DNA of 64,000 nt from Oligoflexia bacterium. GTDB lineage: Bacteria > Bdellovibrionota > Bdellovibrionia > JABDDW01. The position numbers were made by a program, and so were the translations under genes. The notes beneath the pieces are model-generated. The model did not search any database. It saw only the letters and a program-made list of their open reading frames with translations, and had not been told where the DNA came from. The stretch spans positions 1 to 64,000 of the forward strand of contig JAWXAT010000036.1 of assembly GCA_034439615.1 (NCBI GenBank). Reading direction: 5' to 3'. Of this stretch, positions 1 through 64,000 are shown piece after piece (positions within the stretch are counted from its first letter, which is position 1; every line of letters begins with the position of its first letter).

Positions 1-216
1 ACACAAGGTGGTACAGGTGGAGCAAGTGGTTCAAGCAACACAGGCGGTGGCGGTGGTGGTGGAATAACCAGTTTAAAATATTGCATAAATAATTCTAATA
101 TCCCGGAACTCTCGGCAAATCTTTCTGTTAGTGGAGGAGGAAGCGGCGGGAATAGTGGAGCTCCTGGAATTAAAACTAAAAGTGAGGGAATGTCAGACAT
201 TTGTAGCATCCCTTAA
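1..216 (+). CDS. C-terminal end of a glycine-rich surface protein (5' truncated)
   Basis: Frame 1 is open from the window edge to a TAA at 214-216 (71 codons seen). The peptide is rich in Gly, Ser and Thr, with runs such as GGGGGG near the start, and ends in SDICSIP. This resembles the C-terminal Gly-rich part of the Ig-like protein encoded at 1684-5253, which also ends in a Cys-containing tail (GVSCPP). The two are probably paralogous secreted or surface proteins with the same type of C-terminal domain. Function is unknown; the start and any signal peptide lie outside the window. Confidence 0.75.
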   Translation, partial: TQGGTGGASGSSNTGGGGGGGITSLKYCINNSNIPELSANLSVSGGGSGGNSGAPGIKTKSEGMSDICSIP

Positions 217-249
217 ATCTTGTATGAGCGCCACATTGATTTATTGGAC

Positions 250-283
250 TTGACTCCATTTTACTCATGAGTAAAATGGAACT
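250..283 (+). promoter_or_regulatory. Leaderless-type promoter containing a perfect 26-bp palindrome
   Basis: TTGACT (250-255) and TAAAAT (272-277) are spaced by 16 bp, and the ATG of the ATPase gene follows only 6 bp after the -10 box. The segment 255-280 is a perfect palindrome with 13-bp arms (TCCATTTTACTCA and its complement) covering the spacer and the -10. No good Shine-Dalgarno sequence is present. The layout suggests a leaderless transcript and an operator for a dimeric repressor. The promoter call is by eye. Confidence 0.6.
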
Positions 284-1426
284 ATGTCTACTTTACTCAT
301 AAGCAGCCGATACATTAAACCTCAGGTTTTAGACGACTTACAAAGAAAAATGGTCTTTGTCGGAGGGCCTAGACAAGTAGGCAAAACGACTTTTGCTCAA
401 TCTCTTATTCGTGGTTACAAACCAAACCACGTGGCCTATTTGAACTGGGATGATCGTGAACAGCGCGATAAAATTCTCAATAAAATATGGCCTGCAAATC
501 AAAAACTAATTATCTTTGATGAAATACACAAATATGCTCGTTGGCGTAATTTACTTAAAGGTTACTTTGATACGCAAAAAGAAAATCACTCATTCTTGGT
601 AACGGGTTCAGCTCGCCTTGATCATTACCGCAGAGGTGGTGATTCACTTCTTGGAAGATACCATTACTACCGAATGCACCCGTTTTCGCTTCCTGAATTA
701 AATTATGAATCTGGCGCATTAAAAACCTTACTGCAATTCGGTGGATTTCCAGAACCGTTATTGCGACAAGAAGACCGCACTTTAAGACGATGGCATATTG
801 AGCGACTCACGCGACTCATCGAAGAAGATCTGCGCGATCTCGAACATGTTCGTGAGTTATCATTAATTGAACGTCTCGCTGAGGCCCTACCACTGCGCGT
901 TGGTTCACCTCTTTCAATAAAAAATTTGGCTGAAGATCTAGAAGTTGATTTTAAAACAGCCGATCGATGGATCACCATCTTAGAAAATCTATACTTCGCA
1001 TTTCGTATTTCACCCTATGGGGCGCCTAAAATTCGGGCCGTCAAAAAAGAACAAAAACTTTATCTCTGGGATTGGAGCCAGATACCCTCACCGGGCGCAC
1101 GCTTGGAAAATCTTGTAGCCAGTCATCTTTTAAAATACTGTCATTACATTGAAGATACTGAAAGTTACCGAATGGAACTTCGATTTTTAAGAGATACAGA
1201 TCGTCGTGAAATTGATTTCGTTGTAATCAAAGATAAAAAACCGATTTTTGCTGTAGAATGTAAGACAGGTGAGAAATCGATTTCTCCACATATCGCATAT
1301 TTTGCAGCACGCACAAATATTCCAGCATTCTATCAGGTACATCTTGGCAAAAAAGATTTTGGCCATCCAAAATCTGGTCGCGTACTGCCGTTTGAAGTAT
1401 TTTGCAAAGAGCTCAAATTGGTTTAA
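284..1426 (+). CDS. AAA_14/DUF4143 ATPase (copy A)
   Basis: This 380-residue protein has the architecture of the AAA_14-DUF4143 family: an N-terminal P-loop ATPase with Walker A GGPRQVGKTT (residues 27-36) and Walker B LIIFDE (75-80), a sensor-like LVTGSA, a middle winged-helix-like segment, and a C-terminal DUF4143 part with a PD-(D/E)XK-like signature (REIDFVV ... FAVECKTG, about 309-330). The biochemical role of these multicopy proteins is not established. Three more intact copies (9373-13206, minus strand) and two remnants lie nearby. Copy A is closest to the remnant at 9155-9372. The ATG at 284 is chosen because it follows the -10 box and palindrome directly. Function beyond ATP binding is not inferred. 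Confidence 0.85.
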   Translation: MSTLLISSRYIKPQVLDDLQRKMVFVGGPRQVGKTTFAQSLIRGYKPNHVAYLNWDDREQRDKILNKIWPANQKLIIFDEIHKYARWRNLLKGYFDTQKENHSFLVTGSARLDHYRRGGDSLLGRYHYYRMHPFSLPELNYESGALKTLLQFGGFPEPLLRQEDRTLRRWHIERLTRLIEEDLRDLEHVRELSLIERLAEALPLRVGSPLSIKNLAEDLEVDFKTADRWITILENLYFAFRISPYGAPKIRAVKKEQKLYLWDWSQIPSPGARLENLVASHLLKYCHYIEDTESYRMELRFLRDTDRREIDFVVIKDKKPIFAVECKTGEKSISPHIAYFAARTNIPAFYQVHLGKKDFGHPKSGRVLPFEVFCKELKLV

Positions 1427-1527
1427 TTGCGCTGTTTAAAAATAATCAAATAAACATAGCGGTAATAATGCAACGTAATTTTACCACTATGTTATGTGAC
1501 ACCACCTTTCAGCTACTTACAGACATT

Positions 1528-1554
1528 TAAGTATTCCTAGACTTTAGCCGAGAA
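1528..1554 (+). promoter_or_regulatory. Possible sigma-28 (FliA) promoter
   Basis: TAAG (1528-1531), 15 bp, then GCCGAGAA (1547-1554) matches the FliA consensus TAAA-N15-GCCGATAA at 10 of 12 positions. It lies about 45 bp upstream of the lipoprotein signal-peptide start at 1599. If real, it would couple this surface protein to the flagellar regulon. The match was found by eye, with no background estimate. Confidence 0.4.
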
Positions 1555-1559
1555 GAACT

Positions 1560-1584
1560 ATGGCAGGAGTGTATTCTCTGCCAT
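1560..1584 (+). repeat. Inverted repeat next to the ribosome binding site
   Basis: ATGGCAG (1560-1566) and CTGCCAT (1578-1584) form a 7-bp stem with an 11-nt loop. It sits directly before the GGGGGA ribosome binding site (1585-1590) of the signal-peptide reading frame, so it could modulate initiation there. Confidence 0.35.
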
Positions 1585-1598
1585 GGGGGACGTAGATC

Positions 1599-1700
1599 GT
1601 GATTGGTAAGTTCACGCTCAAAAAATTGAGTGTACTTATATTAAACCTGGGGTTGGTGATGACCAATACGGGCTTGCTTACCTGTGACTCCAGAAATTAA
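1599..1700 (+). other. Lipoprotein signal peptide in a different frame from the downstream protein
   Basis: A 33-residue reading frame starts at GTG 1599, 8 bp after a GGGGGA ribosome binding site, and ends at TAA 1698-1700. It encodes a textbook lipoprotein signal: basic start (IGKFTLKK), a hydrophobic stretch (LSVLILNLGLVM), then TNTGLLTC with Cys in the lipobox (LLTC). The long Ig-like protein continues in the +1 frame from 1684-1690. A single extra base around 1686-1697 would separate them: dropping one base joins LLTCDS to PEIKSLLDL. Either the gene is frameshifted in this strain or assembly, or translation shifts frame. Ordinary initiation at 1684 would give an unexported protein. Confidence 0.7.
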
Positions 1701-4700
1701 ATCACTTCTTGATCTCATATCAAAAAATAAATTTGAAATCGTTGGCGTGAAAGCCATAGCCGGAAATGATGTTGTTTATGATGAATGGCTTGGAACCATT
1801 ACCGACTTTGAACTTCTTTGGAAGGAATCAAAAAAAGCCGCTAAGTACGAAGTCACAATTAAAAATGGAGTAAACTCAGCCATTGTTTGTAATACAATAA
1901 CAATCTCAGGTGCAATAAAGACGACCATTAATGGCGGCTTATGTACGCCAGCCTTAGTCGTCAATGCTTCCTACACAGCAAATGTAACCGCTATTGATAG
2001 CGATGGCAAAAAGATTGAAGCAAAACCATTTCAGTTTACTACTGACATGAGCCCACCCAATACACCCAGCTTCAATTTTCCTTCTGGCGCAACAAACATC
2101 ACCAATACTGCTTACACATTTGATTGGAACGGTGGCGACGTTGGTGCTTCAGGCATGGATAAATATATGGTTGAAATTCTCACAGGTACAACTTGCGGAT
2201 CAGGAACTATAGTTTCAACCGCTTATTTTATAAATCAAAATTTCACATTAAATAGTTGGGCAAATGGTGTTAAGCATTTTGCTCGTGTCACAGCTTACGA
2301 TAAAGCTGGTAATTCAAGTGGACCCGTTTGTTCAAATGACGTCACAAGTGACACTACTCCGAGCGCAACAATGAGTCTTATAAGTGCTACGACCAATCCA
2401 GTTACAGCAGGTGCTACTTCTGTAATCACGGTTATGACAAAAAATGCTGGAGGCGTACCCATCACTACAGGTGGCGCTACAGTTACATTTTCTAAAACCA
2501 ATGGAACAAGTTTAAGTTCAGGCACTTTTTCTGCAGTAACTGATAATAGTGACGGTACATATACAACTATATTTACTGGTACAACTTCTGGTTCAGCGAC
2601 CACAATTCAAGCTGTGCTTAACGCAACGACAATGTCGAACAACGTAGGAATGACTGTAAATCCCGGCGCCTCCGTAGCTGCAGCTATCGTCTTACCAGGC
2701 CAAACCTTTACGAATGGGACTGGTGTAAGTGGATCGCCTCCAGTGTTTAATACCACATCAGGATACACAGCCACAGTCTACGCTGTGGATGCTTTCAATA
2801 ACATTAACATCGGAGACAATATATCGCCTGTAGATTTCGATACGATTACTGACATCTTAGATACAGAAGTTAGTGCTTCCATTTTTGTAAGTGGAGCTAA
2901 AACATTTACTATTGACCCTGTGGAAACAGGAACTAACGAAGTATTTAGAGTATACGCTTTTTCAAATACGTACGATACAGCACCATATACTGTTGTACCT
3001 GGAATACCTACCCAGCTAGTGGTTGTAATGCCTGGACAAACATTTAATAATGGCGGACAAATATCTTTAACAAATGCCATCACTGAAACACCCTCACCAC
3101 AAACAGCTGGCATCGCATATAATATTAATGTTTACGCACTTGATGCTGATTTTAATCTTGTAACAACAGCTACACCGCTTGTGGCAATAACTAGCGACGA
3201 TGGTGCGGCTGTATTGCCTACTTCTCAGAATTTAGTCAATGGTACAAATACTTTCTCGGTAGAAAACCGAACTGCTGGCCCAAGTATTTGGAAACTCTCT
3301 GCCACATCTGATGGTTACTTAAGTCCACTTACCCCGATGTACACTGTAATTCCAGGTGCGATAAATAATTTTATTGTTTCAGGAATCAGTAGCTCCACAA
3401 CTGCAGGCGTTGCAAATACAATGACAGTCACAGCAAAAGATGCTTTCAGCAATGTGAAAACGAATTATACGGGGACAGTTGTATTCACCTCAGGTGATCC
3501 TCAAAGTGTTTTACCTGCAACCTATACATTCGTTGGTGGTGATAATGGTAGTCACACTTTCACAAGTGGCGTCACTCTAAAAACCGCAGGCGTTTGGTCA
3601 GTTACAGCTACTGTTGACAGCGCCTCTGGATCTCATACAAGCATTAACGTTAGTGCTGCTGCCGCTACTACATTAGTCTATACAACATTTCCATCAATTC
3701 CACAGGCTGATCAATGTATGGAATTTCAAGTCAACGCCAAAGACGATTATGGAAACGCACAAAATGCGACATCAACATTAGCGGTCTCTGGTTATCCAGG
3801 CACGGCCACAGTTTACACTAATAATATTTGTACTACGACTGGCTCACTCAATATGTCGGGAATTTCTAACAAGTTTTTTTATATGCGTGATACCGCCATG
3901 GGATCTTATAATCTCATCGTCGGTGGTACGAGCGTACCTCTAAGCAGTGTTAGCCAAAATTTAAATATGACCAACAAACTCACGTGGGGTGAAGGGTGGG
4001 ATGGAATTGGCACTGTTTCATCAAACATAAACGTAATGACAGACACTGCCACAATTTCAGGTCGTACTTTTTCAGCTATACGAAAATTAAATGGCGTTGC
4101 CGGCTCAGATAAAGTTTTAACGTTAGGCGGCGCCAGCATTACAGGAACCGACTTTACTGCTGGTGATGAAATTATGTGGATCGTCATGGGCCAAGGCGAT
4201 GGTTCAGCTTGCAACGGAGGCTCCATTGGCTCGGGTGATTATGGCTTTGCTCGTGTTACATCTACATCTACAAGCACCCTCACTCTTGATCGCCCATTAC
4301 CCACGGGCATTATTGGAGCCAATTTAATTGCGGCTGCAACACCAGGTACAAATTTTTGTCGTATACAAATTGTGCGTGTCGCAAATTTAATTGATTTAAA
4401 TATCTACGCTAGCCTTGCCATAACATCCGATCTCTACACCCACACAACTGGCACCGGAGGAATTGTTGCCTTCAGAGTTAAAAATACATTTGCTGTTATC
4501 TCAGGTGCATCTTCAATTAATGTAACTGGCATTGGTTATCAAAATGGAAATGCTGGTTCGACCATAGGAACAAGCTTTCAAGGCACAAGTCATACTGGCG
4601 ATGGACAACAAATTCCTGTAACTTCAAATACAACTGGCGGAGCTGCAGGATTCATCAGCGGCCCCACAAGCACTGGTGGTGGTGGGGCGGGCAATGCTGG

Positions 4701-5253
4701 TAAGGGTGGTTTCGGTGGTGGTGCAGGTACAGGTTTTAACTCAACTTACGCTCCCGGATGTACTGGAACCGTATGCGATATAAATAAAATTGTAGCAGGC
4801 GCTGGTGGTGGCGGAGCTGATAATGATAGTGCTCCCGGAGGAAGAGGTGGAGGTATCATCATGATCTTTGCAAAAAATATTTCTGGTGGAACACTTAATC
4901 TCATAGCAAATGGAAACCCAGGTTCAAGCATTACCTCCTCGGATGGAAAAGGAGCGGGCGGTGGTGCCGCAGGAATGATTAGATCACTTACTTGTGAACT
5001 CAAATCTGGCTCAACTCTCACACCATCCGCAATTGGCGGTAATGGTGGAGTTGGAGGAGGATCAGGTTCAGCATCAAAAGGTGGTGGAGCTGGTGGTGGT
5101 GGCGCCATTTTCAATCAAGTATTTACTCTCAATGGAACAGTAACTTCACCGATTGTGGCTGGTGGTAGCGGTGGTACTTCCTCTGGCGTCAACGGCGTCA
5201 GCGGAGAAGCAGGATTCATCTCAAACACATCCGGCGTCAGCTGCCCCCCATAA
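1684..5253 (+). CDS. Large Ig-like, glycine-rich secreted protein (signal peptide frameshifted)
   Basis: The 1189-residue frame opens at GTG 1684, but its likely export signal is at 1599 in another frame. Residues ~120-230 look like an Ig/fibronectin-type fold (SFNFPSGATNITNTAY). Residues ~230-690 contain several invasin/Big_1-like modules, with segments such as PVTAGATSVITVM, TDNSDGTYTTIFTG and TTAGVANTMTVTAKD. The last ~200 residues are glycine-rich (AGKGGFGGGAG, GGNGGVGGGSG) with scattered Cys, like the truncated protein at 1-216. This is a surface or adhesin-type protein, probably an outer-membrane lipoprotein when intact. The specific ligand is unknown. Both the upstream promoter (sigma-28-like) and the GGGGGAC ribosome binding site resemble those of the lipoprotein at 5522. 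Confidence 0.75.
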   Translation: MTPEIKSLLDLISKNKFEIVGVKAIAGNDVVYDEWLGTITDFELLWKESKKAAKYEVTIKNGVNSAIVCNTITISGAIKTTINGGLCTPALVVNASYTANVTAIDSDGKKIEAKPFQFTTDMSPPNTPSFNFPSGATNITNTAYTFDWNGGDVGASGMDKYMVEILTGTTCGSGTIVSTAYFINQNFTLNSWANGVKHFARVTAYDKAGNSSGPVCSNDVTSDTTPSATMSLISATTNPVTAGATSVITVMTKNAGGVPITTGGATVTFSKTNGTSLSSGTFSAVTDNSDGTYTTIFTGTTSGSATTIQAVLNATTMSNNVGMTVNPGASVAAAIVLPGQTFTNGTGVSGSPPVFNTTSGYTATVYAVDAFNNINIGDNISPVDFDTITDILDTEVSASIFVSGAKTFTIDPVETGTNEVFRVYAFSNTYDTAPYTVVPGIPTQLVVVMPGQTFNNGGQISLTNAITETPSPQTAGIAYNINVYALDADFNLVTTATPLVAITSDDGAAVLPTSQNLVNGTNTFSVENRTAGPSIWKLSATSDGYLSPLTPMYTVIPGAINNFIVSGISSSTTAGVANTMTVTAKDAFSNVKTNYTGTVVFTSGDPQSVLPATYTFVGGDNGSHTFTSGVTLKTAGVWSVTATVDSASGSHTSINVSAAAATTLVYTTFPSIPQADQCMEFQVNAKDDYGNAQNATSTLAVSGYPGTATVYTNNICTTTGSLNMSGISNKFFYMRDTAMGSYNLIVGGTSVPLSSVSQNLNMTNKLTWGEGWDGIGTVSSNINVMTDTATISGRTFSAIRKLNGVAGSDKVLTLGGASITGTDFTAGDEIMWIVMGQGDGSACNGGSIGSGDYGFARVTSTSTSTLTLDRPLPTGIIGANLIAAATPGTNFCRIQIVRVANLIDLNIYASLAITSDLYTHTTGTGGIVAFRVKNTFAVISGASSINVTGIGYQNGNAGSTIGTSFQGTSHTGDGQQIPVTSNTTGGAAGFISGPTSTGGGGAGNAGKGGFGGGAGTGFNSTYAPGCTGTVCDINKIVAGAGGGGADNDSAPGGRGGGIIMIFAKNISGGTLNLIANGNPGSSITSSDGKGAGGGAAGMIRSLTCELKSGSTLTPSAIGGNGGVGGGSGSASKGGGAGGGGAIFNQVFTLNGTVTSPIVAGGSGGTSSGVNGVSGEAGFISNTSGVSCPP

Positions 5254-5256
5254 AAA

Positions 5257-5280
5257 TGCACGGCCTTACTTTTTGTAATT
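5257..5280 (+). repeat. Single arm of the 24-bp element found as an inverted pair at 15605-15680
   Basis: This 24-bp stretch starts TGCACGGCCTTACTTT and matches 15605-15628 with one mismatch; the flanking AAAA also matches. It lies immediately after the stop codon of the Ig-like protein. The second arm is not recognisable here, so this looks like a solo or decayed copy of the element. Confidence 0.65.
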
Positions 5281-5425
5281 TAATAATAACCTCGCTCCAG
5301 CAATACAAAGTAATAAAAGGTAGCGCCGTTTCTTTTATTAATAATTCAAAACTTTTATCACAATCATCTGAATATTACCAAACGCCAACCCCCCGTTTTA
5401 TAACAACAATACCAGCAGTTCAAAA

Positions 5426-5442
5426 CCGCGGCAAAACCGCGG
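5426..5442 (+). terminator. Weak candidate terminator hairpin
   Basis: CCGCGG (5426-5431) and CCGCGG (5437-5442) can pair around a CAAAA loop. The T-rich stretch TAGTTTTT begins about 8 bp later. The position between the Ig-like gene and the next lipoprotein gene fits a terminator, but the T tract is displaced, so this is only a candidate. The rest of 5281-5521 shows no gene I can support. Confidence 0.3.
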
Positions 5443-5521
5443 CTGGACTTTAGTTTTTCCACAATAAGGCCGAAGAATATTCAGGAATAACCGTTGTACG
5501 TTTGGGGGACTAAAAATAGCC

Positions 5522-5839
5522 ATGCTTTCAAGAGCCCGTTACAAATCATTTGTAAATACTCGTGTGCTCTTGGCATTTGTTGTCAGCTTTTCGTTTTTAC
5601 TTACAGCTTGCGTTCCCGCTGTTCCAACGATTACAAAACTTAACAATAAGAAAAAAGAAGGCCCGGATAAATCAAAAAAAATGAGCCTTGCCAGTGCTGC
5701 GGGCGTTACGACATCAGGTACAATAAAAATAAAATTTAATATTGGCTATGCACCAGGTGATTTTGCTGGAGCACCAGTAGCAACTTCAGGTTCTACGAAG
5801 ATCCGCGTATCTTCAGCAGGTGTGCTCAATGGCCAATAA
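5522..5839 (+). CDS. Small lipoprotein, 105 aa
   Basis: The protein has a basic N-terminus, a hydrophobic stretch and a lipobox FLLTAC (Cys30), followed by a Lys-rich linker (NNKKKEGPDKSKK) and a short Thr/Ser/Gly-rich tail. The start ATG 5522 follows a GGGGGAC ribosome binding site. The 3' end overlaps the next gene's ATG (5829) by 11 bp, so the two are probably translationally coupled. I recognise no domain. A role in displaying or exporting the large fibre-like protein encoded next is an inference from coupling alone. A weak GCCGAAGA motif at 5469-5476 recalls a sigma-28 -10 element but lacks a convincing -35. Confidence 0.7.
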   Translation: MLSRARYKSFVNTRVLLAFVVSFSFLLTACVPAVPTITKLNNKKKEGPDKSKKMSLASAAGVTTSGTIKIKFNIGYAPGDFAGAPVATSGSTKIRVSSAGVLNGQ

Positions 5840-8800
5840 AATAATCTTTGTACTCATTTTCATATTAAATTTTATACTTTTGTTTAACGCGCAAAAAGTT
5901 AATGCTGCGGGCACAACGGCTCCACCATTTTTACCATTTCAAGCACAACTCACAGATGCTGCTGATGCTCCGATAACGGGAGCTGTTTCAATACAAGTTC
6001 AAATTATTGATAACGCGATATCAAATTGTATTTATTTTGATCAAACACTTGGCGCGGTTGCAGATAGTAAAGGTCTTGTGTTTTTATCCTTAGGAAAATC
6101 TGGCGGAACTGTTGCCGCTCCCTTTTCTAATATTTCACAAATTTTTGAAAATGTGCTTTTTGTTACATGTTTAGCCGGAAGTACAACAGGAGCTTACACA
6201 CCTGTTGCTAGTGAAAGTCGCATGATTCGTTTTAATGTTGGGGGCGCAGGTTTTTCAGCGGCCATGGATATAGGTTCTGTCATGTTCTCACATTATGCGA
6301 ATCTTGCTCTGAATTCAGAAAATGCATACAAAATTAATGGTGTCACTGTTAATGCTCCCGCACCATCAGGAGGACAAGTTTTAACTTTTAGTGCTGGCCA
6401 ATGGATAGCTGCCGCAGGTGGAGGTGGTGGAATTACTGCACTTGGTGGTGGCGGTGATGTCACAGCCACCGGTCCTGGAAGTGTCGCTGCAACAGTTGTC
6501 ACAGTTGGTAGTGTTTCTGCTGCTAACGTTGCCAGTGGAGCAAACCTTGCTAATGCGGCAACAGATGCTAGTACTAATGGTACAATTGTAAAACGGCATG
6601 GTACAACAGGAAATTTTTCTACGAGCGGTACGATTACAGCTGCTACATTCTCTGGAAATTTATCAGGTACCGCAACAACAGCTACTTCAGTGACCACCAA
6701 CGCCGACTTAACTGGCCCTATCACAAGCACTGGTAATGCGACTTCAATTGCTTCTCAAACAGGAACTGGTTCTACATTTGTGATGAATACCAGTCCTACA
6801 TTAGTAACACCGATCATTGGAGCAGCTACAGGTACATCTTTATCAGTGAGTGGATCTCTCACCTCGACAGTAGCAACTGGAACAGCACCATTAGTCGTGT
6901 CATCCACAACTCAAGTTGCAAACTTGAATGCAGCAACTGCTGGTACGGCTGGTAACGTTACTGGAGTTGTTGCGGTTGCAAACGGTGGTACAGGTTCAAG
7001 CACACAAAACTTCGTAGACTTAACTACTACTCAAACAATTGGGGGAAATAAAACCTTTAACGGCGCAACAACAATCTCTGGTACAAACACTTTTGCAACA
7101 GGTAGTGGCGCTGTTTCACTTAATGGTAATACAACCATCGCTGCTGGTAAAAATTTAACTGTTGGTAACATTGAGTATCTAGGTATCACCACAGGTTCAG
7201 CCCCTGCTGTTTCAATAGCTAGCACAGGCCGCATTTACTACAATTCCACAGATCAAAAATTTAAAGTTTCACAAAACAATGGAGCTTATGTCGATTTAGT
7301 TGGTGGTGGCGGTGGCATCACCTCTTTAGGTGGCTTAACAAGTGCTACACAAACTTTAAGTGTTGGCACAAGTGGAATTGTTCTAAACTGGTCTACCGCT
7401 GGCTCTGATCATGCGCTTAATATTCCACTGGCATCTGCTGCTACTGTAACGGCAGGATTAATTTCAAAAGCTGAATTTGATGGATTCAATGCAAAAATAG
7501 ATAAAGCGTCTACATTTACAACCGGTTCAATTCCCTTTGCTTCTGGTGGCAATCAATTAAATCAGAACAACGCAAATTTATTTTGGGATAATACAAATAA
7601 TCGTCTTGGCATTGGAACTAGCTCACCAACTGCAAGATTACATTTACCAGCAGGTACTATCAATGCTAATACGGCGCCATTAAAATTTGTTTCTGGTCCT
7701 ATTATGACTGCCACACAAATGGGTGCGGTAGAATTTGATGGCACTGATTTTTTCTTAACCATTAATAATGGTACACGCAGTCGCGTCGTCACGGGTGCCG
7801 CTGGTGCTGGTAGTTTTTTAATGACTGACGGTGCTAACAACATGACAAACGCAATTAATGCATTTGATGGTAACACTGGACAACCTGGTTTTACATTTTC
7901 AGGTGACACCGACACTGGCATCTCTCACCCCGCCGGAAATTCAAACACATTATCGTTCTCTACAAATGGTGTCGAAAGATTAAAAATCAATGGCGATGGT
8001 AATATCGGCATTGGTTTGATAAATCCAAATTCACCATTTGAAGTTCAATCAACAAATGCAAATACTGGAAATACTATTGAATCTGGAGTTTACACCAATT
8101 TGATTGTTTCTCCAACTGCAGACACCGCTGCTAACGCCTCAAGAACATCATTAACAGCAGAGACATCTGTGGGTAATGGAAATAGTGTTCAATATCTGAA
8201 AGGAATATTCACTTCAGCACAGCAATCCCAAAATGGTACCTTCACTGAGATTCAGGGAATCAATGCATCAGCTATGCATACGGGCTTAGGAAACGGTTCA
8301 AATATAATAGGTGCAAATATTTATGCAAATTCATCTGCAGGTGCGGTGACTAACATTATTGGTACAAATAATTCAGTAAACTCATCTGGAGGATCAGTAA
8401 CTACTCTTGTAGGTCAACAAAGCATATTGCAAGTGAGTGGCGCTGGAACGGTCACCAATTTGATTGGTAATTATATTAAAGAAAATATCAGTAGTGGCAC
8501 TGTTACAAATCGTTACTCACTTTATATTGATATGCCTACAGGCAATTCAGTGATTGCAGACGACTTTGCACTATATCAAATGGGCGGTAGTCGAAAAAAC
8601 TATTTTGCCGGTAATGTCGGCATCGGAACCACACCATCAGGAGGAGATAAACTGCAAGTGTTAGGTAATGTTGTTTCCACAGGCCAAATTCGTAGTGGTT
8701 ATTTAAATGCTGGGACGTTTGCTGCAACTTCGATGGCACTCGATATGAATCAAGGAAATACTCATGAATTAGTGCGAACTAGTAATACTGGGAATGTGAC

Positions 8801-9011
8801 GATCACACTTAATAATACAGCTCCCGGTGGTACATATACTGTATTAGTTCAAAATACTTCAGGCAACGCATTTCAAAGTGACTTCGCAATAGGTGGAACT
8901 ACTATTTTCTATTCACCAATTAATTCAAATATACCAAATGGAGTTAAGAGATTATTTCGCATTACGCCTATGGGTGGATCAAAAGCCTATATCACCTCAT
9001 CCGATTTCTAA
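5829..9011 (+). CDS. Large tail-fibre-like secreted protein, 1060 aa
   Basis: ATG 5829 is preferred over an upstream GTG at 5820 because it starts a clean signal peptide (MANKIIFVLIFILNF..., predicted cleavage after VNA at residue 26). The mature protein is low in charge and rich in Gly, Thr, Ser, Ala and Asn. It carries phage-tail-fibre or trimeric-adhesin-like segments: TLVTPIIGAATG, VVAVANGGTGSST, TTTQTIGGNKTFNG and several 'GIGT.P..KL.V' elements (NRLGIGTSSPTARL, GNVGIGTTPSGGDKL). Such elements usually precede a C-terminal Peptidase_S74 chaperone, but the end (SKAYITSSDF) shows no S74 catalytic motif. It recalls the mosaic trimeric fibres described in Bdellovibrio; that comparison is inference. 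No phage genes flank it. It is coupled to the small lipoprotein at 5522. Confidence 0.8.
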   Translation: MANKIIFVLIFILNFILLFNAQKVNAAGTTAPPFLPFQAQLTDAADAPITGAVSIQVQIIDNAISNCIYFDQTLGAVADSKGLVFLSLGKSGGTVAAPFSNISQIFENVLFVTCLAGSTTGAYTPVASESRMIRFNVGGAGFSAAMDIGSVMFSHYANLALNSENAYKINGVTVNAPAPSGGQVLTFSAGQWIAAAGGGGGITALGGGGDVTATGPGSVAATVVTVGSVSAANVASGANLANAATDASTNGTIVKRHGTTGNFSTSGTITAATFSGNLSGTATTATSVTTNADLTGPITSTGNATSIASQTGTGSTFVMNTSPTLVTPIIGAATGTSLSVSGSLTSTVATGTAPLVVSSTTQVANLNAATAGTAGNVTGVVAVANGGTGSSTQNFVDLTTTQTIGGNKTFNGATTISGTNTFATGSGAVSLNGNTTIAAGKNLTVGNIEYLGITTGSAPAVSIASTGRIYYNSTDQKFKVSQNNGAYVDLVGGGGGITSLGGLTSATQTLSVGTSGIVLNWSTAGSDHALNIPLASAATVTAGLISKAEFDGFNAKIDKASTFTTGSIPFASGGNQLNQNNANLFWDNTNNRLGIGTSSPTARLHLPAGTINANTAPLKFVSGPIMTATQMGAVEFDGTDFFLTINNGTRSRVVTGAAGAGSFLMTDGANNMTNAINAFDGNTGQPGFTFSGDTDTGISHPAGNSNTLSFSTNGVERLKINGDGNIGIGLINPNSPFEVQSTNANTGNTIESGVYTNLIVSPTADTAANASRTSLTAETSVGNGNSVQYLKGIFTSAQQSQNGTFTEIQGINASAMHTGLGNGSNIIGANIYANSSAGAVTNIIGTNNSVNSSGGSVTTLVGQQSILQVSGAGTVTNLIGNYIKENISSGTVTNRYSLYIDMPTGNSVIADDFALYQMGGSRKNYFAGNVGIGTTPSGGDKLQVLGNVVSTGQIRSGYLNAGTFAATSMALDMNQGNTHELVRTSNTGNVTITLNNTAPGGTYTVLVQNTSGNAFQSDFAIGGTTIFYSPINSNIPNGVKRLFRITPMGGSKAYITSSDF

Positions 9012-9021
9012 TATTTACTAG

Positions 9022-9149
9022 ACTCAAGCTTCCAACAAATACTGACAAAAATCCTGTAAAGGCACAATCTATAGTTGTCTCTGACTTTTATCGCCTCTGC
9101 CACTACAAGGTTTTCAAATAAATGACCTGCCTGCGGAACACTTAATATA
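9022..9149 (-). pseudogene. Internally deleted copy of the 3' part of ATPase copy D
   Basis: 9022-9070 matches 12008-12056 (the last codons of copy D) with one mismatch. 9071-9149 matches 12277-12355, a segment from within copy D, with only a few mismatches. The 220 bp lying between these blocks in copy D are missing. The high identity implies a recent duplication followed by deletion. There is no usable reading frame of length. Confidence 0.75.
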
Positions 9150-9154
9150 CCATT

Positions 9155-9372
9155 GAAAACCAGGGCGCACGATTTGAAAATATAGTTGCCTGTCACCTTC
9201 TCAAATTATGCCATCACTGGAGTGATACCGGGATGGCGCAGTTAGAACTCAAATATCTTAGAAACAAAGAAAAAAATGAGATTGATTTTATAATTATTTA
9301 AAATAAAAAACCTTGGTTTACGGTTGAAGCAAAATTAAATGCAATTCAACTAGATAAAAAATATCAACAAAA
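9155..9372 (+). pseudogene. C-terminal remnant of a DUF4143 ATPase, plus strand
   Basis: Translated from 9155, the frame reads ENQGARFENIVACHLLK..., then KNEIDFIII, an in-frame TAA at 9299-9301, then NKKPWFTVEAKL. This aligns with the end of copy A (GARLENLVASHLLK ... REIDFVVIKDKKPIFAVECK). It is a DUF4143 C-terminus without its ATPase domain and with an internal stop. It abuts the stop of copy B on the other strand and the copy-D-like fragment on its left. Confidence 0.7.
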
Positions 9373-10518
9373 TTACTTCCCAACTTCGCTTAACTGCGAT
9401 AGCCCAACAAACGTGACCTTATGCTCACCAATTTTTTTTACATAGGGCTTACTCACATCTTCTGCGACAACATAATTTTTAGTGCCCGGGTGATATGATC
9501 GAAAATGATAAAGACACTTTGGGTTAAAATTTTCAGCTTTCCATTTGCATTCGATAGCAATGGGTTCTTTACCTCGAGTTTTAATAACAAAGTCTATTTC
9601 ATTTTTTGCTTTATCACGCCAATGATGAATATCTCGTATATCGTGAGTGTAAAGCAGCTCGTTCAAGGCTAGATGTTCCCACAAATAACCCAAATCTCGG
9701 CTATGGAGCTCGGTCCAACCATGAAAATAAGAAATAAAACCAGTATCGAAAAAAAATATTTTTGAGGCTGAAGTAATTTCTCTATTTTTATTTTTTGAAT
9801 AAGGCCTTAATCGAAGAGCCACATTAGTGAGTTCTAAAACATTAACGAAAGAATTAATCGTATTATGTGAAACACCACAGGGGGCGGCAAAAGATTGCGC
9901 TTCAAATAGACCTCCACTTTGAAGTGCCAAAAGTTCAAAGAATTTAAGAAAGCTGTCAGATTTGCGAATCGAAAATTGACTCTGTACATCTTTTGCCCAA
10001 AATGAATCAACCCAGTCTTTAAAATCAGATTCTTGATATTCAGGTTTTAAAGAAAATCCAGGAAGCCCACCCTTTAAGAGTCGATCATTGGTTTTTATAT
10101 GATCAAAAATATCAAGATCTTTACTATTCATCGGTGTTAGCCATACTTCTCGCTTGCGGTCAGTGAGTGTGTCTTTAAATTTCTTATGGGCCCCCAAAGT
10201 TGATGAACCCGTTGCGATAACACGCAACTTAGGAAAATAATCTGCCGCTATCTTTAAAACCTCTGAAGGATTATCTAGGCGATGAATTTCATCAAGAGCT
10301 ATAGTCTTTGACATGAGGTTTGAGAAAAAACTTTCTGGATCTTCAAGCGAGCGACGGACCCGGGGAAGTTCGCAGTCAAATAATTCGACTCCGGGAATAG
10401 ACTTACAGAGCGTTGTTTTACCCGAACGACGAACACCACGAAGCCAAACTATCGATTTTTCTTTCCATGCGTTTTCAATTTTTTGAAGCCAATGCTTACG
10501 CTTTTCTATAAATACCAT
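9373..10518 (-). CDS. AAA_14/DUF4143 ATPase (copy B)
   Basis: From ATG 10518 the protein has 381 residues: P-loop GVRRSGKTT (28-36), Walker B-like TIALDEIH, ATGSS, and a C-terminal nuclease-like signature (KNEIDFVIKTRGKEPIAIECKW). An in-frame ATG at 10536 lies inside the 45-bp near-palindrome. I prefer 10518 because it sits 2 bp from that palindrome and 5 bp from a TATACT box, matching the layout of the other copies. Its P-loop (VRRSGKTT) differs from the GPRQ(V/I)GKT of copies A, C and D, so it is the most divergent of the four. The cellular role is unknown. Confidence 0.85.
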   Translation of the reverse strand: MVFIEKRKHWLQKIENAWKEKSIVWLRGVRRSGKTTLCKSIPGVELFDCELPRVRRSLEDPESFFSNLMSKTIALDEIHRLDNPSEVLKIAADYFPKLRVIATGSSTLGAHKKFKDTLTDRKREVWLTPMNSKDLDIFDHIKTNDRLLKGGLPGFSLKPEYQESDFKDWVDSFWAKDVQSQFSIRKSDSFLKFFELLALQSGGLFEAQSFAAPCGVSHNTINSFVNVLELTNVALRLRPYSKNKNREITSASKIFFFDTGFISYFHGWTELHSRDLGYLWEHLALNELLYTHDIRDIHHWRDKAKNEIDFVIKTRGKEPIAIECKWKAENFNPKCLYHFRSYHPGTKNYVVAEDVSKPYVKKIGEHKVTFVGLSQLSEVGK

Positions 10519-10520
10519 AT

Positions 10521-10565
10521 GTAAGTATACTGACATATAGTACTACTATACGTCAATATACTTAC
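10521..10565 (-). promoter_or_regulatory. 45-bp near-perfect palindrome upstream of ATPase copy B
   Basis: Two 22-bp arms around a single central C pair at 20 of 22 positions (GTAAGTATACTGAC... against ...GTCAATATACTTAC). Read on the minus strand it contains TATACT (10529-10524), 5 bp before ATG 10518, and TTGACG (10556-10551). Their 21-bp spacing is too long for a standard -35/-10 pair. No Shine-Dalgarno is visible. This is the longest of the four ATPase-associated palindromes. Confidence 0.65.
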
Positions 10566-10648
10566 GTTTAGTTAGTGACGATATAGACTAAATACCAATC
10601 GACCCTATGATTATAAATTAAATTCATCACAATTATTTCTTTTAATTT

Positions 10649-11836
10649 TTATTTAAGGAGCAGCGATCCTAGACTGTGAATGGGCGAAGCCATTGTCTCT
10701 TTATCAAGATTGATTTGCTCACCACCCGCGATGACAACTATTTTTTTATGTGGTAATTTAAATACTTTTTTCGCTTCAGCATCTAATTTAAATGGCATCG
10801 CACCATGTATGGCTAATTTTGCTTCAAGAAATGTATAATCGCTTCCATTTTGCAAAATAAAATCAATTTCGTTTTTTTCTTTTGTTCGCCATGTGAAAAG
10901 ACGCCAATCTTTAAGAAAATTATCTTTTGTTTTAATAATTTCAGAAAACACGAGGGTTTCAAATAACCCACCCGCCTGTGATGAATTCCATAAAAGCGAC
11001 TCATCGTTATGACCTTGAAGTCTTGCACAAAGACCTACGTCATAAAAAAATAGTTTTTTCATCTTTGTAATTCTTTTAGATAAGTTAGAATGAAATGGCT
11101 CAACTAATTCAATAATGTGATTTCTCTGCAAAATGTCTATCCACGATTGAATAGTTTTCTGATCAACTCCAGCTGCCCCTGCAACTTCGCTGACATTTAA
11201 AAATTGTGCTGTCCGAGCTGCTAACAGGCCTAATACTGTTTGAAACTCACCGAGTTTTTCAATTCCGGCACTTGCTGCAATATCTTTTTCAATAAAGCTT
11301 AATATATAATCGTTTAAATATCTTTGAGGCGACATTTCTTGGTTAATATAAAGTTCAGGAAACCCACCCCTCCATAATAAGGTTTTAATCGGCAATTCAG
11401 GAAAATGAGCAAGAATTTCTCGAACAGAAAATCCATGCATAGAATAAAGATGGCAACGCCCCGCCAATGATTCTTTTACATTCTGATCGAGTAAAAGACG
11501 ATTTGAACCCGTCAGATAATAAAGGGTAGATGATTTTTTACCTGTCTTAAGTCTTGTTCTGCGCAACCTATCAATTCTTAATTTTATCTCAGAAAATATA
11601 TTAGGAGCATACTGAACCTCATCAATAAGGCATGGAAGTTTGTGATCATCTAATACGAAGGCCGGATCTTTTTGGGCTCTTTGACGAAGTGAAAGATCAT
11701 CTAAAAAAAGTGTTGAGGCGGGCTTAAGCTCCATTAGCAAAGTAGTCTTACCAACCTGTCTTGGGCCCCAAAGCAAGACCGCCTCTAGGCTCGTTGATGC
11801 CTGCAATTTACCTAAAAGGTCTCTCTTTACAATCAT
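10649..11836 (-). CDS. AAA_14/DUF4143 ATPase (copy C)
   Basis: A 395-residue protein with Walker A GPRQVGKTT (24-32), Walker B CLIDEVQ, the sensor-like YYLTGSNRLL, the GGFPELYI motif typical of the family, a helix-turn-helix-like middle (VAGAAGVDQKTIQSWIDIL) and a DUF4143 end (EKNEIDFILQNG ... FLEAKLA). It is clearly paralogous to copy D, with colinear motifs throughout. ATG 11836 follows the -10 box by 6 bp. Copies B, C and D all point the same way, but each has its own palindrome and they are separated by 110-175 bp, so they are probably separate transcription units. Confidence 0.87.
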   Translation of the reverse strand: MIVKRDLLGKLQASTSLEAVLLWGPRQVGKTTLLMELKPASTLFLDDLSLRQRAQKDPAFVLDDHKLPCLIDEVQYAPNIFSEIKLRIDRLRRTRLKTGKKSSTLYYLTGSNRLLLDQNVKESLAGRCHLYSMHGFSVREILAHFPELPIKTLLWRGGFPELYINQEMSPQRYLNDYILSFIEKDIAASAGIEKLGEFQTVLGLLAARTAQFLNVSEVAGAAGVDQKTIQSWIDILQRNHIIELVEPFHSNLSKRITKMKKLFFYDVGLCARLQGHNDESLLWNSSQAGGLFETLVFSEIIKTKDNFLKDWRLFTWRTKEKNEIDFILQNGSDYTFLEAKLAIHGAMPFKLDAEAKKVFKLPHKKIVVIAGGEQINLDKETMASPIHSLGSLLLK

Positions 11837-11872
11837 TTGTCTATTTTGGATTGTTATTCCATAATTGTCAAA
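11836..11872 (-). promoter_or_regulatory. Leaderless-type promoter within an inverted repeat, ATPase copy C
   Basis: On the minus strand TTGACA (11871-11866), 17 bp, CAAAAT (11848-11843), then 6 bp to ATG 11836. The region is an imperfect inverted repeat with 15-bp arms (12 of 15 pairs; mismatches all A/T) around 7 bp. The arrangement is the same as at copies A and D, though the arm sequence differs. Confidence 0.6.
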
Positions 11873-11958
11873 TCAAAAGATCATTCAAGTCAATACATGT
11901 TCAATGGCCATGGCCCCAGTCTTGCTGACCAAATTATCGCCATATGAAAATATGGTCA

Positions 11959-11987
11959 TGACGGTTTTTTCTCTGCGACCCCCTAGC
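11959..11987 (+). repeat. 29-bp direct repeat, left copy
   Basis: Begins TGACGGTTTTTTCTCT and ends CCCTAGC; it matches 14360-14388 at 26 of 29 positions in the same orientation. Together the two copies bracket ATPase copy D and the toxin-antitoxin pair. On the minus strand both copies translate to similar peptides (LGGRREKTVMT here, LGCSREKTVKT at the other). They could therefore be ends of a cassette or remnants of one coding element. A small hairpin (CCATAT-GAAA-ATATGG, 11940-11955) lies just to the left. Confidence 0.55.
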
Positions 11988-12009
11988 CATTTTACCGACC
12001 AATGTTAAC

Positions 12010-13206
12010 TCAAGCTTCCAACAAATACTGACAAAAATCTTGTAAAGGCACAATCTCAATTCCATCTGCTTCTAAACCTCTTTTACCAACTGCGGTTACA
12101 AAAGCCCGACGTATCTTCTTATTTGCAGAAGCTAGGGCCGCTGGTATTTGAAGTTCACCACTGCGTGTTGACCCCAGCTTAATTTGCAGAAGTGTCATGA
12201 CCGTATCAGATTCAACAATAAGATCGATTTCTTCTTTTTCTTTTGTTCGCCAAAAATGCATGTTCCAGTTTTTACCATAGTGGTCTCTGGTTTTTATCGC
12301 CTCTGCCACTACAAGGTTTTCAAATAAATGACCTGCCTGCGGAACACTTAATATAGATTCTTTTTCTTGATGAGACTGCAGTCGAACGCAAAGCCCTGTA
12401 TCAATAAAATACGCCTTAGGCATTTTAATAAGACGTTTATTCAAGTTAGAGTGATAGGGTTTTAATATGTACAAAATGCCATTTTGTTCTAAAAGTGAAA
12501 CCCAATCTTTTACTGATTTTCCTGCGACTCCCGCATCATTGCCTATTGATTCAAAATTAAGAAGCTCCCCAATGCGCGCAGCTAGAAGTCGTAATGTTGT
12601 TGAAAATGCAGATAGCTTTTCAACCCCCGCAGTTTGTGCAATATCTTTTTCAATAAATGTTGAAATGTAATCATTCAAAAATGAAACAGCATTGAGCTCA
12701 GGTCGAATCCATAATTCAGGAAACCCACCATTGAATAAAATTTGTTTGAGACTTGTCGCTGAATCGAATCCCAAAATCTCATGAACCGAAAGGCCGTGAA
12801 CATGAAATATACTAATTCGACCTGCAAGAGTTTCTTTTAATGCACTATCAATTTCAGTTTGGTTTGAACCTGTCATTCGAAACGCTGCAGGCATCGTCGC
12901 ACGATTGGTATCAATACGTTCACGCCGCCATTCATCAATATTTTTTTTAATTGAATAAAGAAGCTCAGGTGCCCTTTGAATTTCATCAATCAATGTGGGA
13001 AGTTCAAGTTGTGACAATACAAACTCAGGATCCTGCATTGCTTTATGACGCTCATTTGGGTCGTCGAGAAAGATCTTTGATCGTATAGTGGGCTGCATCT
13101 TTAAAAGTATTGATGTCTTGCCGATCTGGCGTGGCCCACGGAGTAACAGAGCTTCAAGGCATTGATTTTGGCTCCAATTTTCTAAAAAATCTCTTTTAAT
13201 CCACAT
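12010..13206 (-). CDS. AAA_14/DUF4143 ATPase (copy D)
   Basis: This 398-residue protein has Walker A GPRQIGKTS (24-32), Walker B TLIDEIQ, a sensor-like FRMTGSNQTE, the GGFPELWI motif, a helix-turn-helix-like middle segment and a DUF4143 end (EEIDLIVESDTVMTLLQIKLG). The DUF4143 motif is less canonical than in the other copies (IKLG in place of E-C/A-K). It is the parent of the internally deleted fragment at 9022-9149. The segment holding this gene and the downstream toxin-antitoxin genes is flanked by a 29-bp direct repeat. ATG 13206 lies 8 bp after a TAATAT -10 box. Confidence 0.87.
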   Translation of the reverse strand: MWIKRDFLENWSQNQCLEALLLRGPRQIGKTSILLKMQPTIRSKIFLDDPNERHKAMQDPEFVLSQLELPTLIDEIQRAPELLYSIKKNIDEWRRERIDTNRATMPAAFRMTGSNQTEIDSALKETLAGRISIFHVHGLSVHEILGFDSATSLKQILFNGGFPELWIRPELNAVSFLNDYISTFIEKDIAQTAGVEKLSAFSTTLRLLAARIGELLNFESIGNDAGVAGKSVKDWVSLLEQNGILYILKPYHSNLNKRLIKMPKAYFIDTGLCVRLQSHQEKESILSVPQAGHLFENLVVAEAIKTRDHYGKNWNMHFWRTKEKEEIDLIVESDTVMTLLQIKLGSTRSGELQIPAALASANKKIRRAFVTAVGKRGLEADGIEIVPLQDFCQYLLEA

Positions 13207-13208
13207 AT

Positions 13209-13243
13209 TTGACTATATTAACCTATTGGGTTAATTTAGTCAA
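13209..13243 (-). promoter_or_regulatory. Leaderless-type promoter within an inverted repeat, ATPase copy D
   Basis: On the minus strand TTGACT (13243-13238), 17 bp, TAATAT (13220-13215), then 8 bp to ATG 13206. The element is an inverted repeat with 15-bp arms (14 of 15 pairs; TTGACTAAATTAACC type) around 5 bp. There is no Shine-Dalgarno between the -10 box and the ATG. It is the cleanest promoter match of the four. Confidence 0.65.
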
Positions 13244-13342
13244 TAGATTTGCATATGAGCTCTGTAACATCTGATATACGTTGGATTTAAAAGTACATGC
13301 GCCGCTATTTGAAAAATTAGCTAAATAATCTAACAGTAATTC

Positions 13343-13642
13343 CTATGAAGCGTCATCAAGGTGTCTGAGCTTCTTACGAATAGATTCCAACTTTTGCTGT
13401 AAATCTTCACGTTTAAATCCATTGGGAAACAAAATAAACTCAGGCTTTACGCCCAGGGCTTCAGCAATCAAAATAGCTCTATCTTCTCCAAGACGAGAGC
13501 GCCCGCTTTCAATATTAGAAAGATTAGCTACGGCAATCCCTGTAATGTTAGAAAGAATTTTTTGTGACCATTCTTTTTTATGTCGCAACTCTTTTACAAC
13601 TTGTCCAGGAGTGAGCATAATTCTTGATTTTCTTTTATCCAT
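13343..13642 (-). CDS. XRE-family antitoxin (HigA-like)
   Basis: A 99-residue protein with a helix-turn-helix of the XRE/Cro type at about residues 12-66 (VKELRHKKEWSQKILSNI, then VANLSNIESGRSRLGEDRA, a classic HTH_3 pattern), and a charged C-terminal helix likely to contact the toxin. A TAGGAGAT ribosome binding site lies just before ATG 13642. The gene starts 2 bp after the toxin stop, giving the toxin-first order of higBA-type modules. It likely binds the two operator repeats at 13951-13983 and represses the operon. Confidence 0.85.
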   Translation of the reverse strand: MDKRKSRIMLTPGQVVKELRHKKEWSQKILSNITGIAVANLSNIESGRSRLGEDRAILIAEALGVKPEFILFPNGFKREDLQQKLESIRKKLRHLDDAS

Positions 13643-13644
13643 TT

Positions 13645-13932
13645 TTATCTCCTATAATCGTGAGGTGTTACGCGCACGACATTAACCACTTCTAACGAAC
13701 CTCCTTGACTAACCTTATAGATAACGCGCCACTTGAGATTGAGCCGAGATGACCTATAGCCCTCCCACTCTTGCTTCAATTTTTCATCGTGATAGCCTCT
13801 GAAGTTCCTTAAAATTGCAACTCCATGTTCTTCCACTAAACGTGCCCAGATCTCGTATGATTTCACTATCTCTTTGGGAGCCTTGGCTAATTCTTTTTCT
13901 GCACCATGAGTTTCAATAATCCGCGTATTCAA
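13645..13932 (-). CDS. RelE/HigB-family mRNA interferase toxin
   Basis: A 95-residue protein whose second half matches the RelE/ParE superfamily core: YRSSRLNLKWRVIYKV followed by VVNVVRVTPHDYRR, where the Arg and C-terminal Tyr/Arg residues are those commonly used for mRNA cleavage in this fold. The start is TTG 13932, supported by a GAAAGGG ribosome binding site 7 bp upstream; there is no ATG alternative at the right place. It forms a toxin-antitoxin pair with the XRE protein immediately downstream. HigB-like versus RelE-like assignment cannot be settled by eye. Confidence 0.85.
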   Translation of the reverse strand: MNTRIIETHGAEKELAKAPKEIVKSYEIWARLVEEHGVAILRNFRGYHDEKLKQEWEGYRSSRLNLKWRVIYKVSQGGSLEVVNVVRVTPHDYRR

Positions 13933-13950
13933 TTAAGCCCTTTCTCATAG

Positions 13951-13983
13951 TTATACTTTAGTATAACTTATATTACAGTATAA
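13951..13983 (-). promoter_or_regulatory. Promoter and double operator of the toxin-antitoxin operon
   Basis: Two 16-bp palindromes lie 17 bp apart: TTATACTTTAGTATAA (13951-13966) and TTATATTACAGTATAA (13968-13983), both fitting TTATAYTNNAGTATAA. On the minus strand a TTGTCA (-35, 13988-13983) and TATACT (-10) overlap them with 18-bp spacing. Two in-phase dimer sites over the promoter are typical of autoregulated toxin-antitoxin modules. Confidence 0.65.
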
Positions 13984-13988
13984 TGACA

Positions 13989-14461
13989 AGGAGAAATTTT
14001 TTACCTGTTATTAAATCGGTTTATAATACACACTATATTCTTTCTAAGCACCTGTAACTACTTAAGATTCTGATCCGTTTGCCGGACACAATTCAAATGC
14101 CGAGTTAATACTGTCTTCTCCAAAAATAAACATTTTCATTATTATTACGATAGCTGAGCCAAGCCTTTAGTTGCTGAAGCACTAATCATTCTAAGGCTGA
14201 GCCCAAAACGTCTGAAGCATTATCCAACGGACCTTGAGCCGACAAAACATATCAAGTTTTTCAGAAACAACTCCAAATACCACATTTCCAAATTGTCATT
14301 GAACCAAAAATTAATCGTACATTCACAACTGAAACAGGCGTTGCTCACGTCACTAGTTTTGACGGTTTTTTCTCTACTACACCCTAGCTCAACTGACGTA
14401 GTTGATGCCTTAGCCGCCGCCATTAACATATAATACCACTCGGTCAAATTTCAACCTAGAC
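13989..14461. other. Intergenic stretch without a supportable gene
   Basis: About 470 bp between the toxin-antitoxin promoter and the Kelch lipoprotein promoter. A 75-codon minus-strand frame (14447-14220) exists but lacks a ribosome binding site and recognisable motifs. It contains the right copy of the 29-bp direct repeat. The rest looks like decayed sequence. Confidence 0.5.
14360..14388 (+). repeat. 29-bp direct repeat, right copy
   Basis: Matches 11959-11987 at 26 of 29 positions, same orientation, about 2.4 kb away. It lies upstream of the toxin-antitoxin promoter. Together the two copies enclose ATPase copy D and the toxin-antitoxin operon. Confidence 0.55.
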
Positions 14462-14489
14462 TAAAGATCCGTCTTAATTATTCCGAAAA
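14462..14489 (+). promoter_or_regulatory. Possible sigma-28-like promoter of the Kelch lipoprotein
   Basis: TAAA (14462-14465), 16 bp, TCCGAAAA (14482-14489) resembles the FliA consensus TAAA-N15-GCCGATAA at 10 of 12 positions but with one extra spacer base. It ends only 8 bp before ATG 14498, which would make the transcript nearly leaderless. Compare the better match at 1528-1554. Confidence 0.3.
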
Positions 14490-14497
14490 TATTATAC

Positions 14498-15592
14498 ATG
14501 AGAAAGCAATCACACTTACTTTCAATATTGCTCTTGAGTTTATTTTCAGTAGGCTGCACCGATGGTGCACTCACAACCACAAATACAAGCAGCAGTCTTT
14601 CATCAAAAGTGCTCGTCTTCGCTGGCCTCACCACCACTGCACAAAATGTGACAAGCACTACAGCACTTTATTCAACTGACTCAGGTGCATGGACTAACAC
14701 CTCTGCAATTCCCGGAGTACTCCCCGCCTACCCTGCAATAACTATTTTGGGCAATGGCAAACTACTCGCAGCTGGTGGAGCATCAACCGGGGCACTCTCT
14801 GACACAAATTGGTTTGCATCAGTTTATAATCCCTCAACAAATACTTGGACTGCCACAGCTAATATGAACAAAGGGCGCAATCAATTCGGAATGACCAAAC
14901 TCACCAATGGAAATGCCATAGCCGTGGGCGGCTGCTCTGGTGGCTGCATCTCTCCCAATGCGCAAGTACAAACCTTCGCAACTGTTTGCCAATCAGCTGA
15001 AATTTACGATCAGACTCTGGGTACCTGGACAAACACTACAGCCATGGTCGCATGTAGAGCAACCACTCCCGCTGTGGTTCAATTACAAAATGGAAATGTT
15101 TTAGTTTGCGGGGGAAATAATGGTGCATCAAACCTGGGTACTATACAAACATATGATAGCGGTACCGGAACGTGGACAAATCAGCCATCACCCACAGTAA
15201 AACGTAAAGGTCCTTCTGTTGTTTTACCAGACGGACGCGTAGTCCTTGTCGGTGGAATGACTTACGCTGCTGGACCAAATTGGGGACTTTCATCTGCTAT
15301 TGATATTTTTAATCCAACAACAAACACATGGAGTTCTGGCGGAAATTTACAATTCGCGCGCGGGTATCATCAAGTTTCACTCTTAAATGACGGAAAAATT
15401 CTTATTACAGGTGGCTTAAATGGTATAGCCGCTAACGGAACTATCACCTCTACTACTGCTACTGTGGAAGTTTATGATCCTACAACAGGCAAAAGCTCCT
15501 TACCTAAACTCAATGGTACCCGATCGTTTTTTCGCCTGGCAAATCACCCTATAATAAAAAAAACGCCCTCAAATTTCTTCAAGGGCGCTTAA
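14498..15592 (+). CDS. Kelch-repeat lipoprotein, 3' end replaced
   Basis: The 364-residue protein starts with a lipoprotein signal (MRKQSHLLSILLLSLFSVGC, lipobox SVGC, Cys20), followed by a Thr/Ser linker and about five Kelch-like blades of the pattern 'Y/F D/N P...T.TW ... A R ... L.NG.VLV.GG' (for example NGNVLVCGG, DGRVVLVGG, DGKILITGG). A beta-propeller on the outer surface is expected. The last ~20 residues (from about RSFF to FFKGA) leave the Kelch pattern and are encoded by the terminator of the opposing flagellar operon. The original 3' end therefore seems lost; a final blade would normally close the propeller. Confidence 0.8.
   Translation: MRKQSHLLSILLLSLFSVGCTDGALTTTNTSSSLSSKVLVFAGLTTTAQNVTSTTALYSTDSGAWTNTSAIPGVLPAYPAITILGNGKLLAAGGASTGALSDTNWFASVYNPSTNTWTATANMNKGRNQFGMTKLTNGNAIAVGGCSGGCISPNAQVQTFATVCQSAEIYDQTLGTWTNTTAMVACRATTPAVVQLQNGNVLVCGGNNGASNLGTIQTYDSGTGTWTNQPSPTVKRKGPSVVLPDGRVVLVGGMTYAAGPNWGLSSAIDIFNPTTNTWSSGGNLQFARGYHQVSLLNDGKILITGGLNGIAANGTITSTTATVEVYDPTTGKSSLPKLNGTRSFFRLANHPIIKKTPSNFFKGA
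15556..15587 (-). terminator. Rho-independent terminator of the flagellar operon
   Basis: Read on the minus strand: CGCCCT, a 12-nt loop, AGGGCG, then eight T (15587 down to 15556). The GC-rich stem plus T run is a standard intrinsic terminator about 100 bp after the flgE stop. It lies inside the 3' end of the Kelch reading frame on the other strand. Confidence 0.85.
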
Positions 15593-15604
15593 AATGCACG
15601 AAAA

Positions 15605-15680
15605 TGCACGGCCTTACTTTCTGTAATTTAAGGGCTGTACTCTAATATAACCCATCAATTACAGAAAGTAAGGCCGTGCA
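15605..15680. repeat. 24-bp perfect inverted repeat around a 28-bp core
   Basis: Left arm 15605-15628 (TGCACGGCCTTACTTTCTGT...) and right arm 15657-15680 are exact reverse complements over 24 bp, separated by 28 bp. A direct duplication of AAAATGCACG (15591-15600 and 15601-15610) adjoins the left arm. A solo left arm is found at 5257-5280. The size suggests a small non-coding mobile element or a recombination or transcription-related hairpin. It sits between the flgE stop and its terminator. Confidence 0.8.
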
Positions 15681-15685
15681 ATTAA

Positions 15686-16972
15686 TTATCTCTTCAGCTG
15701 AATTACTTCTGCCAAGAGCTCATCGGTTGTTGTGATGGTCTTTGCGTTTGCTTGGAAACCTCTTTGATTTTGAATGAGGTTTACAAACTCCATCGCCAAG
15801 TCAACTGTTGAACGCTCAAGGCTCTTTGCAAAAATCTTTCCGCGTCCGGCCATATTGGCAGGCCCGATTGAAGGAGTTCCACCCTCGCGAGATTCTTTAA
15901 ATCGGTTGTTACCGACTTTATACAATTTCTCAGGAGCATCGAACTTCGCCAATGTAAGCTGCGATAGATCTTTAACTTCTCCGTTACTATAAAGAGCACT
16001 AAGAACACCCGCATCACTGAAAGACATATTAGTGATAGTTCCTGCAGAAGAACCATCTTGCTTCCATGATAATAAATCACTCTCTTTACCGTACTGAACT
16101 GAACCGCTAAGACCCTTACCTTTGTTAGTAATGATCGCATCACCGAAGTAAATCTCAACTTGTTGATTAGCAAGTGCACCCATTGAGAAATTATAATTCT
16201 TTTTGGTTTCAACTTGGGTTTCAAGTTTACCATCAACAGTAAAAGTGACTTTACCTGCGGCAACTTCTGAAAACTTTCCTTCTTGACCACCGGTAATTTC
16301 TTTACCGTCAACAAGGCCATGCCATTCCCACTGACGATCTGCAACTTTATTAAAGTATGTCGTCATTAAATGTTTATTACCTTGTGAATCAAAAATCTCA
16401 ATACCAGTTGAATACTGTGAAGTATCATTTGGTTTTTCAATATTAAATGGCAAACCAACTTGAGCGCGGCTATCTAAGTTCATTGTTACTTCTACTTTCT
16501 TAGTAGCACGAGCTGGAGTAATCGCTTTTGGAAGCTTAATATCGCCAACTAAACTTGTGAGTTTATTTGAGTCATCAGCTTGATAACCTTGAATGCGTTG
16601 ATTATCATTTGTCACGAGATAACCGTCTTTATCAAAACGAAATGAACCATCTCGAGTAAAGCTCTGACCATCAGTACCACGTGCTACGAAGTAACCATCA
16701 CCAGAAACTGCTAGATCTGTAGCGTTCTCTGTTGAATCAACGTTACCTTGTAACAATACTGGATTCACGGCACCGAGTTTTACCCCGCGACCGATTTGGT
16801 TACCACCCAAAATACCTTTTAGGTTTTTTGAAATGATATCTTGAAATTCAGCGCGGCTGGCTTTGAAACCAGTTGTGTTTGCGTTTGCGATGTTATCGCC
16901 GATTACGCTGAGCGCTTCACCTTGTGCTGTTAAACCTGACACACCCGTATAGAGTGATGATAAAATACCCAT
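15686..16972 (-). CDS. flgE: Flagellar hook protein FlgE
   Basis: FlgE polymerises into the flagellar hook. The protein has the N-terminal flagellar rod/hook motif (GILSSLYTGVSGLTAQGEAL, then IGDNIANANTTGFKASR), a central D1/D2-type region with the hook-characteristic NLDSRA and GDGYFVARG segments, and the C-terminal signature (SLERSTVDLAMEFVNLIQNQRGFQANAKTI). ATG 16972 is chosen over an ATG 18 bp upstream because AGGAGGT lies 5 bp before it. With 428 residues it is a normal short hook protein. It is the last gene of the operon, followed by the terminator at 15556-15587. Confidence 0.95.
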   Translation of the reverse strand: MGILSSLYTGVSGLTAQGEALSVIGDNIANANTTGFKASRAEFQDIISKNLKGILGGNQIGRGVKLGAVNPVLLQGNVDSTENATDLAVSGDGYFVARGTDGQSFTRDGSFRFDKDGYLVTNDNQRIQGYQADDSNKLTSLVGDIKLPKAITPARATKKVEVTMNLDSRAQVGLPFNIEKPNDTSQYSTGIEIFDSQGNKHLMTTYFNKVADRQWEWHGLVDGKEITGGQEGKFSEVAAGKVTFTVDGKLETQVETKKNYNFSMGALANQQVEIYFGDAIITNKGKGLSGSVQYGKESDLLSWKQDGSSAGTITNMSFSDAGVLSALYSNGEVKDLSQLTLAKFDAPEKLYKVGNNRFKESREGGTPSIGPANMAGRGKIFAKSLERSTVDLAMEFVNLIQNQRGFQANAKTITTTDELLAEVIQLKR

Positions 16973-17056
16973 GTGACCTCCTGTCAACATTGCGGTGTTG
17001 GCTGTCCGTCCAACTCCCGCGTAGAAGGGCCCCCTCGACGAGGACCAGCCCTAAGT

Positions 17057-17506
17057 TTATAAAATTACAGTGCTATCAATATTTGTAAAAACATTCTCCC
17101 TCATGGCTTCGCGATCCATCGCAGTCACCACAGTTTTATTCTTCACACTCACAATGAGTGCGTTATCACCCATTAGAACTAATGTTTCACGTGATCCTTT
17201 TTGCGCTGCTCGATCTACGGCATCATTAAGACGCGCAAGATCTTCAGGCTTTAAAGAAATTCCACGAGTCGACATTCTCTCTAATGCGTGTTGGCTAAAT
17301 TTTACTTCTAATTTCTTATCAGGGGCTATTGCACTTACTTTCGGCTTTTCTGCAATTTTTGTATTGAGCAGATCACCAAAACTTGGCGCATTCGCATTTC
17401 CTGATTTAATCTCTTCTTTACCAGGTTTATTAGAAATACCAGTTGAACCAGTTGTTCCACCGATATTTGCTAAACCTGATGTTAGAGGAGATTTACTTTC
17501 TACCAA
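17057..17506 (-). CDS. Flg_new/TIGR02530-type flagellar operon protein
   Basis: About 149 residues with a disordered N-terminus and a conserved second half (KFSQHALERMSTRGI ... RLNDAVDRAAQKGSRE ... GDNALIVSVKNKTVVTAMD ... NVFTNIDSTVIL). This pattern is that of the small proteins found between flgD and flgE in many flagellar operons. The exact function is not settled; a role in hook assembly is inferred from position. TTG 17506 is the likely start, with AGGAGG 5 bp upstream; a GTG 6 bp earlier overlaps that ribosome binding site. The first codons overlap the flgD stop by 14 bp. Confidence 0.8.
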   Translation of the reverse strand: MVESKSPLTSGLANIGGTTGSTGISNKPGKEEIKSGNANAPSFGDLLNTKIAEKPKVSAIAPDKKLEVKFSQHALERMSTRGISLKPEDLARLNDAVDRAAQKGSRETLVLMGDNALIVSVKNKTVVTAMDREAMRENVFTNIDSTVIL

Positions 17507-18545
17507 AAGCACCTCCTGAACTTATTCCGTTACCGCCTTGACTAGCAGCATTTATCTCGTTGGCACTCGCCACTTCTAAAGGTAACACAGCTCCATCAAG
17601 TTTTGCTTGAGGTTTATTCTCTGGCATCACTGTTGGTGGAGCTTTTGTTTGCTGTTGCTTATAAGCATTCACTTTACCTTGTGGTGCTAACGTTTGTTGC
17701 TGTTGCATTAACGTTTCTAACTGGTTTTGCATTTCTTTAACATTACCATCTTCGATATTCTCAACATCTTGCAAACGCACTTTTTGATCGCCAACCATAA
17801 GTAGGGGGCCCTCAGAACTATAATTAATTCCTGTGATTGTACCCTTGGTTTCGGTTAGCACACCTACTTTTCGACCAGAACTATTCTCAGCTTCTACACT
17901 GAAAAAATAACGTCCAGGTTTTAACTCACGCTCTTGTTTATCTGTACCGTTCCAAGTAATTTTATTACCACCCTTTTTAAGCCCACCCGTTTCGATAAGC
18001 TTAATAGTATTACCCGTTTCATCAGAGATTGCGATTTTAAGTTTTGTTGCATCTGCTGCTAAATTAAAGCGCAGATCATTTTTAGAATCACCACCTTGAT
18101 GAAAAATCTGACGTGAGTCGGCTTTAATAGTTTTGCCAAGTAGGTTTAAGGCCTCATATTTCTGCACAGGGTCTTGGGCTTTACTTAATCCTTCCAAATT
18201 CTTGTTCACATTAAAGAGCTGTTCAAGACTGGTGAATTGAGCAAGTTGAGCTGCCATCTCATGACTCTGCATAGGGTTCATGGGGTCTTGATACTTCATT
18301 TGCGTAAGCATGAGTTTCAAAAAATCATCTTTATCAAGATTATTGCTCGCGCGACGCGCAGGTTTATTAGGATCTTTTCCTCCAGGATTAGCAATCTGGT
18401 TGAGAATATCGCCAACGGCTTTTTTCTCTTCACCAGCTGCTTCTGTATCTTTAGCCGCAGGGGTGTAATTCACCTTTTCGTCTTTAAAGTCGACATGCTG
18501 TGCGCCTTTAGAAAACGTCTGCGTACCAATTTTATTTGAAATCAT
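17493..18545 (-). CDS. flgD: Hook-capping protein FlgD
   Basis: FlgD forms the scaffold cap under which FlgE subunits assemble. The diagnostic N-terminal motif is present (LDKDDFLKLMLTQMKYQDPM ... MAAQLAQFTSLEQL, residues ~70-115), followed by the tudor/FnIII-like hybrid domain (GDSKNDLRFNL ... GNTIKLIETG ... GRYFFSVEAENSSGRKV). At 350 residues it is longer than the common ~230, with an added Gln-rich C-terminal tail (LMQQQQTLAPQGKVNAYKQQ) and an N-terminal extension before the conserved motif. It lies between fliK and the Flg_new gene in the operon. Confidence 0.93.
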   Translation of the reverse strand: MISNKIGTQTFSKGAQHVDFKDEKVNYTPAAKDTEAAGEEKKAVGDILNQIANPGGKDPNKPARRASNNLDKDDFLKLMLTQMKYQDPMNPMQSHEMAAQLAQFTSLEQLFNVNKNLEGLSKAQDPVQKYEALNLLGKTIKADSRQIFHQGGDSKNDLRFNLAADATKLKIAISDETGNTIKLIETGGLKKGGNKITWNGTDKQERELKPGRYFFSVEAENSSGRKVGVLTETKGTITGINYSSEGPLLMVGDQKVRLQDVENIEDGNVKEMQNQLETLMQQQQTLAPQGKVNAYKQQQTKAPPTVMPENKPQAKLDGAVLPLEVASANEINAASQGGNGISSGGAFGRK

Positions 18546-18602
18546 CCTCTTCTACCTTTCACGTCGATTGCTTAAGGGGGAAATGCTCCCCCGATGCAAT
18601 CT

Positions 18603-20567
18603 TTAAGCAACTACATCTAATCTACTCATTCCTTTTGCTGTTGATGCTCGAGCGCCGGCCGTACTCACCATGGCAGGTCTTGCTAAGGATTTAACTTGTG
18701 GTCTTAGCTGACCTAAATCTAACATGTTGTCACGTCGGTTCTGATTTTGCTGACTAAACTGATTTGCAAAATCTCTTGCAGCGCTAAAATCAGGACGGTT
18801 TTGATTGTGGTTTCCAGTATTTTTATCATTCACTGAAACATCAATCTTTTCCATACTCAAATTATGCTGCGCAAGACCTTGTCGAAGCTCTCCAATATTT
18901 TGTTCTAAAAGCTTCTTTACTTCATTTTTCTCAGTCATCATCTGCACATCAACACGCTGTCCATCCATTGCAACACGCAATTGAATCTCTCCTAAATTTT
19001 CAGGATTAAGAATCATACTCATTTCGCCGCCACCTTTTTGGGCGAGCATTTGCGCATTACTAATAATAGACTTAATCGCTTCATGCTTGGCATCTTGTGT
19101 GGTTGGAGCTCCCTCAACTTGTGATGCCGCTACAGTATTAACGGCAGTCAAATTTTGGAGATTATTTACTTCTTGCTTTGCACCGTGATGATTTACTTCA
19201 TGCATATTCACCACGTTGCTTTTTACATCCACACCAGAAGCTAAGTTTTCTTTTTGAGAATCAAACTTCACTTCATCTTTAATGGAAGCCTTATCAAACT
19301 TTGCGATATTTTGTTTCACTAAAGTTTGATTCGGTTGCCCTTGAGGCTGGTTGCCACTTTGGTTTTGTCCCTGATTAGCAAATTCTTGATTTTTGCCATC
19401 AGCGAATTTTCCAGCGGTAGTCCCTAACGGCAAAGTTGCATCAGATGTTTTTCTATCAGCAACTTGCGCGCTATCTCCTTCGGGCTTAGCCACAGAGTTT
19501 TGAGTTTCTGTAGCCTTAGTTTGATCAATGTTTTGAGCATAACGATTAGCAACAGATTCCTTTAATGCTATTGGGGCTTGCACTGCATTTAGATCAGCTT
19601 GTTGAGCGATCTTTTGCGTGGTCAAACCACCAGCTAATAAAGGCGCGGCTTTTAATTGCTCATTTTGATCAACACTTTCCATTTGCGCCAACATTTTAGA
19701 ATAAAGATTCACAGCTTTTTGCTGATCTTCACTTTGCAAATTTAGGTTCTGAATCACTTGAACCATTGTTTGCTCAGGTGGCTTTTGCATAGCACCTTGG
19801 GGTAATTGTTCAAACGCCTTAACAAGTCTGTCAGGCGATACACCCACTTCATTCTCTAACGAGGCCATAAATTGGATGATCGGTTTTTGAACGGGAACCG
19901 CTGCCTGTGATTGTACTGGCTGGGTCTCAACTGCTTGAGCCATCAGACTTGTTTTCTGATCAGGCTGAGCCATTACCATGACGGGCGTGTTCCATAATCC
20001 TTGCTCCTGCAAAGAGCTCTTTGCTTCTTCATCTAAATGCGGTGCAACTTGACGAATAGGGTAACTGACGGCTGCTGCTTCGTAGCTTTGAGCCATAACA
20101 CCATTTTTATCATCACCAACACTAAACGCACTATAATCTTGCGTATCTGGTGATTCAGTTTCTTCAACACCTAATGCAGTTTCACTTGCAGTCATTAAAC
20201 CATCTGCAGAATTTACTTCGTTACTTGCATTGCTATTACTTGCCGGTGCTGCGTCTTGATAAAACTGGGTTTTAATATTTCCAGATTGTCCTTTTGAAGG
20301 ATGATAAGGCATCCGTGTTTGTGGAAAAAACGGTTCACGATTACCTAACTTAGGTTTATCAGCCTTCGCCAATGATTGCGTTCGCGAATTATTTTTCGCT
20401 TTCATTGCATCACCAAGTGATGAATCAAACGTGTCATCGGCTTGTGATTTAGACCTGGAAGCAGTCTTATCAAGCAAAGCAGTGTTTTCGCTCTTTCTAG
20501 CAGAAGCGTTTCGTACAGTTGCAATATCCGGAAAAAACGGAATTGAACTAATGCTTTCTTGCGCCAT
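18603..20567 (-). CDS. fliK: Flagellar hook-length control protein FliK
   Basis: FliK measures hook length and switches export specificity. The 654-residue protein is a long, low-complexity Gln/Asn/Ala/Ser-rich ruler followed by the conserved C-terminal Flg_hook domain (GGGEMSMILNPENLGEIQLR ... VDVQMMTEKNEVKKLLEQNI ... GLAQHNLSMEKIDVSV, about 515-585). The length is large but within the family range; the ruler is where variation is expected. ATG 20567 has an AAGGAGA ribosome binding site. It lies between motE and flgD. Confidence 0.92.
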   Translation of the reverse strand: MAQESISSIPFFPDIATVRNASARKSENTALLDKTASRSKSQADDTFDSSLGDAMKAKNNSRTQSLAKADKPKLGNREPFFPQTRMPYHPSKGQSGNIKTQFYQDAAPASNSNASNEVNSADGLMTASETALGVEETESPDTQDYSAFSVGDDKNGVMAQSYEAAAVSYPIRQVAPHLDEEAKSSLQEQGLWNTPVMVMAQPDQKTSLMAQAVETQPVQSQAAVPVQKPIIQFMASLENEVGVSPDRLVKAFEQLPQGAMQKPPEQTMVQVIQNLNLQSEDQQKAVNLYSKMLAQMESVDQNEQLKAAPLLAGGLTTQKIAQQADLNAVQAPIALKESVANRYAQNIDQTKATETQNSVAKPEGDSAQVADRKTSDATLPLGTTAGKFADGKNQEFANQGQNQSGNQPQGQPNQTLVKQNIAKFDKASIKDEVKFDSQKENLASGVDVKSNVVNMHEVNHHGAKQEVNNLQNLTAVNTVAASQVEGAPTTQDAKHEAIKSIISNAQMLAQKGGGEMSMILNPENLGEIQLRVAMDGQRVDVQMMTEKNEVKKLLEQNIGELRQGLAQHNLSMEKIDVSVNDKNTGNHNQNRPDFSAARDFANQFSQQNQNRRDNMLDLGQLRPQVKSLARPAMVSTAGARASTAKGMSRLDVVA

Positions 20568-20611
20568 TGAATTTCTCCTTTCTTTTATTCGTTTAACTTC
20601 TAATTTAACTT

Positions 20612-21349
20612 CTAATGCCCAGTTGCAGCTGGTTCTCTGTAACCTGCAAATCGCTCAGAAATTTTCTTCGCTTTTTCTGAATCCATTAGGTTTAATATTT
20701 CTGCAGCACTTTTATTTTTCATTTTTGCTAAAACTTCGACGGCTAAATCTTCATTGAGACTTTCGATTACTTTTGCAGCCTGCACGGGCTTCATGTTTGC
20801 GTAAACTGAAACCAAAGTATCTACTCGCTGTTGATCCACTTTCACCTTGTCTTCTAGTTTGGCCGAAATTTTCTGTCTAACTTCTTCAAGTGCTGCCAAA
20901 CGTTTTTCTAGATCTTCCTTTTGTTTATGCAATTCTGTTTCCAGGCTTGCGAGATCAGTTTCTTTAGCATCTAGTTCTTTTTTGCGAGCCTCTAACTTTG
21001 TGAAAAGAGACACCTCTTCTGCTGTCCAAGACTTCTGACTAGCAGATGCACCGGACGCATCTTTTGTAGTTTCAGTGGATTTTTTTTCCGCGTCTTTTGG
21101 CTTGTCAGCGGCAGGTTTATCCGCTTTAGGAGCTGTTTCAGCAAGGGCTTCCCCCATAATTCCAATCTCTACACGACTAAGAAGTTTTCCGGCTTCGTCA
21201 CCAGAAAATAAATAACCAGCGACTCCGGCGGTAAGAATAAAGGCTATGGTCATGAGCCAACCCTGATGCACGCGTTGTCGTCTTTTTGGTGATGACTTCT
21301 TTTTTAATACTTCATTACGTTTTTTGAAATAGTTTTGATACCCGCTCAT
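20612..21349 (-). CDS. MotE-like flagellar chaperone (MgtE_N domain)
   Basis: A 245-residue membrane-anchored protein: basic cytoplasmic start (NYFKKRNEVLKKKSSPKRRQR), one transmembrane helix at about 31-48, an Ala/Lys/Asp-rich linker, a coiled coil (~115-175, KLEARKKELDAKETDLASLE) and a C-terminal MgtE_N-like domain (LVSVYANMKPVQAAKVIESL ... VLAKMKNKSAAEILNLMD). The arrangement matches MotE, the chaperone of the MotC stator component in alphaproteobacteria. The same protein type lies between fliJ and fliK in many other operons, as here. Its start overlaps the fliJ stop. Confidence 0.8.
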   Translation of the reverse strand: MSGYQNYFKKRNEVLKKKSSPKRRQRVHQGWLMTIAFILTAGVAGYLFSGDEAGKLLSRVEIGIMGEALAETAPKADKPAADKPKDAEKKSTETTKDASGASASQKSWTAEEVSLFTKLEARKKELDAKETDLASLETELHKQKEDLEKRLAALEEVRQKISAKLEDKVKVDQQRVDTLVSVYANMKPVQAAKVIESLNEDLAVEVLAKMKNKSAAEILNLMDSEKAKKISERFAGYREPAATGH

Positions 21350-21798
21350 TAACTTCCCCCTCGGCGAAAACGTGTGACGACAAGTTCGTCATTCACTTTA
21401 GCTTCATGTTTTTTTAATTTTTGTTTAAATGCTGTGAACTGATTTTCTCTTAATTTTTCGTATGTTTTTGATTCTTTTGTAGCAGCGATTAGTATTTCTT
21501 GTTTTTGCTCAACGATATGTGTGTGATTGATAACAATCTCTCGTTGACGAGCAATATTAATTTTTTGACCATCAATATAATCATCAATCTGCACGAGCCT
21601 AGCTATAGGGGCACCTTCGGGGCGAGCGCGCAATGCCGCACCATCTTCAGCGGCAACGTCTAATTCTTCAAACATGTTTTGATAGCGTTGTTTTTCATTA
21701 TCCAGATGCGCCATGCTTTCATTGTAATCACGACTAGCGATTTGCTCTTGTTGTTTGTAATATTCCTCTAATTTTTCATAGCTAAATTTAAACTTCAC
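21349..21798 (-). CDS. fliJ: Flagellar export chaperone FliJ
   Basis: FliJ is the coiled-coil stalk protein that works with the FliI ATPase to drive flagellar export. This 149-residue protein starts FKFSYEKLEEYYKQQE, matching the FliJ N-terminus, and is almost entirely heptad-containing helix, with the usual Arg/Lys/Glu/Gln-rich composition. Sequence conservation in FliJ is weak; the call rests on size, coiled coil and position. ATG overlaps the fliI stop (ATGA, 4 bp), which implies translational coupling. Confidence 0.88.
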   Translation of the reverse strand: MKFKFSYEKLEEYYKQQEQIASRDYNESMAHLDNEKQRYQNMFEELDVAAEDGAALRARPEGAPIARLVQIDDYIDGQKINIARQREIVINHTHIVEQKQEILIAATKESKTYEKLRENQFTAFKQKLKKHEAKVNDELVVTRFRRGGS

Positions 21799-23132
21799 GG
21801 CTTCCTCAAGATTTCATCCATCATGCGACATGTATCATCAACTGAAAATTTACTTCCGATTTCTTGCCTTAAAAAATCTTGAATTTGATCATGCACCTGA
21901 ATAGAGTGGTCAATCTTTGCAGAACTGCCTTTTCGATACGCACCAATATTAATAAGATCTTCTGCTTCACGATAAATAGCCATGTTTTCACGAAGACGCA
22001 TTGCGATTTCGTAATGCTGTGGATTCACCACATTGCGCATTACTCGACTCGTACTTTGAAGAACATCTATTGCCGGGAAATGCCCACGCTGCGCAATAGA
22101 ACGGGATAAAACAATATGACCATCAACGATCGAACGCACACAATCTGCGATCGGGTCATCCATGTCATCACCTTCTACTAAAACGCTGTAGAGGCCAGTG
22201 ATACTACCTTTACCTTCAAAAATACCAGCACGCTCTAAAAGTTTAGGCATCATCGAAAACACACTCGGGGTATAACCCTTAGTTGCCGGGGGTTCACCAA
22301 TGCTCAAACCAATTTCTCTTTGCGCCATAGAAAATCGCGTGACGGAATCCATCATGAGCAAAACATTTTTACCGGCAGAACAAAAATATTCTGCAATTGC
22401 TGTAGCCACAAAGGCCCCTCGCATTCTCACAACGGGGCTTTGATCACTTGTTGCGCAAACAATAATAGATCTTGCCAAACCCTCTGGACCTAAATCATTT
22501 TCAATAAATTCTCTAACTTCACGGCCACGCTCACCAATTAATGCGATGACATTGACATCCGCACTTGTTGCTCGCGCGATCATTCCCAAGAGAACAGATT
22601 TTCCGACACCACTACCAGCCATGATACCAACTCGTTGCCCCATACCTGCGGTGAGAAGCCCGTTGATACATTTAATACCCAAATCAAGAGGCTTTCGAAT
22701 AGGTGGCCTTGATAGTGGGTTTTCAATTGGAGCATAAATACTAATTTCATCACTTGTGTGAACAGGCCCCTTGGCATCCATCGGATCACCAAGACCATTA
22801 AGCACTCGACCTAAAAGTCTTGGGCCAACTTTTATGGTAGCTTCTCGTCGTGATAATACAATGCGAGCACCCATACCAACACCTCTGATATCACCCAGGG
22901 GCATTAATAAAACATTTTTTTCTCTAAACCCTACGACCTCAGCTGAAAATGAACGCTCACCGCTGCTAGGGTAAACTTCACAAACAGAACCGAGCCATGC
23001 ACCAGGAAGATAACCTTCCATTAAAAAACCCACGACCTTTGTTATTTTACCACTGTCATGAAAAAGTGGATTGCGATCGACCGCAGTCTCATACTTTTTC
23101 ATATTCAATGTCGTCGTAAGTTGTTCATTCAT
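21795..23132 (-). CDS. fliI: Flagellum-specific ATP synthase FliI
   Basis: FliI is the F1-beta-like ATPase of the flagellar type III export apparatus. The 445-residue protein contains Walker A GSGVGKSV (within GIMAGSGVGKSVLLGMIAR, ~168-186), Walker B LLMMDSVTRFSMAQREIGLS (~255-275), GEPPATKGYTPSVFSMMPKL and the C-terminal arrangement typical of FliI/YscN proteins. The short, poorly conserved N-terminus is usual. It is preceded closely by fliH (7-bp gap) and overlaps fliJ by 4 bp. Confidence 0.96.
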   Translation of the reverse strand: MNEQLTTTLNMKKYETAVDRNPLFHDSGKITKVVGFLMEGYLPGAWLGSVCEVYPSSGERSFSAEVVGFREKNVLLMPLGDIRGVGMGARIVLSRREATIKVGPRLLGRVLNGLGDPMDAKGPVHTSDEISIYAPIENPLSRPPIRKPLDLGIKCINGLLTAGMGQRVGIMAGSGVGKSVLLGMIARATSADVNVIALIGERGREVREFIENDLGPEGLARSIIVCATSDQSPVVRMRGAFVATAIAEYFCSAGKNVLLMMDSVTRFSMAQREIGLSIGEPPATKGYTPSVFSMMPKLLERAGIFEGKGSITGLYSVLVEGDDMDDPIADCVRSIVDGHIVLSRSIAQRGHFPAIDVLQSTSRVMRNVVNPQHYEIAMRLRENMAIYREAEDLINIGAYRKGSSAKIDHSIQVHDQIQDFLRQEIGSKFSVDDTCRMMDEILRKP

Positions 23133-23139
23133 GGGCTAA

Positions 23140-23910
23140 TCAGCCCTCCGCAATTTTTGGAATTTTTGAATCAAGTACTGCCCACAATTTTTCAATACGC
23201 TGACCGATAGTTGCATCAACTACACCGTAATTTGTTTCAACAATACAGCCTCCGCGGGCAACACTCTCAGTAACTTCAATTTTCAGTTTCGCAATACGCT
23301 CAAACGGATTTCCCGCTTCACCCTTTACTCGCTCAACAAATTCTTGATCTTGGGGGTTTATTTTTATCTTAATTTCTTCTTCTGACTGTGCGTTTTCTAA
23401 AGCCGTTTTTAAAACATTAAAAATGAGCTTAGGATCTATTTGAATTTCTTTAAGGGCCAAAGCTTTTGCCAGGTGAAATACAGTCTTCACAATGTGTGCT
23501 TCGTTCTCGATAAAGAGTTGGTTTTTAATAAGCGTTACACTCTCCATCACTTTACTTAAATGCTCAAGTGCGACTTTAATTTCTTGATTTGAGTCAGCGT
23601 ACGATTTTTCACGGCCATCACGCATACCTAGAGCATATGCTTCAGCAAATGCTTTTTCTTCGATTGCTTTAAGTCTTGTGAGTACCTCATTCTCAACACG
23701 TGTATTAAAATTCTTTCGCTCAATCTCACCAAGACCTGTGGTTTCAGCTACGAGTTCGTTGATTTCAAAACCTTTTGAGTTTGGCAATACAACATCTTGA
23801 TCTTTTACAAAATTAAGCGTTGTTTGGGGCATTACCTGCGTTAGTGGTTGAGGTTTATAATTTAAAATATGCCCCTCTGAATCAGCCTGTTTAAGAATTG
23901 ATTTAAACAA
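23140..23910 (-). CDS. fliH: Flagellar assembly protein FliH
   Basis: FliH is the peripheral stator of the FliI ATPase. The start is taken as TTG 23910 because GGAGG lies 5-6 bp upstream and the gene then overlaps the fliG stop by 8 bp; a longer in-frame start at 23961 lies deep inside fliG. The 256-residue protein has an N-terminal variable part, a central helix with GxxxG-like spacing (EAYALGMRDGREK, ~105-118) and the C-terminal FliH/YscL domain (KALALKEIQIDPKLIFNVLK ... INPQDQEFVERV ... GGCIVETNYGVVDATIGQRI). Confidence 0.92.
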   Translation of the reverse strand: MFKSILKQADSEGHILNYKPQPLTQVMPQTTLNFVKDQDVVLPNSKGFEINELVAETTGLGEIERKNFNTRVENEVLTRLKAIEEKAFAEAYALGMRDGREKSYADSNQEIKVALEHLSKVMESVTLIKNQLFIENEAHIVKTVFHLAKALALKEIQIDPKLIFNVLKTALENAQSEEEIKIKINPQDQEFVERVKGEAGNPFERIAKLKIEVTESVARGGCIVETNYGVVDATIGQRIEKLWAVLDSKIPKIAEG

Positions 23911-24928
23911 GCGCGTCCTCCGCTCCACCGCGAGCAATGAGAATCTTACCTTCAGCCTCAAGCTTACGTGCTAGATTTACGATCTCTTGTTGGGCAGATT
24001 CTACGTCAGAAAGCTTAGCTGGCCCCATACTCTGTAAATCTTCTTGAAGTAGTGTGGAGGCACGGGATGACATATTTCTAAAAATTTTATCTTTAATTTC
24101 ATCGTTAGCAGTTTTTAAAGCCAAGAGAAGCTTATCATTTGCCACTTCTTTAAGAAGCGTTTGAACACCTCTGTCGTCAATTTTGACAATATCTTCAAAA
24201 ACAAACATGAGTTTTCGAATTTCTTCTGCCAAGATTGGGTCTTTCTCTTCAAGCCTAGACATGATTGCAGATTCAGTATTTTTATCCATAACGTTAAGCA
24301 TCTCAGCAACAGGCTGAACACCGCCCAATTGTGCTTGTTCAACGGTACCCATGGTAGCCAATTCTTGTTTAAGAACTTTATCAACTTCTTCAATAAGTTC
24401 TGGTGAAATAAAATCTAAGTTAGCCATTCTCAAAACAACCTCCGCCTGAAGTGACTCAGGCATACGCTTAAGAACTTCACATTTTTTCTCAGGCTCAAGA
24501 TGTGCTAAAATAACTGCAATTGTTTGTGGATGCTCACTAACTAAAAAGTTTGCCAAAGATTTAGCATCAACCAGTTCGAGAGATTCTAATGTTCGAGCGC
24601 CCACACCTGCTGCTAAGTTTAAATGACCAAGAATACCTCGTGCACGCTCTTCACCAACTGCTGCAATGATAATTTCTTTTGTGGCTACTTCACGAGAGAA
24701 AATATATTCTTCAGATTCACTTATTTTTTCATAGTATTCTTCAAGTACACGTTTTGTCACGTCAACCGGTACGGTGCGAAGTCTATGCATGTTGTTAATG
24801 ATTTTACGAATGTCTGCATCATCAAGATGTTTGAAGAGCTCGGTGGCAGCGATGTCTCCGAGGTAATTTAAAAGAATTGCAGCTTTTTCCATGCCCCGTA
24901 GTTCTTCAAATGTAATGGCCGTATTCAT
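23903..24928 (-). CDS. fliG: Flagellar motor switch protein FliG
   Basis: FliG is the rotor protein that binds FliF through its N-terminal domain and contacts the stator through its C-terminal torque helix. The 341-residue sequence shows the three FliG domains: N (GMEKAAILLNYLGDIAATEL), middle with the EHPQT motif (SEHPQTIAVILAHLEPEK, ~133-150) and C (KDPILAEEIRKLMFVFEDIV, charged torque helix including KIDDRGVQTLLKEV). It follows fliF by 12 bp and overlaps fliH. Confidence 0.96.
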   Translation of the reverse strand: MNTAITFEELRGMEKAAILLNYLGDIAATELFKHLDDADIRKIINNMHRLRTVPVDVTKRVLEEYYEKISESEEYIFSREVATKEIIIAAVGEERARGILGHLNLAAGVGARTLESLELVDAKSLANFLVSEHPQTIAVILAHLEPEKKCEVLKRMPESLQAEVVLRMANLDFISPELIEEVDKVLKQELATMGTVEQAQLGGVQPVAEMLNVMDKNTESAIMSRLEEKDPILAEEIRKLMFVFEDIVKIDDRGVQTLLKEVANDKLLLALKTANDEIKDKIFRNMSSRASTLLQEDLQSMGPAKLSDVESAQQEIVNLARKLEAEGKILIARGGAEDALV

Positions 24929-24940
24929 TATCTATTCTCC

Positions 24941-26596
24941 TTAGCCTGCACGACGTTCATCAACCCATTGATTCAGAGCATAAGCAGCTTTTTTGCTATC
25001 ATTCTGAATCAAATTAACAATGCGCTCTTTAAGCAATTCACTTTCAGCCTTATCAGGATCAATAGTTTCTTCAAGCATCGGCAAAGCACCACCCATGCCC
25101 GGCAACGAATTGTCCACCGTCTGCAAATCTTCTAGTTCTTCAATTGTTTTTGGTAACATATCTTCAACTGAATCTTGAAAGCTCTCTGTAATCCAACGCA
25201 TAAAGGGTCTTACAACTACAAAGAAGAACAAACCAAAGCTTAGTGCAATTACGCCCCAACGAATCATGTAAGAAAAAAGTTTTCGACGCTCAAGTGAAGT
25301 AATAATTCTTTCGCTCTCATTGAAATCTTCTTTTTGGAATTTTATGTTTTCAATTTTTACAACGTCCCCACGCTTTTCATCAAAGCCCAGTGCGTTTTTA
25401 ACGATGCTCTCATATTTAACAAGATCTTCAGCTGCTCTGGGGCTCCACTTTTCTGTGATTTTTCCTTCGGCATCAACGACAGTTTCAGTAAGACCGTCAA
25501 CCAAAACGGCAACACTTAAACGTTCAGTTGCGCCCATTGGTTCTTTAACATTTCGGATTGTTTTTGTGTTCTCATAGTTCGTTGTCTTAAGCTCTTTATC
25601 TACATCTTGCTTAAACGCCACACTATTAGGGTCTTCAGCACCAGGCAAATTTGAACGCGCCCCAGGAACACCCGCCGTATTACTGCGATTGCCTCTGAGT
25701 TTTTCTTCTTCGGTTTGTATAGACTTAACAGCTTGTCTGTCTGGATCCACAACTTCTTCTACTGAAGATATTTGTCTAAAATTGATGTCGGCATTAACTT
25801 TGGCAATTACTTTACCTTGGCCTACAATTTTTGCCAAAATATCTTCAATACGATTTTCATACTCATGCTCTTTTTTATATTTGAATTCTTGCATATCATT
25901 TGTCATCGAATTGATACCGCCGGCTAAACTTTTACTTAATACTTTGCCGCGCGAATCAACAACCGTAACCTTCTCTGCATCGAGACCCTCTACTGCACTC
26001 GAAACCAAATGTATGATACCCCGGACTTGATCAATATTAAGGCTTTTACCATCTTTAACATCAACAACGACTGAAGCTGTAGGTGATTGGCCTTCTTCTA
26101 AAAAAGTTTTCTTTGGAGGCAATGCCAAGATTACTTTAGAATTTTTAACAGCTTCTAAGCTATTGATCGTACGGATGAGTTCGCCTTGAAGAGCACGTTG
26201 ATAGTTTATTCTTTGTACATAACTTGTGGTTCCAAAACTATCTTTGTCAAAAATTTCAAAACCGATGGAGCCGATCTTTGACAGACCTGTTTCACTCATC
26301 AGCATCATTTGCGTGCTATGCAAGAATTCAGGAGGTACAGTTATGGTTTTACCACCATCAAGCATCTGATAAGGAACCTGCTTATCTTGCAATTTACTTA
26401 CAATCAGCGGAACTTGTTCCGGCGGAATGTTTGTAAACAAAGGCGTGTAGCTTCGACCCGACATCATCACACCAACAACAACGAATGTTGATAGTATGAC
26501 AAATGACGCCGCTATGACACTGGCCCGTTTCATCGGACTCAGGTTCATGTAGAAGTCTCTTAGCTGAGCATAGAGTTTACCAAATAATAAATTCAA
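24941..26596 (-). CDS. fliF: Flagellar MS-ring protein FliF
   Basis: FliF builds the MS ring in the inner membrane. At 551 residues it has normal length: a first transmembrane helix (~26-46), the secretin/TadE-like ring-building motifs (YTPLFTNIPPEQVPLIVSKL; PYQMLDGGKTITVP; NYQRALQGELIRTI; VKNSKVILALPPK), a proline/asparagine-rich insertion (RSNTAGVPGARSNLPGAEDP), a second transmembrane helix at ~445-465 and the C-terminal FliG-binding tail (SELLKERIVNLIQNDSKKAA). An AGGAGG ribosome binding site lies before ATG 26596. Confidence 0.96.
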   Translation of the reverse strand: MNLLFGKLYAQLRDFYMNLSPMKRASVIAASFVILSTFVVVGVMMSGRSYTPLFTNIPPEQVPLIVSKLQDKQVPYQMLDGGKTITVPPEFLHSTQMMLMSETGLSKIGSIGFEIFDKDSFGTTSYVQRINYQRALQGELIRTINSLEAVKNSKVILALPPKKTFLEEGQSPTASVVVDVKDGKSLNIDQVRGIIHLVSSAVEGLDAEKVTVVDSRGKVLSKSLAGGINSMTNDMQEFKYKKEHEYENRIEDILAKIVGQGKVIAKVNADINFRQISSVEEVVDPDRQAVKSIQTEEEKLRGNRSNTAGVPGARSNLPGAEDPNSVAFKQDVDKELKTTNYENTKTIRNVKEPMGATERLSVAVLVDGLTETVVDAEGKITEKWSPRAAEDLVKYESIVKNALGFDEKRGDVVKIENIKFQKEDFNESERIITSLERRKLFSYMIRWGVIALSFGLFFFVVVRPFMRWITESFQDSVEDMLPKTIEELEDLQTVDNSLPGMGGALPMLEETIDPDKAESELLKERIVNLIQNDSKKAAYALNQWVDERRAG

Positions 26597-26615
26597 AACA
26601 CGCCTCCTGTTTTAG

Positions 26616-26960
26616 TCAAACTTGCATCCGCATGATTTCTTGATACGCTTCAATCATTTTATTTCTAACTTGCACCATTAAACGTAAAGCAATGTCAGCC
26701 TTCTCACTTGCAATCATCGTTTCATGAATATTTTGGCTTTTGCCGGTGGCAAGCGCTTGCATTTTTTGATCAGCTTCCATATGAGCTTGGTTGACGGCAC
26801 CAACGGCATCTTTTAACGTCGCTGCAAAACTTTTTTGCGTACTATCTGCGCCGCCAAGTCCACCTTGGGGTAATAGTGGCTGTTCGACCTTTGTAATTTC
26901 TTTGGTCGTTTGCCCTGTGTTGATAACGCTATTAGCGTTGCGAATACTTAAGCCGTCCAT
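26616..26960 (-). CDS. fliE: Flagellar hook-basal body protein FliE
   Basis: FliE links the MS ring to the rod. It is 114 residues long, with the expected C-terminal helix (MIASEKADIALRLMVQVRNK, MIEAYQEIMRMQV), the signature of FliE, and a central FAATLKDAVGAVNQ. The position between flgC and fliF is the standard flgBC-fliEF order. Confidence 0.94.
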   Translation of the reverse strand: MDGLSIRNANSVINTGQTTKEITKVEQPLLPQGGLGGADSTQKSFAATLKDAVGAVNQAHMEADQKMQALATGKSQNIHETMIASEKADIALRLMVQVRNKMIEAYQEIMRMQV

Positions 26961-26990
26961 GGCTTATCTCCTTAGCGAGTTACCTCGCGT

Positions 26991-27428
26991 TTATCTTCCT
27001 AACTCAATCGCACTTAAGGCCATATTTTTACTTGTATTCATTGCAGCAATATTTGCTTCATAACTTCTTGATGCAGAAATCATATCGACCATCTCTTGCA
27101 TCATATTAATATCTGGATAAGCAACGTAACCTTCTTCGTTAGCATCGGGATGTGTTGGTTCATATTTTAGAAGCGGGCCCTTACGATCAGGCCTGATATC
27201 AACAACCTGAACGCGATCGATATCAGCATCAACTTTGCCAGCGAGAATTTCACCAAAATGACGCTGTTGAGGCAAAGACGAAAATACAACTTCTTTCCGT
27301 CGATAAGCTCCACCTTCAGGGGTCTTTGTTGTATTCACATTGGCAATATTTGAGGAAATGGCATTCATCCGCATGCGCTGTGCAGTCATGCCGCTAGCAC
27401 TGACTCTCATGCCGGTTAAAAAATCCAT
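26991..27428 (-). CDS. flgC: Flagellar basal-body rod protein FlgC
   Basis: A proximal rod subunit of 145 residues. Typical features are the N-terminal rod motif (MRVSASGMTAQRMRMNAISS NIANVNTT), the central short insertion (VQVVDIRPDRKGPLLKYEPT HPDANEEGYVAYPDI) and the C-terminal helix (MISASRSYEANIAAMNTSKN). The ATG overlaps the flgB stop codon (TAATG), which implies translational coupling. Confidence 0.95.
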   Translation of the reverse strand: MDFLTGMRVSASGMTAQRMRMNAISSNIANVNTTKTPEGGAYRRKEVVFSSLPQQRHFGEILAGKVDADIDRVQVVDIRPDRKGPLLKYEPTHPDANEEGYVAYPDINMMQEMVDMISASRSYEANIAAMNTSKNMALSAIELGR

Positions 27429-27841
27429 TATTTACCTCCCTCAGTAATTCCGTACTTTAACATTGCCATCTTTTTATTAATGAGTGCCAGAGCAGCTTTG
27501 TATAAAACGCTATTCTCAGACATCGTTGTTATTTCGTTATCCATATCGACTGTGTTTTTATCAGGGTTAATATCAGCTTCTGGATTATCCTCAACACCGA
27601 CTCGTTCGTTTCCGATAGCTGAACTTCCCATCGCAAAATGATCCGGCGATGAAGTAGTAAGATTATTTAAACCGTCAAGATCAACGGCTCTAGCAAGGGC
27701 GTCTTCAAATTCAACGACCTTTGCTTTGTACCCAGGTGTTTCAGCATTTGCTATATTCGAAGAAGTTACGTTATGTCGCAGCAATCTGTAATTGAGTGAC
27801 GCACCTAAGGCTTTTGTAGTTTTATCAAATAAATCAGCCAT
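27428..27841 (-). CDS. flgB: Flagellar basal-body rod protein FlgB
   Basis: A proximal rod subunit. I choose ATG 27841 (MADLFDKT...), preceded by GGGGGG, over an in-frame codon 18 bp upstream. It has the rod-protein motif (HNVTSSNIANAETPGYKAK) and C-terminal helix (MSENSVLYKAALALINKKM). The start overlaps the stop of the sigma-54 regulator by 8 bp, so the activator and the rod gene are coupled. Confidence 0.94.
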   Translation of the reverse strand: MADLFDKTTKALGASLNYRLLRHNVTSSNIANAETPGYKAKVVEFEDALARAVDLDGLNNLTTSSPDHFAMGSSAIGNERVGVEDNPEADINPDKNTVDMDNEITTMSENSVLYKAALALINKKMAMLKYGITEGGK

Positions 27842-28790
27842 GATCCCCCCTGTACTCATGCAACTTATTTCTCAAAGTACGAATACTGATACCCAGTATT
27901 CTTGCTGCTTGAGTGCGGTTTTGGTTTGTTTTATCTAGAGTTTTATAAATTAATTCTCTCTCCATTTGTGCAATGGTCATACCGGCTGTCATTCCTGAAT
28001 TACTTGGTGTGCCAGGTGAGCTTGTGAAATTTTCAATAATAATATGTTCACTTTGAATTTCACCTTGATTAGCCATTAAAACAGCGCGCTCAATAACGTT
28101 TTCAAGTTCACGAACATTACCTGGCCAGTTCCATTGTGAAAGTTTATTTAAAGCACCCAGTGAAAGTTTTGTTACATTCCTAGAATTCAGTATTGAAGAC
28201 ACCTTTATAAAATTTTCGGCCAATGCCACCACATCATCAGGACGCTCTCTGAGTGCAGGAATCTGAAGTGGAATAACATTGATGCGGTAGTAAAGATCTT
28301 CTCTAAAAATATGAGACTTAACCATTTTCCACAGATCACGATTGGTTGTAGCAATGATGCGAAGATTTACTTTAATGGGGTTACGCCCACCAAGGCGGTC
28401 TACTTCTTCTTCTTGCAATACACGAAGAAGTTTTGCTTGAAGTGACAATGGCATTTCTGAGATTTCATCAAGTAAAAGTGTGCTCTCTGAAGCTAATTCA
28501 AATTTTCCCATTTTTTGATTGATAGCACCTGTAAATGCGCCTCGTTCATAACCAAAAAGCTCGCTTTCAAGTAAACCCTCAGGAACCGCTGCACAATTAA
28601 TGGCTACAAACCGTTTTTGCGCTCGCGGGCTCTTATCGTGAATATAACGTGCGAGTAATTCTTTTCCTGTACCACTTTCGCCGGTGATAAGAACAGTGGC
28701 TTTACTGTGAGCAACATTTGTTGCGGCGTGAAGCACTTTTTGAAATTGTAGATCACAAGTTAAGAGTGAACCAAATTCAACACATTTCAT
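27834..28790 (-). CDS. Sigma-54-dependent activator without receiver domain (FlrC/FlgR-like)
   Basis: A bacterial enhancer-binding protein. The 318-residue sequence starts almost directly with the AAA+ domain: Walker A GESGTGKE (~36-43), GAFTGA loop (ERGAFTGAINQK, ~83-88), which contacts sigma-54, and Walker B TLLLDEISEMPL. It ends with a Fis-type HTH (NRTQAARILGISIRTLRNKL). It lacks the N-terminal receiver or GAF domain of FlrC/NtrC, so control must come from expression level or partner proteins. It is coupled on both sides (4 bp with the TPR gene, 8 bp with flgB) and lies downstream of the sigma-54 promoter at 31767-31781. It probably activates this operon, forming a positive loop; the target promoter is an inference. 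Confidence 0.9.
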   Translation of the reverse strand: MKCVEFGSLLTCDLQFQKVLHAATNVAHSKATVLITGESGTGKELLARYIHDKSPRAQKRFVAINCAAVPEGLLESELFGYERGAFTGAINQKMGKFELASESTLLLDEISEMPLSLQAKLLRVLQEEEVDRLGGRNPIKVNLRIIATTNRDLWKMVKSHIFREDLYYRINVIPLQIPALRERPDDVVALAENFIKVSSILNSRNVTKLSLGALNKLSQWNWPGNVRELENVIERAVLMANQGEIQSEHIIIENFTSSPGTPSNSGMTAGMTIAQMERELIYKTLDKTNQNRTQAARILGISIRTLRNKLHEYRGDHG

Positions 28791-31564
28791 TTTTTTCCTC
28801 CGGCAGGCTTTCTGTCGACGTATCTTTTATATTTTTCATTCCATTGAATTTGAGCCAATTGCTCTTGGGCCATTTTTTCCCAAAGTGCGGCATTTTTATC
28901 TTCTTTAAGAACATTCCAAATTTTTGTAGCTTCACCAAAATTCTTTTGATCAAAATAAATTTTTCCTAAACGATAACGTACAGAAGCTGTTGGCATTCCG
29001 GCATGATGTTTTTCAAGAATAAGCTTATATGCTTTTCCGGCTTCATTTGGTTTGCCTTCTTTAAGATGAATATCTGCGGCCAATTCAAGGCCTTTGCGAA
29101 TAATCTCAGGTTTAATATCTGTGTTCTCTTGAGAAACTGTATTAAGTTTTTGAACCCAACCGAGAGCTTCTGAATTTTTATTTTGATCAAAACTGAGTTT
29201 TGCTAGACGATACCAGGGTTCTACCAACAAAGACGGCTGACCCTTCCACTGTTCAGTTAAATCTTTTAAAGCAAGCTCTGCTAAGTCAAAGCGCTCACTT
29301 TTTTCAGCTACAGAAGCAAGTATCAAACTTCTTTCTACTCTTTCAGCATCAGACATATCTTTGAGTTTTACAATTTTACCAAGATGATCATCTGCTTTTT
29401 TAAATTGGTTACTTTCATAACTCACTTTAGCTAAGCGCAAATTGAGTTGATCAGGTGAAGGCAGATTTTCAAAAGCTTTGCTGTACCTTAACCGCTCAGG
29501 TGTTAACACTTCATAGTCAACCAGACACTGAGTATAATATTTTGCACTTTCATCTAAGATATTTAAGCCTTCATAGGCTTTGCCTGCAAAATAGCGAGTA
29601 TCAATTCTTGAGCTCTTTAAAAGCCATGAGTCAGTATTGTGAAGATAAATATCTAAAGCTTTAACGTAATCTTTTTTAGAATTATAGAAGGCTATTTTTT
29701 CAGTTAGATTATTAACAATTCGATTTTTAAATATAAACAAATGGGGTGACAACGTATTTGACTGATAAAATTTTACCAATATATCAAAACTTGCATCAAA
29801 ATTTTTGCGCAGTAATAATCCATCTGCCTCTGCAAGTTTTACGAATGTATCAACATGCTCCATCTTGCCCTCTGGCATTTCGTCTTTAAATTCTTTACGG
29901 GCAGCATTGAGTTCTTTCTCTTTCATATTTCCAAAGCGCTCTGAATTAAATCTAACTTTTGCTAAATAGGCCCCGGGGGATCCACGATAACGGAAATAAG
30001 ATTCCAAATAAGCACCGGTTACCTTATGTTTTGGCGCGCCCAAAATTTCTAAGATCTCTCCAATACGAGTCATTGCGTAACCACCATGCTCGTGTGACGG
30101 AAATCTTAGTAAAAAATTTCTAAAACTTTCCAGCGAGGCTTTGTAATCTTTGAGCCAAAATTGCGCCTCAGCATTATTGAAGTAAAGATTAGGCCCAAGC
30201 GCCCATTTTGTAGGATAACGATTTAACGCTTCTTTATATTCTTTAATGGCTGTGGAGTAGTCTCTTGATCTGAAGTAAACATCACCTCGTCGATAGCGAG
30301 CTTCCACACCAAAGGTAGTTGATCGTGGGTCATTTTCGATGCTTTCAAATTCTTTTATGGCTGCATCATTTTTATTTAGCTCTCGAAGTGCATCACCAAC
30401 GGCAATACGCATTTGCCAATAAAACGGGCTATCTGGATACCTGGTCATGCCCACTTGAAATGCTGAGAGCGCTCCAAAATGGTTTCCGACATCTATATAA
30501 TTGAGTCCGACGATCATTAAGGTGCGGTAGCGTTTTGGATCAGTAGGGTACTTATCTAACAACTCTTTATAACGTGCCATTGCACTTTCAAAGTCAACGC
30601 GGTTATGATCACGGAGCCAAAGTTTAAAGTAGGTGTCGGCTTCCACATATTCAAGTACGTTATCGTATTTTGATTTTTCAAATTTCTCTCTGAAAAATTT
30701 CAATGTTCTCAACACTAACGCAGGCTTATTGTCTTTAAAAAGTTTTATTGCAAGCCTTGCTTGTTGATTTTCTTCATCGTCTTGGGGCTCAATTTCATAT
30801 GCAATAGTTTCAGCTAGAATATTTTTAAGATACGGTTGACTCACAATAACTTCAGGAAATCGCAGATAAATATTCTCTTGGCTTTTAATGAGAGCTGATT
30901 CTTTAATATCTTCATCATAAATATGAAACCGCTTTAGATCTTTATCACCACCATCAAATATTCCATATTTAAGTTGTAAAATCGCATCAGGCGAAGCGCC
31001 ACTCAAAAGCGCGGGTTGTGGGCCTAACTCCGGGTGATCTACTGATGCTATTTTTCTTTGATTATTTTTACTCTTAACCTGACTTCGAACCACAAGACCC
31101 GCCAAAGGATCTGCTTTGATGGCATGTGTTTTATTGATTTTTTTATTTTCTAGATTTTTTTCAACACTCTTTTTTGGCTGGGGCACTTCTTTGTAAATAT
31201 CAAAAACAAGATTTACAGGGTCAGTGGTTTGATAATCAAAAACCTGCATTCCACGATCGGCTAGTTTAAACTCAATAAGTGCGTCATTGTTTGTACCAGC
31301 CTTGATGGTGACCAGCTTGACTCTTTGATCTTTTAGATCAGAAAGTGATTTTATTTCTTCAGGCGTTACACCTTGAAATTGAATCCTCACAATATTGTAT
31401 TCATCAACCGTAACTTGACTTTTGTCATAGCGCCATTCGTTTTGGCCTGTGATCTCGACGTGAGTCGCGTCTTTAAGACTACGAAATGTCACCTTTAGCC
31501 CACGTGCATCTGCCGTGGAACTCAAAATGAAAATCGAAATCAAAAATACACAACTCTGTTTCAT
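28787..31564 (-). CDS. Periplasmic or envelope TPR-repeat protein, 925 aa
   Basis: First gene of the flagellar transcript. A signal peptide is visible (MKQSCVFLISIFILSSTADA), followed by a beta-rich AMIN-like region (~25-130), a linker rich in Lys, and then about 20 tetratricopeptide-type helical repeats (DRDYSTAIKEYKEALNRYPT is one clear unit). This is an exported helical scaffold. The position suggests a role in flagellar or polar assembly, but no specific function is known to me. The start codon overlaps nothing upstream; about 190 bp separate it from the sigma-54 promoter. The regulator gene overlaps its 3' end by 4 bp. Confidence 0.85.
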   Translation of the reverse strand: MKQSCVFLISIFILSSTADARGLKVTFRSLKDATHVEITGQNEWRYDKSQVTVDEYNIVRIQFQGVTPEEIKSLSDLKDQRVKLVTIKAGTNNDALIEFKLADRGMQVFDYQTTDPVNLVFDIYKEVPQPKKSVEKNLENKKINKTHAIKADPLAGLVVRSQVKSKNNQRKIASVDHPELGPQPALLSGASPDAILQLKYGIFDGGDKDLKRFHIYDEDIKESALIKSQENIYLRFPEVIVSQPYLKNILAETIAYEIEPQDDEENQQARLAIKLFKDNKPALVLRTLKFFREKFEKSKYDNVLEYVEADTYFKLWLRDHNRVDFESAMARYKELLDKYPTDPKRYRTLMIVGLNYIDVGNHFGALSAFQVGMTRYPDSPFYWQMRIAVGDALRELNKNDAAIKEFESIENDPRSTTFGVEARYRRGDVYFRSRDYSTAIKEYKEALNRYPTKWALGPNLYFNNAEAQFWLKDYKASLESFRNFLLRFPSHEHGGYAMTRIGEILEILGAPKHKVTGAYLESYFRYRGSPGAYLAKVRFNSERFGNMKEKELNAARKEFKDEMPEGKMEHVDTFVKLAEADGLLLRKNFDASFDILVKFYQSNTLSPHLFIFKNRIVNNLTEKIAFYNSKKDYVKALDIYLHNTDSWLLKSSRIDTRYFAGKAYEGLNILDESAKYYTQCLVDYEVLTPERLRYSKAFENLPSPDQLNLRLAKVSYESNQFKKADDHLGKIVKLKDMSDAERVERSLILASVAEKSERFDLAELALKDLTEQWKGQPSLLVEPWYRLAKLSFDQNKNSEALGWVQKLNTVSQENTDIKPEIIRKGLELAADIHLKEGKPNEAGKAYKLILEKHHAGMPTASVRYRLGKIYFDQKNFGEATKIWNVLKEDKNAALWEKMAQEQLAQIQWNEKYKRYVDRKPAGGKK

Positions 31565-31766
31565 CTAGACCCGTTTCTTCTCGACGTTTGTCATGACCTG
31601 GACCATTACCGCACTGTCAATTGTTTCACACGACGAGTGGCCAATGTACAAAGTGGGTATTTTGCTAAAGCTCCATAACCCGAAGTATTCTAGAAACTTA
31701 CGCACCATGATCAACACCCCTTCAGTTTCAAACCAAATCACTCTTAATCCCTTACATGTCCTATTC

Positions 31767-31781
31767 GCAAAACAAGTGCCA
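31767..31781 (-). promoter_or_regulatory. Sigma-54 promoter of the flagellar operon
   Basis: On the minus strand TGGCAC-TTGTT-TTGC matches the consensus TGGCAC-N5-TTGC exactly, with GG and GC 10 bp apart. Transcription would start near 31755, about 190 bp before the TPR gene. A sigma-54 activator is encoded second in the operon, which supports the assignment. Confidence 0.85.
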
Positions 31782-31918
31782 CGCTCGCAGCCAATACAAG
31801 CACCAAAGAAGTGCAACTCGACCTCGGAAACTTGGCAGGGTGACAAACCGCTGACACCCAATGAATTAATTCAGTTCTGATGCACGATAATTTTTTTGAA
31901 TTTAAATTCTCTTACCTC

Positions 31919-31948
31919 CGGAAATGATTAAGAAAAAGATCATTTCCG
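31919..31948 (+). repeat. 10-bp stem inverted repeat upstream of the mla operon
   Basis: CGGAAATGAT (31919-31928) and ATCATTTCCG (31939-31948) pair perfectly around a 10-nt A-rich loop, 41 bp before the lipoprotein ATG. No T run follows in either direction, so a terminator is unlikely; an operator or leader hairpin is possible. The 31565-31918 stretch otherwise contains the sigma-54 promoter and no supportable gene. Confidence 0.45.
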
Positions 31949-31989
31949 CCGAAAAATAAAATGAGACACAACAACACGGCTAGGGAGCA

Positions 31990-32484
31990 ATGAAGCACCT
32001 CATTTCAATTCATATTTTAATTTTGTTTTTATCAACTTCTGGTTGCGCAATTCTTGGTAGCAATGATGACCCTGCGGTCAAAAGTGTAAACACAAAATTT
32101 AGCCCTCCCGATAGCCCCTACGAAAAATCAAACGTGAGCAGTGCCGACCAAGTTTGGCAGAGTAAAAAAACGGGGAGTACTATAGCAGTTAATTCTATGT
32201 GCCAAAAATATGCTGATTTGAGTTTAAAAAACTTAGAACAAAATATTTTAACGGGAATTGAAAACCTCAAAGTTATAGAAGAACAAGATACTACATTTGA
32301 TGAACGCGAAGCTTCAAGAATTCTTGCCGAAGGTACCATCGACGGAGTTCCCATACGCATTGATCTTTTAATTTTTAAGAAAAATAATTGCACATACGAT
32401 TTAGCTTACATTTCAAGACCTCAAAATTTCACTGTTGAGAAACCAATTTTTGAAAAATTCTTGAGCAACTTCCATGCGCCATAA
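31990..32484 (+). CDS. Small lipoprotein opening the mla operon
   Basis: A 164-residue lipoprotein: MKHLISIHILILFLSTSGCA with lipobox STSGC (Cys19). The mature part has a pattern of alternating strands and a short Cys-bearing segment (KKNNCTYDLAYI) but no domain I recognise. It starts 12 bp before the MlaE-type permease gene, so it belongs to the operon. A partner role in phospholipid transport, comparable to MlaA or MlaB, is inferred from position only. Confidence 0.8.
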   Translation: MKHLISIHILILFLSTSGCAILGSNDDPAVKSVNTKFSPPDSPYEKSNVSSADQVWQSKKTGSTIAVNSMCQKYADLSLKNLEQNILTGIENLKVIEEQDTTFDEREASRILAEGTIDGVPIRIDLLIFKKNNCTYDLAYISRPQNFTVEKPIFEKFLSNFHAP

Positions 32485-32496
32485 CCGGAGTGTGAA

Positions 32497-33291
32497 ATGA
32501 TCGCAGGTGTCACATTTTCAATTGGCGCGACCCTTGTGCACTTTCTACATTTTGTAGGTGGCATGAGCTTACTTACAAAAGAAATGTGGCAATCCTTACG
32601 CTCACGACCGTTTTATCCAAAACTTATTACTGAGCAAATGTCATCCATCGGTGTGAGTTCACTCCCTCTGGTACTCGCAACAGCATTAAGTACTGGAATG
32701 GTAATGGCTCTGCAATTCGGTTTTGGGCTGGAACGTTTTGGAGGAAAATACTACGTACCCAAAGTAGTATCCCTTAGCCTGGTGCGTGAACTCGGACCCG
32801 TATTTACTAGTCTGATGCTCGCTGGCCGCGTTGGCGCAGGAATCACCGCAGAAATTGGCTCAATGAATGTCACCCAACAAATTGATGCCATTCGTGCCCT
32901 GGGAACAAGTCCACTTAAAAAAATTGTTATACCACGAGTGATTGCCGCAATTATTGTTTTGCCTCTTTTAACTGTTATGGCAAATTTTATTGGCATCGCA
33001 GGTGCTATGATTATTTGCGTTTCAGAACTTGGTCTTGACCCTTATTTCTTTTATCAAAAAGTCGTAACCACAATTACATTTACTGATTTTGCAGTCGGTG
33101 TTGCAAAAACATTTTTCTTCGCTGCTTTTATTAGTCTCGTTGGCTGCTACTACGGAATGACTACTACAGGTGGCACTCAAGGTGTGGGTATCGCCACAAC
33201 CAAATCAGTTGTGACATCTTCAATACTTATAGTTATTAGCGATTTCTTTTTAACCAAACTCTTTTGGATATTTGAACGATGGTACTCATAG
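32497..33291 (+). CDS. mlaE: MlaE-type ABC transporter permease
   Basis: Inner-membrane permease of the Mla/MCE phospholipid transporter. The 264-residue protein has the MlaE signature (LGPVFTSLMLAGRVGAGITA EIGSMNVTQQIDAIRALG, ~90-127), the following VIPRVIAAIIVLP segment, and five to six hydrophobic helices. The ATG follows a GGAG. The 3' end overlaps mlaF by 13 bp. Confidence 0.93.
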   Translation: MIAGVTFSIGATLVHFLHFVGGMSLLTKEMWQSLRSRPFYPKLITEQMSSIGVSSLPLVLATALSTGMVMALQFGFGLERFGGKYYVPKVVSLSLVRELGPVFTSLMLAGRVGAGITAEIGSMNVTQQIDAIRALGTSPLKKIVIPRVIAAIIVLPLLTVMANFIGIAGAMIICVSELGLDPYFFYQKVVTTITFTDFAVGVAKTFFFAAFISLVGCYYGMTTTGGTQGVGIATTKSVVTSSILIVISDFFLTKLFWIFERWYS

Positions 33292-34013
33292 AAGTTAAAG
33301 ATTTTAAGAAAAGTTTCGGTTCAAAAATCGTCCACCGCGGCGTGAACCTGAAAATCAACAAAGGCGAGTGCATGGGCCTTATTGGTGGCTCAGGCTCTGG
33401 CAAGAGTGTGATTTTGCGAAGTATGATTGGCCTTGAAAAACCTGATTCTGGTCAAGTACTCATTGAAGGCCAAGACATCACACCACTCAATGAAGATCAA
33501 CTTGTCTCGATTCGTCGAAAAGTTGCCTATGTTTTTCAAGGTGGGGCTCTATTTGATTCAATGAATGTTGCGGAAAATCTTGCCTATCCTTTACTCGAGC
33601 ATACAAAGTTAACATCCTCAGAAATCAATGCAAAAATCTCAGAAACACTTGAAAGCTTTGGACTTCACGGCACTGAGAAAATCATGCCGGCAAATTTGAG
33701 CGGGGGTATGCAAAAACGAGTCGGTCTTGCTCGCGCCATAATTCTGGGTCCAGAAGTAATTCTATATGATGAGCCTACAGCTGGACTTGATCCGTATAAT
33801 ACCAAAAAAATTCAAGAAACAATTTTAACACTTAAAAAATTAGGGGTGACTAGCATTCTTGTCACACACGACATGCCCACTGCATTTGCAGTTTGTGATC
33901 GCATGGCACTTTTAGTCGACGGGAAGATCGTTGCCGAAGGCACAAGTAAAGAACTTAAAGAAGGAACACAAGCGGGTGTTTTAAATACATTCATTAACGG
34001 AGAAGAGACGTAA
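33279..34013 (+). CDS. mlaF: MlaF-type ABC transporter ATPase
   Basis: Cytoplasmic ATPase of the Mla complex, 244 residues. Walker A GGSGSGKS (36-43), Q-loop YVFQGGALFDSM, signature LSGGMQKRVGLARAI, Walker B VILYDEPTAGLDP and switch His (LVTHDM) are all intact. It is coupled to mlaE (13-bp overlap) and ends 1 bp before mlaD. Confidence 0.94.
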   Translation: MVLIEVKDFKKSFGSKIVHRGVNLKINKGECMGLIGGSGSGKSVILRSMIGLEKPDSGQVLIEGQDITPLNEDQLVSIRRKVAYVFQGGALFDSMNVAENLAYPLLEHTKLTSSEINAKISETLESFGLHGTEKIMPANLSGGMQKRVGLARAIILGPEVILYDEPTAGLDPYNTKKIQETILTLKKLGVTSILVTHDMPTAFAVCDRMALLVDGKIVAEGTSKELKEGTQAGVLNTFINGEET

Positions 34014-34014
34014 A

Positions 34015-34851
34015 ATGGACCGTTCAAAAAAAGTTGAATTTAAAGTCGGAGTATTTGTCACCATTGGGCTTTTACTCACACTCTTTTTCATCATCGCACT
34101 TGGTGGCGATAAAACATTCTTTCAAAAACACATTACACTCCATATGCGTGTTGACGAAACGATGGGCCTCTCTTTGGGAAGTGCTATCCAGATTGCAGGA
34201 GTTCCAAGTGGAAATGTCAAACTTATAGAATTTGATCGTGGAAGCAATAAACTAGACATTCATTTGCGCATTGAACAAAAATTTGCAGGCCGTATTACCA
34301 AAGGCTCATTTGTCGGGCTTCGCACACAAGGTGCCTTAGGTGATAAATATATTACTATCACACCAGGCCCCTATGATGGCGAACCTCTCAGAGACGGTGA
34401 CACCATTGATGTTGAATTAGGATCAGACCTCCTCACAACACTTAGTAAATCAGGCAATCGCGTAGAACAAGCTTTTGATATTCTCGATCAAGTAGAGCGT
34501 CTCGTAAAAGCGCTTAATGATCGAAACCTGGCGCAAAATCTTGCCGACACAGTACAAAATTTAAAAAGCACGAGCCACACAATGGATCAGGTTATGGCAA
34601 GCATTAAAGGGAGTGATCCGAAGAACAATAATCTTAAAAAATCAGTTGACCGCATAGCCGTTATTCTTGAAAAAATTGATTCTGGTCAAGGTACTTTAGG
34701 TGGTCTTATCAATGACCCAACAGTTCATGAAGATCTCAAGGCTCTTTTAGGTGGAGCAAAGCGAAGTAAACTTTTAAAATATCTCATTCGTTCAACAATT
34801 GAAAAAAGTGAAGAAACTGATTCTAATTCTTCAAAAGAAAAAGATAAATGA
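34015..34851 (+). CDS. mlaD: MlaD/MCE-domain lipid-binding protein
   Basis: Periplasmic substrate-binding subunit anchored in the inner membrane. The 278-residue protein has one N-terminal transmembrane helix (~10-27) and an MCE domain (~37-115: VDETMGLSLGSAIQIAGVPS GNVKLIEF, GLRTQGALGDKYITITPG). A helical C-terminal part with charged heptads (residues ~150-260) may form the extended or tip segment seen in longer MCE proteins. It overlaps the M23 gene by 4 bp (ATGA). Confidence 0.92.
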   Translation: MDRSKKVEFKVGVFVTIGLLLTLFFIIALGGDKTFFQKHITLHMRVDETMGLSLGSAIQIAGVPSGNVKLIEFDRGSNKLDIHLRIEQKFAGRITKGSFVGLRTQGALGDKYITITPGPYDGEPLRDGDTIDVELGSDLLTTLSKSGNRVEQAFDILDQVERLVKALNDRNLAQNLADTVQNLKSTSHTMDQVMASIKGSDPKNNNLKKSVDRIAVILEKIDSGQGTLGGLINDPTVHEDLKALLGGAKRSKLLKYLIRSTIEKSEETDSNSSKEKDK

Positions 34852-35738
34852 TGAGGGCATTAAGGCACATAGCCTTTTTTGCAATTGTTCTCACAAGTTC
34901 ATGGGGAACACCACCCCCTTTAAATTCTGAAAATACATTTATTAATTCCGTTGAATTTTTATCTGAAAATCTTCTACCCGGATCAGTCATCGCCATAAGA
35001 CTGAAAAATACTCCAAACAAAGAAAACTCACTTCGCGTATGTTTTCGTATGCAATGCTTAGCCCTTACAAATCGCTGGGAATTACTCCCGACAAATCCTG
35101 ATACACCCGATGCTCAACTGTTTTTACTTGAAGATAAATTGAATCGTTGGAGTTTTGAGAAGATTGAACTTGATACAAATATGTTTGATAAAATTAAAAT
35201 AAAAATTACAAACCTCAGGCTCCCGGCTTCCGTTGCTGATTTGCTCAAGACAAGTGATAAAGCCGTAGAATTTGAAAAATCATATAATAAGCAAATTCAC
35301 ATTAGAAACAGTGCTCTTAGTTGGGGAAAACAATGGACACTCCCCATTCCCTCAGCGATCACTTCACCCTTTGGAACATTACGTACTGCTGAGGATGGAG
35401 CTTCGTATACACATAAAGGCGTTGATCTCCGAGCTCCGATGGGTACAGCTGTAGCTACCACTTCAGACGGTTGGGTTGTGGCAACATTAGAACAAATGGT
35501 TTCAGGAAAGGTGATCACAATTGATCATGGTCATGGAGTCATGAGTAAGTATCTTCATCTTTCAGAATTTAAGGTGAAAATTAAGGAACAAGTTCGCGCA
35601 GGTCAAATCATCGCTTTAAGCGGGACGAGTGGTCGCTCTGAGGCACCACATCTTCATTGGGAGATTCGGGTGCGGGGTTACCCTGTTGATCCCCTATCGA
35701 CTGCGCGTCTGATGGCACGTCTTTCTTATCCTGAGTGA
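34848..35738 (+). CDS. M23 (LytM) metallopeptidase
   Basis: A 296-residue exported protein with a signal-like start (MMRALRHIAFFAIVLTSSWG) and a C-terminal M23 domain. Zinc ligands are recognisable: HKGVDLR (first His and Asp), and HLHWE (last His) with GHGVMSKYLHLS between. It may cleave peptidoglycan cross-bridges or act as an activator. Coupling to mlaD by 4 bp places it in the mla operon, suggesting coordinated wall and outer-membrane remodelling. Its 3' 131 bp overlap the convergent DUF721 gene. Confidence 0.9.
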   Translation: MMRALRHIAFFAIVLTSSWGTPPPLNSENTFINSVEFLSENLLPGSVIAIRLKNTPNKENSLRVCFRMQCLALTNRWELLPTNPDTPDAQLFLLEDKLNRWSFEKIELDTNMFDKIKIKITNLRLPASVADLLKTSDKAVEFEKSYNKQIHIRNSALSWGKQWTLPIPSAITSPFGTLRTAEDGASYTHKGVDLRAPMGTAVATTSDGWVVATLEQMVSGKVITIDHGHGVMSKYLHLSEFKVKIKEQVRAGQIIALSGTSGRSEAPHLHWEIRVRGYPVDPLSTARLMARLSYPE

Positions 35739-36039
35739 GCCTGATATCTTTTACCCAAGTTTTACCAGCATAAACGTTTATTTTTTTCACAAGTTCACGA
35801 CGTACATAAAATAGTTGATTCATCCATGGAGCACTACTCACCCAAATATAAAGCATGCCTTTTGAAAATGCTACAGGGGAGCATTTATCAGCAAGCATAG
35901 GCCCTACAACCTTTGCCCAATCAAGCTTAAGACGATAACGTTTGAAGTCTTCTGCGAGAGGTGTATTGCCTTTCTCGAGCAATCCCTGTAATACATCAAG
36001 CGCAGTTGGTAGTGTTTTTTTATCGTCTTTTTTCATCAT
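35608..36039 (-). CDS. DUF721 (DciA-like) protein
   Basis: A 143-residue protein with the DUF721 core (LDWAKVVGPMLADKCSPVAF SKGMLYIWVSSAPWMNQLFY VRRELVKKINVYAG, ~40-92). DciA-type DUF721 proteins load or assist the replicative helicase; here that is an inference from family. The C-terminal ~40 residues are low-complexity, Pro/Ser/Asp-rich and lie antisense to the M23 catalytic end, with a 131-bp convergent overlap. The conserved core lies outside the overlap. Confidence 0.8.
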   Translation of the reverse strand: MMKKDDKKTLPTALDVLQGLLEKGNTPLAEDFKRYRLKLDWAKVVGPMLADKCSPVAFSKGMLYIWVSSAPWMNQLFYVRRELVKKINVYAGKTWVKDIRLTQDKKDVPSDAQSIGDQQGNPAPESPNEDVVPQSDHSSRLKR

Positions 36040-36100
36040 ATGGACCTTACTTCAGCAGCGATATAAATTCCAGATTAGACTTTAACTTTAGGATTTTTTC

Positions 36101-37408
36101 ATGACAAAAAGTGTACATATAGTTGGAGCCGGGCTCGCTGGCACTGAATGCGCCCTACAATTAGCAACACGGGGTTACCAAGTTTTTCTTTACGAAATGC
36201 GTCCAGAAAAATTAACCCCAGCCCATAAGACCGGTGGTTGTGCCGAACTTGTTTGTTCAAATAGCTTAGGCAGTCTAATGGAACCCAGCGCTCCTTCTAT
36301 GCTCAAAAATGAAATGGCAGAACTAGGAAGTTTTGTATTAGCAGCAGCCCATCGACATAAAGTTCCAGCAGGCCAAGCATTGAGCGTTGATCGCGAACTT
36401 TTTTCTCAAGATTTAACAAATCAAATTGATACTCATCCCAATATCAAGCGCGTAGCAAAAACTGTCGAAAGCCTTGATGAAATTGGCCGCCCTGCAGTCA
36501 TAGCTACGGGTCCACTTACACATGATTTTTTAGCAGCAAGCATGCGCGATCACTTCGGAGGTGATTTTCTTTATTTCTTCGATGCAATTGCACCCATTAT
36601 TGATGCTGATAGTATCAATATGGATATTTGTTTTAAAGCAAGCCGCTACGACAAAGGTGGCGCAGATTACATCAATTGCCCGCTTACTAAAGAGCAGTAT
36701 TTTAATCTTATTGAGGAAATAAAAAAAGCTGAAGTTGTTGTACCCAAAGAATTTGATAAAACTCCTTATTTTGAATCATGCCTTCCAGTTGAAGTCATTG
36801 TAGAGCGTGGTCCTCTCACATTAGCGTTTGGCCCTTGTAAACCCAAGGGTCTCAAAGATCCACGTACGGGGCGAGAAGCTTTTGCCATCGTGCAATTGAG
36901 ACAAGAAAACAAATATGCCACTGCTTACAATATGGTAGGGTTTCAAACCAAAATGAAATACGGCGAACAGACAAGAGTTTTTAGAATGATTCCCGGTCTT
37001 GAAAAGGCAGAGTTTTTAAAACTTGGTAGCCTTCATAGAAATTTATTTATTAATTCACCAAAGCTTCTCATGAAAACTCTAAACTCACGAAAAGATCCTC
37101 AACTATTTTTCGCAGGTCAAATCACAGGCGTTGAAGGTTATTTTGAATCAACATGCACTGGTATGCTTGTCTCCCAATTTGTCGATGCATTAAATCATGA
37201 TCGCCCAGCACCCATTCCTCCAATTGATAGTGCACTAGGAGCCTTACTTGCAGCGATTACTGAGCCGAAAGAAAATTTTCAACCGACAAATATTAATTGG
37301 GGTCTGTTTCCACCCATGAATGTACCTAAACACGATAAAAAAATCGCTCTAGTAGCAAGAGCGAAGCAGGCCTTTTCAGCTTGGAAAAGTTCTTTAGAAC
37401 TTCAATAA
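36101..37408 (+). CDS. trmFO: TrmFO, folate/FAD-dependent tRNA (uracil-54-C5) methyltransferase
   Basis: TrmFO makes ribothymidine-54 in the T-loop of tRNA using methylenetetrahydrofolate and FADH2. The 435-residue protein begins with the FAD-binding GxGxxG (VHIVGAGLAGTECALQLATR) and contains AELVCSNSLGS, where the conserved Cys lies, and the C-terminal GVEGYFESTCTGML, another conserved Cys region. Length is normal for the family. It stands alone between divergent and convergent neighbours. Confidence 0.95.
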   Translation: MTKSVHIVGAGLAGTECALQLATRGYQVFLYEMRPEKLTPAHKTGGCAELVCSNSLGSLMEPSAPSMLKNEMAELGSFVLAAAHRHKVPAGQALSVDRELFSQDLTNQIDTHPNIKRVAKTVESLDEIGRPAVIATGPLTHDFLAASMRDHFGGDFLYFFDAIAPIIDADSINMDICFKASRYDKGGADYINCPLTKEQYFNLIEEIKKAEVVVPKEFDKTPYFESCLPVEVIVERGPLTLAFGPCKPKGLKDPRTGREAFAIVQLRQENKYATAYNMVGFQTKMKYGEQTRVFRMIPGLEKAEFLKLGSLHRNLFINSPKLLMKTLNSRKDPQLFFAGQITGVEGYFESTCTGMLVSQFVDALNHDRPAPIPPIDSALGALLAAITEPKENFQPTNINWGLFPPMNVPKHDKKIALVARAKQAFSAWKSSLELQ

Positions 37409-37534
37409 TCTGTCATTATGATACAAACATCATTATATGCACTTGCACATAAAACTATTATTGTCACATAGGGCGTGAGCTACATGGCCGGATAAAAAAC
37501 ACCTTACATAGTACATTGTAAGTTATGATGTAAT

Positions 37535-37820
37535 ATGAATTTAAATCTCATACCTTTGACTATTAGAGAAATTAAAGTAAAAACAATTTGCAATTGATAC
37601 GTTATTAGAAATAGGTAATCGAAAATTTTTTGGAGTTCCTACAAAAAATTGCACTCTCCTTCCTACTACAAAAATTGATATTCTCGAGGAGCCTACAACA
37701 GCAGAATATGCTCTGAAGCAATCTCCACCTGTGAATATTGTGAAAGTGAAACATCTCCAAGATGATGGTGAATATCATGAAGGTTGGATCAACGTTGATA
37801 GTATTTTAGTTTTACAATAG
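37535..37820 (+). pseudogene. Possible frameshifted small gene
   Basis: ATG 37535 opens a 20-codon frame (MNLNLIPLTIREIKVKTICN) that stops at 37595-37597. A second frame without an ATG runs from 37581 to a stop at 37818-37820 and encodes a normal-looking peptide (LLEIGNRKFFGVPTKN ... NIVKVKHLQDDGEYHEGWIN). An indel in the A/T run near 37578-37590 would join them into a ~94-residue protein. I recognise no family. It may be a broken gene or noise; 37409-37534 shows nothing else. Confidence 0.35.
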
Positions 37821-38075
37821 TAAGGGGCTTGTTAGTTTTTCTAGTTTCGTTAGATACACAGTTGCTTCAAATTCATTTTGACCACAAGTTTCAATTGACG
37901 CTTTGAATTGCAAACAAACTTCAGGACGCTCTGGTTTTCCAAATATAAGACATTGATTATTATTACTTAGCTGAATGCATCTTGCTCCAGCAGCTTTTCC
38001 GTCAGGCATTCCTGGTATGGGTGATGAAATTGAAGGTGCTATACAACAAGCACCGCATCCTAATCGGCAATTCAT
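37812..38075 (-). CDS. YkgJ-family Cys-cluster protein
   Basis: An 87-residue protein with the Cys arrangement of the YkgJ/Zn- or Fe-S-binding family: CRLGCGACC at residues 3-11, then ARCIQL, QCLIF, VCLQFKAS and ETCGQN. Similar proteins coordinate metal, but the function is unknown. It is the third gene of an arfB operon on the minus strand. Its stop overlaps the stop region of the small frame on the other strand. Confidence 0.85.
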   Translation of the reverse strand: MNCRLGCGACCIAPSISSPIPGMPDGKAAGARCIQLSNNNQCLIFGKPERPEVCLQFKASIETCGQNEFEATVYLTKLEKLTSPLLL

Positions 38076-38090
38076 AGAGGCGCCAGATTG

Positions 38091-38219
38091 TTACATGCTG
38101 GCGCCCCTGTAAACATTTTTATCTACAAAATCGCGGTACAACTCTGGATCGTGAGGGTACATATCCGACAAAAGGTGAGTTAATGTTATCAAGTGATAAT
38201 AGAAGTCATATTTACCCAT
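38091..38219 (-). CDS. Conserved-looking 42-codon gene between arfB and ykgJ
   Basis: ATG 38219 overlaps the arfB stop in a TAATG arrangement, the classic sign of coupling. The peptide begins MGKYDFYYHLITLTHLLSDM, continues YPHDPELYRDFVDKN and ends RGASM. It is amphipathic and rich in aromatic and acidic residues, not low-complexity, so it is likely translated. No family is recognised. The gene is too short for usual gene-length cut-offs. Confidence 0.55.
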   Translation of the reverse strand: MGKYDFYYHLITLTHLLSDMYPHDPELYRDFVDKNVYRGASM

Positions 38220-38617
38220 TACCGAATTTTTTGACGTGACTGCTTTAATTCGCCGCGCCTGTTTTTTGATTCTAATTTTCGAAGCTTAGAATTACGAGTG
38301 GGTTTCGTGGGCCTTCGAGCTTTAGGTTTATGAAAAGCCTGAATGAGCATTGCTTCTAGTTTTTCAATACAGCGAGATTTATTTTTTTCAAGATCACGAA
38401 ACTCATCGCTGCGCAGATAAACAAAAGCTTCTTTATTAATTACATTTTTCATATTTTTTCTGATCAAATATTTTTGCTCATCATTCAATGCGCTGGAAGC
38501 ATTAAAATCCCAGTACAAAACCGCCGCTGACGAAACCTTATTGACATTTTGCCCACCAGGTCCGCGACTTCGAACAGCGCTGAATTTTAGTTCTGAAGTT
38601 ATTTGCTCTAAATTCAC
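38219..38617 (-). CDS. arfB: ArfB peptidyl-tRNA hydrolase (YaeJ/ICT1-like)
   Basis: ArfB rescues stalled non-stop ribosomes. The 132-residue protein has the catalytic GGQ loop (VRSRGPGGQNVNKVSSA) near residues 15-30 and a Lys/Arg-rich C-terminal tail (KPKARRPTKPTRNSKLRKLE), both characteristic; it lacks the codon-recognition domains of RF1/RF2. It is followed by a coupled 42-codon gene and ykgJ. Confidence 0.92.
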   Translation of the reverse strand: MNLEQITSELKFSAVRSRGPGGQNVNKVSSAAVLYWDFNASSALNDEQKYLIRKNMKNVINKEAFVYLRSDEFRDLEKNKSRCIEKLEAMLIQAFHKPKARRPTKPTRNSKLRKLESKNRRGELKQSRQKIR

Positions 38618-38748
38618 GGGATTTTAAAAAAGAAAGTAAAGATCATAAAATTTTGTTTCATAATGGCATCTTAATTTTGTTCATTTCTGAGTGTCAAGAG
38701 TCAATTCTCCAGTTGACAGTGCTACTCGATATGCTTTTATTGAAAGTT

Positions 38749-39957
38749 ATGCATACATTAAAACCAAGTGAAAAGTATTTTCAAATTCTTTTAGCCATAC
38801 TGGGCTTCTTGGTTGCTAGTCTTATTTTAGCAAAACATATTTATTCAGCCCCTTTTATCGATGAAACCTATGTCATCGGTTCTGCTAAAAATTTTATCCT
38901 TGAAGGAAATTACGCAACTCCTGAGTTCCCTGTTTTTTCATCATTGATCAGCACTGGCTTTTGGAGCTCTTACCCCAGTGGGATTGCAGCCGCATTAGGC
39001 GCCGACAAACCTACAATTCGAACTACATTTTTTTATTTTTGCTGTTTTATGCTTTTACTATGCTTACGAATGGCCCTAGGTCATTTTCAATTATCAAAGC
39101 TTGAGAAAAATACTTGGCCCTTTATTTTTCTGGGTATTTTTTTAAACTACATTCCCTATCCAGAAAGTACGGTGATGAGTTTAGGTGAAATTCCAGCGTG
39201 CGCTTATTTATTTTTAAGTCTGCTTTTTTTATATAAGAATAATATCAGTGTCGGATTTTGCCTCTTAGGAGTTTCAGTATTTGGGGGCAAAATGGTCAAT
39301 ATGGCATTTGCTTTACCCTTACTCACCCTCTATACCTTCAACATACAAAAAAAATCACTAACTGAAAGACTCAAGCCTCTTCTTTGTTTTTTAATCCCAT
39401 TTTTTATTTGGGATACTATCATTGCCTTTTGCGCAGGCCCTCAGGTCGCAGCAAGATGGGTTTTTGACTTTTTTGGTAATCTAGAAAGCTTTTCTAAACT
39501 GGCCATAGGAAAAGGCTTTACACCGGCTGATGTTCCCAGACAGACGCTTCTGTCAAGATTCAGTAATCCCGATCTGGAATGGGTTCACTACCCATTACTG
39601 CTGCAACTTAAAATAATTTTTTTGTTAGGCGTCCCAACCGCAATTTCGTTTTGGGTTTATCGTAATGAAATTAAAACCATGGGTCTCTTCAAATGGTGTT
39701 TTCATAGACCTTTAATTTCAGCACTACTAGTTGGCCAATGGATTTTTGCATTTTGGTATTTTGGCGTACATCCGCAAATGTGGATTCGCCATGTACAACC
39801 AGCACTTGTTATCGGAATAGCACTTTTAGGCATGTACGCCTGGCAGTATTATTTAAAGAACAAAAAGCCTCTCTTAACACGGTATGTTCAGATTTTGATT
39901 TTTGCCTTCTTTTCTCTCAGAATAATCCAGTTTATTATAAAAGCAGGGGCAAACTAA
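38749..39957 (+). CDS. Polytopic membrane protein, GT39/PMT-like
   Basis: A hydrophobic membrane protein with about nine to ten predicted helices. An early luminal loop contains the acidic motif (APFIDETYVIGSAKNFILEG), as in GT39/ArnT-type glycosyltransferases, where a conserved Asp/Glu follows the first helix. I prefer ATG 38749 (MHTLKPSEKYF) since it opens directly before the first helix; a frame from ATG 38653 adds 32 residues with no convincing ribosome binding site. The family assignment is moderate; a lipid-linked sugar transferase is inferred. It converges on the PhyH gene with a 24-bp gap. Confidence 0.65.
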   Translation: MHTLKPSEKYFQILLAILGFLVASLILAKHIYSAPFIDETYVIGSAKNFILEGNYATPEFPVFSSLISTGFWSSYPSGIAAALGADKPTIRTTFFYFCCFMLLLCLRMALGHFQLSKLEKNTWPFIFLGIFLNYIPYPESTVMSLGEIPACAYLFLSLLFLYKNNISVGFCLLGVSVFGGKMVNMAFALPLLTLYTFNIQKKSLTERLKPLLCFLIPFFIWDTIIAFCAGPQVAARWVFDFFGNLESFSKLAIGKGFTPADVPRQTLLSRFSNPDLEWVHYPLLLQLKIIFLLGVPTAISFWVYRNEIKTMGLFKWCFHRPLISALLVGQWIFAFWYFGVHPQMWIRHVQPALVIGIALLGMYAWQYYLKNKKPLLTRYVQILIFAFFSLRIIQFIIKAGAN

Positions 39958-39981
39958 CCATATTCAAATTTCTAAAAAATA

Positions 39982-41028
39982 TTAGGGCTTGATATTATAA
40001 GTTAGAAGTCGTCGTGCTAAAGTAAAAACTAATCGTCCTTTTCTACCTGCGTTTGATCTAACCATCGCTCTCTGCAAAGGCGTCAGCAAAAGAGATGAAA
40101 GCTTTGGATTCTTACGTAAACTCAAATAATCAACAATACTTGGTCGAACATGAACTTGATCGCAGATATAATTAATTTGAAATAAAATCCTTTCTCTTTC
40201 TTTGCAAAACCCACCCTTGTGATAACAAGAAGCAGAATCAACTAAAGCCGCTGTTCCGATAGGGCCTTTGAGATGAACAAGATCGCTATCGGGAACAAAT
40301 TTACGCAAGTACGAATCTGAATGGCGTCCGTTTTTCCATATTGATTTATCACCATCAACACGCTCTAAAGGAATCGCTTGATGATAGTTTAAATTCCGTT
40401 CACTCACCGCTGAGTATTGTCCTGAATTTTCATCAAGATCTGTAAGACAGATATAAAGGCTTAGCATTTTATAAATATCACCGTCACGGTGCCACCGCTG
40501 ACTTCCTTCAGGGCCACCAAGATCTGGCTTTGGAATATTATAGAGAACAAACGCCGTATCAATCCGAGGAATTATTTTAAAGTAAGGCAAAACTTTATTT
40601 AAAACAGGAGCACTCATAGCAAACTCTAAGATTCCCAGTCGTGTTTCTTCATCTAACTGAAGTTCTAAAGTTTCTGCATAGGCCAATTCGTCTGTTCTTT
40701 TATTCATCTCCTCACGTTTTTTTTGAATCACAGACTCAGGGATTCGAGATTTGAGCCAAAGTGCAAATTCTTTAAAAACAGGATCATTCTTATAAATTTC
40801 AATAGCATCGCGTTTAAGATTCTTACTATCAGCATCAATGTAGGGGCTTTTGAGGTAGATTATTTTTTCATTAAAATGAAGAATCCATGACCAGAAAAAT
40901 TCAAAAGCGGGAACAGTTAAAATAACAAAAAGTCGCCACAGCGGATTAGCTTTAAATTTAGCAGCCCAAGGTCGCAGTGGACGAGGTTGTGATTGCATTG
41001 CACCAGATTGTGACATCATGGGATTCAT
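39982..41028 (-). CDS. PhyH-family Fe(II)/2-oxoglutarate dioxygenase
   Basis: A 348-residue protein with the phytanoyl-CoA dioxygenase-like core: HRDGD (Fe-binding His and Asp, in GSQRWHRDGDIYKMLSL), DENSGQYSAVSERNL, and the distal His in CYHKGGFCKERERILFQI with the co-substrate-binding Arg. These enzymes hydroxylate or otherwise oxidise small molecules. It is the last gene of the pse transcript, 10 bp after hisH, so a nonulosonate or related glycan substrate is a reasonable guess. No known pseudaminate enzyme of this family is known to me. Confidence 0.8.
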   Translation of the reverse strand: MNPMMSQSGAMQSQPRPLRPWAAKFKANPLWRLFVILTVPAFEFFWSWILHFNEKIIYLKSPYIDADSKNLKRDAIEIYKNDPVFKEFALWLKSRIPESVIQKKREEMNKRTDELAYAETLELQLDEETRLGILEFAMSAPVLNKVLPYFKIIPRIDTAFVLYNIPKPDLGGPEGSQRWHRDGDIYKMLSLYICLTDLDENSGQYSAVSERNLNYHQAIPLERVDGDKSIWKNGRHSDSYLRKFVPDSDLVHLKGPIGTAALVDSASCYHKGGFCKERERILFQINYICDQVHVRPSIVDYLSLRKNPKLSSLLLTPLQRAMVRSNAGRKGRLVFTLARRLLTYNIKP

Positions 41029-41038
41029 TTTTTATCCT

Positions 41039-41656
41039 TCAAAGTTCTACAAAATTCTTAATTAACTGGATACCCACTTCTTGACTTTTTTCAGGGTGAA
41101 ATTGAACTCCAAAGATATTTTCTCTCTCAATAGCAGCTGTGAATTTCGCGCCATAATTCACGGTACACGATGTTGCTCCCGGCTCTTTAGGAACAAACAA
41201 ATAGCTATGCAAAAAATAAAATGATGCGTCTTGGGGTATTTTTTTAAATAATGGGGAATCATTTTTAAATGAAACGTTATTCCAACCCACGTGAGGAAGT
41301 CTTAACTTTTCTTCTCCCACTTCAATTTTTTTAACAACACCCGGTATAACACCTAAACCTTGGTGCTCACCAAACTCATAACCCACTTCCGACATAACTT
41401 GCATGCCGACACAAATTCCCAGACAGAGTTTTTTGTCAATCAACAGTGCTTTTCGCAAACACTCATAGAGATCTTTTTTACGTATACGCTCCATGGCATT
41501 ACCGTAAGTTCCCACTCCTGGAAAAACAATTTTTGAAGCTTTACTTAATGCAACTGGTGAATCGGAGGTTTCAAAATCCGCACCAATATATTCTAAAACA
41601 TTGGCTACTGATTGAATGTTTCCGATTCCTGTATCAAGAAGAATTATTTTGCTCAC
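41039..41656 (-). CDS. HisH-like glutamine amidotransferase (pse operon copy)
   Basis: About 205 residues of glutamine amidotransferase class I: catalytic Cys in LGICVGMQVM, His and Glu in FGVQFHPEKS. It is HisH-type by length and motifs (LDTGIGNIQSVANVLEYIG). GTG 41656 is chosen since its start overlaps the pseI stop in GTGA form; a TTG further up would lie inside pseI. There is no hisF here; a HisF-like partner is at 54098 or 55444. In sugar biosynthesis such HisH/HisF pairs supply ammonia to WbpG/PseA-type amidotransferases; histidine synthesis is less likely given the context. Confidence 0.85.
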   Translation of the reverse strand: MSKIILLDTGIGNIQSVANVLEYIGADFETSDSPVALSKASKIVFPGVGTYGNAMERIRKKDLYECLRKALLIDKKLCLGICVGMQVMSEVGYEFGEHQGLGVIPGVVKKIEVGEEKLRLPHVGWNNVSFKNDSPLFKKIPQDASFYFLHSYLFVPKEPGATSCTVNYGAKFTAAIERENIFGVQFHPEKSQEVGIQLIKNFVEL

Positions 41657-42702
41657 ACTAAATCCCAAGACATAGGTGTGCCTTTTTCTACATCTTTTTT
41701 TATTTTCTTACCTAAAAGTTCTGGCAAGTGTTTTGGAGCAAGTCCAAGACCAGGCCTTACACTTCGAATATTTTTGGCTGTTAAAACTTCTCCAGCTTTC
41801 ATGCTCTCAGCAATATATAAAGAACGCCTAAATTGAAGTGATGGTTTTTCGGCTTCTGTTGGGCCATACGAAACACTTCCAAGGCTTTGCCATGCGCGCT
41901 CTGTTTCAAGCACTAAAGACTGTAATTCATGGGGCTCAAGTGAAAACGCAGAATCAACACCACCATCTGAACGTTTTAACGTGAAATGTTTTTCAATAAC
42001 GGTTGCACCATGTGAAACAGCCGCCACAGATACGCCCACACCCATGGTGTGATCTGACAAGCCCACTTGAGTTCCTAAAATTTTACGCATATCAGGAATT
42101 GTTAAAATATTTGAATTTTGCGGCGTTGCCGGATACGTGCTAGTGCATTTTAGAACTACAATCTCTCTACAACCCTCTTCACGTGCAGCACTCACAGCTT
42201 CTTTAATTTCATCTATTGTAGCCATGCCCGTAGACATGATCATGGGCTTTTTAGTTTTTGCTACAAGTCTAATCAGTGGAATATCAACTAACTCAAATGA
42301 TGCAATTTTATAGAATGGAACATTGAGTGATTCTAAAAAATCTACAGATGTTGGATCAAAAGGTGTACTAAAACCGATAATTCCTAATTCACGACAACGA
42401 TCAAAGATAGGTTTATGCCACTCCCACGGTGTATGCGCCTCGTTATATAAATCGTGAAGTGATCGCCCATTCCAAAGACTTTTTGGGTCATTAATAACAA
42501 ACTCACCTTTTTTTACATTCAATGTAATCGTATCGGCGGTGTATGTTTGAATTTTTAAAGCCTGAACACCGGTCTTTGCAGCAGCATCAACGATCTCTAA
42601 AGCTTTCGTTAATGATTGATTATGATTACCCGACATCTCCGCAATAATAAACGGGCGATGTTTTGCACCAACAGTATTTCGACCCAATTGAATATCCATC
42701 AT
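41653..42702 (-). CDS. pseI: Pseudaminic acid synthase PseI
   Basis: PseI condenses 6-deoxy-AltdiNAc with phosphoenolpyruvate to form pseudaminic acid. The 349-residue protein has the NeuB-type TIM barrel (FIIAEMSGNHNQSLTKALEI at ~18-37, KIQTYTADTITLN, STGMATIDEIKEA) and the C-terminal SAF antifreeze-like domain (RRSLYIAESMKAGEVLTAKN IRSVRPGLGLAP). It overlaps both pseH and hisH by 4 bp. Pse versus Leg/Neu specificity is taken from the complete pse context. Confidence 0.92.
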   Translation of the reverse strand: MMDIQLGRNTVGAKHRPFIIAEMSGNHNQSLTKALEIVDAAAKTGVQALKIQTYTADTITLNVKKGEFVINDPKSLWNGRSLHDLYNEAHTPWEWHKPIFDRCRELGIIGFSTPFDPTSVDFLESLNVPFYKIASFELVDIPLIRLVAKTKKPMIMSTGMATIDEIKEAVSAAREEGCREIVVLKCTSTYPATPQNSNILTIPDMRKILGTQVGLSDHTMGVGVSVAAVSHGATVIEKHFTLKRSDGGVDSAFSLEPHELQSLVLETERAWQSLGSVSYGPTEAEKPSLQFRRSLYIAESMKAGEVLTAKNIRSVRPGLGLAPKHLPELLGKKIKKDVEKGTPMSWDLV

Positions 42703-43265
42703 TTTAAAAATATCTTCTCATGAAGTTCCTCTTTGTTTTTCAACCAATTTTCTTTCGTAAGCTGATAACTCTTTATGATTTCGTAGCGACCATCTTTTTC
42801 AACACCAGGTTTGTTAGTTTCAATAGGAGAAAAACCTAAGCGTTCATGAAATTTTTGACTGGCTTGATTTGATCCAATAGCTTCGCCATTAACCAGGTTG
42901 AGACCTAATTCTTCAAATCCAAAACTTAAACCCAAAAAACCAAGTGTCATGCCAGTTCCGATGGGTAAATCTTCTCTGCCCATATAAAATCCCCAATTTG
43001 CGGTATTATTATTTGTATCAATGCCTGTGAATTGCACAATACCAACGGGCTGGGATTGATACTCAAAAAGTCTGAAACAAACCTTTTTGTTTTCGGAAAG
43101 CTTTGCAAACCAAGCCTTATGTTCTTCCCAAGCAATAATATGCTCGGTGTACATCTGGATACGAACACGCGGTGAATTTCTCCACGTAAGTACTTGGCCC
43201 AAATCTTTTTCAGTAAGTTCTCTTAAACTACAATCTTCAAACTTATGTTGTGCTATATCCGCCAT
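42699..43265 (-). CDS. pseH: PseH-type N-acetyltransferase
   Basis: A GNAT acetyltransferase that N-acetylates the C4 amine of UDP-4-amino-4,6-dideoxy-AltNAc. About 188 residues: VLTWRNSPRVRIQMYTEHII near the start matches PseH/RimL-type proteins, NWGFYMGREDLPIGTGM carries the acetyl-CoA-binding region and FHERLGF is the typical GNAT C-terminus. I use ATG 43265 rather than the GTG at 43271 because the ribosome binding site spacing is better. It lies between pseG and pseI. Confidence 0.9.
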   Translation of the reverse strand: MADIAQHKFEDCSLRELTEKDLGQVLTWRNSPRVRIQMYTEHIIAWEEHKAWFAKLSENKKVCFRLFEYQSQPVGIVQFTGIDTNNNTANWGFYMGREDLPIGTGMTLGFLGLSFGFEELGLNLVNGEAIGSNQASQKFHERLGFSPIETNKPGVEKDGRYEIIKSYQLTKENWLKNKEELHEKIFLK

Positions 43266-43274
43266 AATCACTTT

Positions 43275-44294
43275 CTATTTCTGCAAAAATGCAATTAACT
43301 TGAGATGATTCTCATTTACCTGAGAACCATCACTTCCCATAATTTCAAAGGCACGATCACTCATATTTTTTAATTCTTGAGGATTATCTACGGCCCATCG
43401 AATTTGACTTCGCCAATCATCGATACTGACTTTTTGATGCCAGCCTAAATTTTGAATAATTCCTTTTTCAGCTAAAGCTTGTGACATTTCCACCTGATTT
43501 TCGGCAACCTGCACTGTTAAGGCCGGCAAACCTAAAAAACATCGCTCCCAAGTAGCTGTGCCTCCAGCCCCTAATGCCAAATCAGCTTGAGAAATAAGCT
43601 CTGCCATATTTTTAATTTGAACATGAAGTTTGGCTTGAGGCAATTGCTTCATTATATCTTGAATCTCACGACTGTGGGGATTCATACTCCCAATTACAAT
43701 ATCATAAGTAAGTTTTGGCTTATTGAGTTCAAGTAATGCACGCAAGGCCTTCGTGGTTTCGCCCGCCTGATCGGCTCCTCCAAAAAACAAGAGCAGCCTC
43801 TGCACTGCACCATCTCGAGTTTTAAGATTTTTTCTTGCCTCATAAAATTCAGGCCTCAAAAGTGCAAATGTTGGCCCCAAAAGAAGTTTACATTTTTTTG
43901 AGACAAGCTCTGCATAGCGAACTTCCATGTTTAAATAATAATTTTGGTCTAATAAAAGATCACATTCATGTGGACGGTTGGCTAAATCATCAATTACTGC
44001 GATCTTGCCAACATGGGGCGCCATTAATTTTTCCCACTGCGCATCAAGTTCATAGTGATCCACTATGAGAAAATCTGGTTTATCACTTAGTTTAATAATT
44101 TCTCTAATATCGTTTAATTCTAGAAATTCAAAATTTGAAGCCTTTAACTGCGCTTGCCAAGTTTTAGGTAACTGGTAACTTGCAAAAATAACCTTATGAT
44201 TTTTATTTTTTAAGGCTTGCGCAAGCGTAAGACAACGGACAATGTGTCCCGTTCCAATCTCAACACTTACATCTGTACGAATTAAATAATTCAT
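43275..44294 (-). CDS. pseG: UDP-sugar hydrolase PseG
   Basis: PseG removes UDP from UDP-2,4-diacetamido-2,4,6-trideoxy-altropyranose. The 339-residue protein has the MurG-like fold, with the diagnostic N-terminal GTGHIVRCLTLAQAL (residues ~14-28) in which the His is catalytic, VDHYELDAQW, DQNYYLN and LFFGGADQAGET (UDP binding), and LALGAGGTATWERCFLGLP. It overlaps the upstream fusion gene by 4 bp. Confidence 0.93.
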   Translation of the reverse strand: MNYLIRTDVSVEIGTGHIVRCLTLAQALKNKNHKVIFASYQLPKTWQAQLKASNFEFLELNDIREIIKLSDKPDFLIVDHYELDAQWEKLMAPHVGKIAVIDDLANRPHECDLLLDQNYYLNMEVRYAELVSKKCKLLLGPTFALLRPEFYEARKNLKTRDGAVQRLLLFFGGADQAGETTKALRALLELNKPKLTYDIVIGSMNPHSREIQDIMKQLPQAKLHVQIKNMAELISQADLALGAGGTATWERCFLGLPALTVQVAENQVEMSQALAEKGIIQNLGWHQKVSIDDWRSQIRWAVDNPQELKNMSDRAFEIMGSDGSQVNENHLKLIAFLQK

Positions 44295-46327
44295 CTCACC
44301 TTAAATAACGGTTCAAGTGGTTTACACTGCAATTGTTTTTCTAAATCACCATTGTTAATGGATTGGCTGATGATTCCAAATACTTCATCATATGTTTTTA
44401 AAAGGTGAGTAATGTCTTCATCTTTATGTGAATAACTCAAATTATGAGTTCCTAAAGTTAAAACACCTCTGAGAAAAATCTCTTGAAAAAATAAGGTCTT
44501 AATTTGCCAGACACTGTATTGGCTTTTGTCTTTAAAATTTAAAAACGACCAAGCGGGATTTCCGCTAATCGACAAATAAGAGCCTATATCGTACTTAGTG
44601 ATTAAAACTTCAACACCTTTTATAATCTTATTCCCTTGGGTTTTAAAATGTTCGATAACAGGTTCTTTTTGCATCTTCTCCATTGTTGCGAGAGCCGCTG
44701 CCAAAGATAATGTTTCGCCACCAAATGTGAATGAAAAGAAAATTTCTTCCATTAACTTCATGATTTCACGTTTACCTGCAACTGCAGAAACAGGAAAGCC
44801 ATTAGCTATTCCTTTACCAAATGTTGCAAGATCAGGTGTCACGCCAAAAAATTCTTGAGCACCACCTTTTGCGAATCTAAAACCTGTGATGGTTTCATCA
44901 AACACAAGTACTGCACCATTTTCAGCAGCTAAATCTTTTACACCTTGAAGAAATCCTACTTTGGGCTCAGTCACATTCATGGGCTCTAAAATAACTGCAG
45001 CTATTTGATTTGGAAATTCTTGAAAAATCTTTTCTAAAGAACTTAGATCATTATATGTAAATGTATGGCTTAAATCACGGGTTGCCTTTGGAACTCCCCG
45101 ATTACGCGCAGTTGCCCCAATATACCAATCTTGCCAACCATGATACCCACACATCGCCACATGATCACGATTTGTATAAGCGCGAGCTAACCTAATTGCT
45201 CCAGATGTTGCGTCAGAACCGTTTTTCCCGAAGCGCACCATTTCAGCACAGGGAACCATCTCTTTGATTTTTTCAGCCACCTGCATTTCAAGTGGGTGCG
45301 GGAGAGTGAAAATCACACCGTCTTCTAGTTGATTGCGAACGGCATTATTCACATCTGAATCACCATAACCTAAATTCACAGCACAAAGACCATTAACAAA
45401 ATCAACGTATTTATTTCCATCAACATCCCAAACATGACAGCCCTTACCTTTTTGTATGAAATAGGGGGAAACACCTAATGGGTACTGAGTTTTACTTTTA
45501 CTAAAAGTTTGACTGCCAAGTGGTATGGTCTGTGTGGCTCTTGTAAGTAAACTTAGCGATTTTTCATAACGCTTTTGATAGATGTCTTTTTTTAATGACA
45601 CTTCAAAGCCCTCATTTCTTTTTGTATTTTTGTTAAGATTTGAAACTTGAGGATTTTTTTCTAAGAAATTTATTATATCATCCATTCCAAATTTTTGATT
45701 CTCAGGATACAAACTTGAATAAACTTTTTCTACTAATTCAAAATCAGCTGCATTATCGACAGTCCAGCGCATATGTGAATGATCTTTTTTATTTTTATAA
45801 TGTGAAATTTTAAACCGTGAAGGTTGTGAATGAATAAATGGAGTTACATGCTCTCGCTGTGAAGTTAATTTAGCTTCATTCCATGCTTGCTTGAGAACAT
45901 CAAACTCAAAGATTTCAACATCTAGGCCATCGGGAAAAGTAGGCTCAATTGCATTACTTGTGTATTGGGCTTTTTCTTTTAAATGAAAGGCAATCACTTC
46001 ATCAATGATCACAGGGTCAATAAGTGGGCAATCACCAGTTAACCTTACTATGTGCTCGGGTTTATTTAAAAGGGCTGCTTGATAAAACCGATCTAATACA
46101 TCATCAAGGCTGCCGCGAAAGCACTGAATATCGTGTTCACGACACATTTTTTCAATAGCGTCATCAGTAGCATCAACACTTGTTGCCACGATTAGCTGAG
46201 AAATCATTTTTGATTGTTTCACACGCTGAATTTCATGAAGAAGCATAGGTTTATCTAAAAGATTTTTTAAAACTTTACCTGGCAATCTTGATGAGGTGAA
46301 GCGCGCCTGAAGTACGGCTAAGATCAT
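44291..46327 (-). CDS. Fused PseF cytidylyltransferase and class III aminotransferase
   Basis: A 678-residue fusion. Residues 1-~230 are an SpsF/PseF-type nucleotidyltransferase (MILAVLQARFTSSRLPGKVL, RLTGDCPLIDPVIID), which would activate pseudaminic acid with CMP. Residues ~270-678 are a class III PLP aminotransferase of the glutamate-1-semialdehyde aminomutase type: VNGLCAVNLGYGD, CGYHGWQDWYIGAT, LVFDETITGFRF and the PLP Lys in FGKGIANGFPVSAVAG. The usual pse pathway needs PseC (present elsewhere) but no aminotransferase on PseF. The second domain may transaminate a modified sugar or precursor. No frameshift or stop separates the halves, so it is a true fusion. Confidence 0.85.
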   Translation of the reverse strand: MILAVLQARFTSSRLPGKVLKNLLDKPMLLHEIQRVKQSKMISQLIVATSVDATDDAIEKMCREHDIQCFRGSLDDVLDRFYQAALLNKPEHIVRLTGDCPLIDPVIIDEVIAFHLKEKAQYTSNAIEPTFPDGLDVEIFEFDVLKQAWNEAKLTSQREHVTPFIHSQPSRFKISHYKNKKDHSHMRWTVDNAADFELVEKVYSSLYPENQKFGMDDIINFLEKNPQVSNLNKNTKRNEGFEVSLKKDIYQKRYEKSLSLLTRATQTIPLGSQTFSKSKTQYPLGVSPYFIQKGKGCHVWDVDGNKYVDFVNGLCAVNLGYGDSDVNNAVRNQLEDGVIFTLPHPLEMQVAEKIKEMVPCAEMVRFGKNGSDATSGAIRLARAYTNRDHVAMCGYHGWQDWYIGATARNRGVPKATRDLSHTFTYNDLSSLEKIFQEFPNQIAAVILEPMNVTEPKVGFLQGVKDLAAENGAVLVFDETITGFRFAKGGAQEFFGVTPDLATFGKGIANGFPVSAVAGKREIMKLMEEIFFSFTFGGETLSLAAALATMEKMQKEPVIEHFKTQGNKIIKGVEVLITKYDIGSYLSISGNPAWSFLNFKDKSQYSVWQIKTLFFQEIFLRGVLTLGTHNLSYSHKDEDITHLLKTYDEVFGIISQSINNGDLEKQLQCKPLEPLFKVR

Positions 46328-47216
46328 AACTTACCCCACAGACCTGGGTTTAATATTCTTACATCTTCAAATTTTGAGGCAGAGGTAAGTTTTTTAATTT
46401 TTGATGAGTAATTTTGAACTTTACCAACTGCGCTTAAGATTTCTTTAAATTCTGTAGTGTTGTTGACACCAACAATGACGCGATCGATTTCTTCTTGCAT
46501 AAGAACAAATCCTAAAGCTGCCTCTAAAACAGTAAGACCTTCAACCTTTACACTGAGATTGAGTTTTTTAAGATGCTCACAAACTATTTCTAAATGAGAC
46601 GGCAATTGATCAAAATCCATAAGCAATAGGCCTTGTAAGAATGCTGAGCGCCCATGAATTTCAATACCTGCTTGCTTAAGTTTTTTAAGATGCCCACTTT
46701 CAATAAGTCTTTGATCTAAAATATTAATAGGGACTTGAACAATATCAACTCCACCCATATCTAAGAGCCAATCGATTTGTTTTTCATCATAAACGCTAAC
46801 ACCGATTTTTTTTACTAATCCCTGTGATTTGAACTCTTGCATTTTTTTAAAGAGACGCGTGCCGCCAGAAGCAATGAGATCGTCAGGCTGATGAATAAGT
46901 AAGGCATAAACAAAGTCTTGCTTAAGATGTTTAAGAGACGTATGAAAAACCTCTTCTAAACGAGAAATTTCTTTTTCTCCAACGGGTCTTTTTCCAAAGG
47001 TGTCCGTTTTTGTTACGATCTGCCACGGAAAATTCAAAGGCAATGCTTCGCCTAAAACTTCTTCACTGCTACCGTATAGTGCTGCTGTATCAAGGCATTG
47101 AATATTGTTTTCACGTGCTAAATTTAAGATTTTTTTCACTTCATCAATGGGAGTTTTCCCATGTCTATTGGCAATTCCATAATTCATTCCAAATTGAACA
47201 GTGCCTAAGCCTAATT

Positions 47217-47220
<4 letters not shown>
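46324..47220 (-). CDS. Aldo/keto reductase in the pse operon
   Basis: A 298-residue aldo/keto reductase with the catalytic tetrad in usual positions: Asp and Tyr in CLDTAALYGSSEEVLG, Lys in IVTKTDT, His in LLIHQPDD. It also has a typical NADP-binding C-terminus (VLMQEEIDRVIVGVNN). It overlaps pseC and the PseF fusion by 4 bp each, so it is translated with the pathway. The substrate is unknown; reduction of a keto-sugar intermediate for a variant nonulosonate is a guess. Confidence 0.88.
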
Positions 47221-49378
<2,158 letters not shown>

Positions 49379-49669
49379 TCACTTCACATTCTTATTATTT
49401 TTGAGTTCGTGCTGTTCTTTTTTTAATTCTGATTCCATATGATGAACTTTTTTACGACTTTGACGATAAACTTCTCTGACAGTTTCATAACCCGTTGGAG
49501 GCAAAAATTGCCTCAAAAGTTCAGCACCCAAAATTCGATACTGACCACCGATTTTGGCCGCTCGAATTACACCACTTTTGATCAAACGGCGCATGGTTGA
49601 CTGAGAAATTTGCAGAAGTTTTTCAGCTTCTTCTCTCGTGTATATCTGATTATCTTTAATTTCAAGCAT
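49379..49669 (-). CDS. Excisionase-type HTH protein preceding pseB
   Basis: A small DNA-binding protein, 96 residues from ATG 49669 (MLEIKDNQIY...). Its excisionase/MerR-like HTH (YTREEAEKLLQISQSTMRRLIKSGVIRAAKIGGQYRI) spans residues ~10-45. A charged, probably helical C-terminal tail (YRQSRKKVHHMESELKKEQHE) follows. An in-frame TTG at 49696 would extend it by 9 residues into the TTGAC repeat element, so I reject that start. It is 6 bp upstream of pseB and directly downstream of an element shared with 58015-58046. It is a plausible local regulator of the glycan genes. Confidence 0.8.
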   Translation of the reverse strand: MLEIKDNQIYTREEAEKLLQISQSTMRRLIKSGVIRAAKIGGQYRILGAELLRQFLPPTGYETVREVYRQSRKKVHHMESELKKEQHELKNNKNVK

Positions 49670-49674
49670 ATGTA

Positions 49675-49706
49675 AAAACCTATCAATTCTTGTCAAAATA
49701 AGTCAA
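49675..49706 (-). promoter_or_regulatory. TTGA-repeat element, copy 1 (before the HTH gene)
   Basis: On the minus strand three direct repeats follow each other every 10 bp: TTGACTTATT, TTGACAAGAA, TTGATAGG. The 32-bp segment matches 58015-58046 at 30 positions. It ends 5 bp before ATG 49669. Direct repeats at one helical turn are a usual protein-binding layout. The TTGACT/TTGACA repeats could also be -35 boxes. Confidence 0.65.
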
Positions 49707-49721
49707 TTTTAATCAACAATG

Positions 49722-50375
49722 CTACCTCTTCCCGCAATAGGCGATGATGTCTCTACCCACCTTTGCTTGTGCGCAGCCCTTTCTAAAATTAATTAAATTT
49801 TCAATATTGATACTACCAAGTAAATTTTCAAACATAACTCTTGCAAGGTGACATTTTTTGCCTTTCAGAGGATTTTTTTTATAATTCGAATCTGGGTTAT
49901 ATAGAAAAACATCAACTGGAAAATCACAAAGCATTTCTATAATGCGAAATTCAGCCGCATCCAAAATTTTTAAAAAACTATCTACATTAAAATAATTTAA
50001 ATGTTCGGGCACTGACACCCAAAATTCAGGATCAGCGAATTCCCTTTCAACAACATCCCTTTGTAGAATACTGTCATCATTTGGGACGACAATACGACAT
50101 ATGCCATCAACAGATAATATTTTTCTTATCTTTTGAAGCAGAGCAAAAGGGTCAACAACATGTTCAAGAACGTTATTGCAGATAATTAGATTGTATTCTC
50201 TTTTTTCCAATACTAACCGATCGATGGTGGCAAATAGATTCCCTGTCATAATATATTTCTCAAAACTTGGAAAAAATCTTTTGATTCCATCCAGCGTAAA
50301 GTCAGCACCCTGAACATTCCATCCACGTTCATGAAAAAAATTAAGACTAAATCCTTCACCGCAACCAAGATCCAA
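49722..50375 (-). pseudogene. Methyltransferase, 3' part (after frameshift)
   Basis: Begins with the SAM-binding motif I (LGCGEGFSLNFF) and continues through IICNNVLEHVVDP (motif II-like) and EFWVSVPEHLNYF to the normal end. It lacks the N-terminal residues that precede motif I. These are encoded in the frame at 50246-50572, which shares coordinates but runs out of phase. The break lies at 50374-50380, in an AAATTTT run. Restoring one base would give a 280-290 residue class I methyltransferase. It probably acts on the glycan or its precursor. Confidence 0.8.
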
Positions 50376-50572
50376 AATTTACCGACTTTTTCTTTAGAAA
50401 AATACTGACACTCAATTGCGTCTAATAATTTATGCTTTATTTCTATTTCACTATATGAAGCCTGATACTCTTCACTGGCACCATAGTATTTATCATTATA
50501 GTATTGTGCCAATTCATCATTTGTAGGTTTCGGACTAACTTCTAAAAATCCAAATTTGCTTCGTTTTAACAT
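50246..50572 (-). pseudogene. Methyltransferase, 5' part (before frameshift)
   Basis: From ATG 50572 (MLKRSKFGFLEVSPKPTNDE) the frame encodes the N-terminal part of the methyltransferase up to YFSKEKVGK at about 50381, then reads out of phase (FWILVAVKDL). The N-terminus resembles that of the methyltransferase at 51902 (PRPTPEILKAHYTN ... against PKPTNDELAQYYND). The ATG overlaps the stop of the preceding gene. Confidence 0.7.
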
Positions 50573-51483
50573 TTCGTTTCCGCTGGTAAATGAAAAAAGC
50601 ACAATAATGTTAATATATCTGGCTCATAAACATTTGGATAACGTGTAAAATCAATGTGACAACCAGTAAGAGCATTATCCCAATGTGCTTGACGCTTTAG
50701 AATCATGCACAAAAGACGATTATCCATTTTTGCTACAAGACACGGCTCTATTTTCTTTACGTCCTTTGCTACAAAATGAGTGTCTGACGAAGAAAGGTTG
50801 AAACTAAAGTATTCTTCTTCCAAATCTATATAGATGTTCCACTTTAAGCTGCTCTGTAATTTAGTAGATTGTATATTCCAGAGATGCATGCGTGCTGGCT
50901 GTAATGATTTTCGGATGAAGCGTTTCAATTCATTCGAAGCTTCTGTATCTAAATCGAACTCATAGGAATACTTTAGAGATCTCAATACAGAACTGATATA
51001 TTCTGTCATTGCGTGTTCATCAATTGGTACATAGGTACCATTGGTAATTTTTTCTGTCACAAGATCAAATGTTAGCCCTTCATTAAGAACCAATGTCTTT
51101 TGCTCGTGCAACTCAGAAGTTACAAATTGCGCAGCTTTATCCCAGGTAACATGGGCTAAAAATCGATTTCTATCCCATAATTTTCCACCCAATACATAAT
51201 GCCCGGCAAATGGCATCATGTATTTAGGTTTCAATATTTTTGTAATATCGACCAGATGTTTTAAGTTCTGTTTAATAATTCGTTGTTTTTCAGTTAATTT
51301 TTCAACATCTGTAAGATTGCTATAGCAAATTGGATAATCGCCAGCTGCATTATACAACAATTGAGCAACGGTAAATGACCCATGCTTTTTTACCAACATC
51401 TTAGCAGCATTAACTGAAAGCATATTGTCATTGGAATTGAGTATAGAATACTTTTCGGTTTCAATAACAAGAGCACTATCAAT
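50566..51483 (-). pseudogene. MBL-fold protein, C-terminal part (after in-frame stop)
   Basis: The frame continues without shift past the TAA at 51484-51486: 20 codons (IDSALVIETEKYSILNSNDN) lead into ATG 51423 and 285 more residues. The ILNSNDN segment and the flanking DSALVIE match the second half of MBL-fold proteins related to CMP-Neu5Ac hydroxylase and UlaG. Reinitiation at 51423 could make the C-terminal domain alone. It ends within the methyltransferase start. Confidence 0.8.
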
Positions 51484-51888
51484 TTAATTTCCAATAGTAG
51501 AACTATGAAAAACATGTTTCTCAAACGGCGCATAAATAGTTAGTTTATAAGGACTCAATTCAATACTCTGTCCATCTGGAAGTAAAATAATATTTTCAAA
51601 CCCAAGTTTTTGGACCATGCGCTCTAAATAATTGGGTTTAGAATCTAATAAAATAATGGGAATATTTTCTGGAAGGAGAGAAAGCGTCTTACTTTCAAAA
51701 TGATCTGGGTGGAGATGACTTAAATAAATTGCATCCACATTGTTTAAATCTATGGGCTTTGTTTTAAGTGGTGGATAATGACACCATGAGCCTTCGAATG
51801 CGCCATCAAAGAGCCAAGGATCTGACAAAATACGAAAACCAGACTCCTCAACTATACAACTGGCATTAGCAATAAACGTTAGTTTCAT
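51484..51888 (-). pseudogene. MBL-fold protein, N-terminal part (ends at in-frame stop)
   Basis: 134 residues with a metallo-beta-lactamase fold start: LTFIANASCIVEESGFRILS DPWLF, then the metal-binding SHLHPDHF (~61-68). The frame stops at TAA 51484-51486, exactly where homologues continue with a conserved DSALVIE-type strand. The rest is encoded in the same frame downstream. A point mutation (or an error) is the simplest cause. The intact protein of about 440 residues would be a sugar-modifying hydrolase or oxygenase-like enzyme; its substrate is not known. Confidence 0.8.
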
Positions 51889-51901
51889 GGCTCTTTCTCT
51901 T

Positions 51902-52903
51902 TCAGTTTGGTTTACGAGCTATTATCATCATGTTTGATGATAACCCAGAAGCTGTCAAAAAATTTTGAAAACCATCTCTAACATCTCTACTCTCATCTAA
52001 TAAAATGCGTTTAATGAAAGGATCAACTACAATAGATTCCTTCTTTTTATCCAATAGACGGGACGCAACAATATCGCAATCTAGTACGCCAGGGGTTTTA
52101 ACCTCAACCACTTCAAAACCAACACGGCTTACGAGTAGACTTAAAGATTCAGGCAAAAAATAATTAAGATGCTCATAATCTACGCTGTCGGAAAAACGAC
52201 CTAACATTTGAGTTTCAAAACCATTTATATTTGGACAGGTAAGAACAATAAATCCATTTGGCTTTAATATATTATAACAATTTTCTAAAAAAGCTTTCGG
52301 CTCAAATAAATGCTCAATAACTTCAAAGCTCACAACTACATCAGCTGCTGAATAAAATTTTATATCTTCAATTACCGACTCAATAACCTCTATCCCTTGT
52401 TCACGACATATTTGGGCGAGGTGCGGCGTAGGCTCAATTCCAATAATTTTCTTGAAAACATTTAATTCCTTCATCTTCTCGCAGAAAAATCCAAAACCAG
52501 ATCCAACTTCAATAAGCAACTCTGAACCTACATTGTATCGCTTACTGATTTCTGAAACTAATTTTGCACGCGGTGCAAATATTTTTTCTTTCCTAGTTAC
52601 AGCTGTCATTGGGAAAAAATATTTTGCCCAATATTCATAATTGGCAGAATTTGTATAGTGGGCTTTTAAAATTTCTGGAGTAGGACGAGGAGAAATATAT
52701 TGGGTTTTACAATTGTCACATATCACAAAAGTCATCTCGTACTTTATATAGGCGAGAGTATATTTATCAAAAGCACAAGCGGGACAGGGCACCTTTACGA
52801 ACTCAGCCTTTCTCTTTTGCAAAGCTTTTAGATCAATAGCGATAGCTGTTTCATGACCCAGCTCTAATGCTTTAGGGCTGATATCTTCATATAATAATGA
52901 CAT
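51902..52903 (-). CDS. Zn-ribbon SAM methyltransferase
   Basis: A 333-residue protein. Residues ~37-70 hold a zinc ribbon (CPACAFDKYTL ... CDNCKTQYISPRPTPE). A class I methyltransferase domain follows: LLIEVGSGFGFFCEKM (motif I), VVSFEVIEHLFEPKAF, ILKPNGFIVLTCPNI. The layout is the Methyltransf_13/23 type often found in sugar biosynthesis clusters. The target may be a nucleotide-sugar or glycan; that is inference. It lies 53 bp from the amidotransferase upstream. Confidence 0.85.
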   Translation of the reverse strand: MSLLYEDISPKALELGHETAIAIDLKALQKRKAEFVKVPCPACAFDKYTLAYIKYEMTFVICDNCKTQYISPRPTPEILKAHYTNSANYEYWAKYFFPMTAVTRKEKIFAPRAKLVSEISKRYNVGSELLIEVGSGFGFFCEKMKELNVFKKIIGIEPTPHLAQICREQGIEVIESVIEDIKFYSAADVVVSFEVIEHLFEPKAFLENCYNILKPNGFIVLTCPNINGFETQMLGRFSDSVDYEHLNYFLPESLSLLVSRVGFEVVEVKTPGVLDCDIVASRLLDKKKESIVVDPFIKRILLDESRDVRDGFQNFLTASGLSSNMMIIARKPN

Positions 52904-52956
52904 TATTTACACTCCAAATGCATAAAGTTTATTACCAGTTAATAGGTGAATTTTTC

Positions 52957-54087
52957 TCACTTTTTTTGATCCCAGAGATTTGCTTTTATCCAAGTTCCAC
53001 TTTTATCTTTTGACCAAACTCGTTTATCTCTAAAGGTATCGGCAATGCGGTCAAAATCAGCCTCACTCATGCCTACATAATCTAGCCAATTATAGATATC
53101 GCTTGATTTCACATGATCATATTTACGAACCATCTCAACACCTTGTTCGCGGGTCATATAGCCTTTACGAATATCTTTAGAAGCATGATCAGAAGCGCGA
53201 CCATAGCCGAACTTGATATACTTTAAATAATCATGCCCACCGTTTTCGTGAATATCATCTAGATTTGAAAACATACGATAAGTTCTTTCAAAAGACTGAC
53301 GCGCTTTTTGAAATCCATATTTTTCTTCAACTAATTTTGAATGTTTGTTTTCATCCCATTTAATATAATTACCAACATACAAACCACGAATACCAACACG
53401 CTTGATCTCATCATCTGATGGGTAACGCGCCCACAGCAGATCTTTAGCTTCAAGCCCTTCAGTGCCCACAAAGTCAAACCAATCAAAACCGCGTTGACCA
53501 TGTTCAAGACGTTCACGGGCACTCATTTCTGGAAAATCATCGGCACCAAACATGCCAGAGATATCCCAAGGTGTTTCACCCCAAATAATAATAGGAATAT
53601 TTAATTTTGCCGCAGTCTGTACGGGGTAAGAATAAATTCCACAATGATTATGCCAATTCATATCACCAGTTTTTATAAAACCTGCGCGATTGAGTTTTTT
53701 AAGCATTTCCGTACTTGGTCTAAAAATCATATGATCTACGCCAAAAACGTGGCGCATGTTTAAAAGATTTTCTTCACCTTCGGGCAAAAATCGATTGCCA
53801 TGATAAGTAACTAAAAGGGGATTAAGTTTATAAACATTCTTAATCAAATGAGTTTGCCAGTAACTGTCTTTTCCACCTGAAACAGGAATAATGCAGTCAT
53901 AGTTATCTTGTTTTTTATTTCGGTAAGATTCTAAAAGCTCTCCAAATACTTTTTCTCTTTTACTCCAAAAATCAACTGGCAGCTTTTCAAACTCTTCGTA
54001 CGAACGACAAGCAGAACAAACTCCGTCATCATCGAGTAAAAGGTTGACCGCAAGCTCTGGATACACACACCTTGAACAATAACGCAT
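52957..54087 (-). CDS. N-acetyl-sugar amidotransferase 2 (WbpG/PseA-like)
   Basis: A 376-residue PP-loop ATP-pyrophosphatase with SGGKDS (~72-77) and an N-terminal zinc-binding MRYCSRCVYPE ... GVCSACRSYEE. It belongs to the N-acetyl-sugar amidotransferase family (TIGR03573), which makes acetamidino groups with ammonia supplied by HisH/HisF-like partners, as in PseA and WbpG. Copy 1 is at 56813. This copy follows HisF 54098 by 10 bp; its glutaminase partner may be the orphan hisH at 41039. Confidence 0.88.
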   Translation of the reverse strand: MRYCSRCVYPELAVNLLLDDDGVCSACRSYEEFEKLPVDFWSKREKVFGELLESYRNKKQDNYDCIIPVSGGKDSYWQTHLIKNVYKLNPLLVTYHGNRFLPEGEENLLNMRHVFGVDHMIFRPSTEMLKKLNRAGFIKTGDMNWHNHCGIYSYPVQTAAKLNIPIIIWGETPWDISGMFGADDFPEMSARERLEHGQRGFDWFDFVGTEGLEAKDLLWARYPSDDEIKRVGIRGLYVGNYIKWDENKHSKLVEEKYGFQKARQSFERTYRMFSNLDDIHENGGHDYLKYIKFGYGRASDHASKDIRKGYMTREQGVEMVRKYDHVKSSDIYNWLDYVGMSEADFDRIADTFRDKRVWSKDKSGTWIKANLWDQKK

Positions 54088-54097
54088 AAGTCCCCTC

Positions 54098-54898
54098 TTA
54101 GCTTAGACCCTCAGATCTAAAATTCAGACCCGCATCTACAAGAAATTTTTTAGCCTCTAAAATACTTTGCTCTTTATAACTAAAAATATTTGCTGCGGCC
54201 ACAGCTGAAGCCCCACCATTTGTGATTCCTTCAGCTAAGTGCCCCCAATTGCCAACACCGCCACAAGCAATAACTGGAATATTCACAGCGTCTGAAACTT
54301 TCTTAATTAATTCGATATCATAACCCTGTGCTGTCCCATCACGATCCACTGAGTTTAGAAATATCTCGCCAGAACCCAATTCTTCACCTTTTTTCGCCCA
54401 CTCAACAACATCAAGCTCTGTGGCGGTTTTTCCACCTCGCATGACGATATGCTTACCCTGTTCATTTAATTTTGCATCGATGGAAAGAATAATACATTGA
54501 GAACCAAATTCCTTAGCACTTTCAGAAATAAACTCAGGCCTATCAACAGCAATGGTGTTCACAGTAATTTTATCAGCACCAACGGAGAGACGCTGACCGA
54601 TATCTTCTAATGTACGAATACCACCACCGAATGTGAGGGGCATAAAACATTTTTTTGAAACATCTTTGATAATATCTAAAATATTGGTGCGTCCATGAAG
54701 TGCAACGTCATCTCGACCAATACCCGCATATGCACCAGGAGTCATATCGATATAAACAAGCTCATCCACACCCCACTGATTGTAGCGATCAACAGCCACA
54801 ATGGGGTTTCCCAGCAATTGATAGCGCTTAAAGCTTCGGCTTTGAACCAAAACTCCATTACGCAAAAACAAACAGGGAATCATACGATGTTTAAGCAT
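54098..54898 (-). CDS. HisF-like cyclase (glycan copy 2)
   Basis: A 266-residue TIM-barrel protein like the synthase subunit of imidazole glycerol phosphate synthase (MIPCLFLRNGVLVQSRSFKR, FGGGIRTLEDIGQRLSVGAD, INTIAVDRP, SVDRDGTAQGYD, CGGVGNWGHLAEGI). The His-biosynthetic motifs are mostly conserved, but in this context HisF-like proteins form an ammonia channel for the amidotransferase. It overlaps the GNAT gene by 8 bp. Confidence 0.85.
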   Translation of the reverse strand: MLKHRMIPCLFLRNGVLVQSRSFKRYQLLGNPIVAVDRYNQWGVDELVYIDMTPGAYAGIGRDDVALHGRTNILDIIKDVSKKCFMPLTFGGGIRTLEDIGQRLSVGADKITVNTIAVDRPEFISESAKEFGSQCIILSIDAKLNEQGKHIVMRGGKTATELDVVEWAKKGEELGSGEIFLNSVDRDGTAQGYDIELIKKVSDAVNIPVIACGGVGNWGHLAEGITNGGASAVAAANIFSYKEQSILEAKKFLVDAGLNFRSEGLS

Positions 54899-55442
54899 TA
54901 TTTTTTATTCCACTCTTATAATCTGAGAATTTAATACCTAATAAAACCACGTCGGTTTCTTTACCGTCGCAGATGGCTTGTCCGCGAAGTAAACCTTCAC
55001 GTTGCCATCCGCACTTTTCAAATGCGCGAGCACTGCCTTCGTTTTCGCTGTAACACCCAGCTTTTAATTTATTAAGTGCTAATTTTTTAAATGCATACTC
55101 TGTGACAAGACCAATGGCCTCTGAGGCAAAACCTTTACCCCATGCACTTTTTTCGCCGATAACTAAACTCACATCTGCTGATTTATGGTGTGGGTTAATA
55201 GGCCCAAGCTTAATGTTTCCAATATGTTCATGTGTTTCATTCACGCAGATCGCAAAAAATGGTTCATCTTTTTTTGAAATCATTTTTTCAACATACGAGC
55301 GAACATCATTTAGACTTTGAGGAGAAAAACGCACTTCTAAAAACTTAGTGACCTCAGGGTCATTCATCCAGCGGTGATACCGCTCACCCACATCACTGAG
55401 TGCAACAGGTCGTAAGTAAAGTTTTTCACCTAAAAGTTTCAT
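54891..55442 (-). CDS. GNAT acetyltransferase (RimJ/L type)
   Basis: A 183-residue GNAT protein: LGEKLYLRPVALSDVGERYH RWMNDPEVTKFLEVRF at the start and the acetyl-CoA pocket KSAWGKGFASEAIGLVTEYA. It ends FEKCGWQREGLLRGQAICDG. It resembles PseH- and RimJ-type transferases; in this cluster it probably N-acetylates a sugar intermediate. It is sandwiched between the two HisF genes with overlaps on both sides, so it belongs to the operon. Confidence 0.85.
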   Translation of the reverse strand: MKLLGEKLYLRPVALSDVGERYHRWMNDPEVTKFLEVRFSPQSLNDVRSYVEKMISKKDEPFFAICVNETHEHIGNIKLGPINPHHKSADVSLVIGEKSAWGKGFASEAIGLVTEYAFKKLALNKLKAGCYSENEGSARAFEKCGWQREGLLRGQAICDGKETDVVLLGIKFSDYKSGIKNNA

Positions 55443-55443
55443 C

Positions 55444-56202
55444 TCATACCTTTTTAAAATTCAAATCGTAATTGCTTAAAAATGCTTTTGCTCGAATAGG
55501 ATTATTATCTCCAAAATTAAAAAGACTCCCACACGCTAAAGCGCTCACACGTGTTTCAAGAAATGCTAGTTTCATATGCTCATAAGTTCCAGCACCACCA
55601 CAGGCAATCACAGGAACCGAAGCACACTTCATTACCCGCGAGATAAGACCCAAATCATAACCAGTCATGGTGCCGTCTCGGTCAATGGAGTTAATAAAGA
55701 TCTCCCCTGCTCCACGCTCTATCAAATCTTTGACATGATTCTCTAAACTGACATTTTCACGTTTGGTTCCACAATTTGAGTGAAGAACATATTCCCCATT
55801 TTCAAAACGCGCATCAATAGACGCAATTGCTGCTTGCGCACCAAACTTATCGGCGATTTGAGTAATGAGATTTTTATTTTCATAGTTTGATGAATTCACA
55901 ATAACTTTATCAGCCCCGTTTTTAATGAGCTGTTCTGCATCTTCTAGCTTCACAATGCCCCCGCCAAAAGAAAGGGGCATAAAACAAACTTCTGAAACTT
56001 TTTCTATTAACGCAAGAAGCGTATTCACAGAGCGGTTTTTTCGATTGATATTTAAAAAAACCAATTCATCAGCATATTGAGAATTATAAACCCGAGAACT
56101 TGCCACGGGGTCACCCACATCCCGGTGGGTATCAAACTTTGCCGTTTTCACAAGTCGGTCATTCATTAAAAGCTGTACAGGGATGATTCGTTTTTTCAGC
56201 AT
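55444..56202 (-). CDS. HisF-like cyclase (glycan copy 1)
   Basis: A 253-residue TIM barrel starting at ATG 56202 (MLKKRIIPVQLLMNDRLVKT); a longer in-frame codon at 56214 lies inside hisH. Motifs: MPLSFGGGIVKLEDAEQLIK, NSSNYENK, FINSIDRDGTMTGYDLG, IACGGAGTYEHMKLAF. It differs from copy 2 in many places, so this is an old duplication. It overlaps hisH (56196) by 7 bp and is the natural partner of that protein. Confidence 0.85.
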   Translation of the reverse strand: MLKKRIIPVQLLMNDRLVKTAKFDTHRDVGDPVASSRVYNSQYADELVFLNINRKNRSVNTLLALIEKVSEVCFMPLSFGGGIVKLEDAEQLIKNGADKVIVNSSNYENKNLITQIADKFGAQAAIASIDARFENGEYVLHSNCGTKRENVSLENHVKDLIERGAGEIFINSIDRDGTMTGYDLGLISRVMKCASVPVIACGGAGTYEHMKLAFLETRVSALACGSLFNFGDNNPIRAKAFLSNYDLNFKKV

Positions 56203-56816
56203 TTGCCATCCCAATCACAGAAATTCTCTAAAAGCCTTAAACCATTGGCTTGGCTTTTTTCAGGATGAAATTGAAACCCCAGCACATTGTCTTTACCCAC
56301 AATGGCTGAAATCTTATCTCCGTATTCAACTGTTGCTAAAAGATCTTGTGAATTTGCGCATTCATATTGATAAGAGTGCACGAAATAAAAATCCACACCA
56401 CTTTTTACTTTATCAAAAATAGGATGCTTAGAATTTGTCAGTTCAATATTATTCCAACCTACATGAGGAATAGCTAATCCAAGAGACTCATCAAGCTTTA
56501 AGACTTTTCCCGGAACCAGTTTTAACCCCGGCATAATGCCACCTTCATCACCACTCTCAGAAAGGATTTGCATACCGAGGCAAATTCCTAAAACAGGGCG
56601 ACCACTTTTTGCAAAAGTACTGATGGCCGTTTCTAATTCAAATTTTTCAACTTGTTTCATGGCTGTGGTGTACGAACCCACACCTGGGATAATCAAATGA
56701 GTTGCATCTTCGAGTTTTTGAGCACCGCGTGCGATTTCAAAATCAAAACCAAGACTATATATGGCGTTTGAGACTGATCTGAGATTTCCCATGTCGAGAT
56801 CGACGATGGCGATCAT
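56196..56816 (-). CDS. HisH-like glutamine amidotransferase (glycan copy 1)
   Basis: A 206-residue class I glutamine amidotransferase: MIAIVDLDMGNLRSVSNAIY start, catalytic Cys in LGICLGMQIL, His/Glu in LGFQFHPEKS. It overlaps its HisF partner by 7 bp and the upstream amidotransferase by 4 bp. Together, amidotransferase, HisH and HisF form the standard acetamidino-transfer module. Confidence 0.88.
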   Translation of the reverse strand: MIAIVDLDMGNLRSVSNAIYSLGFDFEIARGAQKLEDATHLIIPGVGSYTTAMKQVEKFELETAISTFAKSGRPVLGICLGMQILSESGDEGGIMPGLKLVPGKVLKLDESLGLAIPHVGWNNIELTNSKHPIFDKVKSGVDFYFVHSYQYECANSQDLLATVEYGDKISAIVGKDNVLGFQFHPEKSQANGLRLLENFCDWDGKC

Positions 56817-57967
56817 TTAGACTCCCGATACCATTTATCAAAATCCCAAGTCTTAGGTGAGCTTTGGATATTGTTAAAATCAGGGCTAAACGGAGGAATC
56901 ACTGTTTTACGAACAATGTCATTAAACTCTTCTTCACTTAAACCGAGATATTCTAAAAACAAAAGGAGAGAAGGTGGCTTTCTCCCTTCAAATTTATTCA
57001 CTAACTCATCTGCTTCTTTTTTATCAATGCGCTGATTACGTAAATCAAGAGCTGTCATTTGTGTTACACGAGAGTACCCACGCTTTAAAAACTTAATGTA
57101 GTCTCGCACTCCTTGCATATAACATTCGATTTTTTCATACGGGTATTTCCCGGGAGGCATACCTTCAACGTCATCACCCTTCCAACCAAGCTCTGATTGA
57201 ATTTCAGCAACGTTTTGTTTTACATCCCAGGGAATAAATGAACCCAAGCATACTGATCTGTATTTTAATTTTTTAAGATCATGGGTTTTTGGATAAGTGT
57301 AAGGAGCAAGATCTCGTTTATCTAATTTAAAATCATCTTTGATCATGCCCTCCATATCTTCAGCGGTGATTCCAAGATTTACGAAACGATTAAATCTTGT
57401 TTCATCTACTTCTTCAATTTCATCATCACGGTAATCATAATAAGCAGTGTATTCAGAAGAGGGCTCACCCCAAAGAACAAGTGGAGTGTTATATTTAATT
57501 GCTACGTGCATGGGGTAAGAGAAAATTCCTGTGTGGCAATGCCAACAAAAATCACCTTTACGAATTAATGCCTCAAGCATCAAACGCTTAACGACTTTCC
57601 AGTTAGGCGTGAAGCTAATTACATCAACACCTAATTGTTTAAAAGTGCGCTCATTATTTTTTAAAAGAGTCTCACGCATAAAGCCGTGGTTGAACTGAAC
57701 AACCAGAGGTTTAACTTTATATTCCCGAATTAAATAATTAAGTGTGAAGGTAGAATCTTTTCCACCTGAAAAAGGCACCACACAATCGTATTCATATTTA
57801 CCTCGATACTCTTCGATGAGTCCGTCTAAGATTTTTTTTCGCGCGGGCCAATTAATTGTGGCGTCTTTAAAGTTTTTTTGGCGACAGATATTGCAAACCA
57901 TCTTCTCGTCAAACTCGATGGTTTCATATGTTTCAGGAAGTCCACATTTGATGCATTTCTTAAGCAT
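56813..57967 (-). CDS. N-acetyl-sugar amidotransferase 1 (WbpG/PseA-like)
   Basis: A 384-residue protein with PP-loop SGGKDSTF (~65-72), a zinc-binding start (LKKCIKCGLPETYE ... MVCNICRQ) and the conserved FCWHCHTGIFSYPMHVAIKY. It belongs to TIGR03573 like copy 2. It is the first gene of the minus-strand block. Upstream (58015-58046) lies the TTGA-repeat element shared with the HTH/pseB promoter region. Confidence 0.9.
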   Translation of the reverse strand: MLKKCIKCGLPETYETIEFDEKMVCNICRQKNFKDATINWPARKKILDGLIEEYRGKYEYDCVVPFSGGKDSTFTLNYLIREYKVKPLVVQFNHGFMRETLLKNNERTFKQLGVDVISFTPNWKVVKRLMLEALIRKGDFCWHCHTGIFSYPMHVAIKYNTPLVLWGEPSSEYTAYYDYRDDEIEEVDETRFNRFVNLGITAEDMEGMIKDDFKLDKRDLAPYTYPKTHDLKKLKYRSVCLGSFIPWDVKQNVAEIQSELGWKGDDVEGMPPGKYPYEKIECYMQGVRDYIKFLKRGYSRVTQMTALDLRNQRIDKKEADELVNKFEGRKPPSLLLFLEYLGLSEEEFNDIVRKTVIPPFSPDFNNIQSSPKTWDFDKWYRESK

Positions 57968-58014
57968 GAAGTACTCACCTTCGTAGGATCTTGTTTAATC
58001 TTGACTTAATGACT

Positions 58015-58046
58015 AAAACCTATCAAGTCTTGTCAAAATATGTCAA
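58015..58046 (-). promoter_or_regulatory. TTGA-repeat element, copy 2 (upstream of the amidotransferase operon)
   Basis: Minus strand: TTGACATATT, TTGACAAGAC, TTGATAGG, with the same 10-bp spacing and the same flank (ending GGTTTT) as at 49675-49706; 30 of 32 positions agree. It lies 48 bp before the start codon of the first gene. The most economical reading is a shared operator for the HTH protein encoded at 49379-49669; this is inferred from sequence only. Confidence 0.65.
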
Positions 58047-58134
58047 ATGCATTCATCTCTAGGAGAAGATGCCAGGCTTTAGTATTGAAACCGTCAATAT
58101 TTAAGAACTATGATATGAGCTTTAAAGGACTAAA

Positions 58135-58923
58135 ATGCAAGATCTTGCCACTGAAGAAAAAGTAAAAAAATTCTATGAATCCCAAGGCTGGGCTGCAGAC
58201 CAAACAGGCTCAACCACAGACGCCAAACTGTGGGAAGACCTAAGACCCATGGCGCAAAAATATGTTGCAGCCTGTCGCCGAAAACTTCTCAAATATCTTC
58301 CGAAAAATGGAGATCTATTCTTAGACTGCGCTTCAGGGCCTATTCAGTACCCAGAATATCTTGAATACTCCCAAGGCTTTAAAAAACGAATCTGCGTTGA
58401 TATTTCTCAACGCGCATTAGATGTAGCACAAAAAAAGTTAGGCTCTCGAGGCGAAACCGTTTGTGCCAGTCTCTTGAATTTGCCATTTCCGGATAATCAT
58501 TTTGACGCGGCTGTCAGTTTACATACGATTTATCATATCGACCAAACTCAACAAGAAACTGCGGTTCGCGAACTTCTACGCGTAGCAAAACCTGGTACAC
58601 CAATTGTGATTGTGTATTCTAATCCAAATCGGCTGTTGGCTCGCATGAAACGCTTCGTTAAGCCTGAACCAACACCTACCGAAGATAGCGAGCGCATTTA
58701 TTTTTATGCTCACCCGTTAAAATGGTGGAAGCAGTTTGAAGATAAAGCTGATGTAAAAACGGTTGCTTGGCGAAGCCTTACGGCCAAAGATGCCAAACGT
58801 TTGATTCCCGGAAATAAAAGTGGCGAAGTTATGTTGAATGCACTTTTAAAAATCGAAACTTATCTTCCAAAATTCATGGCAGGGCTTAGCGCTTACCCTC
58901 TAATTATTCTCACCAAAAAATAA
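58135..58923 (+). CDS. Class I SAM methyltransferase
   Basis: A 262-residue methyltransferase, divergent from the amidotransferase operon. Motif I is LFLDCASGPIQYPE, which lacks the common GxGxG, followed by ICVDISQRALDVAQKKL (motif II) and LPFPDNHFDAAVSLHTIYHI. The rest fits the Methyltransf_11 type. It may modify the sugar or lipid made by the divergent cluster; the substrate is unknown. The end overlaps no gene; about 125 bp of sequence without clear features separate it from the coiled-coil gene. Confidence 0.85.
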   Translation: MQDLATEEKVKKFYESQGWAADQTGSTTDAKLWEDLRPMAQKYVAACRRKLLKYLPKNGDLFLDCASGPIQYPEYLEYSQGFKKRICVDISQRALDVAQKKLGSRGETVCASLLNLPFPDNHFDAAVSLHTIYHIDQTQQETAVRELLRVAKPGTPIVIVYSNPNRLLARMKRFVKPEPTPTEDSERIYFYAHPLKWWKQFEDKADVKTVAWRSLTAKDAKRLIPGNKSGEVMLNALLKIETYLPKFMAGLSAYPLIILTKK

Positions 58924-59049
58924 TTCTCAAATCCAACTATTCGAATCAATGGCCGAATTTCGGATGCACCGACTTCAGCAGCATTTAAACGCCAGATTAG
59001 AGTTGTCTGACTTTGCAGTTCATTGTTAGAACTTAACAAGGAGAAGAAA

Positions 59050-59733
59050 ATGTCAGCCGAACTTGCACTCATTGTCCGAACTGAAATCGAATCAGCTATT
59101 GCTCCACTCAGAGCTGAGCTCAAATCCGAAATCCAATCGGCTATTGCCCCACTCAGAACTGAGCTCAAATCCGAAATTGGTTCTCTCAGAGGTGAATTCA
59201 AAGCTGAACTAAAATCCGAAATTGGTTCTGTAAGAACTGAGCTAAGCGTTGTAAAGAGTGATATCAGTGAATTGAAATCCGGACTCAACTTAGTCAAATC
59301 TGATCTCAGTGTAGTAAAGAGTGATATCAGTGAATTGAAATCCGGACTCAACTTAGTCAAATCTGATCTCAGTGTAGTGAAGAGTGATATCAGTGTAGTG
59401 AAGAGTGATATCAGTGAATTGAAATCCGGGCTCAACTTAGTCAAATCTGATCTCAGTGTAGTAAAGAGTGATATCAGTGAATTAAAATCCGGGCTCAACT
59501 TAGTCAAATCTGATCTCAGCGTTGTGAAGAGTGATATCAGTGAATTAAAATCCGGCCTTGCTTATGTACGTGCTGACATCATCGAAATGAGCACCAAAAT
59601 CGATACAGCTCTTGATCTAAGTAACCGCGTTATAATTCATGAGCGGGTACAAGATGACGCCCTTACACGATTAGCCAGAGTTGAACTTGATCTTCGAGTT
59701 CTAAAATTAGCCTTGATGAATAAACCACATTAA
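59050..59733 (+). CDS. Repetitive coiled-coil protein, 227 aa
   Basis: ATG 59050 follows an AAGGAG ribosome binding site. Residues ~10-65 are a first series of short repeats (SAIAPLRAELKSEI types), and residues ~66-177 consist of five 21-residue units (SVVKSDISELKSGLNLVKSD plus one) with one extra 7-residue block. Each unit is three heptads, giving a long regular coiled coil. The last ~50 residues are less repetitive. No signal peptide is visible, so a cytoplasmic structural or scaffold role is likely. DNA-level identity between units is high, so repeat number may vary. Confidence 0.8.
   Translation: MSAELALIVRTEIESAIAPLRAELKSEIQSAIAPLRTELKSEIGSLRGEFKAELKSEIGSVRTELSVVKSDISELKSGLNLVKSDLSVVKSDISELKSGLNLVKSDLSVVKSDISVVKSDISELKSGLNLVKSDLSVVKSDISELKSGLNLVKSDLSVVKSDISELKSGLAYVRADIIEMSTKIDTALDLSNRVIIHERVQDDALTRLARVELDLRVLKLALMNKPH
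59245..59580 (+). repeat. 63-bp tandem repeat inside the coiled-coil gene
   Basis: Five copies of a 63-bp unit, with an extra 21 bp in unit 3, encode the 21-residue heptad units. Units differ at few positions (for example GTAGTAAAG or GTAGTGAAG). Near-identity suggests recent expansion by slippage or recombination. Confidence 0.85.
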
Positions 59734-59735
59734 AA

Positions 59736-61193
59736 TCAAAAAATTTGCAGTGGGCATTGAACATTGGCGAGTACTATATTGTCTTCTTTAAACCATTGCT
59801 TTTGACACTTACTTAGCTTTTCAAGATTTTTCTTAAGCTCTAGATTTTCTACAGATAATAAAACAGCAAAACTTCCTACAAATTTACTTTTTGCCAAAGG
59901 TACAGCGGGCTTTCTGAAAAACCCGTAGAGCTGACGATTATTCAATGGAATACTCTCGTCAAAGTAAACCACAGAGTATCCTTGCTGAGCACTTGGTGCT
60001 AATCGACGCACTGTTTCTAGTGCTTTAAAATCTGGATCCGTACTTTTAGTAAAAAGAAATGCGCCTAAAATTATAACGTTTCCAAGCAATAATGCTTGAT
60101 GAAGCGCTAAGCCGAAATTGGGTTTTACGCGCAATGTGAATGTGAGTAAACCCAAGACCATCCACAAATACACAGGAGCTATAAACCGTGCAATGATGGT
60201 GAGTGACAAACAAAGTGAAATTAATGAAACCACAAATACAGCACTAGAAAATATTTGAGCATCACGATTTTCTTGAGATTTCAAATTTTTAATAAAACTA
60301 ATACAGGCAAATAAAAGAAGAAAAGCCCCGATAAGTTCAGCGCCCAACTCTAGATTTGCTCCAAATATAGTTTTAGTCACCGTTTCAGGAATAAACATAT
60401 GAGTGAAAGCCTTACTGACACTTGCACTTAAACTGCTGGTCGGGTTTTCATCTACAAGATGCTGGCCAATGCCTCTGGTTTCAAAAGGAAAATAAGATCT
60501 AAAAACCGCCATCACTCCAAGACTCACACCTAGTGAAACTAGCCCCTTTTTAAAAACTGCTTTTTGAGATCCGAACATTCCATAGATCATCAAAGAGATT
60601 TCAAAAACAAAGATATGGGCCCGAAAGAAAGGCGCAAGCATTGCCATAAACAAATAGAAAAATGATTTTGGCCTGACAAATACAAAATATAAAAACCAAC
60701 TGACTAAAAACATCGATGGCCCTTCATTGATGGGCCAAAGTTTAAACATGGTCACTGTAAAAGAGAGAAAATACACCGAGAGAACTTGAAAAGTCAGGCA
60801 CCCATCTAACCCAAAATACCTGAGTAATTTAAAAAGTGGGAACACCGTTGTCAGATGTAAAACCAGGTAAAACAGAGAAATCAGAATAAAGACTTTCTCC
60901 ATTGGTAAATTGGCTATGGGCAACATCAAAAGAGCTGCACCACTTGTGGCAGTCCCTGGTATGGAGCTGGGTAAGTCGATCAAAACTCTGAGCTCACCCA
61001 CAGTGCGCAAAGAATCAGCGACGGACAAATAATAAAACTGATCGTTTTGTTTATGAAAATAATCGCCACGATAAATATAAGCACCCCAAGCGATGACGCT
61101 AAACAGTGTCGCCCAAATAAAAAGGCGCTTAAGGATTTGCGTGTCGGTTGATGGCGTTATTTTTGGCGGGTTGAGATCTTTGTTGTTGGTCAT
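59736..61193 (-). CDS. Polytopic membrane protein, glycosyltransferase-like
   Basis: A 485-residue membrane protein with about ten predicted helices and a cytoplasmic N-terminus (NNKDLNPPKITPSTDTQILK). The first periplasmic loop has YFHKQNDQFYYLSVADSLRT, similar to the GT39/PMT or YfhO-like families, where the loop after the first helix holds the catalytic acid. It starts 65 bp inside the 3' end of the upstream gene. It converges on the coiled-coil gene with 2 bp between stops. The specific sugar donor is unknown. Confidence 0.75.
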   Translation of the reverse strand: MTNNKDLNPPKITPSTDTQILKRLFIWATLFSVIAWGAYIYRGDYFHKQNDQFYYLSVADSLRTVGELRVLIDLPSSIPGTATSGAALLMLPIANLPMEKVFILISLFYLVLHLTTVFPLFKLLRYFGLDGCLTFQVLSVYFLSFTVTMFKLWPINEGPSMFLVSWFLYFVFVRPKSFFYLFMAMLAPFFRAHIFVFEISLMIYGMFGSQKAVFKKGLVSLGVSLGVMAVFRSYFPFETRGIGQHLVDENPTSSLSASVSKAFTHMFIPETVTKTIFGANLELGAELIGAFLLLFACISFIKNLKSQENRDAQIFSSAVFVVSLISLCLSLTIIARFIAPVYLWMVLGLLTFTLRVKPNFGLALHQALLLGNVIILGAFLFTKSTDPDFKALETVRRLAPSAQQGYSVVYFDESIPLNNRQLYGFFRKPAVPLAKSKFVGSFAVLLSVENLELKKNLEKLSKCQKQWFKEDNIVLANVQCPLQIF

Positions 61194-62472
61194 AGAAGTC
61201 CACTATATATTTATACAACTCATGATTGTACATGTTTTTTGGAAGATCGGGAGCATTGCTATAGATTGTGCCCACGGGAATATGTTTGCCCGTTCGAGTA
61301 ACAATACTTTGAAAAAGTTCAAAGAACTTAAATTTCTGACCATTAATTTCAAGAACTGCATCACCCGCTACTTTATCAAAAAAGTTAATGCGATAAAAAA
61401 GTTTCAACGGGTCAGCATCATAGCTTTCAACTAAAAACAAAGCTTGCCCGTTGATCTTAGCATTTTTTAAAATCTCTTGGGCCTTGAGGCAATGTTCTTT
61501 TGCTTGAAAAAACACATGAGCGTCGTAAGTCATGTGAGGTTCAACACGCAAAACCTCCACGCCTGCAGTTTCTAAAAATCTACCTTGGTCAAATTGGCGG
61601 TACAAAATCCATGGCTTTTCTTTATTGGTATTCATCTGCGAAAGCCCATTGAGCATTATAAATACATCATCTTCATCAAGTTCTTTAAGAACATGACCTA
61701 AAATTCTATCGATATACTCTAAGCAAAAAACAAGACGCTCATTGTTTTTATAATCTTCCCCATGCCAATGATGATGTTGCACATGAGCAATACTGTTTAA
61801 AAATAGAATTGTGAATTGTGGATTATAACGCCTTCTGTACTCTAAAAATACCAAAGTCAAAATATAATCGGTAAATGAAATAGCGACGAAATGCTCACCT
61901 TTATATTTAATAAGGTTCTTAATGGCCTTAGGCAATTCAGTTAAAAAAGCCAACGTCACTTTTGATGAGAAAAATACACTTAAGAATTTAAAAAGTTTTG
62001 AAGTCGATTTAGTTTTTGAAATATCAAGATAGTTTTTCGCTAAATACCGTGGAAAATCTAAAAGTTTATTAAGCTCCGAAGGATACCCGGGTTCAGAAAA
62101 AGTCCAGGGGTCTGGTAAAAAAAACTGACAATGAGCTGCGTTATTGCGACTGGCATTCATGGCGCCCCAAACACCACTGGTCACCCCTTTTTGAGATAAA
62201 ACCTCCCAAATCTGCGGAGCTCCTAAATGAGGTACATCACCTAGATGTTTAATCTGATGTTCACTAGAAGGTGTGCCCGTGTGTACTGAAACCCACTGTA
62301 CCCAAGGCTCTAAGAAATTACTGTCGTAAGTATCAGAAGTTCGCGTTGTGGATTGGGGATAAGTTAAAACTTTTTGGATGTTTTTTAACGAAAGGGCCTT
62401 TGATGCTTCTGTGAGAAGATCTTTATTGTACTCATTGAGTTCAAATAACAAAATTCTCTTTTGTTTTTTCAT
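61129..62472 (-). CDS. Alkaline-phosphatase-superfamily protein
   Basis: A 447-residue protein of the phosphatase or phosphodiesterase fold: the N-terminal strand LLFELNEYNKDLL, then TSDTYDSNFLEPWVQWVSVH TGT (the usual nucleophile region), GVWGAMNAS, HVQHHHWHGED and DDVFIMLNGLSQ. It lacks an obvious signal peptide. The catalytic metal ligands cannot be assigned by eye with certainty. It overlaps the GT2-GtrA gene by 4 bp and the membrane protein gene by 65 bp, an unusually long coding overlap. Confidence 0.7.
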   Translation of the reverse strand: MKKQKRILLFELNEYNKDLLTEASKALSLKNIQKVLTYPQSTTRTSDTYDSNFLEPWVQWVSVHTGTPSSEHQIKHLGDVPHLGAPQIWEVLSQKGVTSGVWGAMNASRNNAAHCQFFLPDPWTFSEPGYPSELNKLLDFPRYLAKNYLDISKTKSTSKLFKFLSVFFSSKVTLAFLTELPKAIKNLIKYKGEHFVAISFTDYILTLVFLEYRRRYNPQFTILFLNSIAHVQHHHWHGEDYKNNERLVFCLEYIDRILGHVLKELDEDDVFIMLNGLSQMNTNKEKPWILYRQFDQGRFLETAGVEVLRVEPHMTYDAHVFFQAKEHCLKAQEILKNAKINGQALFLVESYDADPLKLFYRINFFDKVAGDAVLEINGQKFKFFELFQSIVTRTGKHIPVGTIYSNAPDLPKNMYNHELYKYIVDFYDQQQRSQPAKNNAINRHANP

Positions 62473-63530
62473 GACCTCTCAACCTCGGGTGGTCTAAAGA
62501 TCAAATCACGCTGAATCACAAAATTGAATAAGAAAAGTGTGGAATCCACCGCCACTCGAGAAAAATAAACATTAAAATGCCACTGCTCAACAAACAAGAT
62601 CATGAGCGCGTATGAAATTCCAAGAAGACTTAGCCAAAGTGTTGCGTACTGCACCAATACTTTGCCCATTTTTTTATCTGATTTAAAAACAAAAATCTTA
62701 GATCCCGTGACATTGACAACGGCTCCACCTAAACGTCCGAAAAGAACGCTGTTAAAGACCTGACCTGAAAAATAATAGACGATAGAAAAAATAATCAGGT
62801 CAGTCATGTAAGTCACTAAAGAGAGCGAGATGAATCGAAGAAAAATAAAATAAATACGAAACGAATCTAAAAACGGATTAAAATGTGAACTTTGATTGTT
62901 ATTCTCGTAAACAGTGGCAATGGCCACTTCATTTAACGAGTAACCACTTCGAACAGCCGTGATGAGCATATCGAGTTCAAATTCATAGCGCGTGCTTTTT
63001 ATTGGTAAAAGAGTGCTCAAAAAAGCCGTGGGGATGCCTCTTAAACCTGTTTGTGTATCAACCAATTTTTTACCTATAAGCAAACGAAAGATGTTTCTTG
63101 TCATCAAATTGCCAAAGCGACTGCGCAGAGGTACTTCACCTTGAAATGCACGAGAACCCAAAATCAATGAATTTGCACTTTGCAAAAGCTCTTGGGCTAC
63201 TTTGAGCACATCCCCAGGACGGTGCTGCCCATCGGCATCCACAGTGACAACACCTTTGACGTTTGGTTGATTTACCAAAATATGGTTAAAAGCCGTCTTA
63301 AGCGCTGCTCCTTTACCAAGGTTCACTGCATGGTGAAGCAGGGTCACTTCATTTTTTTGAGAAAGCTTGTCTAAAACGGCGGTTTTTTCAGGGCGTGAAC
63401 CATCATTCACAACTACGATGGAGGAAAACCCTAAACTAATAAGCTCCTCTACCAATAAAACCAATGAAGGATCTGGTTGATAGGCAGGAATGATCAATGG
63501 CGGTAAGATAGGGTTTTGCAAAACAGGCAT
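62469..63530 (-). CDS. GT2 glycosyltransferase fused to GtrA
   Basis: A 353-residue fusion. Residues 1-~225 form a GT-A dolichol-phosphate-mannose-synthase-like domain (VVVNDGSRPEK, VVTVDADGQHRP with the DXD motif, GSRAFQGEVPLRSRFGN, DTQTGLRGIP). Residues ~230-350 are a GtrA-like four-helix membrane domain (MTDLIIFSIVYYF ... LGGAVVNVTGSKIFVF). It likely transfers a sugar to a polyprenyl carrier and flips or presents it for the neighbouring GT39-like proteins. It begins a three-gene unit with the two genes downstream. Confidence 0.87.
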   Translation of the reverse strand: MPVLQNPILPPLIIPAYQPDPSLVLLVEELISLGFSSIVVVNDGSRPEKTAVLDKLSQKNEVTLLHHAVNLGKGAALKTAFNHILVNQPNVKGVVTVDADGQHRPGDVLKVAQELLQSANSLILGSRAFQGEVPLRSRFGNLMTRNIFRLLIGKKLVDTQTGLRGIPTAFLSTLLPIKSTRYEFELDMLITAVRSGYSLNEVAIATVYENNNQSSHFNPFLDSFRIYFIFLRFISLSLVTYMTDLIIFSIVYYFSGQVFNSVLFGRLGGAVVNVTGSKIFVFKSDKKMGKVLVQYATLWLSLLGISYALMILFVEQWHFNVYFSRVAVDSTLFLFNFVIQRDLIFRPPEVERS

Positions 63531-63565
63531 AGGTTATGCTTAAATCATCCCCTCATGGAGAAGCA

Positions 63566-64000
63566 ATGAAAAACAAAGAAGCAAGCCTTCAATGGATCCT
63601 AGGTGCCAGCTGCCTTGCAGCTCTTTTCATCTATGTGTTTTTTTTCCTGTTTTTACCCCAAAGTTGGACTCTCAATAACGACTATGGCGTTATAAAATTC
63701 TACACCCGCCCCGATGTAAAAAGTCTTTGGGACGAGATCCAGCATATCGTCTCAAATGGAATGAACGAAGGGCGCTTTATGGTGCTCTGGTGGTCATCAG
63801 TGGTTTTGCGCTATCTTTATCTTCCAATTAAGCCAGCACTTTTTAATTTAATAAATTTAGGCCTAGGAATAATCGCATTAACTGCATTCACAGATTTTTT
63901 AAAAAATCTAAAATTATCACGCATTCAAATTCTTTTAGCTCTGACCATGCTTCTTACAGCATTCACCATGAAAGACTGGATCGCCTATACAGCTTGTGCT
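63566..64000 (+). CDS. Membrane protein (3' end beyond the window)
   Basis: ATG 63566 (MKNKEASLQWILGASCLAAL) follows GGAG 5 bp upstream. 145 codons are open to the window edge. One transmembrane helix (~11-31) is followed by a soluble part (NNDYGVIKFYTRPDVKSLWD) and at least two more hydrophobic stretches (LINLGLGIIALTAF, ILLALTMLLTAFTM). The pattern, a short N-terminus and a large loop after the first helix, resembles GT39/DUF-type membrane glycosyltransferases. It is divergent from the GT2-GtrA gene. The function is open because the sequence is cut. Confidence 0.75.
   Translation, partial: MKNKEASLQWILGASCLAALFIYVFFFLFLPQSWTLNNDYGVIKFYTRPDVKSLWDEIQHIVSNGMNEGRFMVLWWSSVVLRYLYLPIKPALFNLINLGLGIIALTAFTDFLKNLKLSRIQILLALTMLLTAFTMKDWIAYTACA

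Follow-up and report, generated by a model that had tools for sequence, protein, structure and literature searches.

A small winged-helix gene and ten-base direct repeats at two surface-glycan operons of an Oligoflexia bacterium: a candidate self-controlling regulator

The window analysed here, a stretch of 64,000 nucleotides from an Oligoflexia bacterium (assembly GCA_034439615.1, contig JAWXAT010000036.1), carries two glycan operons, termed the pse operon and the amidotransferase operon, which run in the same direction from 58.0 to 40.0 kb (Table 1). The former is headed by a small helix-turn-helix (HTH) gene, and one copy of a repeated element lies within the 52 bp that separate the end of the latter (49722) from the ATG of this gene (49667-49669). 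The amidotransferase operon closes with a methyltransferase gene that is disrupted as if by a frameshift, leaving two overlapping frames, which reflects either decay or an assembly error, and this gene is adjoined by a broken MBL-fold gene, in which a stop near 51484-51486 leaves frames of 134 and 285 codons; the broken pair lies just upstream of the HTH promoter. Elsewhere in the window, a coiled-coil ORF is built of 21/42/63-bp tandem repeats and is faced by a long mirror ORF on the opposite strand. A flagellar cluster, assigned by eye, is situated approximately 13 kb from the pse operon, so that the pseudaminic acid may serve to glycosylate flagellin.

Table 1. Features of the window, with predicted elements marked as such.
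Feature	Coordinates	Strand	Description	Basis
Regulator (HTH) gene	49379..49669	-	96 aa; HTH_17 / BldC-like winged HTH with C-terminal helix (predicted)	PF12728, TIGR01764, predicted fold
pse operon	39982..49372	-	after the regulator: pseB, pseC, aldo/keto reductase, fused nucleotidyltransferase-like/aminotransferase, pseG, GNAT, pseI, HisH-like, protein without Pfam match (39982-41028)	
Amidotransferase operon	49722..57967	-	WbuX, HisH, WbuZ/HisF2-like, GNAT, HisF-like, second WbuX, methyltransferase, broken MBL-fold gene, broken methyltransferase	
Operator 1	49675..49716	-	four TTGAY units at 10-bp steps: TTGAT 49712-49716, TTGAC 49702-49706, TTGAC 49692-49696, TTGAT 49682-49686; contains the common 32-bp element (copy 1) 49675-49706	direct reading
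Operator 2	58015..58046	-	three TTGAY units: TTGAC 58042-58046, TTGAC 58032-58036, TTGAT 58022-58026; copy 2 of the 32-bp element	
HTH-pse promoter (predicted)	49677..49706	-	-35 TTGACT 49701-49706, 18-bp spacer, extended -10 TGA-TAGGTT 49677-49682	consensus scoring
Operator 2 promoter (predicted)		-	-35 TTGACA 58041-58046, 18-bp spacer, extended -10 TGA-TAGGTT 58017-58022	consensus scoring
Split methyltransferase gene	49722..50602	-	two overlapping frames	
Broken MBL-fold gene	50566..51888	-	two frames	
Coiled-coil ORF	59023..59733		tandem repeats	
Mirror ORF	58893..59507		opposite strand to the coiled-coil ORF	
Flagellar cluster	15686..26596	-	flgE, flgD, fliK, fliJ, fliI, fliH, fliG, fliF	by eye

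Both copies of the 32-bp element are found on the minus strand. The sequence-only reading from which this work started had described them as identical at 30 of 32 bases, with TTGA units at exact 10-bp steps, one copy preceding the HTH gene and pseB and the other the amidotransferase operon, and all of this was confirmed: the runner-up match to the 32-mer in the window has 10 mismatches, the first copy possesses one unit more than had been listed, and the second stands ahead of a WbuX-type amidotransferase gene. The end of copy 1 is separated from the ATG of the HTH gene by 5 bases, while copy 2, located within the divergent gap 57968-58134 and oriented towards the amidotransferase operon, ends 47 bp from its gene.

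Within the window, TTGACN5TTGACN5TTGA with at most two mismatches gives 5 matches, where 0.89 are expected from shuffles. The proposed genome-wide search, scored by pattern only, revealed the exact TTGAN6TTGAN6TTGA arrangement at these two sites alone (three overlapping matches in a genome of 3,001,738 bases), and the reversed-pattern control gave none in the whole genome; likewise, a 22-base core with at most three mismatches returned the same two places only. A common element occurring at unrelated promoters, which had been named as grounds for rejecting a local regulon, was thus not observed, the three-unit pattern being present nowhere else in the genome. The looser two-unit pattern YTGACN5TTGAY is too common for use, with 35 matches in the genome, 31 of which are away from both sites.

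The promoters given here are consensus matches with predicted starts, and in both the -35 hexamer coincides with one operator unit. The -10 of the HTH-pse promoter lies 7 nt from the ATG, from which a leaderless mRNA is predicted, while the corresponding distance at operator 2 is 49 nt. The mechanical ORF listing places the start of the HTH gene at TTG 49696; the ATG is the likelier start, since it agrees with the homologs.

The encoded protein of 96 residues contains an HTH_17/excisionase-type domain (PF12728, E 1.7e-12; TIGR01764) and no other recognised domain, followed by a long predicted C-terminal helix (residues 58-93). The best solved fold matches of its predicted model (pLDDT 84) are the BldC-DNA complexes 6ama and 6amk, with an rmsd of 1.3-1.7 A over about 50 residues, and RdfS and Pukovnik Xis rank lower; the shortness of the domain keeps the E-values of this fold search modest, at about 0.01. 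No match emerged when the PDB was searched with a sequence profile, so the link to BldC is drawn from the predicted fold and a weak profile alignment. In that alignment R28, which is invariant in 15 of 15 family members, falls on R30 of BldC; the BldC sequence used agrees with the residues K26, R30, L43, H46 and L58 named in PMC5859096.

The HTH protein has no close paralog in its own genome, and the gene is absent from nearly all genomes of its own phylum, among which 369 genomes yielded one further match, a weak one. Homologs were found in SAR324 (66-71% identity) and in Margulisbacteria, WOR-1 and Saganbacteria (45-62% identity), the profile matching in 4 of 52 SAR324 and 20 of 74 Margulisbacteria genomes. 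Directly upstream of the SAR324 and Margulisbacteria homologs, (T/C)TGAC repeats recur at 10-bp steps. Across 27 upstream regions, pairs of (T/C/G)TGA(C/T) stand 10 bp apart 30 times, 20 bp apart 17 times and 30 bp apart 13 times, where random segments of the same loci, taken as controls, gave means of 0.55, 0.34 and 0.45, and in-phase units occur at 23 of 25 non-duplicate loci. The unit consensus is close to WYTTGACANNWT, in which TGA itself was the criterion for selecting units. The fourth SAR324 genome, G252, has TTGA units at 8-, 10- and 11-bp steps; the homolog of G151 lacks upstream repeats, and G221 shows a 21-bp spacing. Three Margulisbacteria genomes (G203, G155 and G214) possess two HTH copies each, both accompanied by separate repeats and followed by different operons.

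The co-occurrence of repeats and gene was assessed with a pattern that combines two units and a -35/-10 pair; immediately ahead of the HTH gene, it matches in 10 of the 20 gene-carrying Margulisbacteria genomes. The 54 gene-free Margulisbacteria genomes gave two pattern matches, neither of them operator-like, and thus no credible case. The other matches (L105, L106, L093, L095, L096 and L027) were set aside, being within genes or beside a convergent unrelated gene; L093, L095 and L096, which come from gene-carrying genomes, are within genes encoded on the opposite strand. Where the pattern could detect sites, their number in each relative equals that of its HTH genes, from which the second operator in the present genome looks like a local addition.

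The homologs mostly head surface-polysaccharide or nonulosonic-acid operons. The first gene behind them encodes a Wza-type export protein (8 cases), PseB (5), GDP-mannose dehydratase (Gmd; 3), UDP-sugar dehydrogenase (3), LegB (2), a sugar epimerase (2), an UpxY-like antiterminator (2) or another product (3), where several Wza, Gmd and PseB assignments and the second UpxY were made by eye or BLAST. The two antiterminator genes, of the UpxY/RfaH-like type, belong to the SAR324 genomes G149 (L012, 10295-10858) and G252 (L083), the match in G149 scoring 94.9 against a cut-off of 100 bits, and their position behind the HTH gene suggests a two-layer control of these operons. Taken together, the sequence comparisons point to the regulator gene and its 10-base repeats jointly heading surface-sugar clusters in three or more bacterial groups that are distantly related.

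In most homologs a simple sigma-70 score finds a near-consensus promoter whose predicted -35 hexamer is one of the repeats, the remaining units being placed at -40, -30, -20, -10, +10 or +20 from the -35, mostly in exact register; G149, G150 and G151 gave no convincing in-register promoter under the same score. The -10 ends 6-12 nt ahead of the start codon in 18 of 27 homologs, so near that any leader of the mRNA is expected to be very short or absent, and a leaderless start of the regulator gene is accordingly a feature that we infer for the family. The earlier suggestion of an on/off switch for surface glycan was not sustained, as both promoters in the window show weak inverted repeats only, with no strong palindrome or inverted repeat, and no recombinase was seen; a phase-type switch was dropped for the same reasons. 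Promoters that are close to consensus and whose -35 carries a repeat have instead the look of simple (auto)repression.

The simplest reason for the repeats to follow the HTH gene across phyla is that its protein binds them, which is strongly suggested by the sequence evidence. Streptomyces BldC assembles on direct repeats in head-to-tail fashion and uses Arg30 to read one base pair of every repeat, with a 9-bp operator consensus AATTXXXX(C) and one-turn steps also in the long smeA site (PMC5859096). BldC-family proteins have neither an effector domain nor the coiled-coil dimerisation domain of MerR; in the present protein the HTH_17 domain is the one recognised, but the long predicted C-terminal helix follows it. 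The protein resembles BldC in being an HTH_17-type winged HTH whose top predicted-fold match is BldC, in its promoter direct repeats about one helical turn apart with 2 to 4 per site, and in the conserved recognition-helix arginine. It differs in its WYTTGACANNWT-like TTGAC unit at strict 10-bp steps, in the predicted extra C-terminal helix, in a predicted -35 that is itself an operator unit, and in a putative control of one or two glycan operons as opposed to a large developmental regulon. In the explanation that we prefer, the BldC-like protein would bind the TTGAC repeats head-to-tail, with one protomer per helical turn, and would probably form oligomers along them. The bound row would shut out RNA polymerase by competing for the -35, so that the protein would repress the leaderless gene that encodes it as well as the downstream pse operon, with negative feedback setting the expression; in this genome, the second operator would put the amidotransferase operon under the same control. 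The proposed local regulon, comprising the HTH gene itself and both operons, is in this respect well supported by the repeats upstream of the SAR324 and Margulisbacteria homologs and by the uniqueness of the element in the genome.

The explanation as a whole, from the protein row to the control of both operons, is regarded as moderately probable. Given binding, repression is quite likely the sign of the effect, since near-consensus promoters, a repeat on the -35 and units within the spacer favour occlusion and negative feedback. Weighing against the explanation as a whole are the departure of the 10-bp TTGAC unit from the 9-bp BldC consensus, the exceptions G151 and G221, the modest fold-search E-values together with the empty PDB profile search, and the extra units that many Margulisbacteria promoters carry 20-40 bp upstream of the -35, a place where activators also work.

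Activation, with which those upstream units would also agree, is a less likely though not negligible alternative, according to which the same protein on the same repeats would either bring in RNA polymerase or alter the shape of the spacer, so that the glycan operon amplifies its own expression. The helical register of the units at -20, -30 and -40 from the -35 start in many homologs agrees with this, as does the weak -10 (TAGGTT) of both window promoters; most homologous promoters, however, come close to the consensus (TTGACA, TATAAT) and should work unaided by an activator, and in several a protein bound to the spacer units (+10, +20) would block the polymerase. Direct repeats 10-11 bp apart are often bound by response regulators, which lends some weight to the idea that another regulator, for example of the OmpR type, occupies the repeats and that the HTH protein is a passenger of the operon. 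Response regulators are indeed named as another class of direct-repeat binders (PMC5859096), but across SAR324 and Margulisbacteria the repeats are found with the HTH gene, the co-occurrence pattern shows no credible case in the gene-free genomes and the element is unique in the present genome, which renders this reading improbable. Still more doubtful is the possibility that the repeats are tandem -35-like hexamers boosting polymerase capture, or promoter relics, with no dedicated binder: the unit TTGAC(A) does equal the sigma-70 -35 consensus, yet its exact 10-bp register extends over up to 40 bp and is conserved only beside the HTH gene, and an effect on polymerase would not track one gene family.

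That the protein is an excisionase of an integrated element, with the two repeats as arms of recombination sites, is scarcely credible and was dropped, since the HTH_17/excise domain, weak PHROG excisionase matches and the near absence of the gene from its own phylum are set against homolog repeats at the promoters of glycan operons, no relatives in 2.9 million viral contigs and no integrase noticed among the window ORFs, a part of which was family-scanned. With excisionases and recombination directionality factors such as lambda Xis, Pukovnik Xis and RdfS, some of which also regulate promoters, the protein shares the predicted winged-HTH fold and, putatively, the formation of oligomers along DNA, whereas RdfS showed no consensus motif (PMC11963761) and a clear sequence unit is present here.

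Other known regulators offer partial parallels. MamR of magnetotactic bacteria (NF040990), the top NCBIfam match by score, is similarly a small HTH_17 protein whose gene belongs to an operon devoted to a cell structure, but the score of 44.7 bits is far under the family cut-off of 100 bits; the DNA site and mechanism of MamR are not described in PMC3905215. UpxY/RfaH-type antiterminators are likewise dedicated regulators encoded by the first gene of surface-polysaccharide operons, although they are unrelated proteins that act on the elongating polymerase, whereas the present protein would act on promoter DNA. Classical MerR regulators differ in their palindromic operator and 19-20 bp spacer, compared with the direct repeats and scored spacers of 16-18 bp found here.

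The BldC mechanism class is already known; as far as could be tested, what is new lies in the operator, its -35 register, the probable lack of a leader on the regulator mRNA and the association with glycan operons. No description of excisionase-type regulators of pseudaminic-acid, exopolysaccharide or polysaccharide operons was found in the open-access literature, subscription journals lying outside this search. A broader reading, to which we give even chances, is that of a horizontally moving, cross-phylum control cassette for surface-glycan operons, consisting of a leaderless BldC-like gene behind a promoter whose -35 is a unit of its own 10-bp array, in which the sigma factor and the regulator row would compete for one hexamer and a further operon could be captured by a new copy of the array.

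To our knowledge, next to nothing has been established on how uncultivated bacteria control the transcription of nonulosonic-acid and polysaccharide operons, and few BldC-like proteins have known sites. Such proteins are reported to be widespread (PMC5859096). The regulator and its binding site can here be recognised jointly from sequence alone, which provides a directly testable protein-DNA pair, and a conserved unit of strictly 10 bp, kept in helical register, would reveal a route by which row-forming proteins attain specificity. The overlap between unit and -35 suggests a simple path in which an operator grows out of a promoter element, and the findings point to a previously undescribed, self-controlling regulator of cell-surface display.
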